Shown: in pieces, positions 1 to 64,000 of the stretch
Layout: the number at the start of each line of letters is the position of its first letter
Position numbering within the stretch: the first letter of the stretch is position 1
Source: Phycisphaerales bacterium
Lineage (GTDB): Bacteria; Planctomycetota; Phycisphaerae; Phycisphaerales; UBA1924
Direction: 5' to 3'
Assembly: GCA_020849105.1 (NCBI GenBank)
Contig: JADLGW010000051.1
Location: 1-64,000 of the forward strand
Length of the DNA stretch: 64,000 nucleotides
Notes under the pieces: model-generated
The model's input: only the letters and a program-made list of their open reading frames with translations
Told to the model about the DNA's origin: nothing
Database searches by the model: none
Made by a program: the position numbers and the translations under genes

Positions 1-413
1 GAGTCCCGTCCGCCTCGCTTGAAACCTCCGCGTTGGCAGCCGATGACACGGGTTGCCCAGGAGCGCACAAATCCCGACGTTTACGCGAGTTGCGGCGGCC
101 TTCCGAGGCCGCCGCGGTGCGTTTTGCGGCGATCCCGTTGTTGGCGGGCGATGACGCGGAATGGCCCGGATTGCACCCTGCGCGCTGCTGCCGGCGCTGC
201 GATTTCTGGTGGCCTTCTGGCGCGATTCGCAGCGCGGATGCCGGGCCAGTTCCCGCCCCGTTGGGCGACGTTGGCCCGTGGGCGGAACGCGCCGCCGACC
301 CCGCCCGTTCTGCCACTTCCCGCCCGTGCGTACCCGTGGCGGCAAAGGCGGCCTCGCTGGCGACGGCGTTGACCAGCGGGAGAGCGGGCAGCGCGGCGAG
401 CGCCTTCGACGTG
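1..413. repeat. Left attachment-site repeat (attL side)
   Basis: Bases 1-17 match the 3' end of a tRNA (second half of the T-arm plus acceptor strand). Bases 1-111 are identical to 16675-16785. Beyond 111 the two copies continue as roughly 85% similar sequence (my estimate by eye, with a few indels) to about 413 here and 17085 on the right. The diverged part lies in the integrase 3' coding region, so the homology reflects related integrases as well as the recombination core. Confidence 0.85.
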
Positions 414-1552
414 TCGGCCAAGGCGACGTGGGCGTAGCGGTCCATCGTGAGCGTGATGGTGGAGTGTCGGGCCAGCGTCTGGGCGACCTTCGGCGTCACG
501 CCCGAGCGGGCGAGCCGCGTGATGAACGTGTGGCGCAACGCATGAAAGTCGATGACGCGTCCGGCGTCGTCGCGGACGGCGATTCCGGCAGCGGCGAGGT
601 CGGCGGCCATGACCTGGGCCATTTCGTGGGGCAGGCCCGGCCAGACGTGCTCGCCGCGCGGCGTGGCATCGAGCGTCGCCCGAAGCGCATCGGCGATGTC
701 GGGCCGGAGCGGCTGCACGTCGCGCCGGCGGCGCTTTGAGTACGACGCCTCGACCGTCACCGTCGGCGGGTCGGCGTCGAGGTCGAACGAGCGGGTGGTC
801 AGCGACTTGATCTCGCCGAAGCGGAAGCCCGTTGAGGCCGCGAGCAGGTAGAGGGCATCCCGACGCGGGATGGCGAACGTCCGCGTGCCCAGCCGAATCT
901 CGCCCTTCTTCGGCCCGACCTTCCGCTTGTAGCGCTTCGTGATGGTGACCGACTCGTTCGCGCCGGCGACGGCAAGCAGGCGTGTGAGTTCGTCATCGTC
1001 GAGCGCCCGGCGCTCGCGCCGGCGGTCGGTGCTCACGTTGAGCATCTTCACCCCGACCAGCGGGTCGCGGGCGAGGCGGTGGTTGGTCATGAGCCAGCGA
1101 GTGAAACCCTTCACCGCGCGGAGGTGGTGGTTGATCGTCGCGTGGCCGCGCCCGTTTGCCCGGACGCGTTCGACGTGCAGGCTGAGCGTGGCGGCGTCGA
1201 TGTCCGCGATGGTCTTCCAGCCCGCGTTCGCGCCGGCCTGCTCGATGCGGGCCTCGGTCAGGTCAACGTGCTCTTCCGTGCTGCCTTTGGCGGCGAGGTA
1301 GACGCGGTAGTCGGCGATGTGGTCGGCCAGCGGGCGACGCGAGTGGTCGGCCATGCGCTCCGCGGCCGCATCGATCGTCCCTTCGCGCCGCGCCCGGGCC
1401 GCGTCCTCGAGTTGGCGGGCCAGGCGTTCGCTGAGCGCCTTGTCGGTGTAGTCGCGGCGGGTGCGCCGGTGGCCGAGTTCGTCGGTCCAAGCGACCATCC
1501 AGCGGGCGCTCTTCTTCGTACGGTCCGACGCGGTCTTGTAGACGGTGGGCAT
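1..1552 (-). CDS. int: Tyrosine recombinase/integrase (reading frame open to window edge)
   Basis: Site-specific recombinase expected to integrate and excise this island at the tRNA 3' end. The frame begins at ATG 1552, preceded by ACGGAG. Catalytic signatures are visible: Arg244 in STGFRFGEI, His337-x-x-Arg340 in HALRHTF, His363 in LARHST, and the nucleophile Tyr373 in MDRYAHV. The N-terminal SAM-like core-binding region precedes them. Homology to the integrase remnant on the right suggests a natural end near 227-229 (about 441 aa), but the TGA seen in that remnant is CGA here. The frame therefore stays open through the repeat and antisense through the tRNA end beyond base 1. The tail after about residue 400 is low-complexity and probably not functional. 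Confidence 0.9.
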   Translation of the reverse strand, partial: MPTVYKTASDRTKKSARWMVAWTDELGHRRTRRDYTDKALSERLARQLEDAARARREGTIDAAAERMADHSRRPLADHIADYRVYLAAKGSTEEHVDLTEARIEQAGANAGWKTIADIDAATLSLHVERVRANGRGHATINHHLRAVKGFTRWLMTNHRLARDPLVGVKMLNVSTDRRRERRALDDDELTRLLAVAGANESVTITKRYKRKVGPKKGEIRLGTRTFAIPRRDALYLLAASTGFRFGEIKSLTTRSFDLDADPPTVTVEASYSKRRRRDVQPLRPDIADALRATLDATPRGEHVWPGLPHEMAQVMAADLAAAGIAVRDDAGRVIDFHALRHTFITRLARSGVTPKVAQTLARHSTITLTMDRYAHVALADTSKALAALPALPLVNAVASEAAFAATGTHGREVAERAGSAARSAHGPTSPNGAGTGPASALRIAPEGHQKSQRRQQRAGCNPGHSASSPANNGIAAKRTAAASEGRRNSRKRRDLCAPGQPVSSAANAEVSSEADGT

Positions 1553-1689
1553 GGCAAACTCCGTTCGTGAGCCATCCAGGGGCGACGGCGGGACCACAGT
1601 GAGGGGGGGTACTTGGCACGGGTCAAGTCGCCCTCTGACCGGTGGGCCAGGGGGCGATTCAGGCGGAAATGTGGGGCCAGATCGCCGGA

Positions 1690-2379
1690 CTAGAGGCCCT
1701 TGCGGGCCTTGGCGTGCGCCCGGTCGGCGTCGGCGAGGCGGGTCTCGGCTGTAGCGAGGACGGTCTTGGCGCTTTCGAGTTCCTCGTTCAGCCGGGCCTC
1801 CTTCTCCTTGCGATCGCGCGAGATGGAGAGACTCTGCAGTTGCCGCCCGATCCGCTCTACTTCTTCACGTGCGAGGTTGCGTTCGTTGGTCGCCGCGATC
1901 ATCGCCGCGTGCGCTCGGTTGACCTTGCCCTCCTGCTCGCGGCGGTCGATCAACGCCATTACCTCCTTGGGCAGGCGCGACGCTGGCAGCAGCCCGTCGT
2001 CGTACACGGCCAGCACCCGCTGCCCGGCGGACTCGGCGGTGTTCAACTCCCGCTGCGCCGCGTCGGCGTCCTGCGCAGCCGCCTCAGTCTCGGCCTCGAG
2101 CTTCTCGATTGCCGCGTCGCACCGCGTCCGCGTCGCATCGGCGTGGGCCTTTGCTCTTGTCGCCGCTCGGCGCAGCCGCACCACGTCGCCAGCGGCCTTC
2201 ATGTCATCGCGGGCACCGGCGATGCGGCCGATGATCTTGTCCGCCTCCCCGGGCTCCATGCCCGCCTCGCGGGCGAGTTCGGCCAAGCGGTCGAAGGGTT
2301 CGTCCACCGAGGCCGCGTCGATGAACGCGGCGCGGGCCTGCTCTTTCTTGTTGCGAGCCATCTGAGTGAGGGTTGTCAT
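1690..2379 (-). CDS. Coiled-coil protein of unknown function
   Basis: 229 aa, mostly charged and alanine-rich, with long predicted coiled-coil stretches (roughly residues 50-110 and 150-225) and no recognisable catalytic motif. The start at 2379 overlaps the stop of the upstream gene as ATGA, and GGA lies about 9 nt before it; MARNKK at 2361 is an alternative start. It is the last gene before int in a minus-strand operon of overlapping genes starting at 4523. The function is unknown; a structural or accessory role in the element is only a guess. Confidence 0.7.
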   Translation of the reverse strand: MTTLTQMARNKKEQARAAFIDAASVDEPFDRLAELAREAGMEPGEADKIIGRIAGARDDMKAAGDVVRLRRAATRAKAHADATRTRCDAAIEKLEAETEAAAQDADAAQRELNTAESAGQRVLAVYDDGLLPASRLPKEVMALIDRREQEGKVNRAHAAMIAATNERNLAREEVERIGRQLQSLSISRDRKEKEARLNEELESAKTVLATAETRLADADRAHAKARKGL

Positions 2380-2894
2380 GAGGCGTTCCTTTCTTCAAGA
2401 GGGACAGAGACCACGCCGCGCAGGTACAGCACCCGTGCGACTTCGACGATCGACTTCTCGTGAGAGCGGATAAGCCGCTCCGCCAGGGACTGAACCCAGG
2501 CATGCCGCCGGGCCCATCGTTCCGGCTGGTGCTCGACGCCCGCGATGCAGAACCTCGCGAGCACGACATGATCGGGGACGCCGCGCACGACCACGCTGCG
2601 GAGTTCGGCGGCCGTCTCGACGGTGGCGATCGTCTCGACCGTCGGCAGCGCCCGCGGCGGCGTGTCGCCGGCGAGTTGCCGTGCGATCTCAGGCGCGGAA
2701 TATCGGTGGGCCAAGGTCTCGGCCAGCGGGCCCACCGCCGTCATGATGGCCCGGTCAGTCGGGTTCATTTCCTCGAGGGGCCACGCCGCGCCGGCGGCTC
2801 CGTCGTGCAGCGTCGCGATGGCCCGCGTACCGGTGAGCGCCCACGCGGCAACCGCATGGCCGGCCTCATGGAGAGAGAGCGTCCATCGGTTCAT
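2376..2894 (-). CDS. Small HEXXH protein, M41-like peptidase family member
   Basis: 172 aa. The sequence opens with H9-E10-A-G-H13 in LSLHEAGHAVAAW, the zinc-binding form seen in FtsH/M41-type peptidase domains and in small phage or element proteins lacking the AAA domain. The rest is alpha-helical with no second known domain. The start at 2894 overlaps the upstream stop (ATGA), and its own stop overlaps the next gene. Proteolytic activity is inferred only from the HEXXH motif; I cannot see the third zinc ligand with confidence. Confidence 0.7.
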   Translation of the reverse strand: MNRWTLSLHEAGHAVAAWALTGTRAIATLHDGAAGAAWPLEEMNPTDRAIMTAVGPLAETLAHRYSAPEIARQLAGDTPPRALPTVETIATVETAAELRSVVVRGVPDHVVLARFCIAGVEHQPERWARRHAWVQSLAERLIRSHEKSIVEVARVLYLRGVVSVPLEERNAS

Positions 2895-3157
2895 GAGATC
2901 ACCTGTCCCAGGGCCTTGGCGCACTCGCGCTGCGCCGCGCCAGCGGAGCCGTAGACACCCGCGACCTGCCAGCCGTGATCGCGGTAGACCATCGCGAGGT
3001 AGAGGCGCCGGTCCCGACCGCAGGGATGACGCAACACGGGCATGGACGCGAGGCGACGGCATGCCACTACGCGAGCGATCCACACGCCATCGCGCCGGCC
3101 GTCGATGTGGGGGCCATCTCGATCCGCCGTTACCCAGTAGGAGGACCATTTCAACAT
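2891..3157 (-). CDS. Hypothetical protein, 88 aa
   Basis: Short basic protein with aromatic residues at the N-terminus (MLKWSSYWVTADRDG) and no family I recognise. It is retained because it sits exactly between two genes with translational overlaps: its start overlaps the end of the RepA-like gene by 7 bases and its stop overlaps the HEXXH gene start as ATGA. That is typical of a real member of a compact operon. Confidence 0.6.
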   Translation of the reverse strand: MLKWSSYWVTADRDGPHIDGRRDGVWIARVVACRRLASMPVLRHPCGRDRRLYLAMVYRDHGWQVAGVYGSAGAAQRECAKALGQVIS

Positions 3158-4326
3158 GGGCCTCCCCCCTCTGGCGAGCGTGCTTCACCATCAGCGCCGG
3201 GCCAGACTTCGCCAAGCCCGCCAGAGTTCGCCAAGGTTGAGACTTTGGCGGTGTTGGCAGAGTCTGGCGAGATGTGGTTTGGCAACCCCCATGTCCACGG
3301 CCCCCGATAGCCATCAGGCGCGGCAACGACGCCGAGACGAGCCCGGGCCCGATCAAGCGTGCGAGCACTGACCCCTGCTGCCTTCGCCGCCGCCTTCACC
3401 TCGGTGCCTGTCTTGCGACCGTGGGCCAGTTCCGCCCGCAAGAAGTCCGTGGCCTCGGCGAGTGCGCCACCATCGCCACCGCCCTCGGACTCGGCGGCCA
3501 GCGCGTCATCAGCGCGCATGTTGACCGGGCTCGGTTCCCACTGGATCGCCGGTGGGATGCCGCCGATGTCGAAGGCCAGGCCGGTTCCCTCTGGCGCGAG
3601 GTTGTTCTTGCCGCTGAGCAGGAGTCGCCGACGCTTGTCGTCGGTGTCGCGTGTGAGATGCCATACCGCGCGAGCGATGCCGGTGAACGCCCTGCTGCCG
3701 ATGGCCAGGTCGTCGGCGATCGTTCCGGCGCTCTTGCGCCGGTGCGCCACGATCAGCACCGCCGGGCCGTACCGCTCTGCCAACTGCGCCACAGGAGCGA
3801 GCACGGCACGGACCTCGTTGTCCCGATGAGAGTCCGTTCCCCCGCCGATGAAGCTCCCGATGGGGTCGATGACGATCAGGCGGCAGTCAGGTTGCCGCCG
3901 GAGCGCTTCATCAAGCGCCGGCAGGTCCTCCAGCGTGAACATGGCCTCGACGAGGCGACCGCCCTCGCCGCGCCGGCGCACTGTGGCCAGCAGATGCACC
4001 CGGCGCACATCGGCACCATGCGCGTCAAGCCGCGGACGGATGGTGTCGTGCGGGTCATCCTCGGCCGACACCAGGATTACCGACCCAGCAGGACATGCGC
4101 TGCCGTCGGGCCAGGTGCGCCCGGTCGAGACGCGTGCCGACATGTCCGTCGTCAGGAAACTCTTCCCTTCCCCTGGCCGGCCGACGAGCAGCGAGATTCG
4201 ACCGAGCGGCACGCGCCCGGGCCAGAGCCACTGCACCTCGCGCGGCTCGACATCCGCGAGGCAGCGGAGCACGGGCCCGGGCTGGCCAGCATCGGCCACG
4301 CCGTTCTTGTCGACTCCTTGGCTCAT
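3151..4326 (-). CDS. RepA-like RecA-fold ATPase (AAA_25 type)
   Basis: 391 aa. The N-terminal ATPase has a Walker A at residues 49-57 (GRPGEGKSF) and a Walker B-like stretch (CRLIVIDPIGSF). Sensor-like residues follow in VLIVAHRRKSAG. This matches the hexameric RepA/RSF1010-type replication helicase family common in plasmids and integrative elements. The C-terminal ~110 residues contain a probable winged-helix segment (GVSARTLDRARARLGV). The start at 4326 overlaps the stop of the HTH gene (ATGA). It probably supports replication of the excised element. Confidence 0.8.
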   Translation of the reverse strand: MSQGVDKNGVADAGQPGPVLRCLADVEPREVQWLWPGRVPLGRISLLVGRPGEGKSFLTTDMSARVSTGRTWPDGSACPAGSVILVSAEDDPHDTIRPRLDAHGADVRRVHLLATVRRRGEGGRLVEAMFTLEDLPALDEALRRQPDCRLIVIDPIGSFIGGGTDSHRDNEVRAVLAPVAQLAERYGPAVLIVAHRRKSAGTIADDLAIGSRAFTGIARAVWHLTRDTDDKRRRLLLSGKNNLAPEGTGLAFDIGGIPPAIQWEPSPVNMRADDALAAESEGGGDGGALAEATDFLRAELAHGRKTGTEVKAAAKAAGVSARTLDRARARLGVVAAPDGYRGPWTWGLPNHISPDSANTAKVSTLANSGGLGEVWPGADGEARSPEGGGPC

Positions 4327-4523
4327 TGGCCCACCCCGCTTGCGCCCGCGGCCTTGCGGTCGAGGTGCTCGCGGAGGTCGGAGAGCCGCCAGCGGACGAT
4401 CCGCTCGCCGAGCCGGATCGGCGCGGGAATCTCTCCCGTCTGTGCCATCCGCCAAACGGTGCGGGGGTTGACGCCCAAGAGTTCGGCCACTTCGCGCACG
4501 CTGACAACGGCAACGTCCGCCAT
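4323..4523 (-). CDS. Excisionase/AlpA-like helix-turn-helix protein
   Basis: 66 aa winged-HTH of the MerR/excisionase (HTH_17) type: VSVREVAELLGVNPRTVW, then a wing with RLGERIVRW. Start ATG 4523 is chosen because AGGA lies about 9 nt upstream; a longer start at 4544 lacks a ribosome site. It is first in the minus-strand operon leading to the RepA-like ATPase and int, the usual place for a recombination directionality factor or operon regulator. Confidence 0.75.
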   Translation of the reverse strand: MADVAVVSVREVAELLGVNPRTVWRMAQTGEIPAPIRLGERIVRWRLSDLREHLDRKAAGASGVGQ

Positions 4524-5036
4524 CCGATTCCTGATCTCATCCATGAGTGCACACCCAGAGCGCCGCCGCGGCGCAGGAAGACGTGGGCCGCGCACGCACC
4601 GTGCGTCGCGGCGGGCCAATGGGTGGTTGGATTGCTGGATCGGTCGGTGGGTGGTTCGATGGCGTGCGTTGTCAGGTCTGGCACCCCAGTATCCATCTAC
4701 GCATTTCCCGCCCGGAGTGGCGAGACTTGGGGGGACTTTCAGGGAATCGGTGCTCCCTGGCCATCCCTATATCTGCGCGCGGCCGGAAAACTGTCGCGCG
4801 GTTTCGGCTGGTGCGTGTCGTCTCCAGTCATCGCCTGCCCCTGTACCCCTCTGCTGGGCCCGCCGATTTGTCGCGCACGGTCGCCACAATCCATCTCGCC
4901 TCCTGGCGAGCCAGTTGACGACAGGCAGGGACGATTGTGTTCGTTGGGTTCCTCGCGAAGACAGGCGTGGTCCTCTAGGGACCACTTATGCTTTTGGGGC
5001 GACCCGTGCGCGCGGAATCTGAGAGTTTTTGAGGAA
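4524..5036. other. Gene-free 0.5-kb region upstream of the HTH-repA operon
   Basis: I see no supported coding frame. It should contain the promoter of the minus-strand excisionase/RepA/int operon and the end of the DUF6527 operon. Two similar copies of TGGGTGGTT(G/C)GAT lie at about 4620-4660 and could be a regulator or initiator site; a hairpin lies at 4967-4985. Confidence 0.5.
4967..4985 (-). terminator. Hairpin downstream of the DUF6527 operon
   Basis: Perfect 7-bp stem GTGGTCC/GGACCAC with a 5-nt loop, 52 bases after the DUF6527 stop on the minus strand. No T-run follows, so it is only a candidate terminator or 3' stabiliser. Confidence 0.35.
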
Positions 5037-5483
5037 TTACTTGCGCTGCAGTGCCCTCAAGACCCTTTCCCACCACGTCGGGGTGGGGCCAGGCCTCGCC
5101 GTCTCAATCTTCCTCGGCACCGCGGCAGTCTGCTCGGCCTCCCGCGCGAAATACGCTCGTTTGACCCGCGCGTCACTTTCCCGGCCGCTCTGAACTTGCG
5201 ATTTGCTCCACGCCTCCGCCCACCGGACCTGGCCATTGGAAATCCAGTAGTGAGACCGGCATGGCAAGCTCCAACTCCCCACCGACGGCTCAATGGAAAC
5301 ACTCTTGCCATCGAAGATGAGCCGCCAGTCTGTCGGGCCCAGCGGCGTCACCACCTCGGCGCCGCAGCCGCAACAGCACTTGTGGGTCATCGTCCGGTAC
5401 TCGACAGAAATGTACAGAACACCCTCCTCGATCTTCTCGGGGATGAACTCCACAAACTGGTGCTGAAGACGGGACTGCCTCAT
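5037..5483 (-). CDS. DUF6527 family protein, partner of E1/ubiquitin-like genes
   Basis: 148 aa. It has a cysteine-rich putative metal site (HKCCCGCGAEV) followed by the conserved stretch VSIEPSVGSWSLPCRSHYW and a C-terminal Trp-rich end (TWWERVLRAL). In my recollection this family is found beside ThiF/E1 and multi-ubiquitin genes and is proposed to act in a bacterial ubiquitin-like pathway; its chemistry is unknown. The start at 5483 overlaps the E1 stop as ATGA, so translation is probably coupled. It is the third gene of the Ubl-E1-DUF6527 operon. Confidence 0.75.
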   Translation of the reverse strand: MRQSRLQHQFVEFIPEKIEEGVLYISVEYRTMTHKCCCGCGAEVVTPLGPTDWRLIFDGKSVSIEPSVGSWSLPCRSHYWISNGQVRWAEAWSKSQVQSGRESDARVKRAYFAREAEQTAAVPRKIETARPGPTPTWWERVLRALQRK

Positions 5484-6661
5484 GTGTGCTCCTCGCTCCG
5501 AGTGAGGGCCTGAACCTCGATCCCGAACGTGCAGTGGTGTTCCTTGGTGAAGTCCATGTAGAAGCCAAAGTGCTTTTTCCACCTTATCACGGCCAACGCC
5601 GCGCTGAGCGCGTTCAGATCGGCGACTTGGATGTTCTTGGCGTACTCATCCTCAGCGCCCGCGTCGGCGAAAGGGATTCGTTGAGCAATGTGATCGCGGT
5701 GCTCGGGGGTGCTCGTGGTGATGCGCAGCAAACCACCGAGCCCGCCCTCGCTCATGTACACCCCCATCCCGGTATCGACAAAGGGAACATTCGCTTGATG
5801 CAGGCGGTCGATGATGACCTTCTTCGCCGGCCCGTCGTCGATGCAGATGAAGACGAAGGCCATGTGGTCCAGTTCCACGACGTTTTCCGCCGAGACGTGC
5901 ACCGCGTGTGGGTAGATTCGCTTGTGCATCTTCGAGTAGATCGCCGCGAGGTATTCGACCTTTCGGGGACGTTTTTCGAGCTCGGCGAGGGAAGGCGCTC
6001 CCGGGGCGCGAAACGCGTTGTGCGTCAGGAAATCGTCGGCGTCGTAGAGATGGATCTGGTCGACGGGCGTCTTCGCCACTAGGTCAAGCACATAGGACCC
6101 AGTCCCACCCAAACCGATGATGGCGACCTTCGACAGCGCGAGCTTGTCAGTAAGCAGATCGATCTCTGCTCGACTCGATGCGGTGTCGACGTAGTGGAAC
6201 GGCGACTTGTCCTCTTCATCGGGCACTGGCGGCGCGAACGTCTTCGCGGTGACCGTTGGATCCACTGACCTTGCCGGGCCCGTCAGGATCGCGCAGTAGT
6301 TCGTGATTTTGGTGTAGAAGTCAGGAAAGGGGACTGAGGGTCTTGCGGAGAACGTGTGCCGGACAGGGACTCCTTCGGCGAGGGTCTTTGCTTCGCTGCT
6401 GTTCCGGAGGCCGTGGATTTCCGACCCGTCGGCGCGGCACGGGTAGTCCCCGTCGAAGTGGATCACGTGATCCTCCGGAACCGCCGCCACTTCGCCAGCC
6501 AGCTTCAGCTTGGCCACCAACGTTCCTCGCTTCACCACCTTGTCGGCGTTGAGGTAGGGAACGTCGTGCACCAACAGGAACCCCGCTCGGATGCGGATGT
6601 TGAAGCCCTCGTGCCGAAGACGCGCTAGGTCCGGACTACGACCGATTAGTCTCTGTGACAA
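5480..6661 (-). CDS. E1-like ThiF-family adenylyltransferase with DUF6791-type N-terminal region
   Basis: 393 aa. The C-terminal Rossmann domain carries the nucleotide-binding GLGGTGS at residues 183-189 and the acidic strand end LYDADDF at 206-212, as in ThiF/MoeB/E1 enzymes that adenylate the C-terminus of ubiquitin-like proteins. The first ~170 residues form a separate domain of the kind annotated DUF6791 in such fusions. Cysteines are at about 75, 123, 273 and near 377; which one, if any, forms a thioester is unclear. The likely start is TTG 6661, inside the end of the Ubl gene (26-nt overlap); no ATG fits better. It probably activates the neighbouring Ubl. Confidence 0.85.
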   Translation of the reverse strand: MSQRLIGRSPDLARLRHEGFNIRIRAGFLLVHDVPYLNADKVVKRGTLVAKLKLAGEVAAVPEDHVIHFDGDYPCRADGSEIHGLRNSSEAKTLAEGVPVRHTFSARPSVPFPDFYTKITNYCAILTGPARSVDPTVTAKTFAPPVPDEEDKSPFHYVDTASSRAEIDLLTDKLALSKVAIIGLGGTGSYVLDLVAKTPVDQIHLYDADDFLTHNAFRAPGAPSLAELEKRPRKVEYLAAIYSKMHKRIYPHAVHVSAENVVELDHMAFVFICIDDGPAKKVIIDRLHQANVPFVDTGMGVYMSEGGLGGLLRITTSTPEHRDHIAQRIPFADAGAEDEYAKNIQVADLNALSAALAVIRWKKHFGFYMDFTKEHHCTFGIEVQALTRSEEHT

Positions 6662-6911
6662 GGAACACCATCCCGCTCTTGATGTGAACCATCCCGCCCT
6701 CGACGAGTTCGCCCTCGGGGTTCTCGCGCGGTCCCCGGCTGTACTGCACCGTGTACAGCACGTCGGGGTCAGTCCGCACCGGGTCGAACGCCAGTGCGAC
6801 TACCTGCAAGAACGTCAACGTCGTGGAATTCACGTGCTTCGGCCTGCCGTTCACGATCACGGTGATGTGGGGCTCGGGCCCGCCCTGGTTTCCGCCTTCG
6901 TTCTTCGCCAT
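6636..6911 (-). CDS. Ubiquitin-like protein (multiubiquitin-domain family, single domain)
   Basis: 91 aa with one beta-grasp-type domain: ITVIVNGRPKHVN, then LTFLQVVALAF and VLYTVQYSRGP. This matches single repeats of the bacterial multi-ubiquitin family. It ends MVFLVTETNRS, without the terminal di-glycine of eukaryotic ubiquitin. The start at 6911 has a strong site (TAGGAGG, 7 nt before ATG). It is first in an operon with E1 and DUF6527. It is probably the protein adenylated by the E1, with transfer to targets or filament-like modification as the inferred outcome. Confidence 0.75.
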   Translation of the reverse strand: MAKNEGGNQGGPEPHITVIVNGRPKHVNSTTLTFLQVVALAFDPVRTDPDVLYTVQYSRGPRENPEGELVEGGMVHIKSGMVFLVTETNRS

Positions 6912-7023
6912 ATGGGCCTCCTACGAGTGTTGTGCTATTATCCCGTTAGAGGATGGTAACCGGCGTCCTCATGGAGTCAACACCAACGGGAAAATGTCGT
7001 CCCGATACCGGATGGAGGCGTGC
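6912..7023. promoter_or_regulatory. Divergent promoter region between Ubl operon and XRE regulator
   Basis: The Ubl operon (minus) and the XRE-ImmA genes (plus) are divergently transcribed from this 112-bp gap. On the minus strand an AT-rich GATAATAGC lies about 25 nt upstream of the Ubl ribosome site and could serve as a -10 element; I do not see a clear -35. An autoregulatory operator for the XRE protein would be expected here. Confidence 0.4.
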
Positions 7024-7410
7024 ATGGATTTGAATCGCTACGTCGGCGAACGGATTCGCGACCTGCGCAACCGCCACGGAGGCCCCAATGGCATCTCGCA
7101 GGAGGCCTTGGCGAAGGCCCTGGGAACAGCGGCCAACACCGTTTCCCGCTGGGAGACGGGCACATACAAGCCGAGTCTCGAAGACCTCGACGCGCTCGGG
7201 CGGTTCTTCGGGGTTTCGATTCTGGCATTTCTGCCGCACGAAGCTGACCCTGCTGATGCCAAGGTGAGTGCGCTGCTGCGGGCAGCCCGAGACCTTCCCG
7301 AGGACGACATCGACGAGTTGCAGAAATACGCGGAGTACCGGCGTGCTCGGGCGCTGATGGGAGCCTCATCGGCGAAGAAGAAGGCCGGGCGCCCCCGCGC
7401 GCAACCGTGA
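7024..7410 (+). CDS. XRE-family transcriptional regulator
   Basis: 128 aa. The N-terminal helix-turn-helix (ISQEALAKALGTAANTVSRW, about residues 23-45) is followed by a linker with PSLEDLDALGRFFGV. The basic C-terminal tail is KKKAGRPRAQP. Start 7024 is chosen for GGAGG about 9 nt upstream. It is followed after 36 bp by an ImmA/IrrE peptidase gene. XRE-ImmA pairs form induction switches in which the peptidase cuts the repressor, for example in ICEBs1, and CapH-CapP upstream of CBASS and related defence operons. The divergent Ubl operon is the obvious target. Confidence 0.85.
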   Translation: MDLNRYVGERIRDLRNRHGGPNGISQEALAKALGTAANTVSRWETGTYKPSLEDLDALGRFFGVSILAFLPHEADPADAKVSALLRAARDLPEDDIDELQKYAEYRRARALMGASSAKKKAGRPRAQP

Positions 7411-7446
7411 ATCCGCGTAGCAAACATCCCGTGGGAAGCAAATCGT

Positions 7447-8073
7447 GTGAATCGAGCCGCCTACTACAACTCCCTCAAGGACCTCGCCCGTGCCAAGCGC
7501 CTGCAATACGGCCTGACCACGCCTCGTGTGCAGCGATCCCACCTGCGTGCGATCTATCGCGACGAAGGCATCCGCATCGACCTCTGGCCGCACCGTCTGC
7601 GAGAGGTGCGCGGTGCTTATTTCAACGACGAAATCGGCCCGACCGTGATGCTGGTGAAGGGTCTGCCCGAGGACCCGATGGTCTTCACCATGGCCCACGA
7701 GCTCAAGCACCACCTGGTCGACCGCGAGTTGCCGGTGGCGTGCTGCAGCGACCGAAATGCCAACGAGCACATCGAGATCGGCGCGGAGATCTTCGCCGCC
7801 GAGTTCATTTTCCCAGAGGAGGAGTTCGCGGCCACGCTTGCGCGGCAGGGCGTCGCCGCCGGGAGCTGCTCGGCAGAAGACCTTGTCCGTCTGAAGCACG
7901 ATACGAGAACCACGCTCAGCTATGCCGGATTGGCGAAGCGGGCCGTGTTCATGAACCTCGCTCTCCCCGCTGCCCTTGCCAACGTTCGGTGGAAGAAGCT
8001 TGAGGAGCAGATGTTCGGGGAGCCGCTTTACAAGCAAATCCAACGCAGGCGCTCACGCTACAGGTCGACTTAG
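7447..8073 (+). CDS. ImmA/IrrE-family metallopeptidase
   Basis: 208 aa. It has the zinc motif H84-E85-L-K-H88 in FTMAHELKHHLVD and downstream acidic residues in IGAEIFAAEFIFP (Glu114 is a likely third ligand), typical of the COG2856 peptidase family. It starts at GTG 7447. The family cleaves partner XRE repressors after DNA damage or other stress, so this gene probably derepresses the adjacent Ubl-E1 operon. Its stop overlaps the end of the convergent HsdR fragment by 4 bases. Confidence 0.85.
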   Translation: MNRAAYYNSLKDLARAKRLQYGLTTPRVQRSHLRAIYRDEGIRIDLWPHRLREVRGAYFNDEIGPTVMLVKGLPEDPMVFTMAHELKHHLVDRELPVACCSDRNANEHIEIGAEIFAAEFIFPEEEFAATLARQGVAAGSCSAEDLVRLKHDTRTTLSYAGLAKRAVFMNLALPAALANVRWKKLEEQMFGEPLYKQIQRRRSRYRST

Positions 8074-9785
8074 TCAACCTCCTGGTCGGTGCTCAACTCC
8101 GCCTGCCGGAGCACGAGTTGGGTCGCATCCTCCGAGAGGTCTGGCGGATAACCGTATTTCGCCAGCATGCGGCGCACGTTCCGCCGGAGCGTCGCCCGCA
8201 CCGACTCCCGCTGCGTCCAGTCAAGCTTGGGCATCTTCTTGACCATCTCCGCCAGTTCCCGCGCCATCAGCCGCAGCGTGTCCGACTTCATGACCGCCTT
8301 AGCCGACCCGTTCTCGGCGAGGGCGTCGTAGAACGCGGTTTCTTCATCGCTCAGCCCCAGTGCTTGGCCGTGCCGCTGCGCATCGCGCAGGTGCTTGGCC
8401 AGATCGATCAGCCGGGAGATCATCTCGGCGGTGGTGATGGCCTTGTTCGTATACCGCAGCATCGCGTCTTCGAGCGCCTCGCGGAACTTCTTGCTCTGCA
8501 CCAGATTGGACCGCTCGGTGACGCGGATCTGGTCGGTGAGGAGCTTCCTGAGCGTCTCAAGGGCCAGGTTCTTCTGCTCGAGCGCCGCCACCCGGGAAAG
8601 GAACTCGTCGGAGAGAATGTCCAGGCGAGCCTCGTCAAGCCCGGCGGCCGCGAAAAGGTCGATGACCTGATCCGCGTCCACCGCCCCGCCGATCACCTGT
8701 CTGACCGCGGCATCAATGTCCCCGCGCCGACCAGCGCTCCCACCCCGCACATCATCTGCCAGCCGCTTGCGGATCATCGCAACGATGCGCTGGAAGAAAG
8801 CCAGATGCTCGACCACATCCTCTGTCTCCGGCCGCGGCACGGCGAGCGCGAAGGCCGACGACAGTTCCTTCACCAGCGTTCGGAACCGCTTCCACCCGTC
8901 CTGCTGCCCGAACACATGATCGATGGCTCGCAAGTAGACCGGCAACGCGCCCTGCGGCGCGGTCGCCAGCGCCGCGGCATAGTCACACCCGTGGAAGAAC
9001 GACTTGAGCTTCTCGAACGCTGTCAGCATCGCCGGCACGGCCTCGTCCTGCACCTGACGCACCGCCTCCCCCGTGCCGCCCGCCTGCGTATACGTCGCGA
9101 GCGCGTCGGCAATCTGGTCGGCGAGGCCCAAAAGGTCCACGATCAGCCCGCCCGGCTTCTCGCCGTAGACGCGGTTGACCCTGGCGATCGCCTGCATGAG
9201 GTTGTGCCCGGCCAGCGGCTTGTCGAGGTACATGGTGTGCGCCGGCGGACAGTCGAAGCCCGTCAGCCACATGTCGCACACGATCACCAGACGCAGGTCG
9301 TCCGACGGGTCCTTGAACCGCTCGGCCAGACGCTTGCGTGCCGCCTTTGTGCGCATGTGCTGCCGCAGCGGCTCGGGGTCATCCGCGGTGCCCGTCACGA
9401 CCACCTTCATCGCGCCCCGTTCATCGTCGGCGTCGTGCCAAGCGGGCCGCAGGGCCTTGATTGCCTCATACAGCCGCGCGGCGATGTCGCGACTCATGGT
9501 CACGACCATCGCCTTGCCTTCCATCGCTGAGCGCCGCTTCTCCCAGTGCTCGACGATGAACGTCGCCAGCCGGTCCACCCGCTCCGGCGCACCGACCAGC
9601 GCCTCCAGCGGCACACGAATCGGGTCCTCGATCTGGACGCCTCGCTTGTCCGCGGCGACAGCCCGATCAATTTCCGCCTCAGCTGCTGCTGCGCCCTGCT
9701 CATCGACCGTGAGTTTCACGATCCGCGATTCGTAGTACAGCGGCTTGGTCGCTCCATCCTCGACCGCTTGGCGGATGGGTGCGCC
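8070..9785 (-). pseudogene. C-terminal half of type I restriction enzyme HsdR
   Basis: About 570 codons resemble the second half of HsdR from the AVEDGATKPLYYESR stretch on. They include the second RecA-like domain (VCDMWLTGFDCPPAHTMYLD and MQAIARVNRVYG, helicase motifs V-VI) and the C-terminal helical region. The N-terminal nuclease domain and helicase motifs I-III are absent. At about 9780 the sequence changes abruptly into an unrelated ATPase gene in another frame. HsdR proteins are normally ~1000 aa, and no hsdM or hsdS is present, so the fragment cannot form a restriction enzyme. Confidence 0.85.
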
Positions 9786-10408
9786 GGGCGCGTCAGCGTG
9801 CGGGCCACCTGCTCGCACTGTTCATTGGGCAGTTCCGGATTGAGCCGATGCACCGCCGTGATCAGGCGGTTGGTCAGCACCAAATGCGACGCACTCGCTC
9901 GCTCGCCCGCGTCGTCGATCGCCTTCGACCGGTCGAAGGCGACCGACAGATGCCCGCTGAACAAAAGGGGGCACTCAGACCAGGTCAGCACCGATCGAAA
10001 GCCGAGGCCCTTGCAACCGATGTACTTGTTCCGGTCGAGCTGCTTAGGGCTGCAGTCGCTGATGACCAGGGATTCCAGACCCCCTGCGGAGAAGGCGGAC
10101 CCCGAGTTGGCGACAATCACGCAGTCGTCGAGTAGTTCGACCAGGAGGCGTCCCCCGGTGGAGTGCTCTGCGGCGTCGTCGGCATTCTGGAGAAGTTCGA
10201 GCAGCTGGCGCCCGCGATAGCCCTCGATGGCGGCGAGCTCCCTGTTCGCATGGCCCACGAGCTCCTTTGGCTGGCGGGCGTAGAGCTCAAGTTGGTCGGA
10301 GGCCAGCTTCGCCACCACTCCCTGTGCGGCCTCGACCGACGCGAAGTCGCGCGCCGAATCAGGTGCCGACGGCGGGGTGATCCCTGTCGCGGTGGCCTGT
10401 TGCGTCAC
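9716..10408 (-). pseudogene. N-terminal fragment of sacsin-like GHKL ATPase
   Basis: Starts at GTG 10408 with GAGGAG upstream. It carries a GHKL ATP-binding fold: N-box LLELLQNADDA, then VIVANSGSAF, and the G2-like KYIGCKGLGFRSVL, as in the sacsin N-terminal/HSP90-like ATPases of large defence proteins. Similarity stops at about VARTLTR (near 9787), where HsdR sequence begins; the frame then runs out of frame over hsdR to 9716. Only ~205 residues of what is usually a protein of over 1000 aa remain, so this is a 3'-deleted gene. Confidence 0.75.
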
Positions 10409-10715
10409 TCCGGAACTCCTCAAGCGGTGGCCGGCCGATGCGTCCGGCAGTGATCGGCCCGGCTGTCGGCGGTCATTGTCCCGTCGTCCGTCGTCCCCGA
10501 GTTACCACATTACGGTAGCCGAAAAAAATCTCGCGACCGCGAGCGGGCTTCTGATCGCGGGAAGGCCGCAGTTGTTGTAGTCCAGCGTGGTAACCCGAGT
10601 TACCGAGTTACGCTCGCAAAACAGCGTGGATTCTTCCCGCGTCGCATGCAGCCCCACACCGGGCCAAGCGAGCGAGGAGTTCCCCGTGATCCAGCAAGAC
10701 TCAATCGGAAAGGCA
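10409..10715. promoter_or_regulatory. Divergent intergenic region with CGAGTTAC repeats
   Basis: No coding signal. Three copies of CGAGTTAC lie at 10498-10505, 10596-10603 and 10604-10611, the latter two in direct tandem. An inverted GGTAAC at 10589-10594 forms a 6-bp hairpin with the middle copy. The region separates a minus-strand ATPase remnant from the plus-strand Sak4/DUF669 genes and is a plausible operator for one or both. Confidence 0.45.
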
Positions 10716-11564
10716 ATGGACAGGAGCGATGAGGCGCATGCTGCGGAGGAGCATATCACGCTTTCGCAGGCGGCGAAACTCGCCCCGGGGCGGCCTTCGC
10801 CGAACTGCGTGTGGCGGTGGTGCCGCGAGGGCGTGAAGGCGGCCTCTGGCCAGCGCGTGCGGCTCATCCCTACCGAGGACGGGCTCGGGGACATCGAGTG
10901 CGAGTCGTTCCCGGTGGCTCACTCGCTGGGCGACGTCATGGCGGCGTTGGAGTCGCTGTACTCCGGCGAGCACGGGTACAGGACCGTCGTCATTGACTCG
11001 CTGGATTGGCTGGAGCGGCTGATCTGGAGCGAGGTCTGCGAGGACGAGCAGGCGCCGAGCATCGAGAAGATCGGGTACGCCAAGGGGTACGCCTTTGCCA
11101 TCGAGAAGTGGCGGACGGTGCTCGGCGCGCTCGACGCCCTCCGCAGCGATCGCGGCATGACGGTGATCGTCATCGCCCACGCCAAGATCGAGAAGTTCGA
11201 GAACCCCGAGACGGTGCCGTACGACCGCTACTCGCCCCGGCTGCACAAGCTCGCCTCGGCGCTAGTGCAGGAGTGGACCGACGAGGTGCTCTTCGCCACC
11301 TACAAGGTGCTCACCGTCAAGGTGGACGAGACCTTCAACAAGGCCAAGCACAACGGCATCGGTACCGGTGAGCGGATTATCCGCACCGTCGAGCGCCCGG
11401 CGCACGTCGCCAAGAACCGGCTGAACCTCCCCGAGGAACTGCCGCTCGACTACCGCGTCTTCGCGGAGCACGTCGCCGCCTCGCGCGGCGAGTCCGCCCC
11501 CACTGCACCCATCACCCAGAACACCGACGCCGCGCCCAGCGAGGGCGCGGCCGCAACCAACTGA
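10716..11564 (+). pseudogene. In-frame fusion of DUF1580 start with Sak4-like ATPase lacking Walker A
   Basis: The first ~48 residues resemble planctomycete DUF1580 HTH proteins (ITLSQAAKLAPGRPSPNCVW). From LIPTEDGLGDIECESFPVA on, the protein is a phage-type RecA-like ATPase (AAA_24/Sak4 recombination family) with a Walker B-like YRTVVIDSLDWLE and VIVIAHAKIEKFENPE. The segment with the P-loop, which should precede PTEDGLGD, is missing, so ATP binding is probably lost. The frame is open for 282 codons, so a product may be made. It is followed 14 bp later by DUF669, the usual partner. Confidence 0.75.
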
Positions 11565-11578
11565 AAGGACTCTGACCA

Positions 11579-12055
11579 ATGGCGAACCTGAACAACTTCG
11601 ATGCGAACAACGTGGACCCCTCCGTCGCCCTCGACCCGATCCCCGCGGGCAAGTACATCGCCGTCGTCACCGAGACGGAGATGAAGCCGACAAAGGCCGG
11701 CGGCGGGAAGTACCTCCAGCTCACGTTCCAGATCATCGACGGCGAGTACAAGGGCCGCCTCGTCTGGGCGCGGCTCAACCTGGAGAACAAGAGCGAGATG
11801 ACGGTCAAGATCGCGCGGGGGGAGCTCTCCGCGATCTGCCGTGCGGTCGGCGTCATGGCCCCGAAGGACTCGATCGAGTTGCACGGCGTGCCGCTGGAGA
11901 TCAATGTCGGACTGAAGAAGCGCGACGACAATGGCGAGTTCACCAACGTCATCAAGGGGTACGCCAAGAAGGGCGGGAACGGCGGAGGCGGCGCTGCCGG
12001 CGCTCGCGTTCCTGCTGGCGTTGGCCCGGGAAGCACTCCGCCCTGGAAGCGGTGA
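11579..12055 (+). CDS. DUF669 family phage-type protein
   Basis: 158 aa. It opens ANLNNFDANNVDPSVALDPIPAGKY and continues KYLQLTFQIIDGEYKGRLVW, hallmarks of DUF669, found in phage recombination modules beside Sak4-type ATPases and thought to bind single-stranded DNA. The Gly-rich C-terminal tail ends TPPWKR. GAAAGGA lies about 8 nt upstream of ATG. The gene appears intact. Confidence 0.8.
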   Translation: MANLNNFDANNVDPSVALDPIPAGKYIAVVTETEMKPTKAGGGKYLQLTFQIIDGEYKGRLVWARLNLENKSEMTVKIARGELSAICRAVGVMAPKDSIELHGVPLEINVGLKKRDDNGEFTNVIKGYAKKGGNGGGGAAGARVPAGVGPGSTPPWKR

Positions 12056-12066
12056 CACAAGGGTGG

Positions 12067-12146
12067 GGCATGGCTTGGCCGGGCAGGGCTCGGCAAGACG
12101 AGGCTCGGCTCGGCAGGGCGTGGCAGGACCCGGCATGGTTTGGCAT
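12067..12146 (+). repeat. Phased pentamer repeat (GGCNN)16
   Basis: Sixteen consecutive 5-bp units, of which 13 begin GGC (the others are GACGA, GACCC and GGTTT). The last two positions vary freely (AT, TT, CG, AG, TC, AA, GT). It occupies most of the gap between the DUF669 gene and the next gene and ends 50 bp before that start codon. Confidence 0.75.
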
Positions 12147-12195
12147 GGACCCCGCCCGGGGCTTCACCGCCCGGGGCGGAATTGACAAGGAGATC

Positions 12196-12759
12196 ATGGT
12201 GAGCACAGCAACGGCAATCGGGCCGGTCAGCAACGGCGGCAAGAGCACGATCGACGCGAGCATCCCGTACCGCGTGGAGTTCACGATCCAGGGCGATGCC
12301 GACCTCCTGTTCCACCGCTGGAACTGCGAGGCTGTCGAAGCCAAGGCCCGCTCGGCCAAGGGGTCGGCAGCCAAGAAGTCCGACGACGTCGAGTCCTACG
12401 TCTACCGCGACGATGAGGGCACGCTCTGCCTCCCCGGCGAGTATGTGCGTCAGGCGGTGATCGCGGCGGCGAAGTTCCGTCAGGACCCGCGTTCGCCGCG
12501 CAAGAGCGCGCAGGACCTGGTGAAGGCGGCTGTGGTGAGCCTGACGCCACTGGCGGGCCTCGGAACGGGGTCCTGGGACTACGAGCACAAGTGTCGCGTA
12601 CAGATCCAGCGCAACGGCATTACGCGCGTACGCCCGGCGATGAAGGCGGGTTGGGCCGCCACGTTCACGTTCATGGTCAACCTCCCGGAGTACGTCGCGC
12701 CCGAGATGATGCAGCGCAGCGACGCGAGAACGATCGACGCATCGCTGCCGGCACCATGA
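12196..12759 (+). pseudogene. 3'-truncated phage-module protein of unknown function
   Basis: The start at 12196 has AAGGAG 6 nt upstream. The ~175 residues that look genuine (YRVEFTIQGDADLLFHRW and YVRQAVIAAAKF) form a conserved-looking beta/alpha protein seen next to Sak4/DUF669 genes; I do not know its function. After NLPEYVAPEMM (about 12714) the sequence turns into the DUF1156 gene in another frame, so the natural C-terminus is missing and the last ~14 residues are out-of-frame sequence. Confidence 0.6.
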
Positions 12760-14772
12760 CTCGCGCTGGTGTCACGTGTCCTTGTTGTGGTTTGCCGACC
12801 ACGACAATGGAGGACATCCGGCTTGAGGGACGAGCCGGTCGGCTCGGTCAACAGCTGACCGCTGTGATGTACGAGGGAGTAGAGTCCCGAGAGTATCGGA
12901 TGGCGACGCGTCATGAACTTGATCTACCGGAGGCCATCTCTGGTGAGCTCGATGCAGTGTTTGGGCGATCCCGCACGGCCGAGTTCGAGAGCCGCTGAAA
13001 CCGACCAGCAGCAGGTCAATTTCATGCGACCTGTACGGCATCGACACGTTCGGCAAGGTCTTCACAAGTCGCCAGCAACTATCGCTAGGGATATTTGTGC
13101 GAACAACACGAGAACTCTGCAGCACTGCGGGCTCGGACGATTGGGCAGAGGCCGTCTACCGGCTGCTTTCGTTGAATGTCGATCGTGTTGCTGATCGTTC
13201 GAGTACATTCTGCCGTCCAGATCCGACCCCTACGCAAAGTGGCGTGATCAACACGTTCTCCAGATTCGCACTTCCCATCACGTGGGATTATATCGAGGGC
13301 GTACCGATCTCCGATTCCAGCGGCGGTTACATCCACAGTCTTGAATGGATTGCGAAGGTTCTCGAACACTTGGAGAGGTCAATTCCCCGCCAGGGACCCG
13401 CATGCGTACTTCGCGGTTCTGCCACGCTGTCGGTGGCGGGCGAGGGATACGACCTGATTCTCACTGACCCGCCCTACTACGAGGCGATCTCGTATGCGGA
13501 CTTGTCTGACTTCTTCTATGTGTGGCAGCGGCGCTTGCACGATGACCTGACGGAATTCGAGAAGGAGTTGACCGACAAGGACGGGGAAGCAGTGCAGCAT
13601 GTTCGTAGTGACAAGCGGCGATCAGAGGAAAAGAAAAAGTACGAGGACCGCATGGCAGAAGCGTTTGCTGCTGCGCATGCTTCACTCAAGGCAAGTGGCC
13701 GGTTCTGCGTCGTGTTCGCGCACAAGCAGCCGGATGCCTGGGAAACGCTCGTGGCGGCGATGATCAGGGCGGGGTTCGTCGTTGTCTCGTCTTGGCCCAT
13801 CCAGACGGAAATGGGTAACCGTGGTCGCGCCATCAGCTCCGCAGCCCTGGCCTCTTCAGTGTGGTTGGTCTGTCGAAAGCGAGCCGCGAATGCACGACCG
13901 GGCTGGGACAACCGTGTTTTGGAGGAAATGCGCCAGAACATCGCCATCCAACTCCGCGAGTTCTGGGATGCTGGGATTAAGGGACCAGACCTCATCTGGT
14001 CGGCGATTGGGCCGGCTCTGGAGGCGTACAGCAAACACCCCGTCGTTCGCAAGGCCAACGAGCCCCACGCGACGATGAGCGTGGGCGAGTTCCTGACTCG
14101 AGTGCGCCGCATGGTGGTGGACTACGTCGTAGGCCAAGTGCTGACCGGCGAGAAGGGGTCGGACCTGGCCGCTGCCGACCGACTCGACGAGGTCACCGCC
14201 TACTACCTGCTCCATCGTCGCTACTTTGGCCTCGAAGACGCGCCCGTCGGCGCGTGCATCCTCTACGCCACTGCGTGCGGCCTATCTGACACGGACCTCG
14301 AACGGACGTGGACATCCTCTCCGGCGGAAAGGCACAAGCCGCGGACGAAGACCCGTTTGGGCTAGAAGACGAGAACGACGACGAGGACGCCGATGCTGAC
14401 CCCGACGCAGATGAAGATGGGCGTGGGGGCAGCAAGGTCAAGCTCAAGGCCTGGAACCAGCGCAAAGGTCGGAGCTTGGGCTTAGAGGCACCCGAGGGCA
14501 AGGCCGTCCCGCTGATCGACCGCATCCATCGCCTTATGAATCTCTGGAAGAGCGGCGACCTGCACAAGGTGGACGAATACATCGATGAGCACAGCCTCCG
14601 CCGCAACGAACTGTTCAAGCGCGTGGTGCAGTCGCTGATCGAGCTCTCAGCCCCAACTGGGGGGGGCGGCGAGCGCTCGCTGCTGGAGAGCATCAGCAAC
14701 CACATCGGCGCGAAGGGGGCGGTCCGCGACCGCGGCGCAGCGCTCTTCATAACCACACCCGCCAACGACTGA
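12720..14772 (+). pseudogene. DUF1156 DNA methyltransferase remnant (5'-deleted, two frameshifts)
   Basis: Three consecutive frames encode one DUF1156 adenine-specific methyltransferase. Frame 1 (to 12998) has the zinc-ribbon-like VTCPCCGLPTTTMEDIR. Frame 2 (about 12968-14365) has YGIDTFGKVFTSRQQ and the catalytic motif IV LTDPPYYEAISYADL. Frame 3 (from about 14310) has GGSKVKLKAWNQRKGRSLG and the C-terminus. Each switch fits loss of one base, near 12967 (GGGCGATCC) and 14309 (TGGACATCC). The N-terminal methyltransferase motif I and DUF1156 domain proper are missing, and the upstream end joins a phage gene. Such genes occur with DUF499 ATPases in anti-phage loci, as here. Confidence 0.8.
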
Positions 14773-14828
14773 TCGATCGAACCCACCCGCCGGCAAGACC
14801 TGGCCCGCTCGACCCGAGGTACGACAAA

Positions 14829-16110
14829 ATGGCAAAGCAACCCTGGAAAGCCTGGCACGAGGTGGTCAAGCTGCGAGACGACCTCCGGTCGGGCGAGCTG
14901 CCCCTGCACATGTTCGCCGCGGACCTCTACGAGGTCATGATGCAGAACGGCAAGCGGCCGATCTATGAAAAGCCGGAAGAGTTCTTCGCCCTCACCTTCC
15001 CAACGCACAACCTGCGGAACCTAGTGAAGGATGTGGTGCTGCGGCTGGCAGGCAAGAACGACAAGGCGGTCCGCCAGCTCGAACTCACCTACGGTGGCGG
15101 CAAGACGCACACGCTGATCACGATGCGGCACCTGGTTTACGACCCGGCCAACCTGCCGGACCTGCCGGCAGTGCGGGAGTTCACGGAGACCATCGGCCAG
15201 GAGCCGCCGCAGGCGCGGGTCGCAGCCCTGTGCTTCGACAAGATCGACGTTGAGACGGGGTGTGATGTCCGCTCCCCCGATGGTTCGGTCCGCCGTCTGC
15301 GGCAGCCGTGGAGCATCCTGGCCTACCAGATCGGCGGCGATGAGGGTCTGAAGCTGCTCAATGCCAAGGGCGAGGCCGGAGCAGCTACTGGCTCGACGAC
15401 AACAACATCCCCGAGAAGGACGGCCAGTTGCCCGCGGAGTGGAGGCTCGGCAATCGGCCGAACCTCACGCAGATGCAGTCCACGGCGGCGGAGCAGATCT
15501 CGGCTGACATCGTCAAGGCCAAACTGCTCGAGGAGATCGGCAAGACCAAGGCCCTGTCGTCCGGAGCGTCAGCGCTGGGCGTCCGTGTCCACACACTCCC
15601 AACGAAGCCCCGCGACATCGAGGACGACGGCCTGTTCCATTACGCCGTGCTGCCCCCGAGCTCCGCGTCGGATTCCGGCAAGCCCAGCGCAGAGGCCAAG
15701 CGTTTCCTCGATGAGACGACGGGCAGCGACAAGCCGCGTGTGTACCGCAACGCCGTTCTGCTCCTCGCTGCATCGCGTGAGGGCCTCGACGTGGCCCACG
15801 CGCGGGTCCGCGACCAGCTCGCGTGGGAGCGAGTCCTCGATGATCTGACCCCAAAGAACGATGAGGATCGCAAGCAGAAGGGCTCGGTCGATGTAGCGCG
15901 CTTGCAGACGCTGAAGATCCACATCGACAAGGCGCGGGCACGCGTGCCAGAGGCGATCCGGCAGGCATACTGCATCGTCGTGACGGTGTCGGAGAAGGAC
16001 GAGGCCCAGGCGTTCAAGATCACCGTCACTGACGATCCGCACTTCGAGACGATCAAAGGTGATGCGCGTTCGCGCGTGCAGGACACCGCAATCACGGCGT
16101 CGCAGCGGCG
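14829..16110 (+). pseudogene. DUF499 ATPase remnant with internal deletion
   Basis: The N-terminal 185 residues are typical of DUF499 ATPases, including the P-loop LTYGGGKTHTL (about residues 92-102). After LLNAKGEA (about 15375) the frame is lost. The protein resumes in the next frame as WLDDNNIPEKDGQLPAEWR, then IPEKDG..., PSSASDSGK and VRDQLAWERVLDDL, and ends at about FKITVTDDPHFETIKGDAR. Several hundred residues between Walker A and the C-terminal helical part are missing. A further join to unrelated sequence follows near 16090-16110. DUF499 and DUF1156 genes normally work together, so both halves of this system are dead. Confidence 0.8.
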
Positions 16111-16204
16111 CGCCGGCTGGCGGCGTCCGAGCATCCGGTCGTCCTCTCCGTTGGCGTCAAACCGGGGGAGATCTGGTCGATCGGGTAAGCGGCCCCAAAC
16201 GGCG

Positions 16205-16513
16205 GTGCTCGCGGAGCACGCCCACCTGGGGCCGAACGGAATCGCATTGGACCTGGCCAGCGCCTTCCCCACCGCAGCGGTGGTGGAGATCAAGGGAGAC
16301 GCCTGGATCACAGTGACGGCGGCGGCGAAACTGTTGCTCGACGACATCTCGGGGATCGACCTCGACAAGGCCAAGGCACGGGTGTCGAAGGCGGCGAACG
16401 AGGGGAAGTTCCGGACGAACGGCAAGAAGGGGGCTGCGCGGCGTATTGGCCGGGACTCGTTCAGTACCTGGCGGCTCGAGCAGCGCGCCAAGGACCTGGC
16501 GGCCTACAACTGA
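16205..16513 (+). CDS. Small protein or C-terminal fragment with HTH-like region
   Basis: Last frame before the right end. The in-frame GTG 16205 would give 102 aa: a hydrophobic start (NGIALDLASAFPTAAVVEI), then AWITVTAAAKLLLDDISGID and a basic end GRDSFSTWRLEQRAKDLAAYN, resembling a short DNA-binding domain. It is fused in frame to the DUF499 remnant upstream, so it may be only the tail of another deleted gene. No ribosome site is evident. Function unknown. Confidence 0.4.
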   Translation: MLAEHAHLGPNGIALDLASAFPTAAVVEIKGDAWITVTAAAKLLLDDISGIDLDKAKARVSKAANEGKFRTNGKKGAARRIGRDSFSTWRLEQRAKDLAAYN

Positions 16514-16649
16514 CGCCGCCCGGGTGCGCGGTGCGCACCGCGCTCCGCCCCGAAAACGGCCGCAAATCGCCCCAAGGGCCGCATCGCTTGCAATCGGGAA
16601 ACCCCGCCCGTATCGTGGTTTACGCGTTTCGGGCCCGGGCAAGGTTCCT

Positions 16650-17085
<436 letters not shown>

Positions 17086-17323
17086 CAGTTCGGGGAGCGC
17101 GGGTCAAACATCTGGCACTCCCATCCCCCCACCCACCCCGTGCGCCCCTCACCGCGCCATGCGTTCACTGGTTGCCGACGGGGAGCCATCCGTGACCCCG
17201 TCGCCGCCTCCGGCCGTTCGTAATGAACCCGGCGGAGCAAGGCCAGCGAGTGATCGAGGCGCACGGGGCCGGCAGGCTTGGCCGGCTTCGGCTGACGCCG
17301 CGTCGCGGCGGCGGGGCCGCGAA

Positions 17324-17719
17324 TCAGGGGGTTGCGGGTGTCAGCGAGACCTGGAGCAGGAACACGGCGCGGGCGCCGGCGCCGCCCCGGACGTCGTGCC
17401 GGACCCCCGGGGCCATCGCGAGCAACTGGCCCGACGCGAGCCGGCAGGGCTGGCCCGCGGCGGTGACGTCCACCTCGCCCTCCAGCGCCTGGATCGTGAC
17501 GATGCCGGCCGCGGCGTGCTCCGGCAGGCCGCCGCCGGGTTCGAGCACGAAGAGGGCGACGGTGCGGCCGCCGTGCTTGTACAGGGTCTTCTGCCGGTGT
17601 CCGTGGCGGTTGGCCGGCTGCTCGGCCTCCAGTGCCGCGGCCTCCGCGTGCAGGTCCAGCACCAGGTGGTCGGGCGCGAAGCGCTCGGCGGGCGCGGTGC
17701 GAAGCCGGTCGTCGCTCAT
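17324..17719 (-). CDS. Cupin-domain protein
   Basis: 131 aa single-domain cupin: a first motif around LEPGGGLPEHAAAGIVTIQ and a second around LASGQLLAMAPGVRHDVRG, with two of the usual histidines. Such small cupins bind metal or act as stress/redox accessory proteins; the substrate is unknown. Start ATG 17719 has AAAGGAG upstream and overlaps the stop of the hemerythrin gene (ATGA), so the two are cotranscribed. Confidence 0.8.
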   Translation of the reverse strand: MSDDRLRTAPAERFAPDHLVLDLHAEAAALEAEQPANRHGHRQKTLYKHGGRTVALFVLEPGGGLPEHAAAGIVTIQALEGEVDVTAAGQPCRLASGQLLAMAPGVRHDVRGGAGARAVFLLQVSLTPATP

Positions 17720-18234
17720 GTCCCGGTCTCCTTTGTGGCGGGTTTGCCGCCCGATACCTGCCGCGCCCGCGCACCGGGGCGCCGCCGCTCGATGATCGCG
17801 GCCTCGTGCTCCATGGCGTCGAGGGCGCCGGGGTGTTCGCGCTGCACGACCTCGAAGAACTCGCGTTCTTCCCAGCGGATGTGGTCGTTCAGGAGCGTCC
17901 CGAGCCGCCGCATGGTTGCTGGGTCGCCGGCGATGGCCGCGGGGTCGGCCTCGCACCGGGCGGCCAGGCCCCGCAGGACGTCGTGCTCGCCCAGGAGCCG
18001 CCGCCGCAGCGCCGGGCTGCCGGTCAACGGGAGCAGCAGGCGTTCCTCATCGTCGAAGTGCTCGCGGATTTCGGCGTTCCAGGCGTCCACGAATGCCGCG
18101 ACGGCGCGGGCGGCCCCGTCCTGCCCCGCGGCTCGCTGAAGGTTCCGGGCCTGGATCAGGCCGTTCATGTGCTCACGCGAGAGCGGGACCAGGGCGGCGT
18201 GGCGCTTCAGCGGAGGCGTCGGTTCCCCGTCCAT
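17716..18234 (-). CDS. Hemerythrin HHE domain protein
   Basis: 172 aa four-helix hemerythrin-like protein: H22 in LSREHMNGLIQ, the HFDDEERLLLPL helix, LGEHDVLRGLA and LLNDHIRWEEREFFEV carry the expected iron-ligand His and Glu residues. Family members bind di-iron and respond to oxygen or nitric oxide, or help repair Fe-S centres. That fits a place beside a respiratory Fe-S/molybdenum operon. It overlaps the cupin gene downstream. Confidence 0.85.
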   Translation of the reverse strand: MDGEPTPPLKRHAALVPLSREHMNGLIQARNLQRAAGQDGAARAVAAFVDAWNAEIREHFDDEERLLLPLTGSPALRRRLLGEHDVLRGLAARCEADPAAIAGDPATMRRLGTLLNDHIRWEEREFFEVVQREHPGALDAMEHEAAIIERRRPGARARQVSGGKPATKETGT

Positions 18235-18252
18235 CGGCTCATACTATTCACC

Positions 18253-18861
18253 ATGGCCCAACCCGCTCCGCTGAACATCCTGGGACACGGGCACGGTCAC
18301 GGCTTCGACGAGCCGCTGGCCCTGCTCACCGATTGCCACCGCCGCATCGAGATGTTCCTGGACGTGCTGCGGCGCGTGGCCCGTGAGTTTTCGGGGCGGC
18401 CGCTGGACGCGGCGGCGGAGCGGGCTGTGCGGACGGCCAAGCGATACTTTGCCGAAGCCGCGCCGAAGCACACGGCGGATGAGGAGGAGTCGCTGTTCCC
18501 GAGGCTGCGGGCCGCGGCGGGGGTGGCGGGAGGGGCGGGAGCGCATGGGGAAGGGGCCAGCACGGTCGCGCGGCTCCAGGATGACCACGCCCGAGCGGAC
18601 GTGATGCACGCCCGGGTGGATGTGCTGCTGGGCGAATGGCTGGGGGAGGGCGGCGGCGCCCTGGCCAAGGGGAAGGCCGCGGAACTTTCGTCGCTGCTGG
18701 ACTCGCTCGGCGACCTGTATGCCGGCCACATCCACACGGAAGAGGCGGAGGTCTTCCCGCTGGCGGCGCGGCTGCTGAGCGCCCCGGACCTGGCCGCGGT
18801 GGGTGCGGAGATGCGGGCAAGGCGTGGGCTGGGTGCGCCGCCGCACGCTCCGGGTGGGTGA
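18253..18861 (+). CDS. Second hemerythrin-like protein
   Basis: 202 aa. The His-rich N-terminus (LGHGHGHGF) is followed by a hemerythrin fold: TDCHRRIEMFLDV, KHTADEEESLFPRL, LQDDHARADVMH and GHIHTEEAEVFPLA provide the metal ligands. It is divergent from the minus-strand hemerythrin/cupin pair with only 18 bp between start codons, so shared control is likely. A role in NO/O2 sensing or Fe-S repair is inferred from the family. Confidence 0.85.
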   Translation: MAQPAPLNILGHGHGHGFDEPLALLTDCHRRIEMFLDVLRRVAREFSGRPLDAAAERAVRTAKRYFAEAAPKHTADEEESLFPRLRAAAGVAGGAGAHGEGASTVARLQDDHARADVMHARVDVLLGEWLGEGGGALAKGKAAELSSLLDSLGDLYAGHIHTEEAEVFPLAARLLSAPDLAAVGAEMRARRGLGAPPHAPGG

Positions 18862-18931
18862 ACACGACGCGGGCACATTGGGAGTGGCTACCGGGAACTG
18901 CGCGAGGCCCCCGCGGGGCAGGGCGCTGTGG

Positions 18932-20068
18932 TCACGCGCGGGGCGCACGCCCACCGCTGGTGACGACGTGGTGGACCATCCCCGCGAGCGCCAGGGCCCA
19001 CGCGGCCAGTGAGGCGAAGAAGAAGGCCGCGGGCAGATCGCGGAGCAGGGGCAGGTCCATGGCGCCGGGCACCCACCCCTCCGCGGCTCCCGGATCACCG
19101 AGGCCCGCCATGCGGGCCGTCGCGACGCTGTACATGCCCAGCGGGAACACGGCGCCCCAGTAGAGGGGGTCGTACCGCAGCGGGAACTTCTGCACGACGT
19201 GGCGCCACACACCCAGGATCAGCAGCATGGGGATCCACCATGTGGCCGTGGCCCAGAAGAGCAGCGTCGCTCCCTTGATGAACGGCAGCAGGTCGCGCAC
19301 CAGCGGGCTCTCGCGCCCCGCGAGCACCAGCGTGGCCCCGGCCAGGGTGGAGATCGCCATGGCCCCCATGTTGATCCAGTAGGGCGGGGCCAGGTCCGAC
19401 GGGCGGAAGGGGAAGAAGGCGTAGCGGTAGAAGATCAGCGAGATGATCCAGACGTACAGCATCGCCCCGCCCAGCCAGAAGAGCAACGCCACCAGCAGCA
19501 GTCCCTCGCGATGGGCCCCTCCCATCGGGTGGCCGGGCTCGAACGTGCCCGCCCCGCCGGCCAGGTGGGTTGCCAGCACCGAGACGGACTGCGTCGCCAC
19601 GACGCTCAGCAGCCACCCGCCGGTGATCCCGTCGGCCAGCGACGGCTTCACCGATTTCACAGTCAGCGCGGTGAAGATGGTGTAGGTCAGCACGACCCAC
19701 AGCACAGCCCCGACCACCCACAGCCCCCACGCGGCCCCGGGCGCGTCCTGGATCAGCAGCGCCTGCGACCCCAGCACGCACGACGCGGCGACCGTCGTGA
19801 AGAATCCGACGCCGCGGGTGTGGTCGTGCAGGTCCGCGATGAGGCGGACCGGGTGGAGCATGAGGCGCAGCAGCGTCAGCCCCCACAGGGCCGCGAAGAA
19901 CGCCACGTTGAGCCACAGCATGGCGCGGGCGATCGCGGCGAACCCCTGCACCCACGCGGCCAGTGACACGATGCCCGTCGCCATGACGAGCGAGAAATAG
20001 GCCGGGTGCAACCCCGCGGCCGCACGGTCGAGCGGCCCGCCCCCCCAATGACCCCAGCCGCCTTTCAC
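18932..20068 (-). CDS. TDT-family (TehA/SLAC1-like) membrane transporter
   Basis: 378 aa with about ten hydrophobic helices, beginning YFSLVMATGIVSLAAW, the typical first helix of the tellurite-resistance/dicarboxylate transporter family of anion channels and exporters. GTG 20068 is taken as start because it overlaps the upstream stop (GTGA). It is the last gene of the ferredoxin-Rieske-membrane protein series, so it may move an anion linked to the oxidoreductase (nitrite and sulfite are possibilities, not shown). Confidence 0.8.
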   Translation of the reverse strand: MKGGWGHWGGGPLDRAAAGLHPAYFSLVMATGIVSLAAWVQGFAAIARAMLWLNVAFFAALWGLTLLRLMLHPVRLIADLHDHTRGVGFFTTVAASCVLGSQALLIQDAPGAAWGLWVVGAVLWVVLTYTIFTALTVKSVKPSLADGITGGWLLSVVATQSVSVLATHLAGGAGTFEPGHPMGGAHREGLLLVALLFWLGGAMLYVWIISLIFYRYAFFPFRPSDLAPPYWINMGAMAISTLAGATLVLAGRESPLVRDLLPFIKGATLLFWATATWWIPMLLILGVWRHVVQKFPLRYDPLYWGAVFPLGMYSVATARMAGLGDPGAAEGWVPGAMDLPLLRDLPAAFFFASLAAWALALAGMVHHVVTSGGRAPRA

Positions 20069-20346
20069 CGCGGCCTTTCCAGCAGGGCCAGGTACCGCAG
20101 AAGTCCAAGGTTCAGGAGGAGGCACACGATGCTGGCCCCGAGCGCGGGCCATGCCACGGCGTGATCCCCGCCCAGGAAGGCGTTCATGGTGGCGGTGAGC
20201 AACCAGAGTTGCATCAGGCCGATGAGCAGGACGATGCAGAGAATGCCGGTGACGATGGCGGTCCGCGTCTCGCCGTGCATCCGCCCGGCTGTCCGCGCGA
20301 ACCCCGGGCGTGGAACGGGCGGTGCCTGCGTGCTCTGCCGGCTCAT
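20065..20346 (-). CDS. Small two-helix membrane protein (DUF6755-like)
   Basis: 93 aa. A proline-rich start (STQAPPVPRPGF) is followed by two transmembrane helices (AIVTGILCIVLLIGLMQLWL and PALGASIVCLLLNLGLLRYL). I recall similar small proteins (DUF6755) beside Rieske and molybdopterin oxidoreductase genes in planctomycetes. The start overlaps the Rieske stop as ATGA. It is probably a membrane anchor or electron-transfer accessory. Confidence 0.7.
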   Translation of the reverse strand: MSRQSTQAPPVPRPGFARTAGRMHGETRTAIVTGILCIVLLIGLMQLWLLTATMNAFLGGDHAVAWPALGASIVCLLLNLGLLRYLALLERPR

Positions 20347-20939
20347 ACGGTGCGCTCCTCAACACCCGTCGCGTAGACCGTGCCGTCGCGGACCTCGAGC
20401 GCCACGCGGTTGAGCGGGCGGCGCGGCGGGCCGGCCAGCGGGCGGCCGGTCGCAAGGTCGAACGATCCGTGGTGGCACGGGCACAGCAGCCGTCCGGACG
20501 CCACGTCCGGCGTCACGGCGCACGAGAGGTGCGTGCACTTGTTGCCGTACGCCAGGAACTCACCGTCCGCGACACGGACCAGCAGGCAGGTGTCGTGCTC
20601 GCCGGGGTAGGCGAACACCGCGGCCTGGCCGACGGCCAGGTCGTCCACCTTCGCGATCGCCCTGGGACCGGCGCCCCGGTCCCCGCCCTCCAGCGTCTTG
20701 AGGGCGATCCAGCCCTGGCCGGCGACAAACGACGCGCTGATGAGCACCATGAACTTCGTGAAATCCCGCCGCGCGACGTAGTTGTCCTCCGTGGTATCGA
20801 TCGGGAAGTCGCGGCGCCACTTCGGCTGCTCCCGAGCCTGGCGGCCGTCGGGGGTCAGGACGCGGAGCCGCGGGTCGCCGCCCGGGATGGCCGGGGGGAG
20901 CGCGTCGGGCGGGGCCTGCGGCGTGATGAACTCGGGCAT
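20343..20939 (-). CDS. Rieske [2Fe-2S] protein
   Basis: 198 aa. Cluster-binding boxes are C135-T-H137 (CTHLSC) and C153-P-C-H156 (CPCHHGSF). A hydrophobic anchor lies at residues 62-80 after RRDF, like the membrane anchor of cytochrome bc-type Rieske proteins but with a long ~60-residue cytoplasmic N-terminus. It belongs to the same operon as the ferredoxin (15-bp gap) and the small membrane protein (overlap). It likely passes electrons between the quinone pool or membrane subunit and the oxidoreductase. Confidence 0.9.
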   Translation of the reverse strand: MPEFITPQAPPDALPPAIPGGDPRLRVLTPDGRQAREQPKWRRDFPIDTTEDNYVARRDFTKFMVLISASFVAGQGWIALKTLEGGDRGAGPRAIAKVDDLAVGQAAVFAYPGEHDTCLLVRVADGEFLAYGNKCTHLSCAVTPDVASGRLLCPCHHGSFDLATGRPLAGPPRRPLNRVALEVRDGTVYATGVEERTV

Positions 20940-20953
20940 GGGCAACTCCTGGC

Positions 20954-21580
20954 TCAGGCGGTGGGCAGCAGGCCCAGCCTGACCGTCCGCTCGGGCGGGT
21001 CCTGGGCGAGGGCGGAGGTGACGTCGATGTGCTCGGGGAAGGCGCGGCGGGGCGCCATCATCTTCACCTTGGTCGTGATCGTCTGGTTGCCGAAGCGGAA
21101 ACGGTCGATGGGGGCCGACTGGGGGCGGCGGGCCTCGATCTCCTCCCGGGTGCCGAAGAAGAGCGCCTGGCTGGGGCAGACGCTGGCGCACATGGGCTTC
21201 AGGCCGACCGACGAGCGGTCGTAGCACATGTCGCACTTCATCATCAGTTCAAACTCGACCTTCATCTTGGGCACCCCGAAGGGGCAGGCCAGCACGCAGT
21301 TGCTGCACGCGATGCAGCGCGGCTTGCGGGCCGACTGCACCACGCCGTCGGGGGTGCGCTTGATCGCGTCGGCCGGGCAGACCTCCGCGCACGTCGGCGA
21401 GTCGCAGTGCATGCAGATGACGGGGATGGTCTGCGTCGAGCGGGCCCGGTCCACCGTCTCCAGGTGGATCATCGTGTGCCCCTTGTGCGTGTCGCACTCG
21501 GTGCACGCCTGCACGCACGCCTGGCACCCGATGCAGCGGGAGGCGTCGATGTAGAAGTTGAGATGGCTAGGGACGGACAT
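20954..21580 (-). CDS. Four-cluster ferredoxin subunit (DMSO reductase/NrfC type)
   Basis: 208 aa with sixteen cysteines in four groups: C16-C19-C22-C26, C56-C59-C64-C68, C89-C92-C95-C99 and C116-C119-C131-C135, predicting four [4Fe-4S] clusters as in electron-transfer subunits of molybdopterin oxidoreductases. Its natural upstream partner in this orientation is the catalytic subunit at 35.3-37.6 kb, now 13.7 kb away. A weak GGAG lies before the ATG. No internal damage is visible. Confidence 0.9.
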
Positions 21581-21722
21581 GATCGCGGCTCCGCCGGCGG
21601 GGTCGCCGGGTCAGTGTACGCGCCGGGGCCCGGCCGCGGCGGGCGCCCGCGCCCCGGCGCCGGGCGATCGCCGCGGGCGCGCCCGCGCCGGGCGCTTCTT
21701 CCGGTGCATCCACGCGGGGGCC

Positions 21723-21745
21723 GCCGGGGGGCGGCAGCCCCCGGC
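21723..21745 (-). repeat. GC-rich 3' stem-loop, copy 1
   Basis: 8-bp stem GCCGGGGG/CCCCCGGC with a 7-nt loop, 9 nt downstream of the stop of the 21755-22243 gene. It is one of four related copies in the accessory region and marks its left edge. No T-run follows on the minus strand. Confidence 0.7.
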
Positions 21746-21754
21746 ATGCGCGGC

Positions 21755-22243
21755 TCATGCTCGCTTCCACGCCACCCGCGCGATCGACTTGAACTTGGAG
21801 AGGCCGAGCTGCCCGCGCTGGTTGCGAGACTTCGATCCCGGCGCTGTCAGGGCCGCCGAGATCGCGGCCCGATCCGCCTCGTAGATCACCACCGGCTCGA
21901 AGTCCTCGGTCAGCACCACCACGAGCGCGGCGTCCCACTCGTCCCGGAGGCTGATCCTGCTGAGTCGCTGGCCGGGCTTGGCGTCGGGCAGGAGCACGCG
22001 GCCCTTGATCTGGAGCCGCCGCGTCCCGTTCGCGGTCTCCTGCACGGCATCGAACCCCTCTTGCCGAACCGGCGCACGCCGCAGCCCGAGCAGGCGGCAC
22101 GCCTCGTACTCCGCAACCTCTCCCGTAATTCCCAGCGGTCTTCCGGTGCGGCGGCGATACTCCCCCGCGAGGGCTTTGGCCCGCTCCATCAGGTCCGCGA
22201 TCGCAGCGGGGTCAACCCCGGCGCTGTGCCCGGCATGTCCCAT
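21755..22243 (-). CDS. Hypothetical protein, possible DUF6998-type
   Basis: 162 aa. The conserved-looking core LGITGEVAEYEACRLLGL, QEGFDAVQ and RLQIKGRVLLPDAKPGQRL has a pattern (E...D...QIKGR) that could be a minimal PD-(D/E)XK nuclease or a substrate-binding fold. I recall a DUF6998 family with this look but am not certain. Start MGHAGHSAG at 22243 is chosen; the longer frame to 22321 has no ribosome site. It ends next to a stem-loop. Confidence 0.6.
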   Translation of the reverse strand: MGHAGHSAGVDPAAIADLMERAKALAGEYRRRTGRPLGITGEVAEYEACRLLGLRRAPVRQEGFDAVQETANGTRRLQIKGRVLLPDAKPGQRLSRISLRDEWDAALVVVLTEDFEPVVIYEADRAAISAALTAPGSKSRNQRGQLGLSKFKSIARVAWKRA

Positions 22244-22351
22244 GATGCGATGGTAACGGTTCCAACGGGCTTGTTTCCAAGCGGGGGGTGCCGGGGTGCG
22301 GTCCTGCGGACGACGCATCAACGCGCCCCCGGCATCGGCGTCTTCCGACGC

Positions 22352-22744
22352 TCAGCCCGCCGCGCCCGCCGCCAGGGCGACAAGACCGACCACCGCACCG
22401 ACCGCCAGCGCCCCCTTCAAGCCGTCCGCCTGCGGGCTCCGGTGGTGGCCGGTCTTGCACCAGTACGCCAGGTGCTCGCAGTTGTTGTTGAACAGGTCGT
22501 ACCGCTGCTCGCGGAGGCGAGCGAAGGCGAGCCGCACGGTCTCCCGCAGCGGCAGCGCGGCCCCGGGCGCGTAGGGCTTGACGAACGCGGGCCCGCGCGC
22601 GAGAAAGGCGTCGCGCCACACCCGCCGCACGGACAGGCGGGCCTCGCCCTTGCCGCCGTACTCGATGACGGTGCCGTCGCCCAGGTCGATGCCGTGGTGC
22701 TCGCCCCAGATGTACTTGATGAAGAGATGGTCGCCGATGGCCAT
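22352..22744 (-). CDS. LRAT/NC-domain thiol acyltransferase-like protein
   Basis: 130 aa. His16/17 in GEHHGIDLGDG and the Cys box NNNCEHLAYWC (C89, H91) are the catalytic signatures of the permuted papain-like LRAT/HRASLS family, which hydrolyse or transfer acyl chains of phospholipids. A C-terminal hydrophobic helix (residues 110-129) should anchor it in the membrane. It lies 55 bp downstream of the CBASS nuclease candidate in the same direction, with a stem-loop between. It could be a second, membrane-acting effector or an unrelated passenger. Confidence 0.8.
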   Translation of the reverse strand: MAIGDHLFIKYIWGEHHGIDLGDGTVIEYGGKGEARLSVRRVWRDAFLARGPAFVKPYAPGAALPLRETVRLAFARLREQRYDLFNNNCEHLAYWCKTGHHRSPQADGLKGALAVGAVVGLVALAAGAAG

Positions 22745-22771
22745 GGAGCCCGTGCCTTTCTTGATGGGGGG

Positions 22772-22796
22772 TGCCGGGGGGCGGCAGCCCCCGGCA
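22772..22796 (-). repeat. GC-rich 3' stem-loop, copy 2
   Basis: Perfect 9-bp stem TGCCGGGGG/CCCCCGGCA with 7-nt loop GCGGCAG, starting 2 nt after the stop codon of the DUF6602 gene and 28 nt upstream of the LRAT-like start. It probably ends or stabilises the CBASS transcript. Confidence 0.75.
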
Positions 22797-22798
22797 TC

Positions 22799-23548
22799 TC
22801 ACGCTGACCGCGACTCGATCCCGTTCCTCGCGTATTCGAGAATGTCAAGCGCGGGTGCGGTGCCCATTGACCTCAGCCGGTCGATGAGTCGCAGCACAAA
22901 AAGCGCAAGGGCGGCATTGGTGAGTTGTGAGTCGATGGCCGCCGAGTCCGGCTCCGTATATCGCACCTCAAACATGCCGTGCTGGGCCGAGCAGCCGAGG
23001 TCGAGGCGGCCCTCCTTCGAGGTCGTGTTGATGGCAGAAGTGAAGGGTGAGCCAAATGGTGGATTCCAATCGCTGTCCACGGTCAGCAGGCCACCCAGAA
23101 TGTCGTGGAGTTTGTGCTTCACTTCCGTGCCGCGATTGGATTGGAACTGAATGCTTGTCCTGTGCAACGCTCGCACGCTGGCGATCTTGTCCGCCGCGTA
23201 GCGCATCTGATCGGTGTTCATTCCCTGCTTGACCTCGAACACCGCGTACACGCTTTCGGCGGGCACGTAGAGCGCGTCGCCGTAGTTCAGCACGAACGGC
23301 GAGTACTGCCGGTCATGGATCACGATGTCGATCTGGTCGCTGCACGCGCCCTTGGAGTCAATCACGAACGCCTTATTGACCTTGTACCGCTTGGGCAGGT
23401 GCTTGTAGAGCATCTCCATCCACTGCCGCTCGGACACCTCGCCCATCGTGGCATTGTGCAAGACCGTGCGTCGCGTGATGCCCAACTCGCACGCCAGCCG
23501 GTCGTGCAGGGCCAGGAACAACTCGTTGAGCGTGGGCTTACCGGCCAT
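22799..23548 (-). CDS. DUF6602-like PD-(D/E)XK nuclease, putative CBASS effector
   Basis: 249 aa. A restriction-endonuclease-like core is visible: D74 in SDQIDIVIHD and E105-V-K107 in YAVFEVKQGM, the D...ExK triad, with Glu37/40 helix residues before it. The start MAGKP at 23548 has GGAGG 8 nt upstream and overlaps the TRIP13 gene by 11 nt, so it is translationally coupled to the CBASS operon. It occupies the slot usually held by NucC in HORMA/TRIP13 CBASS. A C-terminal ~90 residues could bind the nucleotide second messenger. The family name is from memory; the nuclease call rests on the motif. Confidence 0.7.
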   Translation of the reverse strand: MAGKPTLNELFLALHDRLACELGITRRTVLHNATMGEVSERQWMEMLYKHLPKRYKVNKAFVIDSKGACSDQIDIVIHDRQYSPFVLNYGDALYVPAESVYAVFEVKQGMNTDQMRYAADKIASVRALHRTSIQFQSNRGTEVKHKLHDILGGLLTVDSDWNPPFGSPFTSAINTTSKEGRLDLGCSAQHGMFEVRYTEPDSAAIDSQLTNAALALFVLRLIDRLRSMGTAPALDILEYARNGIESRSA

Positions 23549-24494
23549 GCGGGCCTCCATGCGAGCCGGTGGACGCTTGTTCCCTGAACGGCGGCGTGGG
23601 CTTCAAGCCTTTGGCGATCTCAACCGCACGCGACCCGACAAGCCCGCTCTCGGGGAAGGCGTCGAGAACAAGCGTGGGGATAAGTCGCTGAGTCAGGTCG
23701 GAATACGTGAAGCCGTAGTGGCGACCGTGCGCTTCGCCGGTGGCATCGGCGAGGTGGCCGAGGTCGCGGTCACTGAACCCGCTGCCCGCAAGGCTCGCCC
23801 TCAACACCGCAAGCCGTTGCTCGTGGCTGGGACGCGCAAACTCGAACACGGCCGCCGCGCGGCGTCGCACAGCCGGGTCGATCGCATCCAATCGGTTCGT
23901 GCACATCACCACCGCGACGGGAAGGCGGTCGGTCGCGAGATCGTCGATCCCGCGGATGAGGGCGTTCACGCCCGCGCGGTCCTCATGGTGCATCTGCGCG
24001 GCCTCGCGGGATTGGGCGAGCGCATCGGCCTCGTCGATGAGGAGGATGATCCCGCGCCCGGCCTTGCCGTCGCCGCCCCGCGTCTTACCGACGGCCTCGC
24101 GGACCTGCTTGAACGCGCCGGAGATGAGGCGGGTCATCTCGCCGACCGCGCCGCTGCCGCGGGCATTGAGACTCAGGGCGTACAACTCAACCCGCACCTT
24201 AGCGAGTTTGGCCACTTGGTTCCCAAACGAGCGGGCGAGCGCGGTCTTGCCGGTGCCCACATCGCCCGCATGGACGAAAAGCGGCGGGCGGGAGTGGAAA
24301 TACTCGACGGCGGCGAGTTCGCCCTTGTGGTGCCTTTTGTTCCAGTCGCGGAGTTGCCCCGGATCAACCAGCAGGAGCGTTTCCTTGACAAGCCGTTCCT
24401 TGTACACGTCCAACCCAACAAGCCGGTCGTAGTCGGCTTGGCCGCGTGGGTCGGGAAGTGTGACAACATCCTCGAACAAGTCGGCGTGGTTCAA
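23538..24494 (-). CDS. cap6: TRIP13/Pch2-like AAA+ ATPase (Cap6)
   Basis: 318 aa. Walker A GDVGTGKTA at residues 77-85, Walker B LLIDEAD at 151-157, and sensor-1-like VVMCTNRLDAIDPAVRRR. In type III CBASS this ATPase disassembles the active HORMA-CD-NTase complex and keeps the system off. TTG 24494 is taken as start because it overlaps the HORMA stop as TTGA. Order cdn-HORMA-TRIP13-effector matches known loci. Confidence 0.85.
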   Translation of the reverse strand: MNHADLFEDVVTLPDPRGQADYDRLVGLDVYKERLVKETLLLVDPGQLRDWNKRHHKGELAAVEYFHSRPPLFVHAGDVGTGKTALARSFGNQVAKLAKVRVELYALSLNARGSGAVGEMTRLISGAFKQVREAVGKTRGGDGKAGRGIILLIDEADALAQSREAAQMHHEDRAGVNALIRGIDDLATDRLPVAVVMCTNRLDAIDPAVRRRAAAVFEFARPSHEQRLAVLRASLAGSGFSDRDLGHLADATGEAHGRHYGFTYSDLTQRLIPTLVLDAFPESGLVGSRAVEIAKGLKPTPPFREQASTGSHGGPHGR

Positions 24495-25000
24495 GAGACA
24501 CCCCCGAGCACGGCACGGCGCACGCCGCCGCCGCCAGAGATGTACGACTTGTCTTCGATCCAGCCACCCGGCGCCTTGGGCTCCTCGCCGGACACGCGCT
24601 GAATCGGCAAGCCCGCCTTGTACCGAGCGCGGGCGTCCTCGCTGAGGTTCCACCATTTCTGTGAATATGTCAGGTAGGACGTGAAGTACGCCCCGGAGGT
24701 TTCGACCCCGCGCTTGACCGTGCCGGAACGGTCACCGTCGCCGGTTGTCCCCAGCGACAACGCCGTGTACCGAAGCGTGGCGGGCAGCCATGCGCCGTCT
24801 TTCTTGAACCCGTACATCACGGTGTCCAAATACCCGTCGCTCAGGAGCGAAACGAGCTCGCCCAAATAGTTCTCGATGTCCTGGTCGGAGGGGCTGCCGT
24901 ACGCCTGTTGCATTTGGCGCAAGTCGGCAACCACCTTTCCCCCTACACGGCGGGCATCGGAAGTCGTGAATGTCGAGGTCATCGTGTACGTCTGCGTCAT
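24491..25000 (-). CDS. cap7: Bacterial HORMA-domain protein (Cap7)
   Basis: 169 aa. It resembles bacterial HORMA1 proteins: SDARRVGGKVVADLRQMQQ, YLDTVMYGFKKDGAWL, YLTYSQKWWNLSEDAR. In CBASS these proteins recognise a closure-motif peptide, bind the CD-NTase and switch it on. It starts 3 bp after the CD-NTase stop and overlaps the ATPase gene. The glycine-rich C-terminus (SYISGGGGVRRAVL) may be the mobile safety-belt end. Confidence 0.8.
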   Translation of the reverse strand: MTQTYTMTSTFTTSDARRVGGKVVADLRQMQQAYGSPSDQDIENYLGELVSLLSDGYLDTVMYGFKKDGAWLPATLRYTALSLGTTGDGDRSGTVKRGVETSGAYFTSYLTYSQKWWNLSEDARARYKAGLPIQRVSGEEPKAPGGWIEDKSYISGGGGVRRAVLGGVS

Positions 25001-25003
25001 GCA

Positions 25004-25993
25004 TTACCCTCTGAAGGAAGTTCCCAACACCACCCGCCACATGGCGACGGCATCGGCCTTGGTCGATGCGGTGTGGGCTTCGTTCAGGGCGTTCAGCGCG
25101 TCCTGCGCGGCATCCACGATGAGTTTGCGATTGGTTTCAGTGTACTGAGAGGAGACGTTGTTCTTGGCGTTCACAGGGTCGAAGATCTCCACCACGCCCG
25201 TCGCCGTCGCGGGTAACTCGCTCGGCTGGTAGTAGTCCTTGAACGCGATCCGCTTCTTGAGACCCGTCGAGACGATGTAGTTGAAGAACGCCTCCATCGC
25301 CTTGCGATAGTCGGAGAAGTCCTGCCCGCCGTCGGCGAGGTGGGCGCAGATCAGTTCGACCATGAACGACTTGAACCGGAAGTTCGCGTCCTTGGCCTTC
25401 TGCTCGGCGGCCCACCACTTGATAAGGCGGACAACCTGGGCGAAGTGGGTCTCGTGCGCCGACTTGCGCTTGCGGATGAACTCCAGATGCATCGGGATGC
25501 TTGTCATCAGCGTCGAGCCGTCGTCCTGCGAGACCAGCAAGCCCCGGTCCTTCGAGTCACCCTCGTAGAACACGGGAACCACATCAATCTCGATCCCGGC
25601 GGTTTTGTATTCGATCCCGACCGAGTAGGTCTTGGGCTTGATCTGGTCCGCCGACATCTGCGGGTACGCTTTCCGGAGCCGTTCGGCGATCCAGTTCAGC
25701 AACCTCGCATCAACCTTTTTCTCGCCCTCGTAGGTGATGTACAGCGCGACATCGACATCGCTACACGTCTTGAGTGCGGTGCCCTTCGCCAGACTGCCGG
25801 AGAGGTACGACTTGGCAAGGCCGCACGTCGGATGGCCCTTCATGTACCGCGCCAGTTGCTCGCGGAGCGCGCCGACCTTCTCTCGGCGCTCCTTGGCGGT
25901 CTCGGCGTCAAGGTTGACGCGCTCCTCGCCGAAGCGGCGGATGTCGGCGTAGGTGATGGGAGGATCAATGTGTGCGGAAGTAGGCGTCGGCAT
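25004..25993 (-). CDS. CD-NTase (CBASS cyclic oligonucleotide synthase)
   Basis: 329 aa nucleotidyltransferase. The active-site motif G66-S67 (SGSLAKGTAL) precedes D79-x-D81 (SDVDVALYI), and the third acidic residue is D137 (IEIDVVPV). This is the OAS/cGAS-like CD-NTase arrangement. Start MPTPTSAH at 25993 is preferred over longer frames. It makes a cyclic di- or trinucleotide on infection; together with HORMA and TRIP13 genes it defines a type III CBASS. The clade cannot be assigned by eye. Confidence 0.85.
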   Translation of the reverse strand: MPTPTSAHIDPPITYADIRRFGEERVNLDAETAKERREKVGALREQLARYMKGHPTCGLAKSYLSGSLAKGTALKTCSDVDVALYITYEGEKKVDARLLNWIAERLRKAYPQMSADQIKPKTYSVGIEYKTAGIEIDVVPVFYEGDSKDRGLLVSQDDGSTLMTSIPMHLEFIRKRKSAHETHFAQVVRLIKWWAAEQKAKDANFRFKSFMVELICAHLADGGQDFSDYRKAMEAFFNYIVSTGLKKRIAFKDYYQPSELPATATGVVEIFDPVNAKNNVSSQYTETNRKLIVDAAQDALNALNEAHTASTKADAVAMWRVVLGTSFRG

Positions 25994-26320
25994 TCTGCTC
26001 GGACTAAGGCAACCCCCGTGCCAGCCGCCCGAGAACCACCACGCGCGCGAAAGCACGCCGCCGGGTGGCGTTTCGACGACCTTTGCAAAGGATAGAATGA
26101 TTCCCCAGACTGCCGCGCGGTGAGTACACGCTTACAAGACTGCCAAATCGGCAGCCGGGCGCACCTTCACCGCTCATTGGTCAACCCGCGAGGGGCAGAA
26201 CAATATCGGCTTGATTCAAAGTGTCAATACAGAAACGTACAGGAACACGCACAAGTTCGCGGCGACCATCGCAGCGACGCCGCATTCCCGCGCAATCCTC
26301 GTTGAGGTGGTCGCCGCCGA

Positions 26321-26345
26321 TGCCGGGGGCTGCCGCACCACCCCT
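26321..26345 (+). repeat. Degenerate GC-rich stem-loop, copy 3
   Basis: TGCCGGGGG plus loop CTGCCGC match the family, but the 3' arm reads ACCACCCC, so the stem is broken. No intact gene ends beside it. Confidence 0.5.
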
Positions 26346-26460
26346 CGTCGCCGCGCGGGGCGGGCACCCCCCGCCCGAGCCTCGGCGTGCCCCGCGCCCG
26401 CCCGCGCGCGGCCGGTTCGCGTGCCCGAATCGGCGTGGCCCGCATCGGCGGGCGGCGCGG

Positions 26461-26627
26461 ATGTCCGGTTGCGCGGCGTTCGCGGCGTGATCCGGCTCGC
26501 GTACGCGGCCTTTCGGGTCGCGCGGGAGTTCCTCCACCTCGCTCGGACCTGCGGGACCGGCATCCTCAGGAGCGTGCCGGCGCCGGCGTCGGCCATGAAC
26601 AGCGAGGACGGTGGAGCAGGATTGTGA
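26461..26627 (+). pseudogene. Remnant of small gene related to 32582-32818
   Basis: The last ~45 codons, AREFLHLARTCGTGILRSVP to SEDGGAGL, closely parallel the C-terminus of the intact 78-aa gene at 32582-32818 (AQEVLHIARKYGTSILRNAL to IEDGEAGL). Nothing comparable precedes 26461, so it is a 5'-truncated copy. In both places the gene ends just outside the REP repeat upstream of a RAYT transposase. Confidence 0.65.
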
Positions 26628-26634
26628 TCGGCTC

Positions 26635-26800
26635 TGAACGCCCCGACGGGGCGAGTCTTGGCCCCGGAGGGGCCGCGGGTTGTAGCCACGGGTGGAGCGA
26701 CGCCGCTTTGGGCGTCGCGCAACCCGTGGAAGCGTGATCCTCGTACTCTCTTCCCGCCCCGGAGGGGCGGAGGACCGCATTCACTCGGCGAAGGAACCGC
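26635..26800. repeat. REP-like repeats upstream of RAYT copy 1
   Basis: Contains GGCCCCGGAGGGGCC palindromes and the paired elements GTAGCCACGGGTGGAGCG (26682-26699) and CGCAACCCGTGGAAGCG (26718-26734), which form an imperfect inverted repeat. The same block, inverted, lies at 32402-32580. Confidence 0.8.
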
Positions 26801-26801
26801 G

Positions 26802-27254
26802 ATGCCCGGCACCTACTCCCAGATTCTGCTCCACATCGTCTTCTCAACCAAACACCGCGAGCCGTGGATCACCGCCGAAGTCGCCGAGCGCTTGTATCCA
26901 TACATAGGCGGCATCGTCCGGGCCGAGAAGGGCGTGCTCTACGACATCGGCGGCGTCGAGGACCACGTTCACATGTACCTGCGCTGGCGGCCCGACGCGG
27001 CCGTGTCGGACCTGATGCGCACGGTCAAAGCGCGGTCGAGCAAGTGGGTCCACGACACGTTCCCCGAACTCGGCGCGTTCGCGTGGCAGGAGGGGTATTC
27101 GGTGTTCTCCGTCAGCAAGTCGCAGGAGGGCGCGGTCAAGGCGTACATCGCCGGTCAGCACGAGCACCACAAGAAGGAGGACTTCAAGTCCGAACTCCTC
27201 CGGATGCTCCGGCTGCATGAGATCGAGTTCGACGAGCGATATGTGTTCGATTGA
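26802..27254 (+). CDS. IS200/RAYT-type Y1 transposase, copy 1
   Basis: 150 aa HUH/Y1 transposase: HXH in EDHVHMYLRW, catalytic Tyr in AVKAYIAGQHEHHKKEDF, and the characteristic opening YSQILLHIVFSTKHREPW. These single-strand transposases act on REP hairpins. The second copy at 31949-32401 differs at only a small fraction of residues and has the same length. It is flanked on both sides by REP-like repeats rather than by IS200 ends. Confidence 0.9.
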   Translation: MPGTYSQILLHIVFSTKHREPWITAEVAERLYPYIGGIVRAEKGVLYDIGGVEDHVHMYLRWRPDAAVSDLMRTVKARSSKWVHDTFPELGAFAWQEGYSVFSVSKSQEGAVKAYIAGQHEHHKKEDFKSELLRMLRLHEIEFDERYVFD

Positions 27255-27257
27255 AGC

Positions 27258-27600
27258 ACCTCTTCGACCCCGGAGGGGTCGCGGGGTGTGGCCACGGGTG
27301 GAGCGAGGCGGCTCTGAGCCTCGCGCAACCCGTGGAAGGGTGGAGCGGCGGCGCGGCGCAGCCCGCCGACGCGGAACCCGTGGAAAGCGGGCGCACGGTG
27401 AACCCGCCCCGGCAGGGGCGGAGGAAGTACCGGGTTCATCCGCGCCAACCGCGCCGCACTCGATTCCGCTGCCCCTCCGGGGCAGGTGAGAGGAACCGAA
27501 CTCGCTTCCACGGGTTGCGCTCCGCCCGCGAAGACGCGGGCTGCGCTCCACCCGTGGCTACATTCCTGCGCCCCTCCGGGGCCATAGATGTGCAACTTGG
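27258..27600. repeat. REP-like repeat array downstream of RAYT copy 1
   Basis: No coding signal. Several alternating CCACGGGTGGAGCG, CGCAACCCGTGGAA, CACGGGTTGCGCTCC and CTCCACCCGTGGCTA elements occur with CCCCGGAGGGG and CCCCTCCGGGG palindromes, at least three inverted pairs. It continues to about 27600; 27601-27766 is GC-rich with nothing recognisable. Confidence 0.8.
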
Positions 27601-27766
27601 ACGCCAAGGCCGCCCTCCGCCCCCCGTGGCTCCATTCCGGGGCGAAGAAGCGCCCGCCCGCGCGGCCCGGGGCCATGCCGGGGGGCGGCGATGCGGGCCC
27701 AGCGTGTGCCCCCCGCGCACGCCGTCCGCCCCGGCACGGCGGGCGGCAGGCGGGCCCCGGCGGCGG

Positions 27767-29122
27767 TTACAACTCGCGGAACCTGGCCGTGAAGTGCCGC
27801 AGCGAGGGTGGCGCATCGATGATTTCGAGCGGGCGCAGGCGTTGGCGGTCCTGGAACACCTCCGCCGCGGCCTCAACGACGTAGTCCACATGGCTCTGCG
27901 TGTACACACGCCGGGGGATCGCCAACCGGACCAGTTCCATGGCCGGGCGGCGGCCGTCCTGCCCGAACATCACGCTGCCGATCTCGCAGGCCCGTATCCC
28001 CGCGTGGCGGTACAGGCCGCACACCACCGCCTGGCCCGGGAACCGCTCCGGCGGGATGTGCGGGCAGAAGGCGGCGGCATCGATGTAGACCGCGTGGCCG
28101 CCGGGGGGCTCGACGATCTTGATCCCCGCGGCGAGCAGTTTCTCCCCCAGGTAGCCGACGCAGCGGATCCGGTACTCGAGGTAATCTTCATCGACCACCT
28201 CCTCGAAACCCTGGGCCATCGCCTCCAGGTCGCGCCCGGCAAGCCCGCCGTAGGTGACGTAGCCCTCGGTCAGGATGAGCAGGTTGTTGGCGCGCTGGGC
28301 CAGCAGCGGGTCGCGCAGCAGCAGCAGCCCGCCGATGTTCACGAGGCCGTCCTTCTTGGCGCTGATGGTCGCCCCGTCGGCCAGGTCGAACATGTCGCGG
28401 ACGATGTCCCGCACCGGCCGGTCGGCCTGGCCCGGCTCGCGCAGTTTGATGAAGTAGGCGTTCTCGGCGAAGCGGCAGGCATCCAGGAACAGCGGCAGGC
28501 CGTGGCGCGTGCACACCTCCCGCACGGCGCGGAGGTTCTCCAGGCTGACCGGCTGGCCGCCGCCGCTGTTGTTGGTCACCGTGACCATCACGACCGGGAT
28601 CCGCTCCGGGCCGACCTCCGCGATCAGCCGCAGCAGCGCCGCCACGTCCAGGTCGCCCTTGAAGGGGTGGCGTGACGCGGGGTGCCGGGCCGCCGGGATG
28701 GGCAGGTCCACGGCCCGCGCGCCGGAGTGCTCGACGTTGGCCCGCGTGGTGTCGAAGTGGGCGTTGCTCGGCACCACCTTCCCCGCGCCGCCGAGCAGTT
28801 CGAACAGGATCCGCTCGCTGGCCCGTCCCTGGTGCGTGGGCAGGATGCGGTCGAAGCCGGTGAGCCCGCGGACCGTTCGCTCGAGCACGTACCAGCTCTT
28901 GGCGCCGGCGTAGGACTCATCCCCGCGCATCACGCCGGCCCACTGCTCGCTGCTCATCGCCCCCGTGCCGCTGTCGGTAAGGAGGTCGATGAGCACGTCC
29001 TCGGCGCGCACGGCGAACACGTTGAAGTCGGCCCGCCGCAGGATGTCCTCGCGCTGCGGGCGCGTCGTCCGGCGGATGGGCTCCACAACCTTGATGCGGA
29101 ACGGCTCGATGATCGTCTTCAT
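27767..29122 (-). CDS. tnaA: Tryptophanase
   Basis: 451 aa PLP enzyme of the beta-eliminating lyase family: EPFRIKVVEPIRRTTR, LTDSGTGAMSSEQWAGVMRG, PTHQGR, DACRFAENAYFIK, and SAKKDG with PLP-lysine at 257. It could be tyrosine phenol-lyase, which shares NIGG and YGGLAGRD. However, the substrate-determining position reads GIRACEIGS, as in tryptophanase (GIRAVEIGS), not the Met-Glu-Arg of the phenol-lyase. The product would be indole plus pyruvate and ammonia. It is a single gene, without tnaB or the TnaC leader in view. Confidence 0.85.
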   Translation of the reverse strand: MKTIIEPFRIKVVEPIRRTTRPQREDILRRADFNVFAVRAEDVLIDLLTDSGTGAMSSEQWAGVMRGDESYAGAKSWYVLERTVRGLTGFDRILPTHQGRASERILFELLGGAGKVVPSNAHFDTTRANVEHSGARAVDLPIPAARHPASRHPFKGDLDVAALLRLIAEVGPERIPVVMVTVTNNSGGGQPVSLENLRAVREVCTRHGLPLFLDACRFAENAYFIKLREPGQADRPVRDIVRDMFDLADGATISAKKDGLVNIGGLLLLRDPLLAQRANNLLILTEGYVTYGGLAGRDLEAMAQGFEEVVDEDYLEYRIRCVGYLGEKLLAAGIKIVEPPGGHAVYIDAAAFCPHIPPERFPGQAVVCGLYRHAGIRACEIGSVMFGQDGRRPAMELVRLAIPRRVYTQSHVDYVVEAAAEVFQDRQRLRPLEIIDAPPSLRHFTARFREL

Positions 29123-29271
29123 GGCTCGGGCCCCCACGGACGCCGGTGGTCATCCCCGGATGCGGCGTACGGCGCTCGGTCGGCGCCGATTGTAGATATC
29201 TGCCTCCATGAATCCACGACCATGCGCGAACGCCGGGGCGTGCGCCCGGCGGGCACCGGTTCCACCCGCGC

Positions 29272-29685
29272 TCACGCCAGGCGCCGGAGCCGCCCCCTGC
29301 GCTTCACGAGGTTCTTGTAATCCCACTGGATCCGGATCGCCTTGTCCAGCCAGCGTGCGAGGTCCGCGGCGGGGATGTCGCCCGCGTCCGTGAACCGCGC
29401 TTCGGCGGCTCTGAACGTCCCTTCTGGCACCAGGCCCGGCTCATCGAACGACTGCCCGCTCCAGAAGAGCAGACGCACGCAGCCCCTGAGCGTGCTGTAT
29501 CCGACGATGGGGTTGCCGTCCATGAACCAGACGGGGTGGCGGTGCCAGACCTTGCACGTCACGCCCGTGCGACCCTTGGGGCCGGAATAGTGCGCGTCGA
29601 TGGCTCGGGCGAGCCGGCCGCAGATGCGCCTGTCCGGGGCGGACTGGGCCGCGTTGTACGCCGCGATGTCCTTCGGGAGGGGCAC
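29272..29685 (-). CDS. DUF1801-like (YdhG/CyaY-type fold) protein
   Basis: 137 aa from GTG 29685 (the longer ATG at 29727 adds an arginine-rich stretch). Pattern: DIAAYNAAQSAPDRRICGRL, VWHRHPVWFMDGNPIVGYS, VRLLFWSGQSFDEPGL, and a basic end. This matches DUF1801 proteins, which are small and of unknown role, sometimes grouped with iron chaperones. Confidence 0.75.
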   Translation of the reverse strand: MPLPKDIAAYNAAQSAPDRRICGRLARAIDAHYSGPKGRTGVTCKVWHRHPVWFMDGNPIVGYSTLRGCVRLLFWSGQSFDEPGLVPEGTFRAAEARFTDAGDIPAADLARWLDKAIRIQWDYKNLVKRRGRLRRLA

Positions 29686-29769
29686 TGCGCTGCGCAGTCT
29701 ACGGGGCGGCGCGATGGACCGCCGCATCCGTGCCGAACAGCCGCGGCGAGGTGAACGCGGCCCGCCCTG

Positions 29770-30258
29770 TCACGTGCCCGCCGCGCCGTGGCGCGGGGGC
29801 TGGTAGGTCCCGGGGACGCTGCGGAAAGCGATGGCGAGGCGGTTCCACCCGTTGATGGCGACCACGGCCATCGTGAGGTCCACGAGTTCCTTCTCGGAGA
29901 AATGCTCGCGGGCCGCGTCGTACAGCGCATCGGGCGCACGATCCCGATGGATCAGTGTGACGCCCTCCGTCCAGGCCAGGGCCGCCCGCTCGCGGCCGGT
30001 GAAGAACGGCGTCTCCTGCCACGCCGAGAGGGCGTAGAGCCGCTGCTCCGTCTCGCCCGCGGCCCGGGCGTCCTTGGTGTGCATGTCGATGCAGTAGGCA
30101 CAGCCGTTGATCTGCGACGCCCGCACCTTCACCAGTTCGAGCAGGCTGTGATCCAGCCCGCACCCACGAACGTACTTCTCCAGGGCGAGCATGGCCTGCC
30201 CGGCCCCGCCGCCCCCCGCGCCCGGCGATACCTTGAAATAGTCGATCCGCTGCTGCAT
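29770..30258 (-). CDS. Carboxymuconolactone decarboxylase/AhpD-like protein
   Basis: 162 aa. It has the CxxC redox site in SQINGCAYCIDMHTKDAR with the following His typical of AhpD-like alkylhydroperoxidases, and VAINGWNRLAIAFR at the C-terminus. GGAGG lies 6 nt before ATG 30258. A peroxidase role is inferred from the motif. Confidence 0.85.
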   Translation of the reverse strand: MQQRIDYFKVSPGAGGGGAGQAMLALEKYVRGCGLDHSLLELVKVRASQINGCAYCIDMHTKDARAAGETEQRLYALSAWQETPFFTGRERAALAWTEGVTLIHRDRAPDALYDAAREHFSEKELVDLTMAVVAINGWNRLAIAFRSVPGTYQPPRHGAAGT

Positions 30259-30400
30259 GGCTTCCTCCCGTGCTCGGCGTGCTCCAACCCCCGCCCGAGA
30301 TTCATCCTTGGCGCGCCGACCGGGCAGGGGCGCGGTTGTGCACGCGGCCCAGGGCGGGCGTCCGCCGGGCCTGCGCGGGCGTGAACTCCGGCGCGGCCCG

Positions 30401-30443
30401 TTGACATTGTGCAACCATGTGGTATACTAAACCTCATGGTTGT
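30401..30443 (+). promoter_or_regulatory. Promoter and probable autoregulatory operator of the ArsR gene
   Basis: -35 TTGACA (30401-30406), 16-bp spacer, -10 TATACT (30423-30428), only 7 nt before the ATG, so the transcript is nearly leaderless. The palindrome ACCATGTGGT sits between the boxes, and a larger inverted repeat TGCAACCATG / CATGGTTGTA surrounds the -10. That is the right place for ArsR autorepression. Confidence 0.7.
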
Positions 30444-30795
30444 AGATCAGTCACCCCGGCTGGACCTCGTCTTCCACGCCCTGGCCCACCCGGCGCGGCG
30501 CGGGATCATCCGGCAACTCTCCGGCGGGGAGCGCAACCTGAGCGAACTCGCCTCGCCCCTGCGCATGACCTTCCCGGCCGCGACCAAGCATGTGCGCGTG
30601 CTGGAACGGGCCAACCTCGTCCGCCGGCGCGTGGTGGGGCGGCAGCACCTCTGCCGCCTGCACGCGCCGCCGCTGCGGGATGCGGCGCTCTGGACCGAGC
30701 AGTTTCGGCGCCACTGGGAGGCCCGTTTCGGGGCACTGGACGCGCTGCTCGAAGAGATGAAGGGCGGAGCGACGGCGCGCCGCCCCCGCCGCTGA
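30436..30795 (+). CDS. ArsR-family winged-helix regulator
   Basis: 119 aa: FHALAHPARRGIIRQLSGGE, then recognition helix MTFPAATKHVRVLERANLV and wing RRRVVGRQH. No metal-binding cysteine cluster is visible. It is followed by an SRPBCC gene, the common ArsR-SRPBCC arrangement in which the regulator controls a lipid/hydrophobic-ligand protein. Confidence 0.85.
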   Translation: MVVDQSPRLDLVFHALAHPARRGIIRQLSGGERNLSELASPLRMTFPAATKHVRVLERANLVRRRVVGRQHLCRLHAPPLRDAALWTEQFRRHWEARFGALDALLEEMKGGATARRPRR

Positions 30796-30844
30796 ACGTC
30801 TCACCGGCGGTCGTCCGCTTCACGCCGTTCACAAGGATCGCGCC

Positions 30845-31339
30845 ATGAACCTGCCCCCCGGCCTGAACATCTCCACCCCGACCGGCACCACCATCGTCCT
30901 GACCCGTGCGTTCAACGCCCCGCGCCGCCTGGTGTGGGAGGCGTTCTTTACTCCAGACAGGATGCGACGCTGGATGCTGCCGCCCCCGGGCTGGACGCTG
31001 GGCGTGTGCGAGTGCGACCCGCGACCGGCGGGCGCGCTGCGGCTGGTGTGGACGAGCGCCGAGGCCGACCCGGCGGGCTCGCTCCTGGGCGTGTTCACCG
31101 AGGCGGCGGCGCCCGAGCGCATCACGCACACGGAGGTCATGCTGCTGGGCTCGGGCCAGCCCATCGGCTCGCAGGTCGAGACGCACGAGTTTTCCGAGAA
31201 GGGCGGCGTCACCACCATGCGGATCACGCAGGTGTACGCCACCAGGGAGGCCCGCGACGGGTCGCTCGCCTCGGGCATGGACCAGGGAATGGAGGCCGGG
31301 TTCAAGGAACTCGACGCGCTGCTCGCCGGGCACGCGTGA
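30845..31339 (+). CDS. SRPBCC (AHSA1-like) ligand-binding protein
   Basis: 164 aa START-like fold: TRAFNAPRRLVWEAFFTPDR opens the domain, RWMLPPPGWTLG follows, and the C-terminal helix is SGMDQGMEAGFKELDALLAG. It lies 49 bp downstream of the ArsR gene. It binds hydrophobic ligands or assists Hsp90-like partners in the family; the substrate here is unknown. Confidence 0.85.
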   Translation: MNLPPGLNISTPTGTTIVLTRAFNAPRRLVWEAFFTPDRMRRWMLPPPGWTLGVCECDPRPAGALRLVWTSAEADPAGSLLGVFTEAAAPERITHTEVMLLGSGQPIGSQVETHEFSEKGGVTTMRITQVYATREARDGSLASGMDQGMEAGFKELDALLAGHA

Positions 31340-31775
31340 GGCACGCGGGCGCCGCGACCGAACCGATCACCGCCGCGGCGATCGGGATTACCGTGCGCGA
31401 CCCCCATGGGACGCCCGTCACGACGCCGGCGACGCGCCCGCGGGCGGTCGTGCGCGCGGGGGAGCGGCTCACGCACACGCTGCGCCTCACCGACGAATCC
31501 ACCCCCACGCGGCGCGCCCGGCCCCGGGGCGTGCTGGGCGCGGAGGTGTGGGTGAAACTCGTGGATGCGGGGACGCCCGCGAACTCGCCCATCACCGCTT
31601 CGCTGGGCGACCCCGCGACGTTCGGCTTCCTCACGATGGCGACCAGGCCGAGCGTGACCGCGAGTTTCCCGACGGCGGCGGGGGGAAGACCGCCGTCTAC
31701 ATGCTCCGCTGGGTCAACACCCGCGGCGAAAAGGGGCCGTGGAGCGAGGTCACGACGGCGACGGTGGCGGCGTAA
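31340..31775 (+). pseudogene. Fibronectin-like protein fragment with frameshift
   Basis: The frame up to about 31680 encodes a C-terminal surface/phage-adhesion type sequence (LTDESTPTRRARP, GAEVWVKLVDAG). The last part continues in the next frame (GGKTAVYMLRWVNTRGEKGPW, ending SEVTTATVAA). There is no start codon with a ribosome site. It is therefore a 5'-truncated, frameshifted remnant. Confidence 0.6.
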
Positions 31776-31799
31776 GACTCCGCTGCGCGGGAAGGAACA

Positions 31800-31935
31800 A
31801 AGCCGAAGACTCGCTTCTTCGCCCCAACGGGGCGATGGGCTGTAGCCACGGGTGAAGCCCGCGCTTCGCGGGCGCAACCCGTGGGACAGGTCGCGCATTG
31901 TCAATCCTGCCCCGGAGGGGCAGAGGAAGCGGCTG
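31800..31935. repeat. REP-like repeats downstream of RAYT copy 2
   Basis: GTAGCCACGGGTGAAGC and CGCAACCCGTGGGA form an inverted pair between GCCCCAACGGGGC and GCCCCGGAGGGGC palindromes. Same family as 26635-26800. Confidence 0.75.
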
Positions 31936-31948
31936 ATCTCGCGGCGGC

Positions 31949-32401
31949 TCAGTCGAACACGTACTTCTCGTCGAACTCAATCTCGTGCAGCCGGAGCATC
32001 CGGAGGAGTTCCGACTTGAAGTCCTCCTTCTTGTGGTGTTCGTGCTGGCCTGCGATGTACTTCTTGACGGCCTCTTCCTGCGACTTGCTGACCGAGAAGA
32101 CCGCGTATCCCTCTTGCCACGCGAACCCGCGCAGAGACGGGAACTCATCGTGAAGCCACTTGCTCGACCGTGCTTTGATGGTGCGCATCAGGCCCGACAC
32201 CGACTCATCGGGCCGCCAGCGGAGATACACGTGGACATGGTCCTCTATGCCGCCGATGTCGTAGAGCACCCCCTTTTCGGCTCGCACGATGCCGCCCATG
32301 TAGGGATACAGGCGTTCGGCGATATCAGCTGTGATCCACGGCTCGCGGTGTTTTGTGCTGAAGACGATGTGGAGAAGAATCCGGGAGTAGGTGCCCGGCA
32401 T
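31949..32401 (-). CDS. IS200/RAYT-type Y1 transposase, copy 2
   Basis: 150 aa, same length as copy 1, with HVH in EDHVHVYLRW and the catalytic Tyr in AVKKYIAGQHEHHKKEDF. Most differences from copy 1 are conservative (for example EFPSLRGFAWQEGYAVF against TFPELGAFAWQEGYSVF). Opposite orientation to copy 1. Confidence 0.9.
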   Translation of the reverse strand: MPGTYSRILLHIVFSTKHREPWITADIAERLYPYMGGIVRAEKGVLYDIGGIEDHVHVYLRWRPDESVSGLMRTIKARSSKWLHDEFPSLRGFAWQEGYAVFSVSKSQEEAVKKYIAGQHEHHKKEDFKSELLRMLRLHEIEFDEKYVFD

Positions 32402-32580
32402 CGCGGGCCCTTCGCCGGGTGGATGCGGCCCTCCGCCCCTCCGGGGCGGGAAGAGAGTACGAGGACCACGCTTCCACGGGTTGCGCGTCGGCGGGCTCCT
32501 CCGCGCCGCCGCTCCACCCGTGGCTACAGCCCGCGGCCCCTTCGGGGCCAAGAGTTGCCCCGTTGGGGCGTTCAGAGCGG
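32402..32580. repeat. REP-like repeats upstream of RAYT copy 2
   Basis: Inverted copy of the 26635-26800 block, including CGCTTCCACGGGTTGCG and CGCTCCACCCGTGGCTAC with GGCCCCTTCGGGGCC. Boundaries coincide with the ends of the transposase and of the small gene at 32582. Confidence 0.8.
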
Positions 32581-32581
32581 A

Positions 32582-32818
32582 TCACAGTCCGGCTTCGCCG
32601 TCCTCGATCTGCATCGCGGATGCGGGGGCGAGCGCGTTTCTGAGAATGCTCGTCCCGTACTTCCGGGCGATGTGGAGCACTTCTTGAGCGCCCAGCTCGG
32701 TCCAGTCGGCATCCTGCACCAGCGCAGCGACGATCCGAACATCGGTTGCGTCATTGCCCACGCGGGCACTCAACGCTTCATACTCAGCAACGAGCGACTC
32801 TGTGATCAAACCCGGCAT
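32582..32818 (-). CDS. Small acidic protein, 78 aa, unknown function
   Basis: Helical, acidic protein (LVAEYEALSARVGNDATDV, LVQDADWTELGAQEVLHIA). The start at 32818 has GGAGAAG about 9 nt upstream. A truncated relative lies at 26461-26627, each next to a RAYT. It is divergent from the DUF2075 gene with a 60-bp gap. It may be a passenger or an antitoxin-like partner; there is no direct evidence for either. Confidence 0.65.
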   Translation of the reverse strand: MPGLITESLVAEYEALSARVGNDATDVRIVAALVQDADWTELGAQEVLHIARKYGTSILRNALAPASAMQIEDGEAGL

Positions 32819-32878
32819 AGGTTCTTCTCCGCGCGTCTGCGTCGTGTGAAGACCGGGAGCATGTTACCCTGGTGGAGC

Positions 32879-34900
32879 ATGGCCGATGCTCCGCCGCCGC
32901 AAGCCCGGCACCCACTCGCCCGAGCGTACTACGCGGCGAGCATCGACGCTTTTCGAGCCGATAATGACGAGACGATCCTTGGTCGTCTGGCTGCTTCGTC
33001 TTCCTTCGCCATCGAGCCCACCCAACGGGACGCGTGGCTGGCCCAGATCACCATCATGCGTGCCGCGCTCGCCCAAGCGCCAGGGCAGGGCCTGATTGCT
33101 TTCGAGTTCGCCGTGCCGCGGATGGGTAAACGGATCGACGTGGTGCTGGTTCTGGACGCAGCGGTATACGTTCTGGAGTTCAAGGTCGGACAGCGCGAGT
33201 TCTCGTCCGATGCGCTCCACCAGGTTTGGGATTATGCGCTGGACATGAAGAACTTTCACAGCACCAGCCACCGCGTGACGATCGTTCCGGTGCTGGTGGC
33301 AACGGCTGCCGAGGATCGCGGCGTGCAAGCGGTGATCACGAGCGACCACGACGGGGTGGTGCGGCCGCTGCGAGCGACCTCAGGCGCGCTGGCCGAGTTG
33401 CTACGCACGGTTGGGGTGTGGTGCGGGGGGACAGCGATCGACGCGCGACAATGGGCCTCGGGAAGGTACAGCCCTACGCCCACGATTATCGAAGCCGCGC
33501 TGGCGCTCTATAGCGGTCACAGGGTGGAGGACATTTCACGGCGTGAAGCCGAGGCCATCAACCTGACTCAGACGACGGCGCAGATCGACGCGGTCATCCG
33601 ACAGGCCCGCGCGGCCCAGCACAAAGCCATCTGCTTTGTGACGGGCGTTCCGGGTGCGGGCAAGACGCTGGTGGGTCTCGACGTGGCGACGAAGCATCAC
33701 GACAAAGCCAGCGAACTCTACAGCGTCTTTCTCTCCGGCAACGGTCCGCTGGTCAAGATCCTGTGCGAGGCGCTGGCCCGCGACCGCGCGGAACGATCAC
33801 AAGCCTCGGCCAGGAGGGTCACGCTCGGCGAAGCTCGCAGCGAAGTGCGGGCATTCATTCAGAACGTGCACCACTTCCGCGATGAATGCATCCGCGATAG
33901 AGCCAAACCGCCCATCGAACACGTCGCGCTGTTTGACGAAGCCCAGCGAGCATGGAACAAGGAGCAGACCGCAGCGTTCATGCAGCGTAAGAAGGGGCAC
34001 GCCAACTTCGCCATGTCGGAACCGGCCTTCCTCGTCTCGTGCATGGATCGCCATTCAGACTGGGCGGTGATTGTCTGTCTCGTGGGAGGCGGCCAGGAGA
34101 TCAACACCGGCGAGGCCGGGATCGGGGAATGGCTCCGGGCTATCCGCTCCGACTTCCCGCATTGGCACGTGCACTTGTCGCCCCACCTCACAGATTCTGA
34201 GTACGCGGCGGGCGACGCGCTCGGGCTCCTTGCCGGGCACGCGCACGTGCAGACGCACGACAGTCTGCACTTGTCCGTGTCGATGAGATCGTTTCGGGCC
34301 GAGCATGTATCGGCGTGGGTCAAGGCCGTGCTTGACATCGACGGTGCAGCGGCAGCGAGGGCCTTTGCAAGCATCCGCGATCGGTACCCGATCGTCCTCA
34401 CTCGGGATCTCGGCAAGGCCAAGGCGTGGGTGCGCGAGCGCGCCCGCGGCAACGAACGCTACGGGTTGGTCGTGTCGTCGCAAGCGCAGCGGCTGAAGCC
34501 GCACGCGATCGACGTCCGCGTGGACCTCAACCCGGTGCATTGGTTCCTGCACCCGCGTGAGGACGTGCGAAGTTCGTACTACTTGGAGGATGCCGCGACG
34601 GAGTTCGACGTTCAGGGGCTTGAACTCGATTGGGCCTGCGTGGTCTGGGATGGCGACTACCGCTACTCACCCGGCGGCTGGCAGCACTGGAGCTTCAAAG
34701 GAAGTCGCTGGCAGCGCATCAACAAGGCCGACCGCAAGGCTTACTTGAAGAACGCGTACCGCGTTCTCCTCACGCGCGCACGACAGGGCATGGTGCTCGT
34801 GGTTCCCGGTGGCGAAGCGGCGGACCCGACACGGGCCGCAGCGATGTACGACGCGACGTTCGAGTACCTGCGAGAGTTGGGCGTGCCGGTACTGGCATGA
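32879..34900 (+). CDS. DUF2075-type ATPase/helicase with N-terminal nuclease-like region
   Basis: 673 aa. The N-terminal ~200 residues contain RIDVVLVLDAAVYVLEFKVG, a D...ExK pattern compatible with a PD-(D/E)XK nuclease. The ATPase follows: Walker A VTGVPGAGKTL at about 255-265, DEAQ box VALFDEAQRAW, and helicase motif VI-like NAYRVLLTRARQGMVLVVP at the end. DUF2075 proteins resemble Schlafen-type/superfamily 1 ATPases and often occur in defence islands. GGAG precedes the ATG. The gene looks intact. Confidence 0.85.
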   Translation: MADAPPPQARHPLARAYYAASIDAFRADNDETILGRLAASSSFAIEPTQRDAWLAQITIMRAALAQAPGQGLIAFEFAVPRMGKRIDVVLVLDAAVYVLEFKVGQREFSSDALHQVWDYALDMKNFHSTSHRVTIVPVLVATAAEDRGVQAVITSDHDGVVRPLRATSGALAELLRTVGVWCGGTAIDARQWASGRYSPTPTIIEAALALYSGHRVEDISRREAEAINLTQTTAQIDAVIRQARAAQHKAICFVTGVPGAGKTLVGLDVATKHHDKASELYSVFLSGNGPLVKILCEALARDRAERSQASARRVTLGEARSEVRAFIQNVHHFRDECIRDRAKPPIEHVALFDEAQRAWNKEQTAAFMQRKKGHANFAMSEPAFLVSCMDRHSDWAVIVCLVGGGQEINTGEAGIGEWLRAIRSDFPHWHVHLSPHLTDSEYAAGDALGLLAGHAHVQTHDSLHLSVSMRSFRAEHVSAWVKAVLDIDGAAAARAFASIRDRYPIVLTRDLGKAKAWVRERARGNERYGLVVSSQAQRLKPHAIDVRVDLNPVHWFLHPREDVRSSYYLEDAATEFDVQGLELDWACVVWDGDYRYSPGGWQHWSFKGSRWQRINKADRKAYLKNAYRVLLTRARQGMVLVVPGGEAADPTRAAAMYDATFEYLRELGVPVLA

Positions 34901-34903
34901 ACC

Positions 34904-34924
34904 GCCGGGGCTGCCGCCCCCGGC
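34904..34924 (+). repeat. GC-rich 3' stem-loop, copy 4
   Basis: 7-bp stem GCCGGGG/CCCCGGC with loop CTGCCGC, 3 nt after the DUF2075 stop and in the same orientation relative to its gene as copies 1 and 2. It is at the right edge of the accessory region. Confidence 0.7.
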
Positions 34925-35294
34925 ACCCCCGCTCAAGGCCGTTGGAGCGCACGACCGGCGCGGCGGGCGGTCTTGCTCCGGGCAGGGAGAGGTGCGGAGA
35001 GGGCGGCACGCCCTCTCTGCATCAGGGACCAGGCCATCTAGAGAGGATCGGGGAGCGTCCAACGCGCACGGAACTGCGTCCGCCCCATCACCTCGGTCGT
35101 GCAGGGCTTTCCCAAGACCACCGATGCCGACGACGCTCCGGCGCGGCTGGAAGCCCGGCCCGCGCGCGGTGGCGATGCCCCGAGCGGGATGGGGGTGCCG
35201 CGGGAAGGGCGGCAAGCCCCTCCCCGGCGTGCGCGGCACAAGGTCCATGCGATTGGCGACGGCGGAAATCGGTGTTCGGCTCGGACGCGTCGTC
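34925..35294. other. Gene-free convergent region
   Basis: Lies between the ends of the DUF2075 gene (plus) and the oxidoreductase gene (minus). No coding frame is credible. A perfect 9-bp hairpin, GAGAGGGCG/CGCCCTCTC with loop GCA at 34997-35017, could serve as a two-way terminator. The right-hand insertion boundary of the accessory DNA should lie here. Confidence 0.5.
34997..35017. terminator. Hairpin between convergent genes
   Basis: 9-bp perfect stem with 3-nt loop between convergent genes. There is no T-run on either side, so factor-independent termination is uncertain. Confidence 0.45.
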
Positions 35295-37565
35295 CTACCC
35301 CTGCTGCGGCTCCAGCACGCCCGCCCAGTCCGGCGGCTTGTCCGCCTTGCGGATGCGGACGGCGCACGCCTTGTACTCCGGGATCTTCGAGATCGGGTCC
35401 TGGGCGGAGATCGTCAGTTGGTTCACGCTCTTGCGCCCCGGCCAGTGGTACGGGATGAAGATCGTGTCCGGGCGGATCGTCGTCACGACCATGGCCCGCA
35501 GCGTGCAGTCGCCGCGGCGGGACTCGGCCGTCACCCAGTCGCCGTCCTTGATGCCCAGCGGCCCGGCCAGTCGCGGGTGCATCTCGATCCGCGGCTCAGG
35601 GTACTGGTCCACCAGGGGGCCGATGCGGCGGGTCTGTGTGCCGGAGAGGAACTGGCTGACGACGCGCCCGCTCGTGAGGATCAGCGGGTAGTCGGCGTCG
35701 GTGTCCTCGGCGGGCGGGGTGTAGGTTGACACGTTGAACCGGGCCCTGCCGTCGGGGAAGTAGTACGGGCCGGCGCCGCGGGCGACGGAGTTCCACGAGC
35801 CGGGCTCGAACAGCCGCGGCGTGCCGGGCAGGTCGGCGGGCTTCCCGTCTGGCGACTCGCTGTAGCAGGGCCAGAAGACGCCGTATTGCCGCTCGATCTT
35901 CTCGTAGGTGATGCCGGAATAGTCCGCGACGCCGCCCTTGCTGGCGGTGCGCAGTTCCTCCAGGATCGCCCCCGGCGAGTCGAACGTGAAGCCGTGCGGG
36001 CGGCCCAGCGCGGCCGCGATGTCCTGGATGATCCGCCAGTCCTGCCTCGCCTCCCCGGGCGGGTCCACGGCCTTGTTGATCTTGATGACGCGGCCCTCGG
36101 CCTGGGCGACGACGCCCTCGTCCTCCTCCTGGAGCGAGCCCGGGAGCACCACGTCGGCGAACCGCGCCGTCTCGCTCAGGAAGAAATCGATGGCGACGTA
36201 GAAGTCGAGTTTCTTCAGGGCCCGGGCGACGAAGTTATTGTCCGGGAGCGAGACCATCGGGTTGAAGCAGATCGAGATGAGCCCCTTGATCTCGCCCCTG
36301 TCGATCTTGCGGAACACCTCGTAGCAGTCCACGCCGGGGCCGGGCAGGTCCGGCTCGGCGATGCCCCAGACCTTCGACACGTACGCGCGGTGCTCCGGGT
36401 TCGAGATGTCGCGCATGCCGGGCAACTGGTCGCACTTCTGCCCGTGCTCGCGCCCGCCCTGCCCGTTGGCCTGGCCGGTGATGGTGCCGTAGCCGCAGCC
36501 CTCGCGCCCGATCCGCCCCGACGCCAGCACCATGTTGATCGCGCCCAGCACGTTCTGCACGCCGTGGCTGGAGTGCTCGATCCCCCGGGCGTGCATGAGG
36601 AAACTGGTCCTGGCCGTGCCCCACCACTCCGCGGCCTGGCGGACGAGGCGCTCGGGGATGCCCGTGACCTCCGCGGTGCGGGCGGGGGTCCAGTCGCGGA
36701 CGTGCTCGGCGACCCTGTCGAAACCGACGGTGAACGTCTCGATGAAGGGCCGGTCGATCCACCCCTTCTCGATCATCAGGTGCAGCACGCCGTTGAACAG
36801 GGCCACGTCGCGCCCGGACTTGATCGGCAGGTACAGGTCGCAGGTGCGGTTGAGCGGCGTGATGCGGGGGTCGACGGTGATGATCCGGGCCCCGTTCTCG
36901 CGGGCCTGCCAGACGTACTCGGTCGTGATCGGGGCGCATTCGGCGACGTTGGCGCCGCTGATCCAGACGACCTCGGCCTTCGGGATGTCGCTCCACGGGT
37001 TGGCCGCCCGGTCGATGCCGAACGCCTTCTTGTTGCCCGCCCCGGCGCTGACCATGCACAGCCGCCCGTTGTAGTCGGTGTAGGGTGTCTTCAGGCAGAC
37101 CCGGGCGAACTTGCCCATCAGGTACGCCTTCTCGGTGGTCAGCGACGCCCCGCTGAGTGACGCGATGGACGCGTGGCCGTGCTCCTTCTGGATCCGCGCG
37201 ATCTCCGCCGCGACGCGGGTGATGGCTTCCTGATAGCCCACCGGGCTGAAGCCCGCGGGGGCGGCGGCATCACGCGTGAACGCGGTGAGCAGCCGATCCG
37301 GGTGGCCCCCTTGCAGGTAGCGCTTGACCCCCTTGGGGCAGAGCATCCCCCGGTTGAACGGGAAGTCGTACCACGGCTCGAACCCGACAACCAGGTTGTC
37401 CCGGACCTTCAGTTGGATGCCGCACTGCTGCCCGCAGAAGCAGCAGTGAGTCTTGACCAGGCGGTCGGGGTTCGCGTCGGTGGCGAGGCGCATCGGGCCG
37501 GAACGGTTGAGGTGAGGGCCGAACCGTTCGATCACGGGGAGGAGGCTGGAAGGAGGGGTCGTCAT
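35295..37565 (-). CDS. Molybdopterin oxidoreductase, NasA/NapA-like nitrate reductase catalytic subunit
   Basis: 756 aa. The N-terminal [4Fe-4S] motif is C41-x2-C44-x3-C48-x27-C76 ([10 protein letters not shown] and MLCPKGVK). The probable Mo-ligand Cys at about 170 lies in [13 protein letters not shown]. Further family segments are [32 protein letters not shown] and [14 protein letters not shown]. No Tat signal is seen, suggesting a cytoplasmic (assimilatory-like) enzyme. The start overlaps the membrane subunit stop (ATGA). The matching ferredoxin and Rieske genes are at 20.3-21.6 kb on the same strand. Formate dehydrogenase or another DMSO-reductase-family activity cannot be excluded. Confidence 0.85.
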
Positions 37566-38713
37566 GCTCTTCCTTCCCGGTCGGAGACGGGGCGCCCGTG
37601 GCCGCCCGCCTCCTCGAGCACCGCTCCGACGTCCACGATCCCGGGCCGGTCCGTCACCTCCCGCCCGCGGCCGGTCTGCCACAGGCGGCCCTGGGCCAGG
37701 GCCATGGTGGTGCGCCGGCAGCGCGGGCAGATGTACTGGTAGTGCGCGGCCGGATTCCCCGGCATGTCGTAGGAATACCCCAACTGCCGCTCGACCTGGA
37801 TCAGGTCCTCCACATGCATCCTCGAGGCAAAGGGCTCGCCGCAGTTGCGGCACGCGGCCTGCTCGCCCGCCTTCCCGGAATCCTTGTAGAACGCGACCCC
37901 CAGTTGCGCCGGCCGCTGGAAGATGTGAAAGAACTTGCCGAACGGCAGCCACAGCAGCGTAAAGATCACCGTGGCGGCGTGGATGATCGCCAGGAAGTCG
38001 TACGCGTACCCCCGCATCCATGTGTAACTGGCCGTGAGCATCAGGCCCGTGATGCTGACGGCGAAGAGCAGGATGAGGGGCAGGAAGTCCTCCCCGAACT
38101 GCTGCACCGCCTCCGCCCCGTGGTCGCGCATCCGCCGGCGCATCGCGATCATCACGCCGGCGATCACGAGGAATGCGGCCCAGACCAGGCCGTGAAAAAT
38201 GAGCACACCGACAAGGCTCTCGATCGGAAAGGTGATCGTCGGGAAGCCGAAGACGAACGCGCGGTAGTGCGCGAAGTCCCCCGGCGGCGTCTCGAAGTAG
38301 ACCCAACCGAACACCAGCGGGAAGGTAATGGCGGCCGCGATCAGGCAGCCCCACATGATGAGCCAGTGTGCCGCCCAGCGGGTCCGGCCCCGCCGGAAGA
38401 TGAAGTTGTTGAGGGCGAACACGCCAACCACCCGTCCGGGCCACTCGGCCAGGTTGCGGAGCAGGCGGTCGCGAGAGAAGAACACCTGCCACCCACGGCG
38501 CCAGTAGAGCGCCGTGGGCGGGCGCTGGAGCCACATCGAGTATCGGTAGGTGATCGCGAACACCGTAAAGAGCACCGCGAACGTGTAGCCGACGAGCGCG
38601 GCGTCGAAGTGCGCAAGGCTGCGGGAGCCGAGCGCGATGAGCACCGCCAGGACAACGCACGCCGCGATGCCTCGGACGGTCGCGTGAATGGACTCCCTGC
38701 TCATGGCCGGCAT
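37562..38713 (-). CDS. Membrane subunit (NarI-like) with C-terminal zinc ribbon
   Basis: 383 aa with about six transmembrane helices (first [16 protein letters not shown]; others around [34 protein letters not shown] and [17 protein letters not shown]). Several helix histidines could hold haem as in NarI/DsrM-type quinol oxidases. A soluble C-terminal part has two CxxC pairs (ACRNCGEPF and YICPRCRR), a zinc- or Fe-S-binding ribbon. It is the first gene of the split operon. Confidence 0.75.
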
Positions 38714-38938
38714 TGGGTCCTGCCTTTCGCCACCACGTTCGCTCCCCGGGGCCTTGTACCAACCCGAGTGTACGGAGCCGCGCGGCCGCGGGCCGGGATG
38801 AATCGGGCGTGGACCTCGCGGGTTGCCTCGGGTGGCTGGGCGTGACGCGGCACAGCCGCGCGAGCGAACGGCACCGGATGCCGCCCAGATGGACGGGGGA
38901 GTGCGTGAGATCGGCGGCGTTCCGCGTGCAAGCGGCGG

Positions 38939-39754
38939 TCAGTCGCGCCGGCGGCGGCGCCCGGCGGCGCCCAGACTGAGCAGTTCCGTCGGGACCTCCG
39001 CCTTCTTGCCCCAGCCACTCTTGTCTTCCTTCGGGGCCGGGGCGGCCTCACCCTTCTCGCCCTTGGGCTTGGCGGGTTTGTCGCCCTTGGCCGGCTTCTC
39101 CTTCACGGCCTTTTCAGGTGCGGGTGCCGCGCCGGACTTGGGATCCGCGCGCTCGGGCTTCGCCGGCTTGTCGGCCCTGGCCGGCTTCTCGCCCCGCTCG
39201 GGCTTGTCGGCGTGCCTGGCCTCGCCCGTCGGCTGCTCGATCATCTCGCCGTGCTGGTCCACCTCGACCTCCGGCCTGCGGTCCACGTCGAGTTTGCGGT
39301 CCGCCACGACCCACATCTTGATGGTCGCGTCCAGATCCGAGTCGAACTTGATGTGCACGTCATAGGCGTCGATGCGCTTGATATTCGTGTTCAGGCGGAC
39401 ATCCCGCGGCTTCACGCCCGGGTAGCCGGCGTCCTGCAGCGCGGCCGCGATGTCCTGCTGCGTGACCGAGGCGTAGAGGTGCCCCAGGTCGTTGCAGGAA
39501 CGCTGGAGCGTGATCTCGACGCCCGCGAGTTTCTTCGTCAATCCCTCGCGCTGGGCTCGCTCCGCGGCCACCTGCTTCTCCGCGTCTGCCCGCTTGGCGG
39601 CCACCGCCTTGATCGCCTCATCGCTGGGGGTCGTCGCCATGCTGCGCGGCAGGAGGAAGTTGCGGGCGTAGCCGGTCCGGACGTTCACGACGTCCCCGAC
39701 GATCCCCAGGGATTCGACGTTCTCGGTGAGCAGCAGTTTGATGTTCTTGGGCAC
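38939..39754 (-). CDS. rplI: Ribosomal protein bL9 with long basic tail
   Basis: 271 aa. The N-terminal L9 domain ([35 protein letters not shown]) and C-domain are followed by ~110 extra residues rich in Lys, Pro, Ala and Glu (repeated KPAKPE/ADKPAK units). Typical bL9 is ~150 aa, so the tail is an addition, perhaps organism-specific. First of the minus-strand housekeeping genes after the membrane subunit. Confidence 0.92.
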
Positions 39755-39896
39755 GGGTCGCTGTCCTCTGGCCTGAGGCCAAGTTAGGAGCGGTGCGCAC
39801 GGGCACGGCCCCAGCGGGAATGTGGGCGTGAGTGTAGGCGTCGCCCGTCACCGTTTACGGGACTGACGCCGCCCTGGAGCGATGGGGTGGCCCCAA

Positions 39897-40367
39897 TCAG
39901 AACGGGATGTCGTCGTCACCCATCGGCGGGCGCGCCCCCGACTCGCCGCCGCCGCCCGAGGGCGCGCCGGCGGGCTGTGACTGACGCGGCGTGAACGAGC
40001 GCGCGCCGCCACCCCCGCCACCTTCACCGCCCTGCTTGGAATCCACGAAGTGGAAGTTCTCCACGACGACCTTCAGTTTGGTCCGGTTGGCGCCGGATTC
40101 CTTGTCCTGCCAGGTGTCCATCTTCAGCCGGCCCTCGACCAGGATCGGGCGGCCCTTGCCGAAGAACTGACCGATCATTTCGCCGGTCTTGTTCCAGGCT
40201 TCGCAATCGACGAAAGTGGTCTCGTCCCGCTGCTCGCCCTCGGGCGTCTTCCAGCGGCGGTTCATGGCGAGCCCGAAGTTGGCGACGGCGCTGTTGCCCG
40301 CGGTGTGGCGCACCTCCACGTCGCGGGTGAGATTGCCCATCAGGATCACCTTGTTGAAGTTCGCCAC
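39897..40367 (-). CDS. ssb: Single-stranded DNA-binding protein
   Basis: 156 aa. OB fold from FNKVILMGNLTRDVEVR through WNKTGEMIGQFFGKGRPILV, a Gly/Ser/Pro-rich linker, and the acidic tip DDDIPF that recruits replication and repair partners. Encoded next to rpsF, the common bacterial arrangement. Confidence 0.95.
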   Translation of the reverse strand: MANFNKVILMGNLTRDVEVRHTAGNSAVANFGLAMNRRWKTPEGEQRDETTFVDCEAWNKTGEMIGQFFGKGRPILVEGRLKMDTWQDKESGANRTKLKVVVENFHFVDSKQGGEGGGGGGARSFTPRQSQPAGAPSGGGGESGARPPMGDDDIPF

Positions 40368-40437
40368 GAGCCGCCTCCTTTGATCGGGTTCCGATAGGGT
40401 AGTCTAGCACTCCCGGCCTGTTGACTGCAACCCAGCC

Positions 40438-40905
40438 TTATTCGGGCTCGTCCTCGGCCCCGCCGTCTTCGGCCGCTTCCGCGCTGTCGCCGGCGACGGC
40501 GCCCGCCATCGCGGCCTGTTGCTCCTCTCGTTCCCGGGTGGCGCGGAGTTTGGCCTCGGTCTCCAGGGCCTCGCGCCCGTCGGCGGCCCGCATCTCGTCC
40601 ACGCTCAGGTGGTCGGCCCGCAGGATCATGGCGCGCAGCACCTTCTCCGACAGGTTGCAGTCGCGTTCCAGGTGGGCGATCGAGGTGTTGGGGGCCTTGA
40701 AGTAGCACAGGATGTAGAGCCCGCGCTTCTGCTTCTTGATCTCAAAGGCCAGCCGGCGCTCGTCCCATTTGCGCATCGCGATCACTTCCGCGTGAGCGCG
40801 GGAGAGCAACTCGTTGATGTGGGCGACCGCGCCGGAGAGGTCGGCCGCGACCGCCTGGCTGATCAGGAACATGGCTTCGTATGTGTACGTTCTGGTCGGG
40901 GGCAT
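40438..40905 (-). CDS. rpsF: Ribosomal protein bS6
   Basis: 155 aa: TYTYEAMFLISQAVAADLSG, RKWDERRLAFEIKKQKRGLY, LERDCNLSEKVLRAMILRAD. The acidic C-terminal extension ends EDGGAEDEPE. Start 40905 (MPPTRTY). It is followed by ssb after 70 bp. Confidence 0.92.
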   Translation of the reverse strand: MPPTRTYTYEAMFLISQAVAADLSGAVAHINELLSRAHAEVIAMRKWDERRLAFEIKKQKRGLYILCYFKAPNTSIAHLERDCNLSEKVLRAMILRADHLSVDEMRAADGREALETEAKLRATREREEQQAAMAGAVAGDSAEAAEDGGAEDEPE

Positions 40906-40942
40906 TGCTCGGTTGCCTTTCTTCTGCTTCGTGCCTTGGTGC

Positions 40943-41542
40943 TTATGTGCCTTCGTGTCTCTGCCCGCCCTCGGCGGGCGCATTGAACCTGTTCATCGCG
41001 GCATCCAGCCCGGTACGGACGAACACCTCCGCCGCGTCGGCGGCACGTTCGATCGCCGGGGCCACCAGCGCCCACTGCTCGTCGGAGAACCTGCCCAGGA
41101 CGTAGTCCGCCTGATTCATGAACTCCGGTGCCGGGTCGATACCGATCCGGCATCTGGGCCAGGCCTGTGTGCCGAGCGCCCGCTGGACGTCGGTGAGCCC
41201 GTTGTGCCCCCCGGCGCCGCCGCCGGGCCGGATGCGGACCGTGCCGCAGGGCAGGGCCACGTCGTCCACGATCACCAGCAGATCGCTGGCGGGCTGGAGT
41301 TTGTAGAAGCCGACAGCCTCGGCGACCGCCGCTCCGGAGCGGTTCATGTAGGTGGTCGGCTTCATGAACAGGCACGGCTCGTCACCGACGCGTGCCTCGA
41401 CCACCGCGGCGTGGAAGCGGCCCCGGGCGACGGCGCCCGCGGCGTGCCGGGATGCCAGGCGATCCACAGCCATGAACCCGGCATTGTGCCGCGTCCCTTC
41501 GTATTCCCTGCCCGGGTTTCCGAGGCCGACGATCAACTTCAT
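40943..41542 (-). CDS. pth: Peptidyl-tRNA hydrolase
   Basis: 199 aa: LIVGLGNPGREYEGTRHNAGF (catalytic His in RHNAGF), KPTTYMNRSG, and LLVIVDDVALPCGTVRIRP with GGAGGHNGL. GGAG precedes the ATG at 41542. The last residues, GGQRHEGT, come from a tandem repeat of the GGCACNAAG type that covers the 3' end of the gene (about 40925-40960). Confidence 0.93.
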   Translation of the reverse strand: MKLIVGLGNPGREYEGTRHNAGFMAVDRLASRHAAGAVARGRFHAAVVEARVGDEPCLFMKPTTYMNRSGAAVAEAVGFYKLQPASDLLVIVDDVALPCGTVRIRPGGGAGGHNGLTDVQRALGTQAWPRCRIGIDPAPEFMNQADYVLGRFSDEQWALVAPAIERAADAAEVFVRTGLDAAMNRFNAPAEGGQRHEGT

Positions 41543-41628
41543 GAACTCCTTGCCTTCCCGGTGGCTTCCAACCGCCGGACCGGGTACCCGGCGCCCGGGA
41601 CTGGAATCCCCGGGCTCCGGCTGTCGCT

Positions 41629-42414
41629 CTACTTCTTCTTTTCGGCCGGGGCCGCGGCCTTGGCGGGAGCAGCCCCCTTCGCTGCCGGCGCCGCACCCTT
41701 GGCGGCGGGTGCCGCTGCGCCCTTGGCCGGGGGTGCGCCCTTGGCGCCCGCGGCGGGCGCCGCACCCTCCGCGCCTTCCTCGGGCTTCTTGGCGGTGAGG
41801 ACCTCCGGGCCTGCGGCGGCGGCAGCGTCCACGGTGGCGCTCTCCTCGACCTTGATCTCCATCTGGATGACGATCTGCGCGAGGATGGCGTGCGGGTCCG
41901 TGGCGAGTTTCATCGACGACGCCGGCAGTTTCGCGTCGCCCGCGGTGATGGCGTGGCCGACGTCCAGCGCATCGATGGAGACCTCGATGAACTCCGGGAT
42001 CTCCGTCACGATGCACTCGACCTGCACCTCGCCCGTCGGGTGCATGAGGATCGCACCGGCGGTCTTGAGGCCCGGGGCCTCGCCGATCAGGCGGACGGGG
42101 ACGCGGACGGTCACGCGGTCGGTGAGCGATACTCGGGCCAGGTCCGCGTGGATGATGTGCGTGCCCAGGTAGTCGAACTGCAGGTCCTTGAGCAGCACGG
42201 TCTGCGGTGAGCCGTCCAGCGAGAGTTCGAAGAGTTTCTCGCCCTTCCTGAAGTGCCCGAGGGCCTCGCGCGCGTCGAGGCTGACGGGCAGGGGTTCCTC
42301 GCTGCGGCCGTACACGATCGCGGGGAGTTTGCCCTGCTGCCGCAGGCGCCCCGAGTACCGAGAGCCCAGCCGTTCACGCTTCGACGCCGCCAGTGCGATG
42401 GTCTTGGTTGCCAT
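41629..42414 (-). CDS. rplY: Ribosomal protein bL25 (CTC form) with Ala/Lys tail
   Basis: 261 aa. L25 5S-rRNA-binding domain (RERLGSRYSGRLRQQGKLPA, VYGRSEEPLPV) and TL5-type C-domain (DVGHAITAGDAKLPA), then a ~60-residue low-complexity tail of AKGAAPA-like repeats ending KKK. Located directly upstream of pth, a widespread pairing. Confidence 0.92.
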   Translation of the reverse strand: MATKTIALAASKRERLGSRYSGRLRQQGKLPAIVYGRSEEPLPVSLDAREALGHFRKGEKLFELSLDGSPQTVLLKDLQFDYLGTHIIHADLARVSLTDRVTVRVPVRLIGEAPGLKTAGAILMHPTGEVQVECIVTEIPEFIEVSIDALDVGHAITAGDAKLPASSMKLATDPHAILAQIVIQMEIKVEESATVDAAAAAGPEVLTAKKPEEGAEGAAPAAGAKGAPPAKGAAAPAAKGAAPAAKGAAPAKAAAPAEKKK

Positions 42415-42459
42415 GGTTCCCTCTTGCCCGCCGGCTCCCCTCTTGGGGGGGCGGTTCCT

Positions 42460-43439
<980 letters not shown>

Positions 43440-43443
<4 letters not shown>

Positions 43444-44342
43444 GCGGCTTGGGTGGGTCGGTCGCTCCGTGACCGGCCTGTCTCCGTGATTGGGGAGCCC
43501 TTCCGCGACCGGTAGATCGAGTCCACCATCGCCAGGTCCTCCGGCGTGTTGATCGAGAGCACATCCTCCGGGGGCACCGCGGCCACGACCTCCACATGCT
43601 TGCCGCGGGCGAGCAGGAGCGAGAGCACGTCCGTCAGGTAGTACTCGCCGCTGGCCTCGTTGCGTCTCACATCACGAAGGGCGGCGAACAGATCCTCCCG
43701 GCGGAAACAGTAGTAACTGGGATTGACCTCGCGGATCGCGCGCTGGGCCGGCGTCGCGTCCTTATGCTCAACAATCTCGCGGAACTGCCCGGCCGCATCG
43801 CGGACGATGCGCCCGTAGCCGGTCGGATCGTCGATGATGGCGGTCGCGAGCGTGGCGGCGGCGCCGCTGGTCCTGTGGCGCTCCAGCAGTGCCCGCAGCG
43901 TCTCCGGGCGGATCAGCGGGCCGTCGCCGCAGAGGACAAAGACATCGTGCCGGCCGCCGCCGTGGGCGATCGGTGGGCCGGACCCTCGTGCGTGCGCTGC
44001 CGGCTCGTCCCCTCGCTCGTGTTTCGGGCTCGTTCCCTCGCCCGCGCTCCGGGCTCGTAACGCCTCTTCGGCGCACTGCACGGCGTGGCCGGTGCCCAGC
44101 TGCGGCTCCTGCACGGCAAACGCGACGCCGGTGCCGGCCAGCGCCGCCCGCACCTTCTCCTGCTGGTACCCCACCACCGCGACGACCGGCTCGCACCCCA
44201 CGGCCCGGCACGAGTCCACCACCGCGCAGACCATCGGCCGCCCCCCGATGGGATGCACGACCTTGGGCAGGTCGCTCTTCATCCGTGTGCCCTTGCCCGC
44301 GGCAAGGATCACGGCGGCGGGTTGGGAGGGCGAAGGGGGCAT
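43440..44342 (-). CDS. glmU: UDP-GlcNAc pyrophosphorylase-like nucleotidyltransferase (GlmU N-terminal domain)
   Basis: 300 aa, only the nucleotidyltransferase half of GlmU: LAAGKGTRMKSDLPKVVHPI, EPQLGTGHAV, FVLCGDGPLI, GEYYLTDV and VLSINTPEDLAMVD. The left-handed beta-helix acetyltransferase domain is absent. Residues ~97-132 are an insertion (GEGTSPKHERGDEPAAHARG and following) in the loop before LCGDGPL. Adjacent to prs. Confidence 0.85.
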
Positions 44343-44371
44343 CGACGTGTACTACGCCGCGAGGGTAGATG

Positions 44372-44442
44372 CTGGCCGACCAGGATTCGAACCTGGACAA
44401 GCAGAACCAAAATCTGCTGTGCTACCGTTACACCATCGGCCA
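44372..44442 (-). tRNA. tRNA-Gln (anticodon TTG)
   Basis: 71-nt cloverleaf on the minus strand: acceptor TGGCCGA/TCGGCCA, anticodon arm GCAGA-TTTTGGT-TCTGC giving anticodon TTG, T-arm CCAGG-TTCGAAT-CCTGG, discriminator G. CCA is not encoded. Confidence 0.93.
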
Positions 44443-44718
44443 GTAGCAGTTCGCGGGCGGGGCCTTCCAGCAAGGCCGGTTCCCCCTTGTCAGGGCCGGC
44501 ACGGACCACGGGATTCGCGGTCCGCCCCCGCCGCACGGCGGGGTCGCGAGGCCGCGGCAAGTGTGCCTGGTGGCACCGGCAACCCGGTGTGCAGCAGGCC
44601 AGGGCTGGACCTTCCATCAGCCGCGATGGGAAGGCCCCGGATTGTGCCTCGGCCTTTCGGCGTCCGTCACAATCGGCCCTAAGGGAACGGGCGAAGTCTA
44701 GAGCCCCGCGCGATCGAG

Positions 44719-45681
44719 TCAATCCATGGTGGCCGGGGGTGCTGGAGGCTCACCGTTCTCGGTCGGCTCGTCTCCGATCTCCTGCCTGACCGCCCTCTCG
44801 CTGATCACGTCGTAACAGGTCGCCAGAAGCCCGATCATCGGGAACTTGCCCGAGGGGAACGGACTGGGGCCAAGCCGGCGCAGCAGCGGGTGGCTGACCG
44901 CCGGCGGCTCCACGGGCATGTCCGGAAGGGCCAGGTCGCCCGGCATGTCCCAGAAGCCGCCGACGGAATCCTCAAGCGGGCGGGCCGGTGAATCGCTCAC
45001 CCCGGGGATGTGGGGCGAGTAGACCAGCGCCCCACCGGCGGGCGCCGATGCCGACACCCGGTGCTGCCGCAGCCGCTCCAGCAGGTCTTCGCGGGGCAGG
45101 CCGCGGAGCGTGAAGATGTGAAACGGGTCCGTCGCCAACCGATCCGCAACCAGATAGGCGGCGCAGGCCGCGTGCTTGCACCAGTGCGCCGGCTGGGTAC
45201 GAAAATCCAGGCAGGTACACGACGCGGTGACGTCCCCGTCACCAGGCTCAGGAAACAAGCGCAGACCCAGCGGTATGAACAGGTCCTCGACCGTCGCGGG
45301 CAACTCACCCGCCAGCAGTTTCGCGGCGTAGACGGCCTGCTCGACCATCGCGGCTACGACGGACTGCCATTTCGCGTCGCTCATCGTCTTCACGCTGAAC
45401 GCGGTGTCGTAAGCGCGCATCTGGCGTCCCTGCACCAGGGCGCGGACACGCCCCGGATCAATCGAGATCGACCTCGTCTGCCCGCCCGCGGCGTACTGGA
45501 GCCCCTCGGACGCGGCCCGTGGGGCCGCCGCGCCGTGCATGAGGCGCAGCCACCGCTGCGCGGCCCAACTCTCCGGAAAGGAGCCGGCCTCGGCCTCCGA
45601 CTTTGTCAGCCGTACGCCGCCGCGCACGCGGCGCGGGTGCAGGGGCGATGGGCGGTAACTGGGGCGCGGCGGGAGGGCCAT
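44719..45681 (-). CDS. SWIM zinc-finger protein
   Basis: 320 aa. The SWIM signature CxCx(n)CxH is in SCTCLDFRTQPAHWCKHAAC. The preceding region VKTMSDAKWQSVVAAMVEQA is typical of bacterial SWIM proteins encoded beside SNF2-type or UvrD-like helicases. Start MALPPRPS at 45681. It is divergent from the UvrD/PcrA gene 143 bp away. A DNA-binding accessory role is inferred. Confidence 0.85.
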   Translation of the reverse strand: MALPPRPSYRPSPLHPRRVRGGVRLTKSEAEAGSFPESWAAQRWLRLMHGAAAPRAASEGLQYAAGGQTRSISIDPGRVRALVQGRQMRAYDTAFSVKTMSDAKWQSVVAAMVEQAVYAAKLLAGELPATVEDLFIPLGLRLFPEPGDGDVTASCTCLDFRTQPAHWCKHAACAAYLVADRLATDPFHIFTLRGLPREDLLERLRQHRVSASAPAGGALVYSPHIPGVSDSPARPLEDSVGGFWDMPGDLALPDMPVEPPAVSHPLLRRLGPSPFPSGKFPMIGLLATCYDVISERAVRQEIGDEPTENGEPPAPPATMD

Positions 45682-45824
45682 GGGCAAGGGGGAATCGTAG
45701 GTTCGCCGCTCCCGTGGGCCGGGCGCGGGCAACCTTCGCACTCCGCCGTGCCGCGCCGGGGCCACATTCGCTCGGCGTCAGACCGGCCTCCGCCGATGTG
45801 CCGCCTCGCCTCTACTCTTGCCCG

Positions 45825-48161
45825 ATGCCCGACCCGCTCCTGGCCGACCTGACCGAACCGCAGCGACAGGCCGTGCTGCATACCGAGGGGCCGCTCCTCG
45901 TCCTGGCCGCGGCCGGATCCGGCAAGACGCGGGTCATCACGCGCCGGATCGCTCACCTTGTCCGCACAGGGGCGCCGCCGTGGTCGATCCTGGCCCTCAC
46001 CTTCACCAACAAGGCGGCCGGGGAGATGCGGGAACGGGTCGCCTCCCTCCTGGGTGAGGGTGCTGTCGCCCGCGGCCTCACCGTGACGACCTTTCACAGC
46101 CTGTGCGCTCGGCTGCTGCGCCGATACGCCGAGGCCGCGGGGCTCGGGCAGATTCGCGGTGATTTCACGATCTACGACACGGCGGACCAGACCGCCCTGG
46201 TCAAGAAGGTGCTGGCCGCGCTCGAACTCTCCGGCACGAACTGGCCCCCCCGGTCCGTCCTCTCGGCGATCAGCGCGGCGAAGAACGACCTCATGGATGC
46301 GCCGGCCTTTGCCGCTCATGCCGGGGACTTCTACTCGAAGACCATCGCCCGGGTCTACACCCAGTATCAGAAGGCCCTGACCGCCGCCAACGCCGCCGAC
46401 TTTGACGACCTGCTCGTTCTCACGGCCCGCATGCTCAGGGAGCGCGGCGACATACGCGGCGAGTGCCAGGGCCGGTGGCGGTACCTCCTGATTGACGAGT
46501 ACCAGGACACCAACCGGGCCCAGTTCGTGATCGCGGGGCTGCTGGCGGGCGGAGCGGCCGGTGGCACGGGCTTCCAGCCGGCGTCCACTCCCAACATCTG
46601 CGTCGTCGGCGACCCGGACCAGGCGATCTACGGCTGGCGTGGGGCCAGCATCAGCAACATACTGGACTTCGAGTCCCAGTATCCGGGCTGCCGGGTCATC
46701 AAACTCGGGGAGAACTTCCGCTCCACCGCCCCCATCCTTTCGGTTGCCGACACCCTTATTCGCAGCAACAAGATCCGGAAACACAAGGACCTGTTCACGA
46801 AGCGGGCCGGCGGGCAACCCGTGGAGGTGGTGCTCACCGCGGACGAGCGTCAGGAGGCCCGCCTCGTCTCCGACTGGCTGCGGGCGCTCCACGCGGGTTC
46901 CGGGCTCGGGAAGGGCGCCCCGGGCCAAGAGGCCACGGGCTCCGGTACAGCCTGGAAGGACATGGCCGTCTTCTACCGCACCAACTCGCTGTCGCGTGTC
47001 ATCGAGGATGAACTCCGGGCCTCCGGCATCCCCTACGTCATCGCCCGGGGAACCGCGTTCTACCAGCGCGAGGAGATCAGGAATGCGCTGGCGTACCTCC
47101 GCGTGATCGCCAATCCCGCCGACGAAGTCTCGCTGCTCCGCGTCGCCAACACGCCGCCCCGCGGTATCGGCGACGCGGGAATCCAGGCCCTGGAGGTCCA
47201 CGCGGCGCGCACCAATGTCCGGATGCTCGACGCGATGCGAGGGGCCGGTGACATCCCCGGCATCTCCGGCCGTTCCCGCGGCGGCATGACGAAGTTCGTG
47301 GCGATGATCGACGCCTGGACGGGCGCGGGGACCTTCATGGGAGCGGGGATCACCGGCTCGCTCGCGGACCTGGCCGCCCGCGTTGTCAAGGAATCCGGTC
47401 TTGAGGGCATGTACCAGGCCCAGGCCAAGACCTCCGGTTCTGAGAGCGACGCGGAACGGCTCGAGAATCTGAACGAACTGATCTCATCGGCCGCCGAGTT
47501 TGAACTCGAGTACGACGCCGCCGCCGAACCGGGCCCCGCGCACCCCGAAGACGCCGCTCCCCCGCTGCTGTCGCTCCTCCGCGCCTACCTCGAATCCATC
47601 TCGCTCGTCGCCGATGCCGACATGACCGATCCCGACCAGGGTGTGGTCACCATGATGACGCTGCACGCGGCCAAGGGGCTGGAGTTCGCGGCCGTCGCGA
47701 TGGTCGGGCTGGAGGAGGGGCTGCTGCCCCACTCCCGCGCCCGCGAATCCGACGCCGATTTGGAAGAGGAACGCCGCCTGTGTTTCGTCGGCATCACGCG
47801 GGCGATGCGTCGGCTGCTCGTCACCTCCGCCAAGCACCGCACGAACCGGGGCCTCCTGGAGCGAACGATCCCCAGCCGCTTCCTGGGTGAGTTCGGGCCA
47901 GGGGTGCTCGTTTCGGACCGCTCGGAGGAAGGGGCGAGGCACGCGCTCGCCGACGACGGCCCGGGTTGGTCCCCGAGTCCAGCCCGCGGCCCCGAGGCCC
48001 AGTACCCCATCGGCTCGCTCGTGCGGCACCCCCAGTTCGGGCTCGGCCAAGTCGTCGCCGTTACCGCGGGCGCCGCGGCCCGCGCGGATATCCGGTTCCG
48101 CGATGTGGGCGTGAAGACCCTGATCCTTGAGTACGCCCGGCTCAAGCGGGTAGACCTGTAG
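45825..48161 (+). CDS. pcrA: UvrD/PcrA superfamily 1 DNA helicase
   Basis: 778 aa. Motif I LAAAGSGKTRV, Ia LTFTNKAAGEM, II LLIDEYQDTN, III VVGDPDQAIYGWRGA, IV LGENFRST, V MTLHAAKGLEF and VI VGITRAMRRLLVT are all present. The C-terminal PcrA-type RNA-polymerase-binding Tudor segment (GSLVRHPQFGLGQVVAV) is also present, favouring PcrA over Rep. A short insertion, AGGTGFQPASTP, sits just before motif III. Confidence 0.93.
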   Translation: MPDPLLADLTEPQRQAVLHTEGPLLVLAAAGSGKTRVITRRIAHLVRTGAPPWSILALTFTNKAAGEMRERVASLLGEGAVARGLTVTTFHSLCARLLRRYAEAAGLGQIRGDFTIYDTADQTALVKKVLAALELSGTNWPPRSVLSAISAAKNDLMDAPAFAAHAGDFYSKTIARVYTQYQKALTAANAADFDDLLVLTARMLRERGDIRGECQGRWRYLLIDEYQDTNRAQFVIAGLLAGGAAGGTGFQPASTPNICVVGDPDQAIYGWRGASISNILDFESQYPGCRVIKLGENFRSTAPILSVADTLIRSNKIRKHKDLFTKRAGGQPVEVVLTADERQEARLVSDWLRALHAGSGLGKGAPGQEATGSGTAWKDMAVFYRTNSLSRVIEDELRASGIPYVIARGTAFYQREEIRNALAYLRVIANPADEVSLLRVANTPPRGIGDAGIQALEVHAARTNVRMLDAMRGAGDIPGISGRSRGGMTKFVAMIDAWTGAGTFMGAGITGSLADLAARVVKESGLEGMYQAQAKTSGSESDAERLENLNELISSAAEFELEYDAAAEPGPAHPEDAAPPLLSLLRAYLESISLVADADMTDPDQGVVTMMTLHAAKGLEFAAVAMVGLEEGLLPHSRARESDADLEEERRLCFVGITRAMRRLLVTSAKHRTNRGLLERTIPSRFLGEFGPGVLVSDRSEEGARHALADDGPGWSPSPARGPEAQYPIGSLVRHPQFGLGQVVAVTAGAAARADIRFRDVGVKTLILEYARLKRVDL

Positions 48162-48205
48162 GGTGGCCCGCCGCTCCGCGGCGCTCTGAGCGAGCCCGAC
48201 AGGAA

Positions 48206-49885
48206 TCACGAACTGGCCGAGTACGAACCGGCGGGCGGCGCGACGCCCGTCCACGCGGCAAACTGGGCCGCCGCCTGTGCCATGAACACGCCGAGACCAT
48301 CGAGCGTGCGCAGCCCGGCATCACGGGCGGCGCAAAGGAGGGGCGTGTCGCGCGGGTTGTACACGGTGTCGAGCACGAGGGTGCCCGGCATCGCACGGAG
48401 TTGCTCGGTCGTCATGGGCGATCGGCCCTCGTCGCGTGAGCCCGCCATCCCGAGCGGCGTGCAGTGGATGGCGGCGTCAAACCCGCCGCCGGGGACGGTC
48501 CCGCGGCCGGTGGTGGCACCGATCGCCTCCGCGAGCGCCCGGGCTCGCTCGGGCGTGCGGTTGAAGACCTCCACATGCGCCCCGGCGTTCGCGCACGCGT
48601 AGGCGGCCGCGCGGGCCATGCCGCCGGCGCCCAGGATCGCGATGGTCTTCCCCGCAAGGTCACCGAGGGCGCCGGCCACGGCCCTGTGCACGGCGGGCGC
48701 GTCCGTGTTGAGCACGCGTGCGGAGCCGTCCCGTGCCAGGACAAGGGTGTTTGCCGCTCCGACAGCCGCGGACACACCGTCAATCGTCCAGCCTTCCATC
48801 CGCGCGAGTTCAACCAGTGCCGCCTTGAATGGGTGTGTGACGCTGACGCCCGCGAGCCCCAGCCGCGGATGATCGATGAGCGGCATGAGCGTCGCCTTCA
48901 GGACCAGCAGCGCATTGTCCGCTTCTCCGGGAATCGGCAACGGGAGGTACACGCCGTCGTATCCGGCGGCCGCGAACGCCTCGTTGTGCATGCGGGGGGA
49001 ATGCGAATGCCCCAGAGGCCAGCCCACGATGCCATACACCCTTGTCGCGGGCCCGATGGACCGGAATCGGTACAGGTTCAGGAGTTCGTCGAGCGTCGGC
49101 TGCCCGGGCGCGGTCGTGGCCTGGTCGCGCAGCCCGCAGTACGTCAGGAAACCCCCGAACTTGGCGGCAAGCACCCGCGACATCAGGCCAAACTCCCCCA
49201 TGCCCAGCGCGATGGTCGGCCGGTCGCGCTCCGCGAGCAGGTCGAAGAGTTCCAGGTTGTCGCGCAGCGAGCGGGCTCGGTACGCGACCTTCAGCACCCT
49301 GGCCGCGGGCTCGTCGCGCATCCGCAGCAGGCGCCGGGTCAGGTCCGCGGGCCGCCCCGTGAAGTCATGGGTCGAGACGATGAGCGAGGTGCGCAGGTCG
49401 CGGACCTGTTCCGGGTGCTCGACCGCGAGCCGCACCTTCTGCCGCACGTTCGCCGACCGATCCAGCGTCGAGAGTTCAACATCCAGGTACCGCGGCGGGT
49501 GCTCCCGCGGACCGAACGATGTCCCAAGCCTCTCAAAGAGCGCAATCCGAGACGGTTCGTCGCCGTCGTAGTGGCCCCCCTCCGTGGTCGTGCGGCAGGT
49601 GGTGATGCAGGGAATCGGGGATTCGGAGACTAGATGAACAATGTCGTCAATGGACCCCGGCTGCCCCGCCACGCCGCGGCGGTCTTCGGCCCCGCTCGCG
49701 CTGCGGGCACTCTCCCCCGCTTGCCCTTCGGGTTCGTAGAACTCGTCCAGCCGGAACTCGACGATGTCCGCACCGCCCGCCCCGGCCGCGGCCGCGTCGC
49801 GAAGCGCGGCTTCCACCCCCTGGACCATGATGGAGACACAGACAAGCGTCACGGCGGAGTCTAAGCGGCCGTCCAGACGCCCCAT
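48206..49885 (-). CDS. aroDE: Bifunctional 3-dehydroquinate dehydratase/shikimate dehydrogenase
   Basis: 559 aa fusion. The N-terminal type I dehydratase (IVEFRLDEFYEP, SLIVSTHDFTGRPADL, catalytic-type Lys in VLKVAYRARS) occupies about 1-245. The C-terminal AroE has GWPLGHSHSPRMHN, VSVTHPFKAALVEL, the NADP loop LGAGGMARAAAYA and DTVYNPRDTPLL. Steps 3 and 4 of the shikimate pathway are thus on one chain, as in plants and some planctomycetes. Residues ~46-66 (GQAGESARSASGAEDRRG) look like an inserted mini-repeat. Confidence 0.92.
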   Translation of the reverse strand: MGRLDGRLDSAVTLVCVSIMVQGVEAALRDAAAAGAGGADIVEFRLDEFYEPEGQAGESARSASGAEDRRGVAGQPGSIDDIVHLVSESPIPCITTCRTTTEGGHYDGDEPSRIALFERLGTSFGPREHPPRYLDVELSTLDRSANVRQKVRLAVEHPEQVRDLRTSLIVSTHDFTGRPADLTRRLLRMRDEPAARVLKVAYRARSLRDNLELFDLLAERDRPTIALGMGEFGLMSRVLAAKFGGFLTYCGLRDQATTAPGQPTLDELLNLYRFRSIGPATRVYGIVGWPLGHSHSPRMHNEAFAAAGYDGVYLPLPIPGEADNALLVLKATLMPLIDHPRLGLAGVSVTHPFKAALVELARMEGWTIDGVSAAVGAANTLVLARDGSARVLNTDAPAVHRAVAGALGDLAGKTIAILGAGGMARAAAYACANAGAHVEVFNRTPERARALAEAIGATTGRGTVPGGGFDAAIHCTPLGMAGSRDEGRSPMTTEQLRAMPGTLVLDTVYNPRDTPLLCAARDAGLRTLDGLGVFMAQAAAQFAAWTGVAPPAGSYSASS

Positions 49886-50239
49886 AATCCCGCGATGGAA
49901 CCCGCTTGCCCGCGTCAAAATGGCGGCGCGGGTTGATTGCCGCGAACCGCGTGCTACGGTTTACACGTTCGGAGGCGTCGCTCGTCCACCGGATCCATGG
50001 GCACCCCGCCGCGTCCGCATTGTCGGCCGGCAGCAAAGCCCGATCGGATCAACCCATCCACGAGCGACCGAGCCAGGATTCGATCCCGCGGCGGCCGGTT
50101 TGCGGCGCCGGAAAAGGTGGCGTCTTTCACTGGGGTTGGTCGCGCTCGATGAGTTCCAGAATCGTTCCGTTCCAGGCTGTGTGCGTGTAGGTTCGCGCGG
50201 TGGCCGCGCCCTGACCGGCGCGGGGTGAGACCCGGCTGC

Positions 50240-52027
50240 ATGTCGATGGTCCGCTCCAACGAAGACCGTGAACGCGTCCGGGACGCGTCGGACATCGTCC
50301 GCGTGGTGGGCGAGCACCTGACGCTCAAGGCCAAGGGGCGCGAGTGGACCGGGCTGTGCCCGTTCCACGACGACCACCGCCCGTCGATGAACGTCGTACC
50401 CGGCAAGCAGATCTTCCACTGCTTCGTGTGCGGCGCGGGCGGCGATGTGTTCTCGTTCATCCAGAAGTACCACAAGATGGAGTTCCGCGAGGCGCTCGAA
50501 TACCTGGCGGAGCGGGCGGGGATCACGCTGAGCAAAGCGGACCGGGAGCAGGGAACAGGCGACAAGGCGGACGTCACGCGGTCGGACCTGGTGCGCGCAA
50601 ACGCCGCGGCCGCCGAGTACTTTCGGGCACTCCTTCGCCACCCGGAACACGGGCGGGCCGGGCGCGAGGTCATTGGACGCCGCGCGATCAACCCGGCGAT
50701 GGTCGAGCAGTTCGGCCTCGGCGTGGCCGCGGCCCGCTGGGACGGCCTGATGCTGACGGCCGCGAAGGCGGGGCTGCCTGTCCATCACCTGGCGGCCGCG
50801 GGGCTGGTGAAGTCGCGGGAGGACGGCGGGCACTACGACGCCTTCCGCAACCGCCTGATGTTCCCGATCCACGACGAGGCGGGGCGCGTCATCGCGTTCG
50901 GGGCCCGCAAGATCGACGAAGCAGACGAGCCCAAGTACCTGAACTCCGCCGAGACGCCGATCTTCGAGAAGCGGTCGACGCTTTACGGCCTGCGCCAGGC
51001 ATCGCGGGCCATCCAGGCGGACCGCACGGCGATCATCACCGAGGGGTACACGGACACCATCGCCTGCCACCAGGCGGGGATCACGAATGCGGTAGCCACG
51101 CTGGGCACAGCGCTCACCCTCGGTCACGCGGCCCGGCTGCGGCGGTACTGCGACACGGTGGTGCTGCTGTTCGACGGCGATGATGCGGGGCAGCGTGCCG
51201 CCGACCGCGCGGTGGAGGTCTTCATCCGCGAGAACCTGGACGTGAAGATCGCGACGCTCGCGGGCTTCACCGACGCGAAGGACCCGGACGAACTGCTCAG
51301 GCGCGACGGCGGCGTGGACGTGCTCCGCCGCGCCATCGCCGGCGCGTCCGACCTGCTGGCGTACCGGTACCAGCGCCTGCGTGCGGCGGTCGGCACGGGC
51401 GCCGGCCCGGCCGCGATCACGCGCATCGTTCAGGAGGAACTGGAGCGCCTGGTCCAGATCGGCCTCAACGAACTCACGCCGCTGCGCCGCCGCCTGATCC
51501 TGCGGCAGGTCGCGGCGGTTGCGGGCATCGACGAGGCGTCGATCGCGTCGATGGTGCCGGCAGGGCGCAGCGCGGCGCGAACGGCACCCGCCACCCCGCC
51601 TCGCACCGGGCGCTCGCGCGACGAGACGGCCCTCGGCATCCTCCTGCTCTCGCCGGCGCTGTGGGAATCAAACGCGGAGATCGCTGCCGCGATCCTGGAC
51701 GCTTCCCACCCGGACGCCGCGGTCCAGCGGATCGCGTCTGTCGCGGCCGGCGCCGTCGCGGAGCACGGCTCGTGCTCGCTGGCGGGGGTGCTGCTTGCCC
51801 TGGGCGACGACACGGACACGAAGGCGGAGGCGGTCGCGCTCACGGAGCATGTGGCGCGGACCCTGGAGACGGACGAACTCCGGGCGCGGGCCCTGGCGGA
51901 GATGCGCGCGGGCCTGCCCGGGGATACCGCGCTCACGCCGAACGACCGACTCCGGGCCCTGCGGACCCGCGATCGGGACCAGGGCGGGAACAGACGTGTC
52001 ATGCCCCGGCCGGTGCCGGCCGGGTGA
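50240..52027 (+). CDS. dnaG: DNA primase
   Basis: 595 aa. Zinc finger C40-H43-C61-C64 (CPFHDDH and CFVCGAGGD), RNA-polymerase-like core ([19 protein letters not shown]), and Toprim acidic residues in [11 protein letters not shown] and [16 protein letters not shown]. The C-terminal helicase-interaction region is divergent. Start ATG 50240 or 50246. It is followed by the sigma factor gene, as in the macromolecular-synthesis operon. Confidence 0.95.
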
Positions 52028-52037
52028 GGGATGGAAG

Positions 52038-52062
52038 GGCCTCCGGTTCGGACCCGGAGGCC
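52038..52062 (+). terminator. Hairpin between dnaG and sigma factor gene
   Basis: Perfect 9-bp stem GGCCTCCGG/CCGGAGGCC with a 7-nt loop, 10 nt after the dnaG stop and 41 nt before the sigma start, without a following T-run. In E. coli this junction has a terminator and RNase processing site, so a partial terminator or processing site is plausible. Confidence 0.5.
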
Positions 52063-52103
52063 GGGTGTGGTCGAGGCTTCACAGGAAGAAGAAGGAACAC
52101 GCC

Positions 52104-53981
52104 GTGGTCTTTGAAATGCACCCTGTTGTGACGGAACTGCTCGAGGTCGGTCGCCGGCGTGGCTGGCTGTCCTACGAGGAACTCAACAACACCCTTCCCG
52201 ATGAGATGGTGGACACGGAGCGCCTCGACGAACTGCTGACGCTCATGGACCGCCAGGGGCTGGAACTGATCGATGAACTCGAGTACAAGGGCCGGCTGTA
52301 CCGGGAATCCAAGGCCGGCGGGAACCGGTCCGCGGAACTGCTGAACAAGGGCCGCCCGTTCCGCGCCATGAGCGTGACCGGCGGCGAGCGCACGGGCGAG
52401 GCCGCGCGGCTCCGGCGCAGCCTGACCGAGATGAGCGCCGATGCCGCCGCGCAGGCCGAAGCCGACGTCGCCGAAGCCGAGGCAATGGACGCCAGGACCC
52501 TGCAGAAGGACCTGGACGAGGCGGGGCTCGTGGACGCCGCCGAGAAGCGGGTCGACGACCCGGTCCGGATGTACCTGTCGCAGATGGGCTCGATCCCGCT
52601 GCTGACCCGGGAGGAGGAGATCCGCCTCGCCAAGAAGATCGAGACGACGCGCATGATCTTCCGGCGGCGGTGCCTGGAGAGCGAGTACATCGTCCAGCAG
52701 GCCGTGGACACGCTGAAGATGGTCCACTCGGGCGAGTTGCCCTTCGACCGCACGATGAGGATCAGCACCGCCGAGGCCAACGCCAAGGCCAAGATCGCCC
52801 GGCGCATCCCCGGCAACGTGGCGACACTGGAGAAACTCCTGGACCTGAACCGGCGGGCCTGGGAGGCCCTCGTCGCCGCCCGCGCGGGCCGCGAGGACGA
52901 GGCCGCGGCGGAACTCAGGGACCGCATCGGCTCCCGCCGGCGGCGCATGGCCGCGCTGACCGAGGAACTCTGCCTCCGCACCGGCCGCATCATCCCGATG
53001 ATGCGCAAACTCCGCAGCATCTGCAAGAAGACCGCGGACATCGCCGCGGAACTCAGGCGTGCCGAACGCCTGCCCAGGAAGTACGACGCCGACGACGTGG
53101 AGGTGATGAAGGAGGAACTGGCCGGGCTGGGCGCCCTCGTCCTCGAGGCGCCCGACGAGTTGCAGCGCCGCGTCCGCGATATTTCCACCGTCTTCTGGGA
53201 GTATGAGCAGGCCAAGCGGGACCTCTCCGGCGGCAACCTGCGGCTGGTCGTCTCCATCGCCAAGAAGTACCGCAACCGGGGGCTGTCGTTCCTGGACGTG
53301 ATCCAGGAGGGGAACACGGGCCTGATGCGGGCGGTGGACAAGTACGAGTACAAGCGCGGGTACAAGTTCAGCACCTACGCGACGTGGTGGATCCGCCAGG
53401 CGATCACGCGCGCCATCGCCGACCACGCCCGCACCATCCGCATCCCCGTCCACATGATCGAGACGATGTCGCGCCTGCGCAACATCCAGAAGGGCATCCT
53501 GCAGGCGACCGGGCAGGAGCCCACGATGCAGCAACTCGCCGAAGCCGCGGAGATGACCCTCGCCGAGGTCCGGCGCGTCCTGAAGATCAGCAAGCACCCG
53601 GTGTCGCTGGACCGCCCGGTGGGCGAGAGCGAGGACTCGTACTTCGGCGACTTCATCCAGGATGAGCGGCAGGGCGCGCCCAGCGACACCGCCGCGTCCG
53701 ACATGCTCAAGCAGCGGATTGAACAGGTCCTCCGCACGCTGACCTACCGCGAGCGGGAGATCATCAAACTCCGCTATGGCATCGGCGACGGGTACACCTA
53801 CACCCTTGAGGAGGTCGGGCGGATCTTCAAGGTCACCCGTGAGCGCGTCCGCCAGGTGGAGGCCAAGGCCATCCGCAAACTCCAGCACCCGCTCCGGGCC
53901 CGCAAACTCGAGGGCTTCGTGGACCGGTCGGCGTACAAGGACCTCCCCGCTCCGGAGCCGGCCGAGGGCGACGCGGCCTAA
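52104..53981 (+). CDS. rpoD: Primary sigma-70 factor
   Basis: 625 aa. Region 1.1-like N-terminus ([19 protein letters not shown]), region 1.2 ([20 protein letters not shown]), a long non-conserved region, regions 2.1-2.4 ([40 protein letters not shown]), and regions 3 and 4.2 ([20 protein letters not shown]). Starts at GTG 52104 with AAGGAA upstream. Confidence 0.95.
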
Positions 53982-54011
53982 ACGGCCAGCGCCCGGCCTG
54001 CCGCCGCGGCG

Positions 54012-55280
54012 TCACGGACACCCGAGCGCGAACTTCGTTGTGAAGCACCCGAAATCGGCGAGGTTGCGCACGCCGTCGCCGTTGCAGTCGGCGTAGGGGT
54101 CGCCGAGGGCGAACTTCGTCGTGAAGCAGCCGAAGTCGGAGAGGTTCAGCGCCCCGTCGCCGTTGCAGTCCGCGTAGCACGCCACGGCCGGGGCCGCGAT
54201 CGGCGCCAACTGGCGGATGTCGCCCACCTGTGCGCCGCCGCTGACGTAATAGTCCGCCCGCTCGCCCGCGCTCATGAACAGGCCGTCGGTGTCATTGTCC
54301 CTCAGCACGATCACGCGCTTCCCGCTGTTGTCGCTGAGGAACACCCGCCCGTCAGCCGCGGAGACCACGTCCACGCCCGTGAAACCGGCCTCGTTCGTCT
54401 CGAAGGCGACAACCGCCTCGCCCGCGCTCTGGGCGGCGCTGTCGCCGTCCTTGTCGGTCAGGCGGATCAACTGGTCCACCCCGCCGCTGGCGGTCTGCAG
54501 GATGTAAATGGACCCGGCGTTGGCCAGGTCCCGTTCGAGGGCGAAGCCCGCGGCCGGGGTGATGCCCGAGCCGTTGGCCGCATCGAAGTACACCGTGAAC
54601 TCTCCGGCGTCGTCGGCCCGTCCGTTGCCGTTCAGGTCCAGGAACCGGTACACACCGTGCAGGCCGGGCGAGGAGTTGCGGAGCAGCCCGATGGGGAACA
54701 GGCCCGGCACGAACACCATCTCCTGCGGGCTCCACGGGCCGTTGCCCGGGCCGAACGCTCCGGCCCCCACCCACTCGGTGATCTCGCCCGCGTCCTGGCA
54801 GTCGCCGTCGGAGTTCAGATCCTCCAGGCGGTAGACAGCGTCCGGGCCGAACGCGTTCCCGGGGTTGGAGACATACAGAACCCCGGCCAAGTCGAACGCG
54901 ACGCCGGCGGGGAAGGAGAGCACCGCGCCGGAGGCGTTGGACGCGTCCGCGACGACCAGGCTCTCGCCCGCGTCCAGCGCGTCCGCGTCGCCGTTCAGGT
55001 CGCGCAGGCCGAGGACCGCCGCGATGCCCTGGTCGCCCATGGCCGCGTACCCGTCGCCGCGCACCGCAAGCGCTGTCGGGTTGTCGGGGCCGATCGTCCC
55101 GGGGGCGTTGGCCGCGCTGAACCACAGGCGCACCTCGCCCGGCTCGTTGATGACGCCGTTGCCGTTGGCGTCATGGATCTGCCACACGGAGTCGTTCGCG
55201 CGGTCGTTCAGGAGGTGCGCATCCGCCTGCCCGAAGGCGGCAACAGGGAGGGCGCACACGGCGATGAGGGCGTTTCGCAT
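54012..55280 (-). CDS. Secreted calcium-binding-type protein with C-terminal dockerin-like repeats
   Basis: 422 aa. Signal peptide MRNALIAVCALPVAAFGQA. Repeated Asp/Asn-rich loops (DANGNGVINEPGE, DLNGDADALDAGE, DLNSDGDCQDAGE, DLNGNGRADDAGE, DKDGDSAAQSAGE) resemble calcium-binding EF-hand-like or beta-propeller loops. The last 60 residues are two copies of YADCNGDGxLNLxDFGCFTTKFALG, a cysteine-containing dockerin-like module seen on many Phycisphaerae exported proteins, probably for surface sorting. Ligand and function are unknown. Confidence 0.8.
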   Translation of the reverse strand: MRNALIAVCALPVAAFGQADAHLLNDRANDSVWQIHDANGNGVINEPGEVRLWFSAANAPGTIGPDNPTALAVRGDGYAAMGDQGIAAVLGLRDLNGDADALDAGESLVVADASNASGAVLSFPAGVAFDLAGVLYVSNPGNAFGPDAVYRLEDLNSDGDCQDAGEITEWVGAGAFGPGNGPWSPQEMVFVPGLFPIGLLRNSSPGLHGVYRFLDLNGNGRADDAGEFTVYFDAANGSGITPAAGFALERDLANAGSIYILQTASGGVDQLIRLTDKDGDSAAQSAGEAVVAFETNEAGFTGVDVVSAADGRVFLSDNSGKRVIVLRDNDTDGLFMSAGERADYYVSGGAQVGDIRQLAPIAAPAVACYADCNGDGALNLSDFGCFTTKFALGDPYADCNGDGVRNLADFGCFTTKFALGCP

Positions 55281-55412
55281 GGTTCTCGCTCCGGGCCAAC
55301 GGTAGGAGGGAACGCGGCGCCACGGTACCGGAGCGTACAGGGGGCGATAACCGGCGACCGCTCAGACCCCGCCCACGTCCCCTGCGCCCCGCTGGCAACC
55401 CTCCGAGAGTTC

Positions 55413-56735
55413 CTACTCCTCAAAGCGGCGAACGCACACGGTGTTGTTCTGCCCGCCGAACCCGAAGGAGTTGGACAGGCACACGCGCACGCCGCGGGCC
55501 CGCTCGTCGCGCGCCGCGTTGGGGATGTAGTCCAGGTCGCACTTGGGGTCCGGGTGGTGCAGGTTCATGGTGGGCGGCAGCCAACCGGTACGGATCGCCT
55601 CGACGCAGGTGATGAGTTCCACCGCGCCGGCCGCCTGGATCAGGTGCCCGAGCATCGACTTCACGCTGCTGAAGGGGACGCGCCCCGCCAGCGGTCCGAA
55701 GACCTGCTTCACCGCGAGCGACTCGATCGCGTCGTTCTCCTGCGTGCCCGTGCCGTGGGCGGAGATGTAGTGCACCGGCGGGCGGCCGTCCCCTTCCGGC
55801 TCGCGCGGCGAGATCCCCGCCTGCCTGAGCGCCCGGGACATCGCCGCCACCGCGCCCCGCCCCTCGGGCTCGATATCCGTGATGCGGAACGCGTCGGCCG
55901 ATGAGCCGTACCCGGCCAGTTCCGCCAGCGGCGCGGCGCCGCGTGCCCGCGCGTGATCCAGCGATTCCAGGACCAGTACCCCCGCCCCCTCGCCCATCAC
56001 GAAGCCGTCGCGCGTGCGGTCGAAAGGCCGCGCCGCCCCCGCGGGGTCGTCCCGTCGGGCGCTCATCGCCGTCAGCCGGATGAAGCCGGACATGCCGAGC
56101 GGATGGATCATCGAGTGTGAGCCCCCCGCGAGCATCACGTCCGCATCCCCGTGACGGATGACCTCGAACGCCTCGCCGATCGCCTGGGTGCTCGCGGCGC
56201 ACGCCGTCATGCAGTTGGATGACGGGCCCCGGAACCCGAACTCCCGGGCCAGGTGCGACAGGCACAGGTTGGGCTCCTGGCCGATCTCCGTGTGCGCGCT
56301 CAGCCGCGCCGTCGCGGCCGCCGCCCACGCCCCCGTGTCCACGGTCCGCCCGGCCGGCCTCCACGCGCCGGTGGAGCACTCGACGAAGTTGTCAAAGTCG
56401 AGTGAGCCCTCCCCGGACCCGAGGTAGGCGCCGACGCGCCGTGCGGGGACGCGGGCACGATCCAGCCCCGCCTGCCGCCAGGCCTGGGCCGCCGCGGCCA
56501 GGGCGAAGCGCGTGCTGCGGGCCGCGTGGCGGTGCGGCGCCGTGTCGGGCAGCCAGTCCTCCAATCGAAACTCCCGCACCTCCGCGGCGAAGTTCGTTGT
56601 GAAGGTCGAGGCGTCGTACAGCGACACCCGCCCGATGCCCGACTCCCCACGCAGCAGGCGCGACCACACGGCGCCCACCTCGTTCCCGAGGGGAGTGATC
56701 CAGCCCATCCCCGTGATGACGACACCCCTGGTCAT
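55413..56735 (-). CDS. Beta-ketoacyl synthase (FabF/KS-alpha type), active
   Basis: 440 aa. Catalytic triad C179 (NCMTACAAS), H327 (ISAHGTGT) and H364 (LGHLIQAAG), with K359. Carries out decarboxylative Claisen condensation on ACP-bound chains. Encoded with a second, catalytically dead ketosynthase-like gene 0.7 kb upstream in the same direction, suggesting a KS-alpha/KS-beta heterodimer rather than primary fatty-acid synthesis. Confidence 0.9.
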   Translation of the reverse strand: MTRGVVITGMGWITPLGNEVGAVWSRLLRGESGIGRVSLYDASTFTTNFAAEVREFRLEDWLPDTAPHRHAARSTRFALAAAAQAWRQAGLDRARVPARRVGAYLGSGEGSLDFDNFVECSTGAWRPAGRTVDTGAWAAAATARLSAHTEIGQEPNLCLSHLAREFGFRGPSSNCMTACAASTQAIGEAFEVIRHGDADVMLAGGSHSMIHPLGMSGFIRLTAMSARRDDPAGAARPFDRTRDGFVMGEGAGVLVLESLDHARARGAAPLAELAGYGSSADAFRITDIEPEGRGAVAAMSRALRQAGISPREPEGDGRPPVHYISAHGTGTQENDAIESLAVKQVFGPLAGRVPFSSVKSMLGHLIQAAGAVELITCVEAIRTGWLPPTMNLHHPDPKCDLDYIPNAARDERARGVRVCLSNSFGFGGQNNTVCVRRFEE

Positions 56736-56772
56736 GTCGCTGGGCGCTCGGTATGGCGGACGCTTGGCCGGT

Positions 56773-57414
56773 TCACGCCGCGGGCTCGCCCGGCCTTGAC
56801 TGCTCCTCGTCGTGTCCGCCGTCGTCGTGCTCGTCCCCGTCCTTCATCGCGTTGAGCTTGTCCGGGTTCAGCACCCGCACGAGCCCGTCCTTGAGCCGGC
56901 GTTCACCGAAGTTGATGATGAGCCCGAGTTCCACGTCCGCGGCCCGGAGTTGGGCCCGCAGCAGCGCCCGCTCGTATGAGGTCACCTCGCCCGGCCGTGC
57001 CATGACCTCCACGATGAACCGATCCGCCACCCACAGGTCGGCGACCACCTGTCCAACCACCTGTTCATCAAACATGACCTGGAAGGGGTGCCCCGCCTTG
57101 TGCGGCACTCCCTCGGCCGCCAGTTCGATCATCAGCGCCTTCAGGTAGACCGACTCGTCGTACCCCGGGCCCAGTTCCATGTGGGTCTCGATGGCACAGC
57201 CGATGGTCTTCCGGCTGACTTCCGTGAGCGCCGGGTCGAGTTCCGACAGCGGCGTGCCGCGCCGGCGTTCGCCTTCCCCACGATTGCCGTAGTTGCCGCC
57301 CTGTCCCCCGTACCCCCCTTGCCCGCCACCGCCCTGGCCACCCGGTCCACCGTGCCGGTATCCGCCCCGGCTGTCTCCGTACTGACCGCCGCCGTAACCA
57401 CGTTCCGCGTTCAT
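56773..57414 (-). CDS. GxxExxY-family protein with Gly-rich N-terminus
   Basis: 213 aa. The first ~50 residues are Gly/Tyr/Arg/Gln-rich (GGPGGQGGGGQGGYGGQG-like), followed by a GxxExxY domain (IGCAIETHMELGPGYDESVY, with KAGHPFQVMF and RFIVEVMARPGEVTSYERAL) resembling PD-(D/E)XK folds. Function unknown. It sits between the two ketosynthase genes with short gaps (37 and 47 bp). AGGAG precedes the ATG. Confidence 0.8.
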   Translation of the reverse strand: MNAERGYGGGQYGDSRGGYRHGGPGGQGGGGQGGYGGQGGNYGNRGEGERRRGTPLSELDPALTEVSRKTIGCAIETHMELGPGYDESVYLKALMIELAAEGVPHKAGHPFQVMFDEQVVGQVVADLWVADRFIVEVMARPGEVTSYERALLRAQLRAADVELGLIINFGERRLKDGLVRVLNPDKLNAMKDGDEHDDGGHDEEQSRPGEPAA

Positions 57415-57461
57415 GGGTCGCTCCTGGAAGGTTCCGTAGCCCAAACCACGATGGATCAATG

Positions 57462-58841
57462 TTACGACGCCCGGGCCAGAACAAGCGCGGCGTTCTGGCC
57501 CCCGACTGCCCCGGTGCATACCAGCACGTTCCGGAGCGTCGCGGGAGCCGACGGAGCGGGCCCGGCGAGCAGGTCGGCCGGCGGCTCCCCCGCGTGCAGG
57601 CGCGCCGGAAGCCGCTGCTGCCGGAGACACATTGCCCCCACCACAGCCGCGAGCCCGCCTGCGCCCGCCAGGCAATCCCCGATGAAGGGCACCAGCGGCA
57701 CCAGCGGTATTGAGCCAAGACGCAGGCCAAAGACCGCCCTCAGTGCGCCGGCCTCCTCCAGGTCCACCGCCGGAACCCCGGAACCCTGGGGAATGATCGC
57801 ATCCACGTCACCCGGGCCGATCCCGGCGTCCTCCATCGCGCTCTCGATGGCGTACCGCAGGCCTTCCCCCGACCAGACAAAGTCGGAACCCGTCGCCACG
57901 GTGGATTGCCCCGACCCAAACCCGGCAACCCGCGCGTAGGGGGTCGCGCCACGCCGCTCGGCCGCCGCGGCCTCTTCCAGGATCAGTATGCCGCCCCCCT
58001 CACCCGCCAAACCCCCGGCGCTGGACGCGTCATACGGACGCAGCACGTCCAGGGCGCTCGCCCCGGTCGGGGCCAGGCGGCCGGCCAGTTCCATCCGCAG
58101 GTGACGCAGCAGATTAATCGGTGACTCCGCCCCGCCCGAGAAGCACGCATCGGCATCACCGCGCCCGATGACCCGCATCGACTCCCCGAGGCAGAGCAGC
58201 CCGCTGGCCTGCATCGCAGTCACAGTGTTCGACGGGCCCTCCGCCCCATGCACGATGGTGACGTGGCACGCCAGCATGTTGGGCAGATACTTCAGCAGCC
58301 ACAGGGGGGGCAGGTTGTTCATCCCGCCGCCGCCCCCCTCGGCCGTGCCCCAGGCCCTAAGGCTGAACACGGCGGCACCACGCTCCGGGGCGGTGTCCAC
58401 AGGTCCCACGGGTACGGACGCCGGCACCATCGCCGTCACGAGCGCCGCCGTCAGATCGTCCATTTCCGCGGCGATCAATCCGGCTCCGATCTGGCACCCG
58501 AACCGCGCACCCGGGTAGGTCGGGCTTCCGCCCTCATCACCGTTGGTTCCGCGCGTGGCCATCCGGGCATCGTCAAGTGCGAGGCGGGCCGCGGCCACAG
58601 CCATGTCCGTGTCGCGGACCATGACTTTCGTCGCCTTGCGGTAGGACTTCGGGACGTACTCCCTGGCGCCCGAAAAATCGACCGCCTCCGACGCGAGCCG
58701 TGACCGGAACCCGGAGGGGTCGAAGCGGGTAATAGGGCGCAGGGCCGAGCGCCCGGAGACGAGGCCCTCCCAAAGGGCCTCCGCCCCGACGCCGAGGCCG
58801 CAGACGGTGCCCACGCCCGTGATGATGACACTTCGATCCAT
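57462..58841 (-). CDS. Ketosynthase-like protein lacking all catalytic residues (KS-beta/chain-length-factor-like)
   Basis: 459 aa with a full thiolase-fold KS sequence. The nucleophile region reads NTVTAMQASG (Gln211 in place of Cys), the first His region IPQGSGVP (Gln352), and the second FIGDCLAGAGG (Asp389). Gln for Cys is the signature of chain-length factors in type II polyketide synthases. It probably partners the active KS at 55.4-56.7 kb. It also carries an unusual Gly-rich loop EGGGGGMNN. Confidence 0.8.
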   Translation of the reverse strand: MDRSVIITGVGTVCGLGVGAEALWEGLVSGRSALRPITRFDPSGFRSRLASEAVDFSGAREYVPKSYRKATKVMVRDTDMAVAAARLALDDARMATRGTNGDEGGSPTYPGARFGCQIGAGLIAAEMDDLTAALVTAMVPASVPVGPVDTAPERGAAVFSLRAWGTAEGGGGGMNNLPPLWLLKYLPNMLACHVTIVHGAEGPSNTVTAMQASGLLCLGESMRVIGRGDADACFSGGAESPINLLRHLRMELAGRLAPTGASALDVLRPYDASSAGGLAGEGGGILILEEAAAAERRGATPYARVAGFGSGQSTVATGSDFVWSGEGLRYAIESAMEDAGIGPGDVDAIIPQGSGVPAVDLEEAGALRAVFGLRLGSIPLVPLVPFIGDCLAGAGGLAAVVGAMCLRQQRLPARLHAGEPPADLLAGPAPSAPATLRNVLVCTGAVGGQNAALVLARAS

Positions 58842-58872
58842 GCGGCCCAAGTGTATGAGCGGCGGCACGGAG

Positions 58873-59085
58873 TTAGTGAGGGTTGCTGCCCGGCGCCGCG
58901 GGGCGGACCTCGACTTCTTCGATCGTCGTACGACGCACAGTCACCCCGCCGGGGAGCTGCCGCTCCTCGACCTCACGGCGCACCCCGCTGACCCGCGGCC
59001 CTACCGGCTGCTTGACGCCGCGCGCGATGTGGCCGAAGAACTCACCCAGGGACCGCATGAGCGACTTTGGCCGCTCCGTCGTCAA
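58873..59085 (-). CDS. Small hypothetical protein, 70 aa
   Basis: Sequence LMRSLGEFFGHIARGVKQPV followed by basic/acidic segments (RREVEERQLPGGVTV, TTIEEVEVRPA). No known domain. Its start overlaps the stop of the upstream small gene (ATGA), supporting translation; 31 bp separate it from the KS-beta start. Confidence 0.6.
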   Translation of the reverse strand: MTTERPKSLMRSLGEFFGHIARGVKQPVGPRVSGVRREVEERQLPGGVTVRRTTIEEVEVRPAAPGSNPH

Positions 59086-59369
59086 CTCGCCACGCCGCCC
59101 TGCTGCGCCACATGGGCTGCCTCATGCGCCATGGTGTTCAGGTTGCCCGCCTTCGCGAAATGGGCGTCGTTGCCCGCGGCAAATGCCTTCGCATTCATGC
59201 CGTGGGCGGCAGCGTTCGCGCCGTGCCCGGCGTGCTCAGTCCCGTGAGCCTTGATGCCCGCGAAGTCCGCGGCAACTTTGCCCGGTCCGGGCCTCGGGCT
59301 TGCCGCGGGCGCGGACGCCTCCGCACTCTTGCCGCCCGCGGCCGCTGCACCGCTCCTGTCCAGTTTCAT
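59082..59369 (-). CDS. Short DUF4157 (eCIS-core)-like protein
   Basis: 95 aa. An Ala/Gly/Pro-rich N-terminus is followed by AKAFAAGNDAHFAKAGNLNT and MAHEAAHVAQQGG, i.e. the HExxHxxQQ core of DUF4157 domains. Full DUF4157 proteins are larger and usually tied to extracellular contractile injection systems; none is nearby. It ends right after the motif, so it may be a minimal or truncated version. Confidence 0.65.
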   Translation of the reverse strand: MKLDRSGAAAAGGKSAEASAPAASPRPGPGKVAADFAGIKAHGTEHAGHGANAAAHGMNAKAFAAGNDAHFAKAGNLNTMAHEAAHVAQQGGVAS

Positions 59370-59396
59370 GTCAACCTCCGTTCGGATGGCCCGACG

Positions 59397-59936
59397 CTAA
59401 TGAGGGTGGTTGTCCTTGACCGCCGCCAGCAGTGTACCAACATCCTCCGGCTTCACACACTCATGCAGAGTCTCGTCGATCAGCATCGCCGGCGCCCCCC
59501 CGCAGGCCCCCAGGCACTCCAGTTCGATCAGGGTGAACCGCCCGTCATCGGTCGTCTCCCCCACCTCGATCCCGAGCCTGTCCTTGATCGCCTGGGTCAG
59601 CCGCGACTGCCCGCAGAACTCGCACGCGATGGACCGGCACACGCCCACCACATGCTTCCCCCGCGGCTTCAGCCAGTACTCCTCGTAGAACGACGCGGTG
59701 TCCAGTACGTCGGCCGCGGGCAGCCCGAGGAAGGCCGCGACCTCCTCCATGGCTTGTTCCGGCAGCCACCCGTACGCGTGCTGCACCTCGTTGAGGACCA
59801 GGAGCAGGGCCCCCTTGGCGCTTTCATACCGCGGCAGAACGCGGGCCCGCAGGTCCGCCTGCATCGCGGGGGTCAGGTACGGCTCCGCGCGATGCTCGAC
59901 CCGTGCCGTACCGGAGTTCTTGGTGATCCAGGCCAT
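59397..59936 (-). CDS. nuoE: NADH-quinone oxidoreductase subunit E-like [2Fe-2S] protein
   Basis: 179 aa. Thioredoxin-like fold with cluster ligands in VCRSIAC (C-x4-C) and ECLGAC (C-x3-C), preceded by LLLVLNEVQHAYGWLPEQAM. Start MAWITKN at 59936. No other nuo genes are in the window, so it may belong to Complex I or to an NAD-dependent hydrogenase/formate dehydrogenase. Confidence 0.88.
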   Translation of the reverse strand: MAWITKNSGTARVEHRAEPYLTPAMQADLRARVLPRYESAKGALLLVLNEVQHAYGWLPEQAMEEVAAFLGLPAADVLDTASFYEEYWLKPRGKHVVGVCRSIACEFCGQSRLTQAIKDRLGIEVGETTDDGRFTLIELECLGACGGAPAMLIDETLHECVKPEDVGTLLAAVKDNHPH

Positions 59937-59982
59937 GCGCCGGCATAGTAGCCGGACCACGAACCGTTCAGTCGGCCCCGGG

Positions 59983-61863
59983 CTATGCGATCGCCAGGCG
60001 TGCCCCACCGGCCAGGTACTGCACGCTGCCGGCCACCGGGAGCGCGACCGTCGCGAACGACCCCAGGCGCGATCCGAAGGTGAGGAACTGGAACGTCACC
60101 CCCGTGGCCGGTGTGTACCCGCCGGTGAAGTCAAACCGGACCGAACCGCCCAGGGTCGCCAGGGCGGTGACTTCCAGCCTGCCCCACAGCCCGCCGGCGC
60201 CCCCGGCCACGTCGATATTGATGGTCCCGGTCGCGCCGTTGACAAACGCCTGGGTCGCCGTGAGGACCGCGTTGCGTTCCAGGTGGATGGTCCCGAGGTT
60301 GGTGAAGGTGCCCCCGACGCCGCCCACGGCGGCTCGCCCCCCGCGCCCGACGGTGATCGTGCCGAGATTCAGCCCCACGCCGTCCAGCCCGCTGAAGTGA
60401 CCGTTGCCGTAGAGCGTGACGGCCACCGCAGGGCCGAACGTGGTGGTCAGTGAGCCGGCAAGCACAAGGTCCGCGCCGCTCCCGACCTGCCAGGATCCGC
60501 CCGACAGGGTCGGGCCCGCGGCCTGGAGCACCGCACCGCCGAATGTGAGTTGCCCGGCCCGCACGTCCACGAGCCCGGTGTTGCTGAGCGTCACCCCGCC
60601 GTTGAACTCGGTGAAGACGATGCCCGACTCCGTCATCTTCCGCAGGATGCCGGCGTTCTGGATCGTCCCCGAACCGATCGTGACGTTCACGTTGCCCCCG
60701 GGCAGGATCGCCATGATCTTGCCCGGTGAGTTCGTGATCGTGGCGCCGGTGAAGGTGAGCAGCCCGTCGATCCAGTGCAGGGCGCCGTTGTTCAGCACGT
60801 CGCGCCCGAGGGACTTCGAGCCCGTGGTCGTCAGCGCGAGTTTGCCCGACGGGTTGATCGTGACGGAGCCGGTGCCCGCCATGAGCCCCGATTGCCACAG
60901 CATCGGCCCGGAGAGCGAGAGCACGCCCGGCCCCTCGATGCGCGCGCCCACCAGGTTCATGACCGTGCCGGCGGTCCAATCGCCCGAGATCCACTGCGTC
61001 CCGCCGATGAAGTTCACCGTACCTGAGCCCGACAGCGTGGACCCGGCGCCGTGGACGTAGGACTGCCGGTAGTTGAGCGTGGACGCCGCGACGAACCGCT
61101 GCCCCGTGTTGGTCCCGCCGCCGTCGATGTTGACGATCCCGCCGCCGATGCTGAGCATCGCCGCATTGTCGAAGGGGACGGCGATGATCAGCGTGGCGCT
61201 CCCGAACTTCCGGAACACGCCGGCGTTGTGGATGAGGTTGGTGCCCCCGTCGTCGAGCAGCGGCGCGACGCCGTCGCTGGTGAACACCGCCCCCGCCTCG
61301 TTGCGCAGCGTCCCGTCCAGGAAGCGCAGCGCCCCGCCCGTATGGTTCATCGTCCGCTCGTTCACGAGCGTGCGGCGGAGTTGTTTCGTGGCGCCGGTCG
61401 ACAGCGTGGCCGCACCGCCGGCCGCGTCGATGATGGTCCGGCCGGCCCCCTCCATCAGGCCCGAGGTCCAGAGCAGGCCGGCAAGCCTCAGGTCGCCGTC
61501 CCCCGAGAGCGTCCCGCCCGCGAGCGCGAGCAGACCCGCCAGTTGGGAATCCTGGGCAACGGACAGCACGCCGCCCGCCCCCACCGTCAGCGGCGCGTCG
61601 CAGGTCAGCGTGAGTACCGCCAGGGACCCGCCCGTGAGGCTCAGGGCCGCGGACGAGCCCGCCGCGATCACCGCGTCATCGCCCGATCCCGGCAGCACGT
61701 CGCCATCCCAGTTCAGCGGGTCCAGCAGCGACTGTCCGTCGCCTCCGGCGTCCCAGGCAATGGTCGCCAGGAGCGTGCGCGGCTCGAGCGGTTCCATGAG
61801 GCGCCGGGCTCGTGCGCCGGGAGACGCGGCGATGCCGCGCCCAATGGCCGAGGGGTTCTTCAT
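59983..61863 (-). CDS. LEPR-XLL surface protein with autotransporter-type repeats
   Basis: 626 aa. The N-terminal MEPLEPRTLLATIAWDAGG matches the planctomycete LEPR-XLL export/sorting signature. The remainder is made of Gly/Thr/Asn-rich beta-helix repeats (GTLSGDGDLRLAGLLWTSG, NEAGAVFTSDG, NAGVFRKFGSATLIIAVPF), as in passenger domains and adhesins. No C-terminal beta-barrel is visible. The chosen start is 61863. Exported, probably structural. Confidence 0.8.
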   Translation of the reverse strand: MKNPSAIGRGIAASPGARARRLMEPLEPRTLLATIAWDAGGDGQSLLDPLNWDGDVLPGSGDDAVIAAGSSAALSLTGGSLAVLTLTCDAPLTVGAGGVLSVAQDSQLAGLLALAGGTLSGDGDLRLAGLLWTSGLMEGAGRTIIDAAGGAATLSTGATKQLRRTLVNERTMNHTGGALRFLDGTLRNEAGAVFTSDGVAPLLDDGGTNLIHNAGVFRKFGSATLIIAVPFDNAAMLSIGGGIVNIDGGGTNTGQRFVAASTLNYRQSYVHGAGSTLSGSGTVNFIGGTQWISGDWTAGTVMNLVGARIEGPGVLSLSGPMLWQSGLMAGTGSVTINPSGKLALTTTGSKSLGRDVLNNGALHWIDGLLTFTGATITNSPGKIMAILPGGNVNVTIGSGTIQNAGILRKMTESGIVFTEFNGGVTLSNTGLVDVRAGQLTFGGAVLQAAGPTLSGGSWQVGSGADLVLAGSLTTTFGPAVAVTLYGNGHFSGLDGVGLNLGTITVGRGGRAAVGGVGGTFTNLGTIHLERNAVLTATQAFVNGATGTINIDVAGGAGGLWGRLEVTALATLGGSVRFDFTGGYTPATGVTFQFLTFGSRLGSFATVALPVAGSVQYLAGGARLAIA

Positions 61864-61980
61864 CCAGTCCTCCCGTAGTCTTCGGCCGTTCCGGTGGGTG
61901 CGCCACCGGTGCTCGTGAACCCTACTCAATGGGGCCGGTGTCAATCAACCCCGACCCCCGATGTGGGGTAGCATGCCTCA

Positions 61981-62316
61981 ATGTACCGATCCGTGCCGCT
62001 GGCCCGACTGCGCGAACTGCGCAACCGGACGCGCGACCTGACCCTCGCCGCGGACCTCGACCGCCTGCGGGACGGGATCAAGGGCCGGTCGCGAGCCGGC
62101 GCCGCGGGTTCCGGCGCGTGGAACTCCGCCGCACCGGCGGAACTCCGGGCGGTAGGGACTCCTGCCGGCGTGCTCCGCGGGGTGCTCACAATCCGGACCC
62201 CGGACGCCGCATCCCGTTTCCTCGTGGATCGATGGCTGCGAACCGGCGGCGAGGCGGAGATCATCCGGGCGGCCACGACGGGGATCCGGCGCGTGCGGGT
62301 CGTCCTCGCGTCCTGA
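61981..62316 (+). CDS. DciA/DUF721-like protein
   Basis: 111 aa. An Arg-rich N-terminus precedes a DUF721 core: VLRGVLTIRTPDAASRFLVD, RWLRTGGEAEII, TTGIRRVRVVLAS. DUF721 includes DciA, the ancestral loader of the replicative helicase, which lacks catalytic motifs. The assignment is by pattern only. It is divergent from the LEPR-XLL gene. Confidence 0.65.
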   Translation: MYRSVPLARLRELRNRTRDLTLAADLDRLRDGIKGRSRAGAAGSGAWNSAAPAELRAVGTPAGVLRGVLTIRTPDAASRFLVDRWLRTGGEAEIIRAATTGIRRVRVVLAS

Positions 62317-62333
62317 CGCCGCGGCGAGCGTGC

Positions 62334-62687
62334 TCATTCCGGCTCTCTCTCGTAACCCTCCATCTGGCGCCGCAGCAACTCCGCATGCTCGCGCTGGGCA
62401 TCGCGCGCCTCGCGAGCCATCTGGACGACATCGCGCATCATCTGATGCTGCTCGGTGAAGATATTGGACACCGGGGCCGCCGCGGCGGCCTTGGGCGCGG
62501 GCGACACCAGGCTCCGCACGACACCGAACGCCGCCAGGGCCAGCCCGACCAAGGCGACAATCAGCACGGGCTTGTTGATCCCGCCGCCGGCTGTTTCCGG
62601 GAACTCGGTGCCCCAGGTCTCCGGAGCGCCACGGCCCGCAGCAGCGGTCGGTGTCCGGCCTTGTTCCATTCCTTCCCCTGTGCTCAT
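62334..62687 (-). CDS. Single-pass membrane protein with C-terminal coiled coil
   Basis: 117 aa. Polar start, one transmembrane helix (KPVLIVALVGLALAAFGVV, about residues 40-58), then a helical, charged tail (TEQHQMMRDVVQMAREARDA, EHAELLRRQMEGYE) typical of short coiled coils. No family recognised. Confidence 0.65.
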   Translation of the reverse strand: MSTGEGMEQGRTPTAAAGRGAPETWGTEFPETAGGGINKPVLIVALVGLALAAFGVVRSLVSPAPKAAAAAPVSNIFTEQHQMMRDVVQMAREARDAQREHAELLRRQMEGYEREPE

Positions 62688-63027
62688 TCCACACCCCCCT
62701 TTGGCCTGCGGCCGTGGCATCGGATCGGCGGGCGGGCGCGGCAGCCGCAACCGAAGGTCGGAGGAAATGCCCAAAGCGCCGGAACCTGTTCCGCGTACGC
62801 GAGCACGGCGTGTAACGAGGGCGGCACCCGGGGTACACGCCCCATCCGGCGCGTCAAACAAGGGGGATTTCGACGATCATCCGGGCTTGCGGCTGGCAAA
62901 CAGCCGTTTCTGGTGCACACTACCCCCAAGAAGCACACCGGGGTCTGCCCGACAATCCGGGGTTCGTGCGCGAGTGCCGCGCGGGGTGTGTGACAACCGG
63001 TATCAGGGCCCAACGCGGGCTTGCGGC

Positions 63028-63702
63028 ATGACTGCGCTGACACGACAACGCGGAAGACCGGAGACCACGGACTGGCACGCCGGGGTCGTCCAGTTGCTGG
63101 ACGAGAGCCACCTTGTCGCGTTGTCCCCCAGCGTGCCGCGACAGGTGCGGTTCGCATCCTCGCTCTCCGGCTTCCTCCATGGCATGCGGGATACCGAGGT
63201 GTGCGTGCTCCACGGGCGGGCGATCCGCGACCTGGAGACGTTCTGCGCCCAACTGGAACGGGTGGTGCCCGGGCCCACGCTGGAGCGGCGCGTGGACGGT
63301 CCTTGCGGGGTCACCGCGCTGATACGACACCGGGAAACCTGGCCCGGCCGCCCGGCCGCGAAGTTCAGGTTCTATGTATGGAACGACGCGGACACTCTGC
63401 TGGGCCACGATGAACACCTGTTCGGGCGCCTGGTCGATGCGCTGGCGGGCGTCGCGGCGGAGGCCGAGTATGCCAGCGACGACCTGCTGTTTATCCAGCG
63501 GGTGGTGTTCATCGGCGGGGCGGAGTTGAAGCGGTACTGGGAATGCGGGGACGGGCAGTTCCGCGCGTGGTACAACGAGGGGGCGGGGCGGCCGTTCTGG
63601 GAACTCGTATCCGGCCTCGACGCCCCGCCGATCCAGCCGCTGTCGCTCGACGCCCTCTTCGACCCCCTGGCGCCGAACCTGCGGCTCGCGCCGAGCGCGT
63701 GA
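63028..63702 (+). CDS. Hypothetical alpha/beta protein, 224 aa
   Basis: From ATG 63028: WHAGVVQLLDESHLVALSPS, GFLHGMRDTEVCVLHGRAIR, KFRFYVWNDADTLLGHDEHL, LLFIQRVVFIGGAELKRYWE. It has mixed helices and strands, with no catalytic motif I can name. Upstream of rsmD in the same direction. I do not recognise the family. Confidence 0.7.
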   Translation: MTALTRQRGRPETTDWHAGVVQLLDESHLVALSPSVPRQVRFASSLSGFLHGMRDTEVCVLHGRAIRDLETFCAQLERVVPGPTLERRVDGPCGVTALIRHRETWPGRPAAKFRFYVWNDADTLLGHDEHLFGRLVDALAGVAAEAEYASDDLLFIQRVVFIGGAELKRYWECGDGQFRAWYNEGAGRPFWELVSGLDAPPIQPLSLDALFDPLAPNLRLAPSA

Positions 63703-63792
63703 CGGGCGGCCGCGGGCGTCAGCCGGGCGGCACGCCAGAATCAGCCGACAAGGCCCGCTTGACTCGCCGCCTGTCTCGGCGCATGCTCGCGC

Positions 63793-64000
63793 ATGCGCAT
63801 CATCGCCGGGGAGTACCGCTCACGCCGCCTGATCTCGCCGCCGGAGGATTCCCCGGCGCGGCCGCTCCCGGACCGGGTGAAGGAATCGCTGTTCTCCATC
63901 CTGCGCGGGCATGTGGAGAGCGCCGCGGTCTTCGACGGCTTCGCCGGGAGCGGGTCGTTCGGGCTGGAGGCGCTGTCGCGCGGGGCGGCCCGGTGCGTGT
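63793..64000 (+). CDS. rsmD: 16S rRNA (guanine966-N2)-methyltransferase, 5' part
   Basis: First 69 codons, cut by the window end: MRIIAGEYRSRRLISPPED, PLPDRVKESLFSIL, and the SAM-binding VFDGFAGSGSFGLEALSRGA. RsmD methylates G966 of 16S rRNA. Confidence 0.92.
   Translation, partial: MRIIAGEYRSRRLISPPEDSPARPLPDRVKESLFSILRGHVESAAVFDGFAGSGSFGLEALSRGAARCV

Follow-up and report, generated by a model that had tools for sequence, protein, structure and literature searches.

The five genes between positions 5037 and 8073 of the window, that is, the whole 64-kb stretch of DNA that was analysed, appear to be a small relative, under DNA-damage control, of the bacterial ubiquitin-like Bub pathway. Judged by homology, the operon belongs to the Bub (bacterial ubiquitination-like) superfamily, of which it forms a branch. 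In particular, it may be a compact branch that is controlled by a CapH-CapP-like switch and that works with a serine-ended ubiquitin-like protein (Ubl) and a tyrosine oxyester relay, a reading to which we give an even chance. All five open reading frames (ORFs) are intact and encode the Ubl, an E1, a DUF6527 protein and, divergently, an XRE regulator and an ImmA peptidase, each with a Pfam match above the family cut-off (Table 1). Among known systems, the Bub operons come closest, namely BubA-BubB-BubCD-BubE of Citrobacter (PDB entries 9ea4, 9ea5, 9ea8, 9eae and 9eav) and the E. coli plasmid locus L071.

Table 1. Features of the Ubl operon and of its divergent control region (positions in the window)
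Feature	Position	Strand	Evidence
DUF6527 protein, 148 aa, probable zinc-binding, BubE-like	5037..5483	-	Pfam PF20137 6.5e-25
E1-like adenylating enzyme, 393 aa	5480..6661	-	Pfam DUF6791 2.4e-52, ThiF 7e-12
Ubl, single-domain Multi_ubiq, 91 aa, BubA-like	6636..6911	-	Pfam PF14452 1.1e-16
Divergent intergenic promoter region, 112 bp	6912..7023	.	sigma-70-like match
Candidate operator inverted repeat, left arm ATTATCCCGTT	6937..6947	+	91% complementary to 6985-6995
Candidate operator inverted repeat, right arm AACGGGAAAAT	6985..6995	+	pairs with 6937-6947
XRE/Cro-type repressor, CapH-like, 128 aa	7024..7410	+	HTH_3 1.8e-13; best PADLOC model capH 3.4e-10
ImmA/IrrE metallopeptidase, CapP-like, 208 aa, HELKH motif	7447..8073	+	Peptidase_M78 1.8e-10

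The original prediction had described a coupled Ubl-E1-DUF6527 operon with a single-domain Ubl lacking a terminal Gly-Gly, an E1 carrying a DUF6791-type N-domain and no recognisable E2 or JAB deconjugase, and all of this was borne out. The Ubl and E1 genes overlap by 26 nt and the E1 and DUF6527 genes by 4 nt, the Ubl consists of one Multi_ubiq domain and ends in ...TETNRS, the N-terminal part of the E1 matches DUF6791 (Table 1), and a Pfam search of the five genes gave no match to an E2 family, Prok-E2_E (BubB) included, or to a JAB family. Almost all of the relatives examined show the same gene order, and 54 of 56 loci keep the 26-nt overlap, which argues that the triad is more than a chance association. 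The E1 family is represented on 115 plasmid records, and among the sampled genomes of three phyla about 1-3.5% carry it; no E1 matches were found in phages. The window is a defence island, in which the defence genes next to the operon are split or truncated. The latter could indicate that the operon itself is a decaying and functionless remnant, but this is extremely unlikely in view of the five intact ORFs and of the conserved active-site residues, overlap and serine terminus.

The absence of Gly-Gly holds for the whole family and is no defect of this particular Ubl, as the terminal residue is serine, and not glycine, in all 56 Ubls. Moreover, TCG, TCA, TCT and TCC are all in use for the terminal serine, and residue 8 of the overlapping E1 follows as R, H, L or P. 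Since the serine is fixed while the overlapping E1 codon varies, the alignments identify the Ubl as the target of selection, which is, along with the shared serine terminus, a new result.

The E1, whose TTG start codon lies inside the Ubl gene, matches NCBIfam PRK06153.1-4 at 1.9e-158 and scores above the cut-off of that family (NF004805, 527.7 bits against 352). DUF6791 spans residues 10-160 and ThiF residues 171-300 and beyond. A comparison by hhalign revealed that residues 168-370 are homologous to the BubCD family (98.2%, E 4.8e-14) and that Y340 stands opposite Tyr370 of BubCD, which is exchanged in the BubCD D104A/Y370F-BubB-BubA complex (PDB entry 9eav). The residues D207, R218, K234, Y340 and S105 are kept in 55 of 55 E1s and D275 in 53 of them. 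None of the cysteines is invariant among the 55 E1s, the best conserved being C75 (48/55). C75 was considered as a catalytic cysteine and dropped because it is absent from seven of the E1s. The retention, in all 55 aligned E1s, of the adenylation residues and of Y340 together with the lack of an invariant cysteine is likewise new and makes a cysteine-independent, oxyester-type relay likely in the DUF6791-ThiF branch.

The predicted E1 domain also superposes on ThiF and MccB structures, and MccB is an enzyme that acts on a non-glycine peptide. Together with the non-glycine end of the Ubl, this similarity could mean that the triad is biosynthetic and not protein-tagging, either as a sulfur carrier system (ThiS-ThiF-like) or as a maker of a peptide-nucleotide (MccB-like). 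Such a function is very unlikely, since the annotated loci have no recurrent sulfurtransferase or biosynthetic genes next to the triad, the E1 and the DUF6527 protein are homologous to BubCD and BubE, and the regulators are of the DNA-damage type.

DUF6527 had also been proposed as the best candidate for the missing transfer step, and this claim was not supported. The protein is homologous to its counterpart in canonical Bub operons (hhalign 98.5%, E 2.8e-15), which encode DUF6527 in addition to an E2 and a JAB-E1 of their own. Since even complete Bub operons have DUF6527, its presence does not point to a replacement E2, and by homology it is an ordinary Bub component in the BubE position. A transfer enzyme (E2/E3-like) acting in place of the missing E2 would be in line with the constant location of DUF6527 beside the E1 and with the invariance of C36 and H78 in 67 of 67 proteins, even where the remaining cysteines have been lost. 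However, the presence of DUF6527 does not track the missing E2, its CxCGC...C..H pattern resembles a zinc site, and a second DUF6527 match lies elsewhere in the same genome, which makes such an activity improbable. The structure model of DUF6527 was poor (pLDDT 64.5) and Foldseek found no fold for it; sequence and profile searches found no DUF6527 structure in the PDB.

DUF6791, or direct transfer from the E1, accounts better for the missing E2 than DUF6527 does. The AF2 model of DUF6791 consists of a helix, four strands and a helix (block pLDDT mostly 85-91; mean pLDDT 71, one moderate model), and its strand order is predicted to be E2/RWD-like. The sequence gives no sign of such a relationship, as there is no similarity to Prok-E2_E (hhalign probability 0.6%); a profile comparison with the JAB domain of BubC gave no match either. 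In the VIA comparison, the E1 model (residues 1-393) aligned to Cap2 (7to3) over 310 residues with an rmsd of 16.9, and the remaining rows cover mainly residues 145-393, so that the lack of E2 structures among them is uninformative on DUF6791. Alternatively, the E1 might hand the Ubl from its own active site directly to the target, with DUF6791 serving only for binding or dimerisation. The absence of a sequence link between DUF6791 and Prok-E2_E is consistent with this possibility, and so are the lack of a separate E2 gene in the triads examined and the occurrence of DUF6791 as a separate ORF at two loci (L093 and L094). Nevertheless, we consider direct transfer rather unlikely, because ten residues of DUF6791, S105 among them, are invariant in 25 diverse members and because the predicted order of its elements is E2/RWD-like.

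The divergent XRE-ImmA pair had been likened to CapH-CapP, and this comparison proved to be well founded because three sister triads (L011, L034 and L067) carry near-full-length CapP (9e-60 to 4e-69) and CapH (2e-23 to 9e-33) at the same position. The pair at 7024-8073 is itself divergent in sequence from CapH-CapP; its ImmA protein matches the PADLOC models RmrA (5.8e-9) and capP (7.2e-9) equally well and covers only the N-terminal half of the latter (7-124 of 242). Of 28 short-Ubl loci, 18 encode an M78 peptidase upstream, accompanied by an XRE-type HTH protein in 14 and by a WYL protein in two. According to the literature (PMC13373217), 219 of 544 Bub operons are accompanied by CapH and CapP or by CapW. 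In the intergenic region, a sigma-70-like sequence (TTGACT-16-TACCAT) is present on the minus strand at 6980-6953, with one match found in the scanned region, where chance alone would give 0.7, and the candidate operator repeat is marginal, at about chance level in 171 bp (estimate about 0.1).

AlpA-like and AAA_25 genes (Pfam) are located at 3151-4619. With these genes nearby, the pair could control a mobile element, like ImmR-ImmA in ICEs, and lie beside the Ubl operon by chance; ImmR-like control of an ICE is reported from Streptococcus (PMC10233336), and the pair has no close relationship to its counterpart at L011. This is quite unlikely, given that the XRE-ImmA genes diverge from the Ubl gene across a single 112-bp gap, that unrelated XRE-M78, WYL and further regulators occupy the same place in many phyla, and that the sister triads have near-full-length CapH and CapP.

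According to the reading of a compact, switch-controlled Bub branch, the XRE repressor would be bound in the 6912-7023 gap in the unstressed cell. CapP is activated by ssDNA (PMC10904395), and by analogy DNA damage may activate the ImmA-type peptidase, which would cleave the repressor and release the divergent operon. Adenylation of the Ubl by the E1, at the carboxylate of the C-terminal serine, is suggested by the intact active-site residues; the Ubl would then pass to the invariant crossover-loop Y340 as an oxyester and not to a cysteine, as the alignment with Tyr370 of BubCD implies. The fused DUF6791, with its invariant Ser105 and predicted strand order, might replace the absent E2, and DUF6527 most likely binds zinc and helps to choose targets or to assemble the complex. 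The operon encodes no deconjugase and, therefore, may be unable to remove its own tag. The role is likely a stress response or an anti-phage function, although no Bub operon has yet been shown to protect against phage (PMC13373217). A more far-reaching proposal is a widespread cysteine-free, damage-switched cascade without deconjugase, in which a serine-ended Ubl is first held by the E1 as a tyrosine oxyester and then handed on to the fused DUF6791, a sequence-unrelated, E2-like domain, where it would form a serine oxyester; this remains tentative and is more probably wrong than right. If true, Ubl tagging can do without a C-terminal glycine, a catalytic cysteine, a separate E2 and a deconjugase, and the triad could serve as a minimal three-protein model for the evolution of such pathways. 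It would also be a further case of damage-sensing switches that are mixed and matched with Ubl operons. The terminal serine, Y340 and S105 are specific sites that can be directly tested by mutation.

The operon shares with Bub the Multi_ubiq Ubl (BubA), a homologous E1 with an invariant crossover-loop tyrosine, DUF6527 as the last gene after the E1, mobility and control by CapH and CapP, CapW or CapK and CapS. In contrast to Bub, it lacks Prok-E2_E (BubB) and JAB (BubC), its E1 is fused to an N-terminal DUF6791 where the Bub E1 is fused to the JAB protein BubC, its Ubl has one Ubl domain, and this Ubl ends in an encoded serine, whereas glycine is the last residue in two of the three stand-alone canonical BubAs that were checked. 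In the ZDHYS365 multi-ubiquitin domain protein (PDB 9cd2), the C-terminal domain can be aligned with almost all of the Ubl and likewise ends in serine (TQTDKS), but that protein is longer (222 aa). Judging by NCBI annotation names only, PRK06153/DUF6791-ThiF proteins encoded with multiubiquitin and DUF6527 have the same architecture and the same gene order; there, many of the Ubls are two to three times longer, and UvrD-helicase or sigma-70 genes often adjoin. CapH-CapP has in common with the XRE-ImmA pair a divergent HTH repressor and an ImmA-type peptidase at the operon promoter, with capH as the best model for the XRE protein; the sequences are divergent and the C-terminal half of CapP is unmatched by the ImmA protein. 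Bil (BilABCD) and CBASS Cap2 systems work through cysteine thioesters. Both use an E2, and Bil also a JAB peptidase, whereas the E1 family described here has no invariant cysteine. The Ubl/E1 conjugation logic is common to all of them, and Cap2 carries an E2-type domain fused ahead of its E1, just as DUF6791 precedes ThiF.

All five genes were found where the original prediction had placed them (see table), and Pfam searches identified a ubiquitin-like protein (Ubl), an E1 and a DUF6527 protein next to a regulator pair consisting of an XRE-type HTH protein and an M78 (ImmA/IrrE) peptidase. The E1 falls into the NCBIfam family PRK06153.1-4, which is named "hypothetical protein" (527.7 bits; cut-off 352). 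The DUF6791 domain and the Ubl each occur once in the genome of the window; no second DUF6791 or Multi_ubiq match was found there. Outside the triad, DUF6527 is matched once more, though less strongly (28.4 bits), at about 2724-2933 of locus L111 of the same genome; this domain is not restricted to Ubl operons. The operon is genuine and undamaged, and it represents a variant of a type of system already known; the novelty of its DUF6791-type branch is provisional.

Features of the studied operon and of the surrounding island (window positions)
Feature	Position	Strand	Match or composition
Ubl	6636-6911	-	Multi_ubiq, 1.1e-16 (Pfam)
E1	5480-6661	-	DUF6791, 2.4e-52; ThiF, 7e-12 (Pfam)
DUF6527 protein	5037-5483	-	DUF6527, 6.5e-25 (Pfam)
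XRE protein	7024-7410	+	capH as best model, 3.4e-10 (PADLOC)
ImmA protein	7447-8073	+	capP, 7.2e-9, tied with RmrA (PADLOC)
Truncated defence pair	8070-10423	-	type I restriction HsdR C-terminal part; N-terminal TmtA fragment
Damaged Hma-type defence system	13097-16513	+	HmaB-like methylase part; HmaC-like ATPase
TRIP13-type AAA ATPase	23538-24656	-	1.4e-120 (PADLOC)
CBASS cyclase	25004-25951	-	1.3e-122 (PADLOC)
Long ORF	31985-34900	+	candidate defence family PDC-S41, 4.9e-284

As a whole, the window forms a defence island, and neighbours of the operon are damaged: HsdR has lost its N-terminus and adjoins the TmtA fragment, and the HmaC-like ATPase is split across two frames. Moreover, the TRIP13-type ATPase and the cyclase apparently form a HORMA/TRIP13-type CBASS.

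The terminal residue of the Ubl is serine in 56 of 56 loci, and its codon is also part of the E1 gene. Each of the four TCN codons is used (TCG 23, TCA 17, TCT 13, TCC 3), and residue 8 of the E1 shifts accordingly between Arg, His, Leu and Pro with exactly equal counts. Thus, the E1 residue is free and the Ubl serine is conserved. The E1 starts at a 26-nt overlap in 54 of the 56 loci, with ATG in 53 and with TTG in the window.

The residues D207, R218 and K234 are present in 55 of 55 non-identical E1s, D275 in 53, and the GxGGxG motif is kept; by comparison with MoeB/ThiF, we take these to serve adenylation. Y340 is also invariant and lies opposite Tyr370 of BubCD, the JAB-E1 protein of the bacterial ubiquitination-like (Bub) operons, just ahead of the helix after the crossover loop. 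In 9eav, a solved complex of BubCD with BubB and BubA, Tyr370 carries a mutation. No cysteine is invariant among the 55 E1s. Oxyester intermediates are reportedly described for Bub and, taking this as a lead, we infer that the Ubl may form an oxyester on Y340.

In the AF2 model of the E1 (mean pLDDT 71), ten-residue blocks of the DUF6791 N-domain mostly score 85-91. The domain is modelled as a helix, four strands and a helix, an order and spacing that resemble those of a UBC/RWD domain. Across 25 diverse members, ten positions never vary; these include S105, about ten residues ahead of the long helix and near the expected E2 active-site location; canonical BubB, the Bub E2, also has an invariant serine, within a QRWSRH motif. 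On the other hand, the structural search barely covered the DUF6791 part of the E1, and profile comparison detected no sequence similarity of DUF6791 to E2 (Prok-E2_E) or BubC. The chances that DUF6791 plays an E2-like role are put at about even. The earlier proposal that DUF6527 supplies the missing transfer step is not supported: canonical Bub operons carry DUF6527 alongside an E2, so it does not replace the latter. C36 and H78 of DUF6527 are invariant in 67 of 67 sequences and the remaining motif cysteines are kept in 64-65; the protein is most likely a zinc-binding adaptor.

The predicted likeness of the XRE-ImmA pair to the CapH-CapP switch is supported by the PADLOC matches and by three related loci (L011, L034 and L067), in which CapP is matched across almost the whole model (9e-60 to 4e-69) together with CapH (2e-23 to 9e-33). 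By hand counts over non-independent loci with readable upstream DNA, 18 of 28 loci with a short Ubl (at most 180 aa) have an M78 peptidase no more than about 1.4 kb upstream of it, and 14 of these 18 also have an XRE-type HTH; a WYL regulator occurs in two of the 28, and only 4-5 of 25 long-Ubl loci have a convincing M78 peptidase. Either CapW or the CapH-CapP pair has been found at 219 of 544 Bub operons (PMC13373217), and ssDNA is known to activate CapP (PMC10904395). By analogy with these findings, damage-induced control would be the best reading for the operon, and such control is not new in kind. An inverted repeat flanking the promoter is a candidate operator. In L073 (2243-4060), L082 (7194-9034), L088 and L093, a sigma-70-like or HTH protein encoded upstream and an M78 peptidase replace the pair, which suggests a peptidase-controlled sigma-factor switch.

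The E1s compared share 33-56% identity with that of the window. A tblastn search with the E1 gave matches on 115 plasmid records, which range from Acinetobacter and Rhizobium to Streptomyces, Cytobacillus and Leptolyngbya; no match reached 60% identity, and phage records contained no E1. Among sampled genomes, the E1 occurs in 3 of 392 from the window's own phylum, and in 8 of 398 and 14 of 395 from the phyla of a Shewanella and a Chloroherpeton relative, respectively. The order Ubl, E1, DUF6527 is constant across the loci read; in Methylomonas, the DUF6527 matches flank a transposase gene on both sides. In L093 (4742-5942) and L094 (5153-6338), DUF6791 and ThiF each have an ORF of their own, and the two ORFs overlap; either DUF6791 may exist there as an independent protein, or the gene may be frameshifted. 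Long-Ubl triads (L019, L021, L022, L068, L066) are often adjoined by UvrD-helicase genes, and in some cases by sigma-70 or PD-(D/E)XK genes, a neighbourhood differing from that of most short-Ubl triads. A small DUF gene lies between promoter and Ubl in L033, L067 and L107 (DUF2188), L034 (DUF3892) and L030 (DUF1508), in both canonical and DUF6791-type short-Ubl operons, and is absent from the window.

Related operons with tandem Ubls and a metal-binding protein were already noted in 2006; their E1 domains carry a different, distinct domain in place of an E2 fusion (Iyer et al. 2006; PMC1779556). Of the E1s with solved structures, Citrobacter BubCD is the nearest by profile, and profile-profile comparison aligned the E1 family with BubCD (98.2%, E 4.8e-14, residues 168-370) and the DUF6527 family with BubE (98.5%, E 2.8e-15). 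L071, on an E. coli plasmid, is a near relative of the Citrobacter operon (88% identity over 134 residues compared) and encodes Multi_ubiq and Prok-E2_E, then Prok-JAB and ThiF, then DUF6527; eight more canonical operons match this general layout, one of them (L104) without an annotated DUF6527. The serine terminus recurs in a related multi-ubiquitin protein (PDB 9cd2), whereas two of three stand-alone canonical BubAs end in glycine. The serine rule, the invariant tyrosine and the absence of E2 and JAB are worth testing. The window operon shares Ubl, E1 and DUF6527 with Bub but lacks its E2 and JAB, having DUF6791 ahead of the E1 instead; with three parts present and two absent, it is therefore named a Bub-like variant rather than a strict Bub operon.
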